Of a stretch of DNA of 22,462 bases, positions 1 to 22,462 are shown one piece after another. Every line of letters starts with the position of its first letter. The first letter of the stretch is position 1. The stretch lies in IMG/VR virus record IMGVR_UViG_3300021961_000697, positions 1-22,462 of that record; one strand, 5' to 3'. The notes beneath the pieces are model-generated. The model was not told the origin of the DNA. It did not search any database and was given only the letters and a program-made list of their open reading frames with translations. The DNA is from a virus. A program made the position numbers and the translations under genes.

Positions 1-1
1 T

Positions 2-214
2 ACCTCGCCGAATGGGCAGAGTGTGACTCATCCTGCGGTGAAGCAGATAGAACAGATGGACGCGCAATGTACAGCATGGTTGAGTTTGCTTGGTTTCACT
101 CCGAGCGATCGTGCGAGACTGGGCTTGGCGGAGATAAGGGTGGCAAATGAGCTTGACGCATATCGACAAAGGAACTCCAACTTGGTCGACGCCGAAGTTA
201 TACAGCAAGTCTGA
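2..214 (+). CDS. Terminase small subunit, 3' end (P27-like), partial
   Basis: The reading frame is open to the left edge of the window, so this is the C-terminal part of a longer gene. The visible 70 residues contain an 'NGQSVTHPAV' segment followed by 'LGFTPSDRARLGLAE', which match the conserved C-terminal region of P27-type small terminases. These bind the phage packaging site and recruit the large subunit. A GTG at 23 is in frame but is probably internal, because the conserved segment begins before it. The gene ends inside the start of the large terminase gene (68 nt overlap), the normal order for this module. The identification is by motif only; the DNA-binding N-terminus is outside the window. 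Confidence 0.8.
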   Translation, partial: TSPNGQSVTHPAVKQIEQMDAQCTAWLSLLGFTPSDRARLGLAEIRVANELDAYRQRNSNLVDAEVIQQV

Positions 215-1616
215 CGGTCACAAAGTCGTTGACTTTGCTCGAACCTTCTTGCATGTGAGCAAGGGTGTTCGTGCCGGTCAGCCTTTGATTCTTACCAACT
301 GGCAAGTCGCACTTCTTGACGGATTGTATGAGCGTCGTGATGATGGTCTGCTCAGGTACCGTCGCAGTCTGATTGGTTTGGCTCGGAAGAACGGCAAGTC
401 GCTTCTCGGTTCGCTCATCGCACTATACGGTCTGATCGAAGGTGAGCCTGGTGCCGAGGTTTATTCGGCGGCGGGTGACAGACAGCAGGCGCGGGTTGTG
501 TTCAATGAGGCGAAGTGGCAGATCACTCAGTCGCCTGCGTTGTCGGGTGTGTGCAAGGTGTATCGCGATGTTGTTGAGGTTCCTTCGACTGGTGCGATCT
601 ATCGTGTGCTATCGAGCGACGCGAAACTGCAGCAGGGTTTGAATCCTTCAACGGTTGTGTTTGATGAGTTGCATGTGCAGCCAAACTCCGAACTTTGGGA
701 TGCGCTGACTTTGGGTTCTGGTGCGCGTAAAGATCCGAACATTGTGGCCATCACCACGGCAGGTTTTGACTTGGATACGATCTGCGGTTCTCTTTACAAC
801 TACGGCAAGCGGGTCATCTCAGGCGATCAGGTTGATGAGCGGTTCGGATTTTGGTGGTGGGAAGCACCAGCAGAATGCGAGGTGTCGGATCGTGATGCTT
901 GGAATATCGCTAACCCGAACTTGGCTGAAGGACTTCTTGACATCGAGGATATGGAGATCTCGATGATGCAAACAGCCGAAGTCGCCTATCGCCGATACCG
1001 GCTCAATCAGTGGGTTCGTACCGATGGTGAGTCGTGGTTGCCGAAAGGAGCCTGGGAACTTTGTCGCAGTGAGGATGAACTTGATCCGAACATTCCTGTG
1101 TTCGTCGGCATTGATATGGCGTTGAAGCATGACTCGATTGCGGTTGTGGTTGCGCAACCGCAGGAGTCTGGTCGGATTGTTGTTCGTGCGAAGATTTGGC
1201 ATCCTGATGGTGGTGTGATGGATGTGGCCGCAGTCGAGCAACACATCCGTGAACTCGGTCGCGAATACACGGTGCAAGAGTTCGCTTATGACCCAGCGTT
1301 CTTTCAGCGTTCAGCCGAAGCGATGTCCGATGAAGGGTTCACGATGGTTGAGTTCAGCCAGTCGACTGCGCGTATGGTTCCGGCTTGCGGAACTTTGTAT
1401 GAGATGATTGTGAATCAGAAGATCGCACACAATGGTGATCCTGTGTTTGCTGATCAGGTGTTGTCGGCTGCGCAACGGTCAACGGATATGGGTTGGCGGT
1501 TGTCGAAGGGTAAGTCGAAACGCAAGATTGATGCTGCGATAGCATTGGCGATGGCTGTTGATCGTGCAACGAGAAGAGCCGAAAGTGTTCAGCAACCTGG
1601 GTTCTTCGTAGTTTAG
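147..1616 (+). CDS. terL: Terminase large subunit (ATPase and nuclease)
   Basis: This is the 489-residue packaging motor, which translocates DNA into the prohead and cuts the concatemer. The ATPase domain shows a Walker A-type loop 'ARKNGKS' at residues 79-85, Walker B 'VVFDEL' at 170-175 (D173, E174) and a coupling-type 'ITTAGFD' near 202. The C-terminal nuclease domain shows acidic positions typical of the RNase H fold: D323 in 'GIDMALKHDS', D382 in 'AYDPAFF' and D462 in 'KIDAAIALAMA'. Length is normal for terminases of HK97-type phages. The ATG at 147 is supported by AAGGG at 136-140, although it lies within the end of the small subunit gene. It is followed by a small membrane-protein gene whose ribosome site overlaps this stop codon. 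Confidence 0.95.
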   Translation: MSLTHIDKGTPTWSTPKLYSKSDGHKVVDFARTFLHVSKGVRAGQPLILTNWQVALLDGLYERRDDGLLRYRRSLIGLARKNGKSLLGSLIALYGLIEGEPGAEVYSAAGDRQQARVVFNEAKWQITQSPALSGVCKVYRDVVEVPSTGAIYRVLSSDAKLQQGLNPSTVVFDELHVQPNSELWDALTLGSGARKDPNIVAITTAGFDLDTICGSLYNYGKRVISGDQVDERFGFWWWEAPAECEVSDRDAWNIANPNLAEGLLDIEDMEISMMQTAEVAYRRYRLNQWVRTDGESWLPKGAWELCRSEDELDPNIPVFVGIDMALKHDSIAVVVAQPQESGRIVVRAKIWHPDGGVMDVAAVEQHIRELGREYTVQEFAYDPAFFQRSAEAMSDEGFTMVEFSQSTARMVPACGTLYEMIVNQKIAHNGDPVFADQVLSAAQRSTDMGWRLSKGKSKRKIDAAIALAMAVDRATRRAESVQQPGFFVV

Positions 1617-1626
1617 GAGTGAAGAG

Positions 1627-1779
1627 ATGATGATTCTAATTCTTGAGATGGTGTCGGTGTTCTTGATTGCGTTGGGCATATTTTACATTGCTCTTCCGCT
1701 TGGGCTAATCTTTGTAGGACTTTCAATGCTTGCATTCACCTTGGCATGGGAACGGTCAAAGAAAGTGGATAATAAATAA
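1627..1779 (+). CDS. Small membrane protein, 50 residues
   Basis: This short gene fills the gap between terminase and portal. It begins 'MMILILEMVSVF' and is almost wholly hydrophobic from residue 2 to 41, enough for one long or two short membrane segments, then ends in a charged tail 'WERSKKVDNK'. AGGAG at 1615-1619 overlaps the terminase stop codon and lies 7 nt before the ATG, so translation is well supported. Its TAA shares one base with the portal ATG (TAATG at 1777-1781). The portal has no clear ribosome site of its own, so it is probably translated by re-initiation after this gene. Function is unknown; I recognise no family. A membrane role or simply a coupling cistron are both possible. 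Confidence 0.7.
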   Translation: MMILILEMVSVFLIALGIFYIALPLGLIFVGLSMLAFTLAWERSKKVDNK

Positions 1780-3308
1780 TGCTGTCAAGACTGTTCACAC
1801 AAGGCACCGAGGAGCGAGCAATCTCGTTCCAGTCGCTGTTCGCCGCAGGTGACGCATTCCAATTCACAACAAACTCTGGCACGGTAGTCACGCAAGAAGA
1901 TTCGTTGAAGATCGGAACCGTGTATGCGTGTGTTCGACTTATCGCCGACTCTATATCAACTCTGCCAGTCGATACCTACATCCGTGTCGACGGTGACCGC
2001 CGACCGTATCGACCACGACCTGAATGGGTTGACATGCCTGAGATCGGTGTGTCACGCACCGACCACTTCCAGCAGGTGCTTGTCTCGATGCTGTTGAACG
2101 GTAATTCGTTCACGCGCATCATTCGTGACGATGCCGGTGTTGCTGGTTTGGCTGTGTTGAATCCTTTGAAAGTTGAAGTGAAGCGCGACGAGTCACGCCG
2201 ACTTATTTATGTTTACGACAATCAGTACATCATCGAGCATGATGACATGATTCATCTGTCCGAGTTGCGTTTACCTGGCGATCTTCGTGGCCGTTCACGC
2301 ATCGAACTTGTGAAAGAGAATCTTGGTTTGTCGAAAGCTCTTGAAGAGTTCGCTGCACGATTCTTCGGTCAAGGTTCGCACACTTCTGGCATCATCGAGT
2401 TCCCAGGCAACTTGACCCGCGAACAAGCAAAGTCGCTTGTTGACGGATTCGAAGAAGGTCACAAAGGTTTGCGACGCTCACACCGACCAGGCATCCTGTT
2501 CGGCGGTGCGAAATACACGACAACTTCGGTCGCACCAGACGACTCACAATTCCTACAATCACGACAGTTCGCAGTCGAAGAGATTCTTCGCGCATTCCGT
2601 GTACCACCATCGATGGCTGGTGTAATCCAGTCAGGTGCGCAAGCATACGCTTCGGTCGAGATGAACGGGATTCATTTTGTGATGCACACACTCCGACCGT
2701 ATGTCACCAAGATTGAAGATGGCTATTCAAACAAACTTCTCACCAATGGTGCGTTCATGAAGTTCAACCTTGATGGTTTGATGCGCGGCGATTTCGGTTC
2801 GCGTGTCGCAGGATACTCATCAGGTCTGCAAGCTGGTTGGCTGTCAATCAACGATGTGCGACGCTTCGAAGATCTCCGACCAGCCGAAGGCGGCGATGCT
2901 TACCGTGTACCTCTCGCCAATGTCGATCTCGCTGCGGCTGGACTCACAGAACTTGACCGCAAAACAATGATGGCTCAACGCCTCATCAACGCAGGCTTCG
3001 AACCCGCATCAGTGTTGAAAGCACTTGACATCGAGCCGATCGCGCACACAGGTGTCGCACCAGTCTTGTTGCAACAAGTCACCGAACCAGCATCAACCTA
3101 CGATGTGAACCAGCGTGATGTGAATGTGACGATGCCTGAGGTCGTGGTGAATGTTCCGCCGGCGAATGTGAGTGTTGCTGCACCTGTGATCAATGTTCCT
3201 GAAACTGTGGTGCGTGTGAATGTGCCTGAGAACAAGCCGACTGTGCGAACTGTTGAGCGTGACGCCGAAGGTAGAATCTTGACAATCACTGAAAGGGTTG
3301 AAGAGTAA
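1779..3308 (+). CDS. Portal protein (HK97 family)
   Basis: This 509-residue protein forms the dodecameric ring at the capsid vertex through which DNA passes. Family features are visible in order: 'VYACVRLIADSISTLPV' at 48-64, 'LLNGNSFTRI' at 105-114, 'LPGDLRGRSRIE' at 165-176, 'FAARFFGQGSHTSGI' at 191-205, and 'FAVEEILRAFRVPP' at 264-277. Residues 441-509 form an unusual tail with repeated valine/proline units ('VNVPPANVSV', 'INVPETVVRVNVPE'), ending with 'RTVERDAEGRILTI'. Translation is probably coupled to the preceding small gene through TAATG. It also overlaps the next start by TAATG at 3306-3310. Confidence 0.93.
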   Translation: MLSRLFTQGTEERAISFQSLFAAGDAFQFTTNSGTVVTQEDSLKIGTVYACVRLIADSISTLPVDTYIRVDGDRRPYRPRPEWVDMPEIGVSRTDHFQQVLVSMLLNGNSFTRIIRDDAGVAGLAVLNPLKVEVKRDESRRLIYVYDNQYIIEHDDMIHLSELRLPGDLRGRSRIELVKENLGLSKALEEFAARFFGQGSHTSGIIEFPGNLTREQAKSLVDGFEEGHKGLRRSHRPGILFGGAKYTTTSVAPDDSQFLQSRQFAVEEILRAFRVPPSMAGVIQSGAQAYASVEMNGIHFVMHTLRPYVTKIEDGYSNKLLTNGAFMKFNLDGLMRGDFGSRVAGYSSGLQAGWLSINDVRRFEDLRPAEGGDAYRVPLANVDLAAAGLTELDRKTMMAQRLINAGFEPASVLKALDIEPIAHTGVAPVLLQQVTEPASTYDVNQRDVNVTMPEVVVNVPPANVSVAAPVINVPETVVRVNVPENKPTVRTVERDAEGRILTITERVEE

Positions 3309-3691
3309 TGGCTACAGGTTTATCGGCTTATCTTTGCAACTCGTTCCTTGACGCGCTCGGCAACGCAACTTCGTATTCGGTTGCGACCGTGTATATCAAA
3401 CTTCATGTCGGTGATCCAGGTGCGAACGGCACTTCGAATGCTGCGACCGAGACGACACGCAAATCTGTTTCGTTCGGTGCGGCGTCCGCTGGTGCGATCA
3501 CATCTGACGCCGATATCAGTTGGACGAATATCGCAGGTTCACAGGACGCAACACACTTCACCGCTTGGGACAACATCTCGGCAGGAAACTTCTTATTCTC
3601 TGGCACGATCACAGGCAACGCATACACCGCTGGTGACACTTACACAATCTCATCAGGCAATCTGTCTGCATCATTAACTGTCGCTAGTTAG
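3308..3691 (+). CDS. Small virion appendage protein (actinophage gp80-like)
   Basis: This 127-residue beta-rich protein starts 'MATGLSAYLCNSFLDAL', continues with 'ATVYIKLHVGDPG', then 'TTRKSVSFGAAS', and ends 'ISSGNLSASLTVAS'. This layout recalls a small structural protein family common in actinophages ('GLSxYLxNxxLD', 'xLYxALFTxDP', then beta strands), usually annotated as head or tail fibre/decoration. No catalytic motif is apparent. It overlaps the portal stop by one base (TAATG) and belongs to the same transcript. The family resemblance is from memory of sequence style, so the role as a capsid or tail surface component is an inference. Confidence 0.6.
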   Translation: MATGLSAYLCNSFLDALGNATSYSVATVYIKLHVGDPGANGTSNAATETTRKSVSFGAASAGAITSDADISWTNIAGSQDATHFTAWDNISAGNFLFSGTITGNAYTAGDTYTISSGNLSASLTVAS

Positions 3692-3700
3692 TAGGCCGCG

Positions 3701-4453
3701 ATGGCGGTCAAAAGATTCCTGCTCGACACGAGCCAACTGAACGACGCAACCTACGGTCTTGATGGCGGTCAGGCATTCATTCTTGACAGCAGTCAACTTG
3801 ACGGCACACGAGTTCTTGACGGTGCAGAGTTCTTAACAACTGCGACCGGCACAGCCACACTCGGCGCAATGTCGGCGACCGCGACATCGAGCGTCACACA
3901 CTTCGCAACCGCTTCGGCTTTGCTCGGTGAACTTGTCGCCGAAGTTGCACAAGTCATCGTCACAACTGAAGCCACAGCCGAAGCAACTCTCGGCGGTCTT
4001 GCAAGTTCGACAACAGCAACAGTCACACATCCAGCGACAGCCTCGGCTGACCTTGGCGGTGTTGCTTCTTCGGCCACTGCCACAGTCGCACTACCTGCGA
4101 CAGCATCAGCGAACCTAGGCGGACTTGTCGCTTCGGCGATCACCGCAGTCGAACAAGAAGCAGTAGCCACAGCAAGTCTCGGTGGTCTTGTCGCGACAGT
4201 TAATTCGGTACCGACACCGCCAGAACCTGAGCCGACACCTGCGCCGTCTGGTGGTCGCAGAGTTTATTCAACAACTCCACGCAAGAAAATTGAACCGCTA
4301 GTCGAGATGCCACCAGTCGAGGTTCCTGTGATTGAACCGAAGAAACGCTATGCGGTTTCGTCAACTGTTCTTGGTGGGATGAGTTCGCAGGCGACAGCCG
4401 AAATTGCATTCAGTATTCTTGATGACGAAGCTGAACTATTATTGATGCTCTGA
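3701..4453 (+). CDS. Repetitive structural protein with FILD motifs
   Basis: This 250-residue protein of unrecognised family has three parts. Residues 1-45 hold two copies of a short motif, 'FLLDTSQLNDATYGLDG' at 6-22 and 'FILDSSQLDGTRVLDG' at 26-41. Residues 49-168 are five to six 21-residue Ala/Thr-rich repeats of the form 'TASAxLGGLxxSxxxxV'. A Pro-rich stretch (about 170-182) and basic residues near 184-196 lead to a last 'VLGGMSSQATAEI' unit and an acidic, hydrophobic C-terminus. Its position between portal and protease, the repeats, and the motif shared with the minor tail protein at 18044 suggest a virion surface or fibrous protein. No enzyme motif was seen. Confidence 0.7.
   Translation: MAVKRFLLDTSQLNDATYGLDGGQAFILDSSQLDGTRVLDGAEFLTTATGTATLGAMSATATSSVTHFATASALLGELVAEVAQVIVTTEATAEATLGGLASSTTATVTHPATASADLGGVASSATATVALPATASANLGGLVASAITAVEQEAVATASLGGLVATVNSVPTPPEPEPTPAPSGGRRVYSTTPRKKIEPLVEMPPVEVPVIEPKKRYAVSSTVLGGMSSQATAEIAFSILDDEAELLLML
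3845..4204 (+). repeat. Coding tandem repeats, about 63 nt units
   Basis: The DNA encodes five to six degenerate 21-residue repeats of Ala/Thr-rich sequence with 'LGG' or a near variant at a fixed position. Examples begin 'TASADLGGVASSATATV' and 'TASANLGGLVASAITAV'. The protein repeat is much clearer than the DNA repeat, which indicates an old duplication kept under selection on the protein. Confidence 0.75.
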
Positions 4454-4463
4454 GGTAACAATT

Positions 4464-4727
4464 ATGCCAATCAATAACGGAGCAATCACGGTCGGAACAG
4501 CAGCAACACTTGTCAGTCACGCTGGAGTCAATCCAGGCACTTTGCATATCAGCAATCTTGACAACACCGATACAGTGTTTATCGGCAACGCATCAGTCGC
4601 AGTGAACGCTGGTCATGCACTAGCGAAAAGCGCATCCGAAGACTTCGATATGTATCCAAGCGAAAGCATGTATGCAATATCCACCAAAGCCGGTCACATA
4701 ATTTCCTACGCATTGATCACTCCGTAA
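4464..4727 (+). CDS. Small beta-rich virion protein
   Basis: This 87-residue protein has alternating strands and Gly/Asn turns: 'AITVGTAATLVS', 'GTLHISNLDNTDTVFIGNASV', 'DMYPSESMYAIS'. The style matches small phage proteins found beside capsid genes and presumed to be decoration or fibre proteins, but no exact family is recognised. It has no membrane segment or signal peptide. Its TAA overlaps the ATG of the protease fusion (TAATG at 4725-4729), so the two are translationally linked. The ribosome site is weak. Confidence 0.55.
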   Translation: MPINNGAITVGTAATLVSHAGVNPGTLHISNLDNTDTVFIGNASVAVNAGHALAKSASEDFDMYPSESMYAISTKAGHIISYALITP

Positions 4728-6610
4728 TGCCTTACTTCATCACCGACAAATCACCAGACTGTTCTGGGTGGGCAACCATCAAAGAAGATGGTGAAGTGAT
4801 CGGATGCCACTCGACTAAACAAGATGCGATCGATCAGATGGTCGCCGTGTCTATTGCCGAGGATATGGAACCAGGTGGTGAACGCGCACCGGCACCACCA
4901 TCAGATCAGATCACAGGTAGCGACAAGAATCCTGCTGGGTCGGCGGCAGGTAAGCAAGGCGGGATAGAAATCAATGAAGCAACCGAGACGGCGTTGCGAA
5001 ACAAAGTGACCGATCACAACGAGAAGATGGATGCAGAGAATCGTCCTGTGTGGACTCGTGTGACGCTCGGTGTTTTGAAGTCTGTGTATCGTCGCGGTGC
5101 TGGTGCGTATTCAACTTCGCATCGTCCTGGTATTGGTCGTGCGCAATGGGCGATGGCGCGAGTGAATGCGTTCATGTATTTGAGTCGTGTTGGTCGTCCA
5201 GAGAATCCTGCCTACATCACAGACAATGATTTGTTGCATGTTGATCATCCGAAGTATTCGGCGGCTGACCGTGCGTTACCTGACAACTATCGGCCTGCGC
5301 TTTCGGCTGATGTTCCTGAAGGTCGTGCTTGCGGGAACTGTCACTTCTACGACGAAGACAATGTGCAAGGCGAAGGCGACAATCTCAAAGCATGGTGCGA
5401 AAGATGGGATGAGTATGTCGACGGCGGATTCTATTGCAACGCATGGCAACCACACGAAGAAGAAATGGAAGAAGAAGAAGAAGAAGAAGAAGAAGAGTCG
5501 GTTCGCCAAGTATCTCTTGAGATACCTGTCTACATTCGCAGCGCGGCAAGAAAAGGATTGGACTACTACGGTCAAGGTCTCGCGGGTGAAGGGCTGGTCG
5601 ATAGAACCGTTCGTGAAGCACGAGACATGGCACGAGGCCAAATCACGGAAGACAAAGTGATCCGTGCGAATGCTTGGGCGCAACGACACTCGGTAGACCT
5701 GCAAGCACCGAAGAACTCTGATGCAAGCAACGACCAGTTCCCTGGTGCGGGTGCGGTCGCACACTATCTGTGGGGAATCAACCCGTTGAACCCGCAACCG
5801 GCACGAGACTGGTTCGAGCGTAAAGCGAACGCGATCAAAGACGAACGAGGATTGTTCTCGTTTCATCGCGCCAAGACTGAATACTTTGCTAACATTCCAG
5901 GCATGGAAGACAACAAGGTTGAGACACGCCGCATCAATGTCAACGAGTTTGAACTTCGCGCAGGTCCGACTGGTGAAGGAATGTCATTCACAGGTTACGC
6001 AGCAGTCTTCAACTCAGACTCCGAACCACTACCGTTCATCGAGCGAATCGCACCAGGTGCATTCCGCAAATCGTTGAAAGGTCGCAACACAATCAAGATG
6101 TACATGAACCATGATTCGTCGATGCTTCTCGCTTCGACACGATCAAAGACTTTGCGACTTGAAGAAGATTCAAAAGGTTTGTTGGTGAACGCCGATCTGC
6201 CAGACACAACCGTTGGCCGTGACCTGAGCGTCCTCATGCAACGAGGCGATGTCGACTCGATGTCGTTCGGCTTCTCGGTTCCTGCCGGTGGAGACAAATG
6301 GTCAGATGATGGCATGACCCGCGAACTACGCCAAGTTCGTCTGCACGAAGTCTCGGTCGTTACAGGCTTCCCTGCCTACAAAGCCACATCGGCTTCAGTC
6401 CGTTCTCTTGACATGCTCGCAGAGCGCACAGGTGTTGACGCAGACAAGCTCGCCGAAGCGATCACGATGCTCGAATCTGGCAATACTTTGTCGGATGAGT
6501 CGGCTGATCTGTTGTCGAATGCGGTCAGCAAACTTCGTGCCGAACCAGCCAAAGTTCCTCACACGGTAAACTTGTTGGCGAAAAAACTTGAATTGTTGAA
6601 AAACTTCTAG
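4727..6610 (+). CDS. Multidomain prohead protease fusion (HK97 gp4-like C-terminus)
   Basis: This 627-residue protein is about three times the usual size of a prohead protease. Residues 395-565 are the protease: 'FTGYAAVFNSDSE' at 421-433, 'IERIAPGAF' at 438-446, H462 in 'YMNHDSS', S513 in 'DSMSFGF', and E541 in 'LHEVSVV' as candidate third catalytic residue. It should cleave the capsid delta domain. Ahead of it lie a 'CSGWxxxxxxGxxxGCH' segment (12-28), a conserved-looking domain with 'VYRRGAGAYSTSHRPG' (120-135) and 'DNDLLHVDHP', a four-Cys segment (C202, C205, C224, C237), a run of ten Glu (248-257), and a domain with 'AARKGLDYYGQGLAGEGL' (273-290) and 'GAVAHYLWG'. These non-protease domains recall uncharacterised phage domains. 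The frame is continuous with no stop or frameshift. Confidence 0.88.
   Translation: MPYFITDKSPDCSGWATIKEDGEVIGCHSTKQDAIDQMVAVSIAEDMEPGGERAPAPPSDQITGSDKNPAGSAAGKQGGIEINEATETALRNKVTDHNEKMDAENRPVWTRVTLGVLKSVYRRGAGAYSTSHRPGIGRAQWAMARVNAFMYLSRVGRPENPAYITDNDLLHVDHPKYSAADRALPDNYRPALSADVPEGRACGNCHFYDEDNVQGEGDNLKAWCERWDEYVDGGFYCNAWQPHEEEMEEEEEEEEEESVRQVSLEIPVYIRSAARKGLDYYGQGLAGEGLVDRTVREARDMARGQITEDKVIRANAWAQRHSVDLQAPKNSDASNDQFPGAGAVAHYLWGINPLNPQPARDWFERKANAIKDERGLFSFHRAKTEYFANIPGMEDNKVETRRINVNEFELRAGPTGEGMSFTGYAAVFNSDSEPLPFIERIAPGAFRKSLKGRNTIKMYMNHDSSMLLASTRSKTLRLEEDSKGLLVNADLPDTTVGRDLSVLMQRGDVDSMSFGFSVPAGGDKWSDDGMTRELRQVRLHEVSVVTGFPAYKATSASVRSLDMLAERTGVDADKLAEAITMLESGNTLSDESADLLSNAVSKLRAEPAKVPHTVNLLAKKLELLKNF
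5468..5497 (+). repeat. GAA trinucleotide run
   Basis: Nine GAA triplets and one GAG encode ten consecutive Glu (residues 248-257 of the protease fusion). They lie just after the four-Cys segment and separate it from the next domain. The tract could vary in length between phage copies without breaking frame. On the opposite strand it gives a meaningless poly-Phe reading. Confidence 0.9.
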
Positions 6611-6625
6611 ATTCTCGTCTATAGT
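6597..6625 (+). promoter_or_regulatory. Sigma70-type promoter for the capsid gene
   Basis: TTGAAA at 6597-6602 and TATAGT at 6620-6625 are each one base from consensus and are separated by exactly 17 nt. The promoter overlaps the end of the protease gene and lies about 110 nt upstream of the major capsid ATG. Transcription would start near 6632, the first base of the leader hairpins. It would give the capsid gene its own strong transcript, which suits the protein needed in the largest amount. Confidence 0.7.
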
Positions 6626-6631
6626 TCATTG

Positions 6632-6656
6632 AGTCGGTAAGCGTCCCGCTACGACT
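6632..6656 (+). promoter_or_regulatory. Leader hairpin 1 of capsid mRNA
   Basis: An outer stem AGTCG/CGACT (6632-6636 with 6652-6656) and an inner stem AGCG/CGCT (6640-6643 with 6647-6650) enclose a TCC loop. It carries the first copy of GGTAAGCGTCCCGC (6636-6649). It sits at the predicted 5' end of the capsid transcript. Confidence 0.6.
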
Positions 6657-6659
6657 AGA

Positions 6660-6683
6660 GATTGGTCAGCGTCCCGCGCCATC
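6660..6683 (+). promoter_or_regulatory. Leader hairpin 2 of capsid mRNA
   Basis: Arms GAT-GG and CC-ATC close around GCG/CGC with the same TCC loop, with small bulges at 6663 and 6667-6668. It carries the second copy, GGTCAGCGTCCCGC (6664-6677), which matches copy 1 at 13 of 14 positions and starts 28 nt later. The apex is identical in both hairpins while the flanking stems differ, which is what a conserved RNA binding or stabilising element would look like. Confidence 0.55.
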
Positions 6684-6735
6684 GGAATACAACCTTCCTG
6701 CGCATACCCAATCAACTACTACTCATGGAGAAATC

Positions 6736-7932
6736 ATGAAACAATTTATCGAACAACAAATGGAAGCCCGTGCAAAAGCATGGGAAGCCGCAAAGAAGAT
6801 TCTTGATGTTGCAACCGCAGAAAAGCGTGACTTGACAGCAGAAGAATCACAGTCATACGAGCGCATCAGCAAAGAACTTGAGGATCGCCAAGCAACAATC
6901 GAGAAGCTCCGCGCCGATGAGGCTCGTGAACTTCGTTTGGATGCAGCAACACGCGAGTTCGCAGACCAGGTTCGTCCTGTCGCTGACGCACCACGCGGTG
7001 TTCGTTCAGATGCCGATGTCATCCGCTCGATGGCAAAAGGCGAGATCCGTTCACACTCGTTTGAAAAGCGCGATGTCGTAAAGACTTCGACTGGTTCACC
7101 AGTACCAACATCGTTCTACGACCAAGTCATCATGCTTGCTCGTCATGTTGGTCCGATGCTCCAGACTTCAACAATCTTGAACACGGCATCAGGTGAGAAC
7201 CTTCAGATTCCATCGCTTGCTCAGTATTCAACTGCGGCAATCACTGGTGAAGGCACAGCAATCGCTGAGAGCGATCCGGTATTCAACTCGTTCATCACCT
7301 TGGGTGCATACAAGTATTCGTTCCTCGTGCAACTCTCAACAGAGTTGATCGAAGACAGCGGTGTTGACATCCTCGGATTCTTGGCAACCGAAGTCGGCAA
7401 CGAACTCGGCTACCGAGTCAACGCAGCATTGACAACTGGTACAGGCACAAACCAACCAAAAGGTATCGTCGCAGCATCTGCTGCCGGCGTAACTGGCGGA
7501 ACGGGTGTGTCGGGTGCGTTCACAGCAGACAACTTGATCAGCTTGGTCTACTCGGTAGACACAGCAGGTCGTCGTTTGGCTGGTTCGGGCTTCCAGATGA
7601 ACTCGTCTTCAATCGCGAAGATGCGCTCTCTCAAAGACACAGCCGGGAATTACGTATTCTCGCCTGCACTCAACGCCGATGCACAAGACTTGCTCTTGGG
7701 CTACCCGGTCTACGAGAACCCAGCAATCGTTGACACAGGACTTAGCGCGAAGTCGGTAATCTTCGGACACCTTCCTTCGTACTATGTTCGTCAAGTTGGC
7801 GGCATCAAGTTGGATCGCAGCGATGACTACGCATTCAACGCAGGCCTTGTTACCTTCCGCGCAACAATGCGTGTTGACGGCAACTTGCCACAAACATCAC
7901 ATGTCAAACACTTCATCGGTAACGCTGCTTAA
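6736..7932 (+). CDS. Major capsid protein (HK97 fold)
   Basis: This 398-residue precursor forms the icosahedral shell. Residues 1-75 are highly charged and helical (coiled-coil delta domain, the built-in scaffold). A variable basic segment around 85-115 is the likely protease cleavage region. The capsid fold follows, with 'SPVPTSFYDQVI' at 121-132, 'GEGTAIAESDPVF', 'FLVQLSTELIEDS', 'TGTGTNQPKGIV' and a terminal 'FRATMRVDGNLP'. These are typical HK97 family landmarks and the length is normal. The start is fixed by GGAG at 6727-6730, 5 nt before the ATG. It has its own promoter, leader and terminator, so it is probably the most strongly expressed gene here. Confidence 0.94.
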   Translation: MKQFIEQQMEARAKAWEAAKKILDVATAEKRDLTAEESQSYERISKELEDRQATIEKLRADEARELRLDAATREFADQVRPVADAPRGVRSDADVIRSMAKGEIRSHSFEKRDVVKTSTGSPVPTSFYDQVIMLARHVGPMLQTSTILNTASGENLQIPSLAQYSTAAITGEGTAIAESDPVFNSFITLGAYKYSFLVQLSTELIEDSGVDILGFLATEVGNELGYRVNAALTTGTGTNQPKGIVAASAAGVTGGTGVSGAFTADNLISLVYSVDTAGRRLAGSGFQMNSSSIAKMRSLKDTAGNYVFSPALNADAQDLLLGYPVYENPAIVDTGLSAKSVIFGHLPSYYVRQVGGIKLDRSDDYAFNAGLVTFRATMRVDGNLPQTSHVKHFIGNAA

Positions 7933-7956
7933 TTAGAGCAACCGATAACAGACATG

Positions 7957-7974
7957 ACAGTCCGCAAGGACTGT
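7957..7974 (+). other. GCAA-capped hairpin after the capsid gene
   Basis: ACAGTCC and GGACTGT form a perfect 7-bp stem closed by a GCAA (GNRA-type) tetraloop. It has no T-run, so on its own it is not a terminator. It lies just upstream of the stronger terminator and could protect the 3' end of the capsid mRNA. Confidence 0.55.
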
Positions 7975-7984
7975 GACTAGGATT

Positions 7985-8024
7985 AAGCCTCGGCAAGGTC
8001 GTGCAGGACTTGCCGAGGCTTTCC
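7985..8024 (+). terminator. Terminator-like hairpin between capsid and modification genes
   Basis: A perfect 13-bp stem (7985-7997 with 8009-8021; core GCCTCGGCAAG) has an 11-nt loop and is followed by TTTCCTGT. The T-run is short, so termination may be partial. It would lower expression of the downstream glycosyltransferase cassette relative to the capsid. Confidence 0.75.
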
Positions 8025-8042
8025 TGTATCTGCACTAAACTT

Positions 8043-8048
8043 AGGAGG
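8043..8048 (+). promoter_or_regulatory. AGGAGG ribosome site serving two overlapping starts
   Basis: A consensus Shine-Dalgarno sequence lies 3 nt before ATG 8052 and 5 nt before GTG 8054. The two starts overlap as ATGTG in different frames, so one site must serve both or choose between them. Confidence 0.8.
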
Positions 8049-8051
8049 ATC

Positions 8052-8276
8052 ATGTGGGAAAAAGTAATAGTCAAAGGACGACCGGTGGAGATGCCGGGAT
8101 ATTTAGCGGAGCGTTTGCTCCGAGCGGGCGTAGCGCACTTGTTGGAAACATCCGACCTGCCAATCCCGACAGACTCCGAGTCCTCTGGTATAGCAACGCA
8201 CCTTGGAGTGCCACAGGATACGGACAACAAACCGCACAAGTCATCCAAAGGCTCGCGAAAGAAGGCCACCAAGTAG
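8052..8276 (+). CDS. Small protein overlapping the GT4 gene
   Basis: This 74-residue protein begins 'MWEKVIVKGRPVEMPGYLAERLLRAGVAHLL', written here only to show its fold-like character: a short beta hairpin then a helix ending in 'LLRAGV'. This resembles small 'LLxxGxVxxv' phage proteins found near capsid genes. The remainder, from about residue 36, is polar and ends in Lys-rich 'SSKGSRKKATK', so it looks disordered. It lies almost wholly within the glycosyltransferase reading frame (223 nt shared). Function is unknown. A longer version starting at 8001 would begin inside the terminator and is less likely. Confidence 0.6.
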   Translation: MWEKVIVKGRPVEMPGYLAERLLRAGVAHLLETSDLPIPTDSESSGIATHLGVPQDTDNKPHKSSKGSRKKATK

Positions 8277-9349
8277 CGGTCCACGCAATGTACGGACTTG
8301 CGGGTTCGTCATCGGTTTGGAATGGTTTCAAAATCTATCCGCAAGGATTGGCTGCATACAGCGACGATGTACTTGTCGCACACACAATGGAATGGGCGAA
8401 CCAAGATCTGTCGACACCGACATTGATGATGACTTTGTTTGATGTGTGGGTGTTGAAATCTGAATCGTTGAAAACTTGGAAGAACATCGCGTCATGGGTT
8501 CCTATCGATCATCAGCCGACACCGCCAGATGTGTTGGCTTGGTGTGAGCGCGACAATGTAAAACCAATCGCGATGTCGAAGTTTGGTTCACGAATGTTTG
8601 ACTTGGCAGGTGTCGAGCATCTTTATGTTCCTCACGCAATCGAACCTGTGTTTCAGCCAACCGAGTCGGTGACTTTGGCGAATGGCAGAAAGATGACTGG
8701 CCGAGAGTTCATGGGTTGGGAAGAAGACAGATTCGTGGTGTCGATGGTTGCGACGAACAAAGGTGCGCAACCTGCCCGTAAGGCTTGGGCCGAGAACATT
8801 CTTGCATTCTCGATCTTCGCCAAAGATCATCCTGATGCGGTGCTGTATCTGTACACCGAGCCTGATGGTGCGATGGCTGGTATCAACCTGCCGACATTGT
8901 TGGATGCGGTCGGCATATCAAAAGACAAATATAAAGTCGTTGACCAGTACGCCTATCGGCACGGCATGCCACAGAATGTGATGGCTGCGATGTACACGGC
9001 GTCCGATGTTCTGTTGGCTTGCTCGATGGGTGAAGGTTTCGGTATACCTGTCATCGAAGCGCAGGCTTGCGGTTGTCGTGTGATTGTCTCAAACTTTACG
9101 GCACAACCTGAGCTGGTTGGTGAAGGTTGGACGGTTGAGGGTCAGCCTTGGTGGGATGCGGCGCAACGCTCATGGTTCTTCACACCTAATGTCCCTGACA
9201 TCGTGAATGCCCTCAAAGCGGCCTATAACGCGCCTAGGAGCCGTTCTCAGGACGCCATAACCCATGCCCAAGGGTATGGAGCCGACACCGTATTTGAGCA
9301 GTATTGGAAGCCTGTAATGAAGGAGTTGTCCGCATGGTGCCGGTCGTAA
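8054..9349 (+). CDS. Glycosyltransferase, GT4-type (GT-B fold)
   Basis: This 431-residue enzyme is predicted to transfer a sugar from a nucleotide-sugar donor. Residues 41-60 'LRVLWYSNAPWSATGYGQQT' give the first Rossmann strand and glycine-rich loop. The donor domain has 'GEGFGIPVIEAQACG' at 326-340 with the E-x7-E pair E327/E335, followed by 'IVSNFTAQPELV'. Residues 1-40 look unstructured and are encoded in the stretch shared with the small ORF. There is no in-frame ATG, GTG or TTG between the GTG at 8054 and the Met near residue 79, which is too late for the fold, so the GTG is the only usable start. It is the first gene of a six-gene modification cassette. The acceptor is not known; the capsid is the obvious candidate. 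Confidence 0.85.
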   Translation: MGKSNSQRTTGGDAGIFSGAFAPSGRSALVGNIRPANPDRLRVLWYSNAPWSATGYGQQTAQVIQRLAKEGHQVAVHAMYGLAGSSSVWNGFKIYPQGLAAYSDDVLVAHTMEWANQDLSTPTLMMTLFDVWVLKSESLKTWKNIASWVPIDHQPTPPDVLAWCERDNVKPIAMSKFGSRMFDLAGVEHLYVPHAIEPVFQPTESVTLANGRKMTGREFMGWEEDRFVVSMVATNKGAQPARKAWAENILAFSIFAKDHPDAVLYLYTEPDGAMAGINLPTLLDAVGISKDKYKVVDQYAYRHGMPQNVMAAMYTASDVLLACSMGEGFGIPVIEAQACGCRVIVSNFTAQPELVGEGWTVEGQPWWDAAQRSWFFTPNVPDIVNALKAAYNAPRSRSQDAITHAQGYGADTVFEQYWKPVMKELSAWCRS

Positions 9350-9987
9350 TCATCCCAGTCTTAAACCGATACGACCTACTTGAACGCTGCATAGATTCAC
9401 TCGACTTCCCAGTCGACAAGATCATCATCATCGACAACGGAGGCAAGATCGAAGAGGATTGTTTGGTGATGCCACGCCACAGTCGGCACGGCAAAACCTA
9501 CATCTTGGACATGCCAAGCAATCTTGGTGTGGCGACATCTTGGAATCTTGGAATCAAGATGACACCGTTCGCATCTGGTTGGATTCTTCTCAACTCGGAC
9601 GCCTGGTTCATGCCAAACAAACTTGAACAATTCTGGGAACAGTGCTACCCGAACGAGATACATCTGACAGGTTCACCAGAATGGGCTTGTGCATGGATCG
9701 GTTCAAGCGTCGTCAAAGATGTCGGTCTGTTCTGTGAAGCATTCCATCCTGCCTACTTCGAAGACAACGACTATGAGCGTCGCGCTGTGCGTCTCGGCAA
9801 AACAATCCGCAAATCACAAGACATCATCATGCACGACAACTCGTCAACACTTCTATCCGATGTCGCCTATCAGGCAAAGAACTCGGCGACATTCAACTCG
9901 AACCACGAACTGTTCAAGTTGCGTAACGCACGACTTGACGCAGGTCAATGGGATCTGCAACGCCGACTAGACCTGAGTTGGGATTGA
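9334..9987 (+). CDS. Glycosyltransferase, GT2-like (GT-A fold)
   Basis: This 217-residue protein starts with 'PVVIIPVLNRYDLLERCIDS' (3-22), the typical GT2 opening, followed by 'IIIIDNGG', 'NLGVATSWNLGI' (63-73) and an 'NSD' metal-binding variant of DxD at 87-89. Acidic 'FEDNDYERR' at 142-150 is a plausible catalytic-base region. I chose ATG 9334 because AGGAG at 9321-9325 precedes it by 8 nt and the conserved fold starts immediately. It overlaps the previous gene by 16 nt and abuts the next by TGATG. Donor and acceptor are unknown. Confidence 0.82.
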   Translation: MVPVVIIPVLNRYDLLERCIDSLDFPVDKIIIIDNGGKIEEDCLVMPRHSRHGKTYILDMPSNLGVATSWNLGIKMTPFASGWILLNSDAWFMPNKLEQFWEQCYPNEIHLTGSPEWACAWIGSSVVKDVGLFCEAFHPAYFEDNDYERRAVRLGKTIRKSQDIIMHDNSSTLLSDVAYQAKNSATFNSNHELFKLRNARLDAGQWDLQRRLDLSWD

Positions 9988-10553
9988 TGGCCAAATACCA
10001 CAAGTATCTCGGCGAACATCCCGATGTCGAAGCGATGTACCAAGCAGAGGACGCCGAAGAGTTTGATGCCTGGTATCAGTCGGATCTGCGACCGATGGGA
10101 TACCGCCTTCTTTCAACAACGATGAACGCATTCTCGTTCAACACGATTCTTGACATTGGTTGCGGCAAAGGTACACAAACACATCTGATGGCGTTACGCA
10201 ACCGAAAGATTGTCGCCTACGACATCTCGCCAACCGCGATACGCAAAGCAAAAGCGTCATACCCTGGTATCGACTTTCGTGTCGGTGATGGTCTGACCGC
10301 AGCGAAGTCAGGTGAATACGATTGTGCGGTCATGTCGCAAACCTTGTACATGCAACCCGACTGGCAACAAGTGATCGCCGAAACAGCAAAGCGATGCGAC
10401 TGGCTTATCGTCCACGAGTATGTCCCGTTGAAGACTCAATGGTGTGTGCCGGACATACAAAGTTTGCAAGCCGAGTTTGAGAAACATTGTTCCATTGACA
10501 CGAAGATTGTGATGAACGACAACCGCATACTGCTAATAGGAGAGACACGCTGA
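9987..10553 (+). CDS. SAM-dependent methyltransferase (class I)
   Basis: This 188-residue protein has the S-adenosylmethionine loop 'ILDIGCGKG' at 54-62, the acidic residue after strand 2 ('VAYDIS', D79), and 'FRVGDGL' at 97-103. It begins directly at the TGATG junction with the GT2 gene and ends at TGATG with the GT17 gene, so it is an integral part of the cassette. The context suggests O-methylation of a sugar, or another glycan-capping step, rather than DNA methylation. No DNA methyltransferase motif of the NPPY type is seen. Substrate is inferred only. Confidence 0.8.
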   Translation: MAKYHKYLGEHPDVEAMYQAEDAEEFDAWYQSDLRPMGYRLLSTTMNAFSFNTILDIGCGKGTQTHLMALRNRKIVAYDISPTAIRKAKASYPGIDFRVGDGLTAAKSGEYDCAVMSQTLYMQPDWQQVIAETAKRCDWLIVHEYVPLKTQWCVPDIQSLQAEFEKHCSIDTKIVMNDNRILLIGETR

Positions 10554-11287
10554 TGAGAGTCTTTGATTGCATCCTGTTCAACCAAGAACACGACATGCTC
10601 GAATGTCGACTATCAGAGATCGGCGAAGTCGTAGACAAGGTCATCATCGTCGAATCATCCACGACCTTTATGGGTCAACCCAAACCACACGGCATAGACC
10701 TTGACAGGCTGTACAAATGGCGAGACAAAATCCACTACGAAACATTTGAACCAAACCCGTATCAACTTGGCTGGGCCGCAGAACACGCACAACGCGACCA
10801 CCTGTTTGTCGCGCTACAACAATTCTCACCAGAAGCACAAGACATTGTGACGGTCGCAGACTGTGACGAGATATGGAACCCAGCCGACATCGAGATATTG
10901 AAAGAAGGTTGGCGTGGCTACATCATGAAGCGTCTAGTCATGTCCGCCTATTGGCGTCTATCGGACGAACACACAATGGTTGCAGGACCTTACGGTCAAC
11001 GCGCTGGTGGTGCGCAACACATACGCTCGAATCGTGAACGGCTACCGAACCTGCGATCAGGTTGGCATGTGTCGTGGATGGGTGGACCTGAATGGGCTGC
11101 GAACAAAATGCGATCCTTCTCCCACCAAGAACTTATGGTCGATGACCCTGAAGGATTCATGGCTGAGAACTATCGGATCGGTCGCTCGATACGCGGCGAA
11201 CAGTTGATCGAAGTACAAATGGATGATTCATGGATTGAGTGGATTCGTGAAGGGAAGGCTCCGTTGTCGTGGTACCGTCGCCGGTAG
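10553..11287 (+). CDS. Glycosyltransferase, GT17-like
   Basis: This 244-residue protein opens with 'MRVFDCILFNQEHDMLECRL' (1-20), then 'KVIIVESSTTFMGQPKP' (29-45), and has 'VADCDEIW' with D103/D105 as a DxD-type site. Near the C-terminus 'SGWHVSWMGG' and 'KMRSFSHQE' complete the GT17 pattern, a family that includes N-acetylglucosaminyltransferases. AGGAGA at 10538-10543 precedes the ATG. It overlaps neighbours on both sides (TGATG, and 19 nt with the next gene). The exact sugar cannot be told from sequence. Confidence 0.82.
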   Translation: MRVFDCILFNQEHDMLECRLSEIGEVVDKVIIVESSTTFMGQPKPHGIDLDRLYKWRDKIHYETFEPNPYQLGWAAEHAQRDHLFVALQQFSPEAQDIVTVADCDEIWNPADIEILKEGWRGYIMKRLVMSAYWRLSDEHTMVAGPYGQRAGGAQHIRSNRERLPNLRSGWHVSWMGGPEWAANKMRSFSHQELMVDDPEGFMAENYRIGRSIRGEQLIEVQMDDSWIEWIREGKAPLSWYRRR

Positions 11288-11934
11288 CAATCATCTCACC
11301 ATTCGAGCAAAACTATTGGGATCGGTTCGGTGCGAACTTTGTTGCATCCATTGAGGCGTTGACGGTCAAACCGCAAGAGGTGATTCTGGTGACGACCGCC
11401 AGAGTTGATGTGCCTGACTGGTGGAAGGTTGTCCCATATTGGGATGATCGGATCTGGCCGTGTGTGAATGTTGGTGTGCGTGAAGCAACAGCCGAATGGT
11501 GTACACATCTGCCAGTCGATGACCTGATGGACGCAAACTTCTTTGACGGTTTGATTCTTGAAGGTGACGCGGTGAATGTGCGCGGTCGGTGGAATGGCGG
11601 TTTGTGTTACGGCACACCTGACCAATATCAGAACCTGCTCAATATGCGAAACAACGGTATGCCAGGGCTTGCGGTTATTCGTCGCAAAACTTGGTTGAAG
11701 ATTCCTTACCGTTCCCACAAATATGTTGACTGGGTTCATTGGTGCGAGATGCGTTCACACAATGTTCAGGCATCGTTTGATTCGCGTTGTGTGTGGACTT
11801 GGGTTCGACATGATGATGCGTTGACGGCACAGTCTGATCATCAGGCTGAGCAGGATGTGATTAACTTCTGTGGGTTGTTGAAGTCGGGTCGGGTTGTGCC
11901 TGGTGAGGATTGGCCGCCGAAGTTGGCTGAATGA
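11269..11934 (+). CDS. GT-A-like glycosyltransferase, divergent
   Basis: This 221-residue protein starts at GTG within the end of the GT17 gene. Features compatible with a GT-A fold are 'VAIISPFEQNYWDRF' (6-20), 'PQEVILVT' (35-42), a 'PVDDLMD' acidic segment at 82-88, and 'VDWVHWCEMRSHNV' (153-166). The family is less certain than for its neighbours; a degenerate or specialised GT2 is the best guess. Position inside the cassette and the ATGA overlap with the next gene support a role in the same pathway. Confidence 0.6.
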   Translation: MVPSPVAIISPFEQNYWDRFGANFVASIEALTVKPQEVILVTTARVDVPDWWKVVPYWDDRIWPCVNVGVREATAEWCTHLPVDDLMDANFFDGLILEGDAVNVRGRWNGGLCYGTPDQYQNLLNMRNNGMPGLAVIRRKTWLKIPYRSHKYVDWVHWCEMRSHNVQASFDSRCVWTWVRHDDALTAQSDHQAEQDVINFCGLLKSGRVVPGEDWPPKLAE

Positions 11935-12548
11935 TTCTCCAAGACTTGAAAGATCGCCACAAAGGTGAACAGGTTTGGGTGTGTGGTTCTGGTCCAAGTA
12001 TGGGATGGGTGACACCACAGTTCTTCGAAGGCAAAACTGTGGTCGCAATCAACGAGGTTGGATTCGTGTTCGGACTTGAAGACTTCTATACGGCGACAAA
12101 CTATTCAACTCATCATCCTGTAGTGGCGGGCAATGTGGCTGCAAACCCGCATCAAATCTTCGTCACACCAGACATGAACTTGGAAGCAAGCGACATGACT
12201 GCGACGCATGTCGGGTCAGGTAATCACATCACCTTCCGACCACATGCACCATTCTGGCGACCTGATACCGACTGGCCGACCGACCCAGATGTGCTGATTA
12301 CTGGTGGCACTTCGGCACATATCGCAATGCACCTTGCCTGCTATATGGGTGCGTCACAAATCAACCTTGTCGGTGTTGACCTCGGACTTGTTGATGGGCA
12401 GGAGAACTTCGCTGGGTATCGCAAGTCGAATGGTGCGATGGATGGTTGGCGTCAACAGTTCGGTGTGGTTGTCAACAAGTTGCGTGAGTTGTATGGAGTA
12501 AGATTCTTCAGACTTCAGCCATCACTTGAGTTGTTGATTGTTGAGTAG
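11931..12548 (+). CDS. DUF115/Maf-like (possible glycan transferase)
   Basis: This 205-residue protein has 'WVCGSGPSM' at 16-24, then 'KTVVAINEVG', and a second conserved block 'GGTSAHIAMHLACYMG' (125-140) followed by 'INLVGVDLG' (144-152). This arrangement resembles DUF115 proteins, which include Maf-type flagellin glycosyltransferases, and more loosely some sialyltransferase-like folds. It closes the modification cassette and overlaps the previous gene by ATGA. The enzymatic activity is an inference from context. Confidence 0.6.
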   Translation: MILQDLKDRHKGEQVWVCGSGPSMGWVTPQFFEGKTVVAINEVGFVFGLEDFYTATNYSTHHPVVAGNVAANPHQIFVTPDMNLEASDMTATHVGSGNHITFRPHAPFWRPDTDWPTDPDVLITGGTSAHIAMHLACYMGASQINLVGVDLGLVDGQENFAGYRKSNGAMDGWRQQFGVVVNKLRELYGVRFFRLQPSLELLIVE

Positions 12549-12559
12549 GATAGGAACCT

Positions 12560-13186
12560 ATGAGTATCGTCAATGGTTACGCGACCAGAAATCAAATTAA
12601 AGCCGCGCTCAGAATCGGCACAGCCGACACACAAGACGACGAACTCATAGACAACTGCGCCGGTGCAGCCAGTCGACTCATTGACGGTTATGCAAACCGA
12701 CAGTTCTGGGCATATGGTTCAGCGACGACACGAGTGTTCACCGCAGGTGACGAGTATGTATGCGAGATTGACGACATCTCTTCATCGACATTAACTCTCA
12801 AAACTTCGACTATGGCTGACGGCAACTTTGATGTCACATGGTCAGCGACCGATTATCAGTTGGAACCAGTGAACGGAATCTTGGATGGACTGACAGTTCC
12901 TTACACACGCATCCGTGCAGTCGGCGACTATCTGTTCCCAACCTTAAACGCAAACTACGGCTCGGAAGCATTAGTACAACTGACCGCAGTTTATGGTTGG
13001 CCGTCTGTGCCTGAGCCGATCACACAAGCCGTCATCATTCAGGCGTCAAGAATCTTCAAGCGTTACGATTCACCGCTCGGCGTTGCCGGCTTCGGAGACT
13101 TGGGTGCGATACGAGTGACACGCGCACTCGACCCAGATGTCGCACAACTAGTCGAGCCATATCGCCGAATGCGAATGTTTGCATGA
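12560..13186 (+). CDS. Head-tail connector (gp6-like adaptor)
   Basis: This 208-residue protein has 'ATRNQIKAALRIGTADTQDD' near the N-terminus, 'LIDNCAGAASRLIDGYANRQF' as helices, a beta-rich middle with 'VNGILDGLTVPYTRIRAV', and 'AVIIQASRIFKRYDSPLGV' near the end. This is the pattern of gp6-type connectors, which bind under the portal ring. Length is within the range for actinophage connectors. It overlaps the following gene by ATGA. Confidence 0.8.
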   Translation: MSIVNGYATRNQIKAALRIGTADTQDDELIDNCAGAASRLIDGYANRQFWAYGSATTRVFTAGDEYVCEIDDISSSTLTLKTSTMADGNFDVTWSATDYQLEPVNGILDGLTVPYTRIRAVGDYLFPTLNANYGSEALVQLTAVYGWPSVPEPITQAVIIQASRIFKRYDSPLGVAGFGDLGAIRVTRALDPDVAQLVEPYRRMRMFA

Positions 13187-13593
13187 GCGCAACAGTCACC
13201 GAACTCAAAACAGGTTTACAAACCCGTCTCGCAACAATCACGAACCTTCGCGCCTACGCACAACAACCCGACCAGGTCAACCCGTCGCTCGGCGGTATCG
13301 CCTGGCCGACACTCGAATCAATCACCTATCACGGTGCGATGCGCAACGGACTCATAACCCATGTCTTCACAGTCAGCGTCATCGTCGGTCGCGCAGCGGA
13401 ACGCACAGCACAAAACCTGATGGACACCTACCTGTCGTATGACAATGGAATCCGTGCCGCAATCGAAGCCGATCCGACACTCGGCGGATACGCACAAACA
13501 TTGATCGTGGAAGAAGCAACCAACATCTCAACAGTTGACGCGAACGACACAACCTACCTGACAGTCGACTTTCGTGTCGTGGTGTACGCTTAA
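13183..13593 (+). CDS. Tail completion / tail terminator-like protein
   Basis: This 136-residue protein has an N-terminal helix 'VTELKTGLQTRLATI', a 'GRAAERTAQNLMDTYL' segment, 'IRAAIEADPTLGGYA' and a final strand 'TYLTVDFRVVVYA'. This matches small tail terminator or completion proteins placed between connector and major tail protein. Position is the strongest evidence. It could alternatively be a head-closure protein, since no separate one is recognised here. Confidence 0.6.
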   Translation: MSATVTELKTGLQTRLATITNLRAYAQQPDQVNPSLGGIAWPTLESITYHGAMRNGLITHVFTVSVIVGRAAERTAQNLMDTYLSYDNGIRAAIEADPTLGGYAQTLIVEEATNISTVDANDTTYLTVDFRVVVYA

Positions 13594-13597
13594 ACCT

Positions 13598-13765
13598 ATG
13601 GCAAAGTTCCAGGTGGTTGAAGGCTTCACGGTGTTGGGTAAACAATATCCATCCACTATTGATGGCGAAGATGTCGATCATCTAGACTCTCTACTGCAAT
13701 CGGGTCGCATTGTTCCGGTAGCGGATAAATCAACCTCGAACGCCGACACGGCAGGAGATAAATAA
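13598..13765 (+). CDS. Small protein, 55 residues
   Basis: It starts 'MAKFQVVEGFTVLGKQYP' and contains 'LDSLLQSGRIVPV', then a polar tail. It sits between tail terminator and major tail protein. The 'LLxxGxV' segment is loosely similar to that in the small protein at 8052. The ATG at 13598 follows the previous stop directly; a longer start at 13574 would lie inside the previous gene. No function is recognised. Confidence 0.6.
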   Translation: MAKFQVVEGFTVLGKQYPSTIDGEDVDHLDSLLQSGRIVPVADKSTSNADTAGDK

Positions 13766-13767
13766 TC

Positions 13768-14175
13768 ATGGCAAAGTTAGTTCTCACCAACGCAACAGTC
13801 AGTCTCAACGGAACAGATATTTCGAATGATGTGGCTGCAATCACGCTCTCGACCACCGCTGCCGAAGTACCAACAACTTCGTTCGGCTCTGGTGGCGCAG
13901 TAACCCGCGTCGCAGGCCTCATCGATAACTCAGTGACATTGTCACTGCATAATGAATACTCATCAGTTGAAGGTTTGATCTTCCCGTTGATCGGATCAAC
14001 TGCCGTCACTATGGTGATTAAAGCAAGCACAGCATCACCAAGCACAGCAAACCCCAGTTACACATTCTCGGTTCTTTGCACTGAATGGACTCCAGTCAAC
14101 GGTGCTGTCGGCGAATTGAACACAGCCGATGTCACTTGGCCAATCAGCGGAACAATCACCAAGGCAACTGCTTAA
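13768..14175 (+). CDS. Major tail protein (tail tube)
   Basis: This 135-residue beta-rich protein begins 'MAKLVLTNATVSLNGTDISN', followed by 'VAAITLSTTAAEVPTTSFG', 'SVTLSLHNEYSSVEGLIFPL', and ends 'GELNTADVTWPISGTITKATA'. The start-strand pattern, 'VT..SFG' and the final 'W.I.G.IT' match tail tube subunits that stack as hexamers around the tape measure. AGGAG at 13753-13757 precedes the ATG. Its place just before the tail assembly chaperone is diagnostic. Confidence 0.85.
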   Translation: MAKLVLTNATVSLNGTDISNDVAAITLSTTAAEVPTTSFGSGGAVTRVAGLIDNSVTLSLHNEYSSVEGLIFPLIGSTAVTMVIKASTASPSTANPSYTFSVLCTEWTPVNGAVGELNTADVTWPISGTITKATA

Positions 14176-14203
14176 TTCTTAACAAAACAATCAGGAGGAA
14201 AGA

Positions 14204-14488
14204 ATGAAAATCAATCTAGAAGTCACCGCACTCAATGGTGGCGTCAGCAAATGCACGGCACAGTTCGCAGACTTCATCGCCTTTGAAGGCGAGAAGAATC
14301 GTTCTGTCGCAAACTTCCAAACAGAACTACGCCTCACCGACCTCGCTTGGTTGGCGTGGCATGCAGAGAAGCGCACGAAGAAGACCGCGTTGAAGTTTGA
14401 GGAATGGATTGAAACAGTTGAAAGTGTGGAGGTTGGAACCGATTCTGCGGTGATCGTCCCTTTGGAGAATCATCAGCCCACTGGCTGA
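14204..14488 (+). CDS. Tail assembly chaperone, short form (gpG-like)
   Basis: This 94-residue protein starts 'MKINLEVTALNGGVSKCTAQ' with AGGAGG at 14193-14198, 5 nt before the ATG. It contains 'LRLTDLAWLAWHAEKRT' and 'FEEWIETVESVEV'. Chaperones of this type keep the tape measure soluble during tail assembly. The position between major tail protein and tape measure, and the frameshift signal at its end, confirm the role. Confidence 0.88.
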   Translation: MKINLEVTALNGGVSKCTAQFADFIAFEGEKNRSVANFQTELRLTDLAWLAWHAEKRTKKTALKFEEWIETVESVEVGTDSAVIVPLENHQPTG

Positions 14489-14622
14489 TCGCATACCTCG
14501 CCTGCGAGACACACATCGCACCATCGGTGCTACTACAAGAATCACCTAGAATGCTGTACACGATGCTCGGCTATCTGCGCTGGAAGAGTGTCAAAATGAA
14601 TCCACCGCAAAGGATCAAGTGA
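14204..14622 (+). CDS. Tail assembly chaperone, -1 frameshift form (gpGT-like)
   Basis: Slippage by -1 at CCCTTTG (14458-14464) would join residues 1-87 of the short form to 52 residues read from 14464 to 14619, giving about 139 residues. The extension reads 'GESSAHWLIAYLACETH', then 'LLQESPRMLYTMLGYLRWK', which has the 'HW..A', 'P..L', 'M...L' layout typical of the gpT-like part of such chaperones. The extension frame is open exactly from the slip site to TGA 14620-14622, which overlaps the next ATG (TGATG). The short frame stops at 14486-14488. Confidence 0.85.
14458..14489 (+). promoter_or_regulatory. Programmed -1 frameshift signal (slippery heptamer plus hairpin)
   Basis: C_CCT_TTG in the zero frame fits the X_XXY_YYZ rule. 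After a 7-nt spacer, ATCAGCC (14472-14478) and GGCTGAT (14483-14489) form a perfect 7-bp stem with a 4-nt loop. Spacing and stem are as expected for a stimulatory structure. The zero-frame stop codon lies within the 3' arm. Confidence 0.85.
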
Positions 14623-15170
14623 TGGCATTCTCAGCATTCCCAAATATGCCAGGTGATACAGGTGGCACTCTCGGTCGTGCCGGCACCGCAGCAGTCGCAG
14701 GCAACACAGTCGTAGTCAAAGACTTGTTTGAGACTTTGCGCAAGTTCTCGAAGGCTTCTCCGCAGTTCAACAAAGAAATCAAAAAAGTCGCCTACACAAT
14801 TGCAAGAGATCTGGAAGCCAAAGTCAAACTTGAAGCGACCACGGTCAGTCGAGCCAGTCAGGCGATACAGGTCGCGAAAGGTTTACGGGCAAGCAATGAC
14901 CGTATTCCGACAATCAAGTTGCGTGGCAAAGAATCGTTCGTGTCAAAGTCTCGTCCGAATAGTAAACGCAAAACTAAGGTGACTCGTGCCGATGTGTTCT
15001 TCGGTGCGGAGTTCGGTGGCGGTACTAGACCGACCACGAAACAGTTCTTGAGGCATCGAGGTCAGTCGGGTTACTTCTTTTGGCCTACGGTACGCAAGCG
15101 CAAGAACGCCATCGCCAAAGAATACTTAGAAGGCATAGACCGTGTGGTCAAAGAACTAGGCATCGGCTGA
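14622..15170 (+). CDS. HK97 gp10-like / minor virion protein
   Basis: This 182-residue basic protein has a helical first half ('LFETLRKFSKASPQFNKEI', 'IARDLEAKVKLEA') and a C-terminal part 'VFFGAEFGGGTRPTTKQF' then 'GQSGYFFWPTVRKRKNAI'. The latter resembles the 'GaEfGs..y.QF..h.G..GyfffP' signature of gp10-like proteins of the head-tail joint. Such genes usually precede the major tail protein, but here it follows the chaperone. I chose ATG 14622, which overlaps the frameshift stop. Confidence 0.7.
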   Translation: MAFSAFPNMPGDTGGTLGRAGTAAVAGNTVVVKDLFETLRKFSKASPQFNKEIKKVAYTIARDLEAKVKLEATTVSRASQAIQVAKGLRASNDRIPTIKLRGKESFVSKSRPNSKRKTKVTRADVFFGAEFGGGTRPTTKQFLRHRGQSGYFFWPTVRKRKNAIAKEYLEGIDRVVKELGIG

Positions 15171-15185
15171 TACTTGCATTCGGCT

Positions 15186-15213
15186 CAGGATTCGCTATCC
15201 TGAACTTAGGAGG
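15186..15213 (+). promoter_or_regulatory. Hairpin and AGGAGG upstream of the primase-like gene
   Basis: CAGGAT and ATCCTG (15186-15191 with 15197-15202) form a 6-bp hairpin with a 5-nt loop. It is followed directly by AACTTAGGAGG (15203-15213), whose AGGAGG is 9 nt before ATG 15223. A weak promoter (TTGCAT at 15174, 16 nt, TATCCT at 15196) overlaps the hairpin but is far from consensus. The 52-nt gap is one of the few non-coding stretches here. Confidence 0.5.
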
Positions 15214-15222
15214 TTCTGCACA

Positions 15223-15936
15223 ATGTTTGAAGTCGTCGGGTTCCCATCAGTCAAATCTGTCTACCCAAAGACCATCGCAACATCTTGGATGGACTTTGCA
15301 GCGATGCTCAGCAACCATCAGGAACGAGCAAACAAGTCCGATGGTTCGCTGTACTCGCCAGTCACCTATCGCGAGTACACGACTCGTGGTAATCGCAATG
15401 TGCAACACATCTGGGCGTTAGTCGCCGACCTTGACGGCGAAGCATTCGAGCAGGCTGATCTTGGATCGTATATACACTTTGCCTACACAACCTGGTCACA
15501 TCGCGAAGACGATCCTCACTGGCATATCGTCGTGCCATTCGAGCAGGCCGTGCCGGTGCAGAATTGGGAAGAGGTTTGGTATGAGACACATGAGCGACTT
15601 CGTCTCAAAGGCGACCCAGCAACCAAAGACCCAGCGCGTATCTTCTATTTGCCACAGCATGAGGCAGGTCAACCATTCCGCACACATCATTCAGGTTGGC
15701 GATTCCTTGACCCAACCATCACCGACATCGCAGCACCGACACGCACATTCTCCACACCAAACATTCGCACGACTCGTCAGCCTCGTCGCGGTAATCCGAT
15801 GCGATGTGTTCTTGACCCGAAGTGGTGGTCTGCTCCGATTGATATGTCGCAATACGATGGCATGACGCAACAAGAGCTTCATAAGGACATGCAACGCGAG
15901 TGGGCTGAACTGCGTAAACGGATGCTCGCTGACTGA
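15223..15936 (+). CDS. Primase-like / Rep-like protein (AEP-type domain)
   Basis: This 237-residue protein has 'WALVADLDG' (64-72) with D69/D71 as a D-x-D pair, 'AYTTWSHREDDPHWHIVVPF' (87-106) with H101 leading a hydrophobic strand, then 'GDPATKDPARIFYLPQHEAG' (130-149). These match, in order, the acidic pair, the His-bearing strand and the 'DPxRxfYLP' block of archaeo-eukaryotic-type primase or Rep proteins in phages and plasmids. The helicase part of such proteins is absent; the C-terminus is short and helical ('MTQQELHKDMQREWAELRKR'). It is oddly placed between the gp10-like and tape measure genes. The ribosome site is strong. DNA priming or replication initiation is a family-based inference. 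Confidence 0.65.
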   Translation: MFEVVGFPSVKSVYPKTIATSWMDFAAMLSNHQERANKSDGSLYSPVTYREYTTRGNRNVQHIWALVADLDGEAFEQADLGSYIHFAYTTWSHREDDPHWHIVVPFEQAVPVQNWEEVWYETHERLRLKGDPATKDPARIFYLPQHEAGQPFRTHHSGWRFLDPTITDIAAPTRTFSTPNIRTTRQPRRGNPMRCVLDPKWWSAPIDMSQYDGMTQQELHKDMQREWAELRKRMLAD

Positions 15937-15953
15937 GTAGAATTGCGTTCACC

Positions 15954-18041
15954 ATGGCAGGTGAGCGCACATTTCTTGTAAGACTTCTCGGCAACGCCGA
16001 CGGTGCTGTCGCTGCATTCAAGAAACTAGGTAAAGAGGGTGAACGAACTCTTGACCAGATGAAGACGGTAGGCAATGCGCTAGGTGGCGCATTTGATGTA
16101 GTGCGCAAAGCCGCATTCATTGCAGTCGGCGCATTCACAGCAGTCGCTGGTGCGGCAACAGCCGCAGCATTGGCCGCAGCCGAAGACGAACAATCACAAC
16201 GAAGACTCGCTAGCCAACTTGAACGAACCACAGGCGCATCAAAACTACAAGTCGAAGCCATTGAACGGTTCATTACTTCGGCGATGCTCGCAACCGGAGT
16301 TGCCGACACAGATCTTCGCAACGGCTTTGCAAACCTAGCGCGAGCCACAGGTGACGCAACACAATCACAGCGTCTCCTCAATCTTGCGTTGGATATCTCA
16401 GCGGCAACTGGCAAAGACTTAGAAAGCGTCACGATTGCTCTTGGCAAAGCTAGTTCTGGTCAGGTAACTGCATTAAGCAAACTCGGAGTCCCGATCGACG
16501 AGAACACAAAGAAAAGTAAAGACTTTACTTCGGCACTTGGTCAACTTGAAGCACAGTTTGGTGGAGCGGCAGCGGCATCAGCCGACACATTCTCTGGCCG
16601 AATGAAAATACTTCAAGCATCGCTCGGCGAAGTAGTTGAGTCAATAGGTTTTGCACTATTGCCATTCTTTGAAAAGATGGTCAAGTTCATTCAAGACAAC
16701 ATCCTTCCAGCACTTATCGCGTTTGCAGATAATGTTGGCGAATATGGCATAGTCAAAGCCATCGGATTTGCAATCAATGCGATGGGTGATCTTGGCATCA
16801 CCTTCCTTGACACTCTTGAAGGAATGACTCTGGCGGTCTTGAACTTCTTGAAAAACTTTGCTGATCTTGGTCGAACCATTGCATTGACCGTTGGCTTTAC
16901 GGCCGCATTGACAGGCAATGCAATTTTAGCGGTCAAAGCAACCGCAGCATCATTGGCATTCAAAGCTGCACAACAAGGATTGAATACCGCACTTGAAGCC
17001 ACACCTCGACTATTTGACAGCATCCGAGCATCTATGGCTCAAGCCGCAGTAATCCAAGCAAGAGCCTTACCAAGCATCATTGGTACAGCAGACGCACTAG
17101 AACGACAAGTTCTTGCCGGCAAGAAAAACATTGTTGTTGAAACTGAACAAATCAGCGTTGGTGGTGGCGTTGCCAAGACGGTTGAGACAGCCAAACAGAA
17201 GTTCGAGAAGTACACCGATGCGTTGAAGTCTTCGACATCTGCACAGAAGGCATTCAACAATGCGCAGAAGGGTAGTGCGCAAGCCGCCGACAATTTGAAA
17301 GCGGCACAGGATGATGTGTTCGCCAAACAGAAGGCATTGAACGATGCGGTCAATGGGTTCGGTGCAGATTCTGATCAGGCCAAGAAGGCTCAACGGGAAT
17401 TGTCACAGGCTCAACGCACTGTTGCGCAGGCTGGATTCCGTGTGGAGGAAGCGGTGTTTGCGGTTGCTGACGCTGAGAAGGTATTGGCTGAACTTCGAGC
17501 TGATCCGACATCCAGTGCGCAAGCAATTCGTCAGGCAGAGATTGACTTGGCACAAGCAAAGTTGGCTGTCGCCGATGCAAGCGATTCAGAGTTTGAGGCA
17601 ACGAACAAACTGAAAGATGCACAACTTGTTTTGAACGAAGCGGTGAGCGGTGCGATTGTCGGTTCTGATACTTACAACAAACTTCTTGAAGCAGTTGAAG
17701 ACGCGAAGATTAAAGAGAAGGAAGCATCAGATCGTTTGACTGATGCTGTTGAGCGTGAGACGGAAGCCTATGAGAATCTCGCCGAGGCGATCAAGAAGGT
17801 TGCCGATGCCGCAGCAACTATGCCTAACCGAACTGGTTTGACTATCCCAACCTTGCCGGCTGTGCCGACACCTACGACAACGACTGGTGGCGGTACTTCG
17901 ACTGGTGGTGGTACAACGGTGGTCAATGTCAATACAGGCATCGGCACGAATGGTATTGAGGCTGGTCGGCAGATTGTGGAAGTGTTGCAGTCATATTCAC
18001 GGATCGCTGGCAACAACTTCCTTGAGTTCGCGGTTGCGTAA
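15954..18041 (+). CDS. Tape measure protein
   Basis: This 695-residue protein sets tail length and is extruded during DNA ejection. It has a hydrophobic segment at 53-76 ('AAFIAVGAFTAVAGAATAAA'), a tape-measure core with 'LNLALDISAATGKDLESV' (142-159) and 'GKASSGQVTALSKLGVPID' (164-182), 'FSGRMKILQASLGEVVESIG' (213-232), more hydrophobic helices near 290-340, and a long charged coiled-coil from about 408 to 620. A 'TTTTGGGTSTGGGTT' linker precedes the C-terminal 40 residues. At about 0.15 nm per residue the tail would be near 100 nm. It starts 17 nt after the primase-like gene with only a weak ribosome site. Confidence 0.93.
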   Translation: MAGERTFLVRLLGNADGAVAAFKKLGKEGERTLDQMKTVGNALGGAFDVVRKAAFIAVGAFTAVAGAATAAALAAAEDEQSQRRLASQLERTTGASKLQVEAIERFITSAMLATGVADTDLRNGFANLARATGDATQSQRLLNLALDISAATGKDLESVTIALGKASSGQVTALSKLGVPIDENTKKSKDFTSALGQLEAQFGGAAAASADTFSGRMKILQASLGEVVESIGFALLPFFEKMVKFIQDNILPALIAFADNVGEYGIVKAIGFAINAMGDLGITFLDTLEGMTLAVLNFLKNFADLGRTIALTVGFTAALTGNAILAVKATAASLAFKAAQQGLNTALEATPRLFDSIRASMAQAAVIQARALPSIIGTADALERQVLAGKKNIVVETEQISVGGGVAKTVETAKQKFEKYTDALKSSTSAQKAFNNAQKGSAQAADNLKAAQDDVFAKQKALNDAVNGFGADSDQAKKAQRELSQAQRTVAQAGFRVEEAVFAVADAEKVLAELRADPTSSAQAIRQAEIDLAQAKLAVADASDSEFEATNKLKDAQLVLNEAVSGAIVGSDTYNKLLEAVEDAKIKEKEASDRLTDAVERETEAYENLAEAIKKVADAAATMPNRTGLTIPTLPAVPTPTTTTGGGTSTGGGTTVVNVNTGIGTNGIEAGRQIVEVLQSYSRIAGNNFLEFAVA

Positions 18042-18043
18042 CC

Positions 18044-19288
18044 ATGCCAAAAACATTGAAGTGGGGACAGGCATACTCGGTTCTGCTAGATGTCGGCGCA
18101 ATCACTGACGCATTCATACTTGACTCATCAACTCTTGACGGCACAGATGTATTGGATGGTTCAACCGACTTTGTGGATGCAACCGAGTATGTGTTGGCGG
18201 TCGGGATACAGCGTGGCCGTGGAAGTCAAACCGAACAGTTCCAACCTGGCACTTGTCGCATCTTGGCTGACGACCGTGCATCAGGCCGACTCTTTGATCC
18301 AGCAAACACCGCCTCGACATGGTATGAAGGTGACTTCGACCTAGCACCGAGACGAGCAATCAAGGTTCTTGCCGGTACAGCCGAATTATTCGTCGGTGCG
18401 ATTACCGACCTTGATATCACTTATGAGATGCCGAACTTGTCGTTCGCTTCGATTGTGGCTGCGGATGGATTGTATGAGCTGTCACGCACAGCCTTGACCG
18501 CATTCACACCATCATCACAACTAACCTCGGCGCGAGTGTCGGCGATCCTTGACCGACCAGAAGTCAACTTCTCAACAGCGTTACGAGACATCTCGACAGG
18601 TGTCGCAACATGCGGAACGGTCGCTTACACCGATAACACGAACACACTCACAGCGTTGCAGGCGGTTGCTGTCGCTGAGGACGGTAGATTGTTCGCGGAT
18701 CGACGAAACAAAATAACTTTTGATCCGCGCATAGATTTCACCTTCTCAACCGCAATCGCATCATTCGGCGGTACGGCTACGACCGATATTCCTATCTTGG
18801 CGATCGGTGTCGCATACGGTCAAGAAACACTATTCAATCGAGTTCAAGTAGATGTCGATGGTGGCACAGCCGCACAAGTCGTATCGGACGCAACCAGTCA
18901 AGGCAAGTATGGTGTACAAACTTTATCGTTCTCAAGTGTGCCGTTGGATACTTTGGCGGCTGGGTCAGCCTTGGCACAGAACCTGTTGGACAAATACAAG
19001 GAACCGAAGATCCGATTCAACGAGATCTCAACCAGTCTGAACGCTTGCGGTTCAGCACTCTGGCCGACCGTCCTAGCACTTGATGTCGGTGACATAATCC
19101 AAGTTTCGAAGCGATACGACCAAGGTCTACCCGCTACCCGCACCGAGTCAGTGTTCATTGAATCCGTCGCACACGACATCACACCATCCGACCATCGGAT
19201 AAGATTTGGTCTCGGTCAGGCACAACTCTTGACCGCATTCATACTCGATCAAGACACACTTGACGATGTGGATGTTGGACTAGGATAG
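18044..19288 (+). CDS. Minor tail protein with terminal FILD motifs
   Basis: This 414-residue protein directly follows the tape measure. It contains 'VGIQRGRGSQTEQFQPGTC' (53-71) and 'GRLFDPANTASTWY' (81-94), an arrangement typical of actinophage minor tail proteins near the distal tail or baseplate hub, and later 'LALDVGDIIQVSKRYDQG'. 'FILDSSTLDGTDVLDG' at 24-39 and a C-terminal 'FILDQDTLDDVDVGLG' at 399-414 match motifs in the repeat protein at 3701. The gap to the tape measure is 2 nt. A role in the tail tip is likely; no hydrolase motif was seen. Confidence 0.78.
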   Translation: MPKTLKWGQAYSVLLDVGAITDAFILDSSTLDGTDVLDGSTDFVDATEYVLAVGIQRGRGSQTEQFQPGTCRILADDRASGRLFDPANTASTWYEGDFDLAPRRAIKVLAGTAELFVGAITDLDITYEMPNLSFASIVAADGLYELSRTALTAFTPSSQLTSARVSAILDRPEVNFSTALRDISTGVATCGTVAYTDNTNTLTALQAVAVAEDGRLFADRRNKITFDPRIDFTFSTAIASFGGTATTDIPILAIGVAYGQETLFNRVQVDVDGGTAAQVVSDATSQGKYGVQTLSFSSVPLDTLAAGSALAQNLLDKYKEPKIRFNEISTSLNACGSALWPTVLALDVGDIIQVSKRYDQGLPATRTESVFIESVAHDITPSDHRIRFGLGQAQLLTAFILDQDTLDDVDVGLG

Positions 19289-19295
19289 GAGAATT

Positions 19296-19679
19296 ATGAC
19301 AGCTCGCCAATCGTTTTCTAGTGGACAGACATTCACTGCGGCGCAGGCTAACGCACTTGCCGAAGCGAACCTCGCAGTCAATGCACAAGGCACAGCAACC
19401 TCATACACACTCGCACTCACCGACACCGGCAAACTGGTCACATTCACAGGTGCAGCCGCAACAGTGACAATCCCAACGAACGCAACAGTTGCGTTTGCTG
19501 TCGGTGATCAAATAAACATTGCTCAACTTGGCACAGCACAAGTCACGATTGGTACAGCATCAGGTGTCACGCTTGTATCTTCTGGATCTAAAACAAAAAC
19601 GAACGGTCAATATGCAGTTGCAACTGTCGTGCAATACACGGCAAACAGTTGGCTACTTCTCGGCAATATCTCAACCTGA
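19296..19679 (+). CDS. Tail fibre-type protein, small
   Basis: This 127-residue protein has an N-terminal 'FSSGQTFTAAQANALAEANL' and then a beta domain 'SYTLALTDTGKLVTFTGAA', 'VGDQINIAQLGTAQVTIG', 'WLLLGNIST'. This beta domain is a recurrent module of phage tail fibre and collar proteins. Ribosome site AGGAG lies close to the ATG. It is probably a tail-tip component; receptor specificity cannot be read. Confidence 0.65.
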   Translation: MTARQSFSSGQTFTAAQANALAEANLAVNAQGTATSYTLALTDTGKLVTFTGAAATVTIPTNATVAFAVGDQINIAQLGTAQVTIGTASGVTLVSSGSKTKTNGQYAVATVVQYTANSWLLLGNIST

Positions 19680-19682
19680 GTC

Positions 19683-20504
19683 ATGCAAATACTTGCAGGA
19701 GTTGGCGCGGCAGCCACACCAATCACTGTCGACTATCTCGTCATTGCCGGCGGAGGTTCGGGAGGTAATGGCGGCGGTGCGGGCGGTGGCGGCGCAGGCG
19801 GTTATCGAACATCCGCAGGAACATCTGGTGCGGGTAGTGCGGCAGAATCATCTCTAACACTTGAACTAGGAACGCAATATGCGGTCGTTCTGGGCGGCGG
19901 CGGTTCACCTGTAGCAAATGGCAACAACAGTTCTTTCAGCACCATCACATCAACTGGTGGTGGTCGTGGTGGTTCAGCTGGCGCGGGTAGTAACGGCGGT
20001 TCAGGTGGCGGTGCAGGCGGTAACAGTCTTGTTCCTGGCACAGGCACGGCAGCGCAAGGTAGAGACGGTGGAGCTTCATCAGGTAATAGTTCAGGCGGCG
20101 GCGGAGGCGGTGGATCCTCAACCATCGGATCGACAGGCACAACGGCCAACGGTGCGAACGGCGGAAACGGCACAGCGTCAACCATTACGGGTGCGTCTGT
20201 AACTCGCGCAGGTGGCGGTGGAGGACACGGCGATAGTGTCGCCGGCAGTGGCGGAACTGGTGGCGGCGGGAACGGTTCATTCAGTGTCAATAATGGCACT
20301 TCAGGAACTGCTAACACAGGTAGCGGTGGCGGTGCTAGCGCAGCAACTTCAGGCAGCGGCGGATCGGGTGTAGTAATTCTTCGATACCCAGATACACGCA
20401 CCATCACATTCGGCGCAGGACTTACTGGCACAGAATCAGGTGCTTCAGGCGGATTCAAACGGGCAACGATTACTGCTGGTTCAGGGAATGTGAGTTGGTC
20501 ATAG
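19683..20504 (+). CDS. Gly-rich tail adhesin candidate
   Basis: This 273-residue protein begins with 'ITVDYLVIAGGGSGGNGGG' near residue 14 and continues with many Gly-rich runs separated by short Ser/Thr/Asn segments to about residue 230. It then has 'GVVILRYPDTRTITF' and 'GGFKRATITAGSGNVSWS'. The pattern resembles Gly-rich adhesins of phage tails in which polyglycine helices pack as a sandwich and loops bind receptors. Overlap with the next start is TAGTG. Function as receptor-binding protein is inferred from composition and position. Confidence 0.65.
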   Translation: MQILAGVGAAATPITVDYLVIAGGGSGGNGGGAGGGGAGGYRTSAGTSGAGSAAESSLTLELGTQYAVVLGGGGSPVANGNNSSFSTITSTGGGRGGSAGAGSNGGSGGGAGGNSLVPGTGTAAQGRDGGASSGNSSGGGGGGGSSTIGSTGTTANGANGGNGTASTITGASVTRAGGGGGHGDSVAGSGGTGGGGNGSFSVNNGTSGTANTGSGGGASAATSGSGGSGVVILRYPDTRTITFGAGLTGTESGASGGFKRATITAGSGNVSWS

Positions 20505-20887
20505 TGGCACATTACGCATTTGTAGATAGCAACAATGTTGTGGTCAAAGTAATTGTGGGCGTCGACGAAACAGTTACACAACTAGACAACGGTGTAGAAG
20601 TTGGCGGTTCAACAGAAGCGTGGGAACAATTCTATGAAAACCAACCTTGGCACTCAGGGCTAACTTGCAAGCGCACTTCATACAACGCAGCAATCAACGG
20701 TTATCGCAAACAGTACGCAGGTATCGGCTACGCCTATGACCCGATACGCAACGAGTTTGTGCAACCACAACCATACGGTTCATGGACTTTAGATGAAAAC
20801 AATGATTGGCAACCACCAACACCGATGCCTTCGACTGGTGGACCATATAGGTGGAGTGAAGAAGATCTTGAGTGGGTCGCCATCTAA
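20504..20887 (+). CDS. Conserved small phage virion protein
   Basis: This 127-residue protein starts at GTG ('VAHYAFVDSNNVVVKVIVG') sharing bases with the preceding stop. It has 'GYAYDPIRNEFVQPQPY', 'SWTLDENNDWQPPTPMP' and 'YRWSEEDLEWVAI'. This Trp-rich ending is characteristic of a small protein conserved in many aquatic phages, often near tail fibre genes, with no known activity. A TTG at 20495 is an alternative start. Confidence 0.7.
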   Translation: MAHYAFVDSNNVVVKVIVGVDETVTQLDNGVEVGGSTEAWEQFYENQPWHSGLTCKRTSYNAAINGYRKQYAGIGYAYDPIRNEFVQPQPYGSWTLDENNDWQPPTPMPSTGGPYRWSEEDLEWVAI

Positions 20888-22350
20888 CTAGGTGGCTGAT
20901 TCCGCTACCAGCGATCGTTCTGTCGTTCTGGCCGACTATCGTTCGCGCCGAAGCACAACCTGGTTTGCAAACTACCTACTACACGATTGATGCAATTCCA
21001 CCAGTTCAGTCGACTACCGAATATCCGGTGTGCGGATCAGAGATTGAGAACAACATCAACCGCAACTATGAAGGTGAACCATATTTAGATTGCACCTATG
21101 ACCTGTTCATGGTTCACATGACAGGCTTTATCGAAATACCTGAACATCAAACCATTGAGTTCATGGTTGCTTCGGATGATGGTGGTGAGATAACTATCGG
21201 CGGCAATACTTTCGGCGTCTGGTGGGACCAAGGCTGCACATGGACTATGTCAAACCAGTTACAACTTGACGCGGGTAGTCAGCCACTCGAATTGTGGATG
21301 TATGAGAACGGCGGTGCGACCTGCGTGATGCTTGCGTGGAATATCAATAATGCTGGATGGGAGATCGTGCCGGACTCGGCGTTCACTCAACAAGCCGTCG
21401 CAACTACCTCGTCAACCACCACTTCAACCACAACAAGTACATCAACCACATCAACAACAGTTGCAGAACAAACAACCACTTCTTCAACTACAACACTCCT
21501 TCCCACAACAACGACCACAACCACAGAACCAGTTCAGACAAGCACAACCACATCAACGACAAGTACCACGACAACGACGACCACAACTGTCGCACCAGCT
21601 CCGACAACAACGCAAGCACCTTACACGCCTCCTCAAACTACGACTAGTAGTTCGTCAACTTCTTTACCAGAGCAACATACAACGACCACAACTTCTTTGC
21701 CTGAACCGTCAACCACAGTCGAAGAAACGACATCTACAACCGTTCCTGTCGAGCCTGATCCCACTGTGCCTGAATCTCTTCCAGTTCATTCTTCCGTGCC
21801 TCTAACTCTGCCCGACGAAACAACACCGCCAACATCACAGCCGTCGCCAGAAACAAGTATCCAAGAAACATCACCAACAACAGAATCGAGTTCATCAACT
21901 ACCACGATACCCGAACCAGGTGAACCAATAAGCGATGAGAAGGTCGCAGAGATTCTGGTCGAATTGAAAGATGCGGCACCAGCACAGATAGTCGCAGCCA
22001 TCGAGCAAGTTCTCGCAAGTGATATCACGACCGATCAGGCGGTGAGTATCGCTTCGAGTCCTGAAGTGTTGGCGGCAATAACCGAAGACCAAGCCGAAGC
22101 GATATTTGAGCAGATCGTCGTAGAAGAACTGACCGCCGAAGTGGCCGAAGAACTAGTTCAGGTACTCAACGAAGCACCAACCAAAGTCAAAAAAGCATTC
22201 CAAGAAACCATCAATGTGTTCGCAGGCGTCTTCGATTCATTCCAGATGGTCGGCCAGACCATTCCTGTTGGTGAGCGTAGAACTTTGGTCGCCGTATCAA
22301 ATACACTTGTGGCGGTAGGAGCCAGCCTGCGCAGAAGAGAAATAAAGTGA
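20872..22350 (+). CDS. Secreted PA14-like protein with Thr/Ser linker
   Basis: This 492-residue protein has a signal peptide: basic 'MGRHLTRW', hydrophobic 'LIPLPAIVLSFW', then 'AEAQ' with cleavage likely near residue 28. Residues 30-170 form a PA14-like beta domain with 'MTGFIEIPEHQTIEFMVASD' (83-102), 'SDDGGEITI' (101-109) and four Cys (54, 74, 122, 151) that could form disulfides. A Thr/Ser/Pro linker spans about 175-345. The C-terminal part (about 350-492) is helical, with 'ITEDQAEAIFEQIVVEEL' and 'APTKVKKAFQETINVFAG'. The start GTG lies inside the end of the previous gene. The domain types suggest carbohydrate binding at the cell surface; whether it is in the virion or exported by the infected cell is not known. 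Confidence 0.75.
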   Translation: MGRHLTRWLIPLPAIVLSFWPTIVRAEAQPGLQTTYYTIDAIPPVQSTTEYPVCGSEIENNINRNYEGEPYLDCTYDLFMVHMTGFIEIPEHQTIEFMVASDDGGEITIGGNTFGVWWDQGCTWTMSNQLQLDAGSQPLELWMYENGGATCVMLAWNINNAGWEIVPDSAFTQQAVATTSSTTTSTTTSTSTTSTTVAEQTTTSSTTTLLPTTTTTTTEPVQTSTTTSTTSTTTTTTTTVAPAPTTTQAPYTPPQTTTSSSSTSLPEQHTTTTTSLPEPSTTVEETTSTTVPVEPDPTVPESLPVHSSVPLTLPDETTPPTSQPSPETSIQETSPTTESSSSTTTIPEPGEPISDEKVAEILVELKDAAPAQIVAAIEQVLASDITTDQAVSIASSPEVLAAITEDQAEAIFEQIVVEELTAEVAEELVQVLNEAPTKVKKAFQETINVFAGVFDSFQMVGQTIPVGERRTLVAVSNTLVAVGASLRRREIK

Positions 22351-22462
22351 TCGCCAAACTTCGAGACGAACTGTTTGCCTTAGGGTTTACCCTAGGCGCA
22401 TCCGCCATAACCATCATGACCCTCTCTGGAAGCCTCCAGAATTGGGCCTTGTTCTTCACATT
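22347..22462 (+). CDS. Start of a membrane protein, partial
   Basis: The gene starts at GTG overlapping the previous stop (GTGA) and is open to the right edge. The 38 visible residues have a charged start 'VIAKLRDELFAL' followed by hydrophobic 'GFTLGASAITIMTL'. A small membrane protein, possibly holin-like since lysis genes often follow tail genes, is a guess. Two short hairpins lie inside it: 22377-22397 (GCC-TAGGGT type, one bulge) and TCTGGA/TCCAGA at 22425-22440. Confidence 0.45.
   Translation, partial: MIAKLRDELFALGFTLGASAITIMTLSGSLQNWALFFT

Follow-up and report, generated by a model that had tools for sequence, protein, structure and literature searches.

The question raised by this locus is what is modified by a block of six enzyme-type genes lying between the major capsid gene and the head-tail connector gene of a phage. 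The window, by which we mean the whole stretch of 22,462 nt that was analysed (IMGVR_UViG_3300021961_000697), is a partial genome of a freshwater-type phage, with the early region outside it. A first-pass annotation had read the block as a cassette that assembles a methyl-capped sugar chain, probably on a virion protein, in an Acidimicrobiia-like phage. From the gene families, their placement and comparison with relatives, we regard it as probably a virion-glycosylation cassette with virion proteins as putative acceptors. The Acidimicrobiia host is unsupported, as the nearest named relative is from Pontimonas (Microbacteriaceae) and a capsid profile run against 84,980 genomes gave a single match, 33 % identical, in a Micromonosporaceae MAG.

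Organisation of the cassette

All six ORFs are real genes under purifying selection (median dN/dS 0.11–0.20), and they follow one another in the order GT4, GT2, SAM methyltransferase, GT17, GT-A-fold transferase and DUF115/MptE-like gene (Table 1). The overlaps of 1–19 nt first reported were measured as 16, 1, 1, 19 and 4 nt along this order, and an 11-nt gap separates the last gene from the connector. Profile matches to the genes on either side bear out the placement between capsid and connector, and the connector is 87–99 % identical across relatives. The GC content of the cassette is close to that of the rest of the window (51.0 % versus 51.5 %), which speaks against a foreign base composition and gives no sign of recent import.

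Table 1. Features of the window discussed in the text
Feature	Position	Strand	Evidence
Ser/Thr/Ala-repeat protein (candidate acceptor)	3701–4453		
Major capsid protein, HK97 type (left flank)	6736–7932	+	PF05065 (Phage_capsid) E 7e-57; phrog_10 1.6e-69
Strong hairpin, capsid gene to cassette	about 7985–8022	+	fold of 7975–8040, MFE -31.5, z -5.48
74-codon ORF; 74-aa protein across GT4 start (candidate acceptor)	8052–8276	+	ATG directly after AGGAGG-ATC; overlaps GT4 5' end in another frame
GT4-family glycosyltransferase (GT-B)	8054–9349	+	PF00534 E 4.5e-11; phrog_2170 1.4e-32
GT2-family glycosyltransferase	9334–9987	+	PF00535 1.7e-8; phrog_29879 (galactosyl transferase) 4.9e-43
Class I SAM-dependent methyltransferase	9987–10553	+	PF13649 5.3e-13
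Variable slot	9988–12559	.	80 loci, eight architectures
GT17-family glycosyltransferase	10553–11287	+	PF04724 3.8e-22
GT-A-fold glycosyltransferase	11269–11934	+	AlphaFold2 pLDDT 90.2, pTM 0.89; Foldseek
DUF115/MptE-like (Maf-related) protein	11931–12548	+	PF01973 3.7e-8; phrog_4603 alpha-2,3-sialyltransferase 3.1e-4
Head-tail connector, gp6-like (right flank)	12560–13186	+	phrog_442 (PHROG head-tail adaptor) 8.9e-14
Secreted Ser/Thr-rich PA14 protein (candidate acceptor)	20872–22350		

The GT4–GT2 pair and its overlapping ORF

The first two genes are the constant part of the cassette, both being present in all 80 cassette-bearing relatives fetched for comparison (about 60 of them distinct), with GT2 as the conserved second gene. 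GT4 scores 43 bits against PF00534 (cut-off 26.4), retains the EX7E motif in 70 of 72 distinct copies and has a dN/dS of 0.115; the corresponding values for GT2 are 35 bits against PF00535 (cut-off 23.3), an NSD (DxD-like) motif in 64 of 65 copies and a dN/dS of 0.144. The start of GT2 was corrected to the ATG at 9334, with AAGGAG 8 nt upstream.

GT4 starts at a GTG 2 nt inside the ATG of the 74-codon ORF, and its core begins at about 8174. The ORF, which is absent from the first-pass annotation, is exactly 74 codons long in every distinct relative; codon-phase entropy indicates that its frame is constrained across codons 1–30 and that synonymous variation in GT4 is suppressed across codons 61–70. 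A frameshift origin for the GT4 N-terminus was considered and is unlikely: of 66 sequences only 3 contain a strict slippery heptamer, and all keep the GT4 reading frame uninterrupted as far upstream as the GTG. This predicted out-of-frame ORF across the GT4 start is new here.

The hairpin between the capsid gene and the cassette was likewise missing from the earlier annotation. From its predicted fold it is a probable attenuator or terminator separating the two, and similar sequences were found by reading 3' of the capsid gene in phage phiPsal1 (MG835450, deposited in 2018) and in cassette-free relatives.

An exchangeable slot between GT2 and the connector

The four remaining genes occupy a slot that is filled differently among relatives. 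The methyltransferase, whose start was corrected to the ATG at 9987, has class I motifs and profile matches, and all 18 distinct copies contain motif I. GT17 scores 79.3 bits against PF04724 (cut-off 26) and a divergent copy in one relative 79.8 bits; the DxDEIW motif is present in 38 of 38 copies. The next gene has no sequence-family match in Pfam or PHROG profile searches, and it is from its modelled structure that we are confident of a GT-A glycosyltransferase fold: the best Foldseek match was the fucosyltransferase WrtF (E 8.6e-10), followed by RmlT, TarS, TarP and the K4 chondroitin polymerase, and the acidic metal-binding motif is present, with D84–D85 and D154–W155 invariant across 16 members.

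The label DUF115/Maf-like is a tentative one for the last gene. The ORF is real and its GSGP motif is found in 14 of 14 copies, but the PF01973 match covers residues 121–154 only and, at 33.8 bits, lies just under the cut-off of 34.6. A profile comparison with the PDB gave no match, and the structure model failed (pLDDT 32), nine close copies making too shallow an alignment. It is possibly a sialyl- or nonulosonate-type transferase, as judged from its profile matches.

Comparison of gene order in related phages, which the first-pass annotation had proposed, showed a constant GT4–GT2 pair and a variable slot. The cassette lies between capsid and connector in every carrier, and eight different gene contents occur in the slot among the 80 loci. 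Mapped onto the capsid-gene tree, these contents require at least 18 changes, where the lowest possible number is 7 and shuffling gives 42.8. Near-identical phages differ by a single exchanged or added slot gene: L038 and L115 share 97.9 % identity along 5.4 kb up to and including GT17, carry a different last transferase and have connectors 91 % identical, and L076 has one transferase more than L058 between flanks that are 94 and 93 % identical. The slot is exchanged among related phages while its two conserved flanks are kept, and this combinatorial slot is new here. In five more-distant relatives the capsid gene directly adjoins the connector, so the cassette is accessory.

What does the cassette modify?

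Three kinds of target were weighed. One possibility is that the enzymes alter glycans on the wall or surface of infected cells, for instance to block superinfection or to keep progeny from adsorbing to debris. Serotype-conversion-type transferases act so in other phages (PMC12619734), the structural neighbours of the GT-A gene include the teichoic-acid transferases TarS, TarP and RmlT, and exchange of outer enzymes could follow host glycan types. However, the cassette proteins all lack a membrane-like segment (highest Kyte-Doolittle value for any 19-mer, 1.28), no GtrA, GtrC or flippase-type gene lies in the cassette, which separates it from serotype-conversion (Gtr) clusters, a scan of early-region ORFs from a near-complete relative of 35.8 kb found no integrase family, and the cassette sits within the late structural region. 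We consider this explanation unlikely.

Decoration of modified phage bases against restriction is less probable still. Hypermodification of DNA by transferases of other phages is referenced in PMC12619734, and DNA methyltransferases are present in one relative and in phiPsal1. Against this, the cassette is in the structural and not the replication region, the ten larger early ORFs that were scanned from the 35.8-kb relative include no hydroxymethylase or other base-hypermodification family, and no base-hypermodification gene is annotated in phiPsal1; on those two sets of genes the phages do not belong with the T4-type DNA-glycosylating systems. DNA glycosylation is not known for the GT17 or DUF115 families.

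Glycosylation of virion proteins is the best explanation because the enzymes appear soluble, base-hypermodification genes were not found in the genes just described, and mycobacteriophage Corndog, whose virion glycosylation is proven, has an analogous cassette. Together with the placement, this favours the virion acceptor first proposed, which stays a candidate. The acceptor could be one repeat-rich or small phage protein and not the capsid, a narrower version that we think unlikely. Ser/Thr-rich stretches are typical O-glycan acceptors. Three proteins come into question (Table 1): the Ser/Thr/Ala-repeat protein, the PA14 protein, which all 16 records tested from the window's lineage contain, and the 74-aa protein, whose ORF is physically tied to GT4. 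However, GT4 of phiPsal1 occurs without the 74-codon ORF, and searches with the PA14 protein matched neither of two phiPsal1-like records that carry the cassette (L125 and L160), so neither of these two proteins is a general acceptor for the GT4–GT2 pair. Against the virion reading as a whole, the capsid C-terminus is not obviously rich in Ser/Thr. The cassette-free relatives carry similar capsid proteins, so the sugars would be dispensable for assembly there, and this similarity does not indicate where an acceptor site might lie. The position beside the capsid gene can alternatively be a tolerated insertion site.

In the virion-glycosylation model, GT4 would start the chain on at least one structural protein in the cytosol during head or tail assembly, GT2 would attach the second sugar, and the GT17, GT-A, DUF115-type and methyltransferase enzymes would extend and cap the outer chain, with host sugar nucleotides as donors. 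The methyl-capped glycan built in steps, as first suggested, fits the families and the GT-A fold; we infer the order of steps and the sugars, as also the protein acceptor, the surface exposure and the benefit. Recombination at gene boundaries, with a conserved flank on either side, would swap the outer enzymes and leave phages that are otherwise alike with different surface glycans. The benefit may lie in evading, or attaching to, something by which the particle is recognised.

Relationship to known systems

The cassette had been thought undescribed, which holds only in part, as its kind has precedents. The closest described here is in phiPsal1, where GT4, a methyltransferase and GT2 occupy the same site, between capsid and neck gene (GT4 41 %, GT2 40 % and capsid 45 % identical). 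That cassette differs in having three genes only, without GT17, GT-A or DUF115 genes, and in its methyltransferase, which is on the minus strand and not clearly of the same family as the one here (30 % identity over 43 residues). Downstream of its capsid region, Microcystis phage Mae-JY09 (PP395641) also has a GT4 (38 % identical), with three further genes before the head-tail adaptor, but one of these three is an NAD-dependent epimerase (PF01370), which suggests its own sugar-nucleotide supply, and there is no GT17 or DUF115 match.

In the cluster O mycobacteriophages Corndog and Firecracker, three transferases and an O-methyltransferase form a block of overlapping genes within the head module. 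Theirs lies between portal and protease and has its own families (a TylF methyltransferase and the GT25-like gp36), and gp33–gp36 of Firecracker (Corndog-type) show no significant similarity to any cassette protein. Virion proteins of Corndog are glycosylated. Virion glycosylation of the mycobacteriophage type (Che8, Corndog, Myrna) is marked by glycans on capsid and tail-tube subunits; the results of Freeman 2023 are taken here from PMC12363180, PMC11256854 and PMC12619734, and gp38 is reported to be essential for capsid glycosylation in Corndog (PMC12363180, citing Freeman 2023). As the Firecracker comparison yielded no gp38-type homologue, the cassette may work like the Corndog type without being a member of it.

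In logic only, the arrangement recalls bacterial O-antigen-type and teichoic-acid loci, with constant first enzymes and exchangeable outer ones; unlike these, it is cytosolic, has few genes and no flippase or polymerase, and lies within a phage structural operon. What does appear new for phages, within the 50,697 phage records searched, are the GT17 and DUF115 components, neither of which was matched there (tblastn for GT17, E <= 1e-5).

Implications

The overlapping starts of the 74-codon ORF and GT4 offer a compact test case for translation of two frames from a single ribosome-binding site. More broadly, we put forward, at a little under an even chance, that aquatic actinophages possess a combinatorial glycotype locus, in which a GT4–GT2 priming pair and exchangeable outer transferases between capsid and connector would vary the virion glycan as O-antigens are varied, under selection by something that recognises virions in water. 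Proof of virion glycosylation is confined to a few mycobacteriophages, where it was shown to shield from mammalian antibodies. Such antibodies are no explanation for virion sugars in lake water, where, if the proposal is true, host defence, grazers or particles are possible selectors. With outer enzymes exchanged naturally and cassette-free relatives as natural controls, selection for sugars on the particle becomes directly testable.

Composition of the cassette

The window of 22,462 bases is an entire IMG/VR record but an incomplete genome, its nearest relatives measuring 31-36 kb and the nearest named one, Pontimonas phage phiPsal1 (MG835450), 31 kb. The six open reading frames that the first-pass annotation had reported at 8054-12548 were all found there, with the starts of the GT2 and methyltransferase genes corrected to the ATG codons at 9334 and 9987. 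With these starts successive genes overlap by 16, 1, 1, 19 and 4 nt, and 11 nt separate the last gene from the connector. Five genes have profile matches, that of the DUF115/MptE-like gene falling just under the cut-off; the gene termed GTx was assigned no family by Pfam and PHROG profile searches, and a structure model was built from 16 family members found in relatives (pLDDT 90, pTM 0.89). The model's best solved-structure neighbours (the WrtF fucosyltransferase, E 8.6e-10, RmlT, TarS, TarP and K4 chondroitin polymerase) and its viral neighbours, which include many phage GT-A proteins, identify GTx as a GT-A glycosyltransferase. Each of the six genes evolves under purifying selection, with a median dN/dS of 0.11-0.20 (capsid gene 0.175, connector 0.102), and catalytic motifs are preserved across the relatives' copies.

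Features of the window discussed in the text
Feature	Coordinates	Strand	Profile matches or description
Gp80-type phage fiber match	3308-3691		PF23140; adjoins the next gene
Repeat protein	3701-4453		Ala/Ser/Thr-rich; between portal and protease
Prohead protease	4727-6610		PF04586; long N-terminal extension with DUF5824 domain and Glu-rich run
74-codon ORF	8052-8276	+	ATG three bases after AGGAGG
GT4	8054-9349	+	PF00534 4.5e-11; phrog_2170 1.4e-32
GT2	9334-9987	+	PF00535 1.7e-8; phrog_29879 4.9e-43
Class I SAM methyltransferase	9987-10553	+	PF13649 5.3e-13
GT17	10553-11287	+	PF04724 3.8e-22
GTx	11269-11934
DUF115/MptE-like	11931-12548	+	PF01973 33.8 bits (cut-off 34.6); weak phrog match labelled alpha-2,3-sialyltransferase
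237-aa gene	15223-15936		No known family; between tail and tape-measure genes
Tape measure	15954-18041		37-95% identity among relatives, far more variable than head genes
PA14-domain protein	20872-22350		Secreted (signal-peptide-like); long Thr/Ser-rich mucin-like stretch

An overlapping reading frame at the GT4 start

The GT4 frame opens with a GTG two bases past the ATG of a 74-codon ORF (ATGTGG), in a different frame. Across the distinct relatives examined (70 in one comparison, 74 in another) the ORF is always exactly 74 codons long and the GT4 frame runs uninterrupted from the GTG; among 70 distinct relatives the latter frame holds no other ATG, GTG or TTG upstream of the conserved core RLRxxWYSNAPW. 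Codon-phase entropy shows the ORF frame constrained at codons 1-30 (first twenty codons: third positions 0.73-0.75 bits, other positions 0.12-0.33) and the GT4 frame constrained from codon 41 or so onward. At codons 61-70, which in the ORF specify a basic tail (KPRKSSKGSRKK), GT4 synonymous variation drops to 0.17 from 0.7-1.0, which is evidence of dual coding there. Third positions where T would create a GT4-frame stop carry T in 0/350 cases, against 81/1485 elsewhere, a count from related sequences and so not a probability; with synonymous codons shuffled, 21% of draws still lack a stop in the GT4 frame. Slippery heptamers hardly occur. On the simplest reading, one ribosome-binding site would feed two start codons in different frames, which we infer rather than observe because codon 2 is always tryptophan and the GTG thus partly forced. 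As far as our searches show, such an out-of-frame double start is new.

An exchangeable slot among relatives

Searching viral contigs with the GT4 and capsid proteins gathered some 120 loci, and the placement first proposed, exactly between capsid and connector, recurs wherever both ends are present, in the order capsid, 74-codon ORF/GT4, GT2, slot (the stretch from GT2 to the connector), connector. Identity to the window is 83-96% for the capsid, mostly 86-97% for GT4 and 87-99% for the connector, with GT2 more variable (60 to 100%). Slot content differs: 80 loci (about 60 distinct sequences, some contigs having been fetched twice) hold eight gene sets. The window's own, methyltransferase-GT17-GTx-DUF115, occurs at 21 loci, GT17-F5 at 18, GT17b-F6-F5 at 12, GTx2 at nine, F6 at eight, F9-F5b at six, GT17b-F6 at four and GT17-GTx3 at two. 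Among these slot genes of relatives, F5, F9 and GTx2 clearly match phage glycosyltransferase PHROGs (2.7e-5 to 3e-13), GTx3 does so weakly (0.009), and F6 found no family in profile searches.

On a capsid-gene tree (67 rows, 42 different) at least 18 changes of slot set are needed, more than the theoretical minimum of 7 and fewer than the 42.8 obtained by shuffling; the sets are therefore inherited, yet also repeatedly exchanged. Two pairs show clean single events: L038 and L115 are 97.9% identical for 5.4 kb through GT17, differ in their last transferases and have connectors 91% identical, and L076 carries one transferase gene more than L058 between flanks 94% and 93% identical.

A second search, with the phiPsal1 capsid, gave 80 further loci, most with GT4 directly after the capsid gene, in many followed by GT2; three have GT2 alone. 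At five (L181, L184, L185, L190, L202) only a hairpin-like stretch lies between capsid and connector, and the 28,964-base record behind L190 has no match to PF00534 or PF00535 anywhere. Given these empty sites, the cassette is accessory, and dispensable for particle production in the cassette-free phages. Within our searches, this naturally occurring combinatorial slot, with whole genes cleanly exchanged and relatives whose site is empty, appears to be new.

Precedents and host

In cluster O phages the head module includes an O-methyltransferase together with three transferases (PMC4351075), as seen in the Firecracker record, and PMC12363180 describes Corndog gp38 as essential to capsid glycosylation. 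The cassette resembles these in having a methyltransferase and transferases in the head module; unlike them, its enzymes are not homologous to those of Firecracker, so the comparison is one of working alike, not of membership. A cassette of this composition had been thought undescribed in an Acidimicrobiia-like phage, and its place and general composition do have precedents, in phiPsal1, Corndog and Mae-JY09. The GT17 and DUF115 proteins matched nothing among 50,697 phage records and, as far as could be searched, seem new to such cassettes. The suggested Acidimicrobiia host found no support; phiPsal1 points to a probable actinobacterial host.

Proposed function and acceptor

Family knowledge and the Corndog precedent suggest that the cassette most likely glycosylates virion proteins. 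Modification of DNA by its enzymes is unlikely, because a scan of the ten larger ORFs in the early region of a 35.8-kb relative (L207) found no base-hypermodification enzyme; it did find two DNA methyltransferases, a primase-polymerase and a VanY-type endolysin. The two methyltransferases of L207 are a C5 cytosine enzyme (6556-7947) and a ParB-N6/N4 methyltransferase fusion (2381-3649). Modification of the host envelope is less likely, since no membrane-like segment was seen in any of the six cassette proteins and the cassette lies in the late structural region.

For virion glycosylation, candidate acceptors besides the capsid are two Ser/Thr-rich proteins, the repeat protein, possibly a head fiber, and the PA14-domain protein. 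The latter was found in 16/16 longer records of the window's lineage and in none of the phiPsal1-like records tested. The phiPsal1 host genome is reported to hold genes for use of fucose, sialic acid and KDO (PMC6106888); this would agree, though only suggestively, with the slot genes that resemble fucosyltransferases and sialyltransferases. A constant GT4-GT2 pair followed by exchangeable enzymes is the pattern expected if the pair's opening steps depend on a conserved protein acceptor and the slot enzymes act afterwards and determine the outer glycan, an order that we infer.
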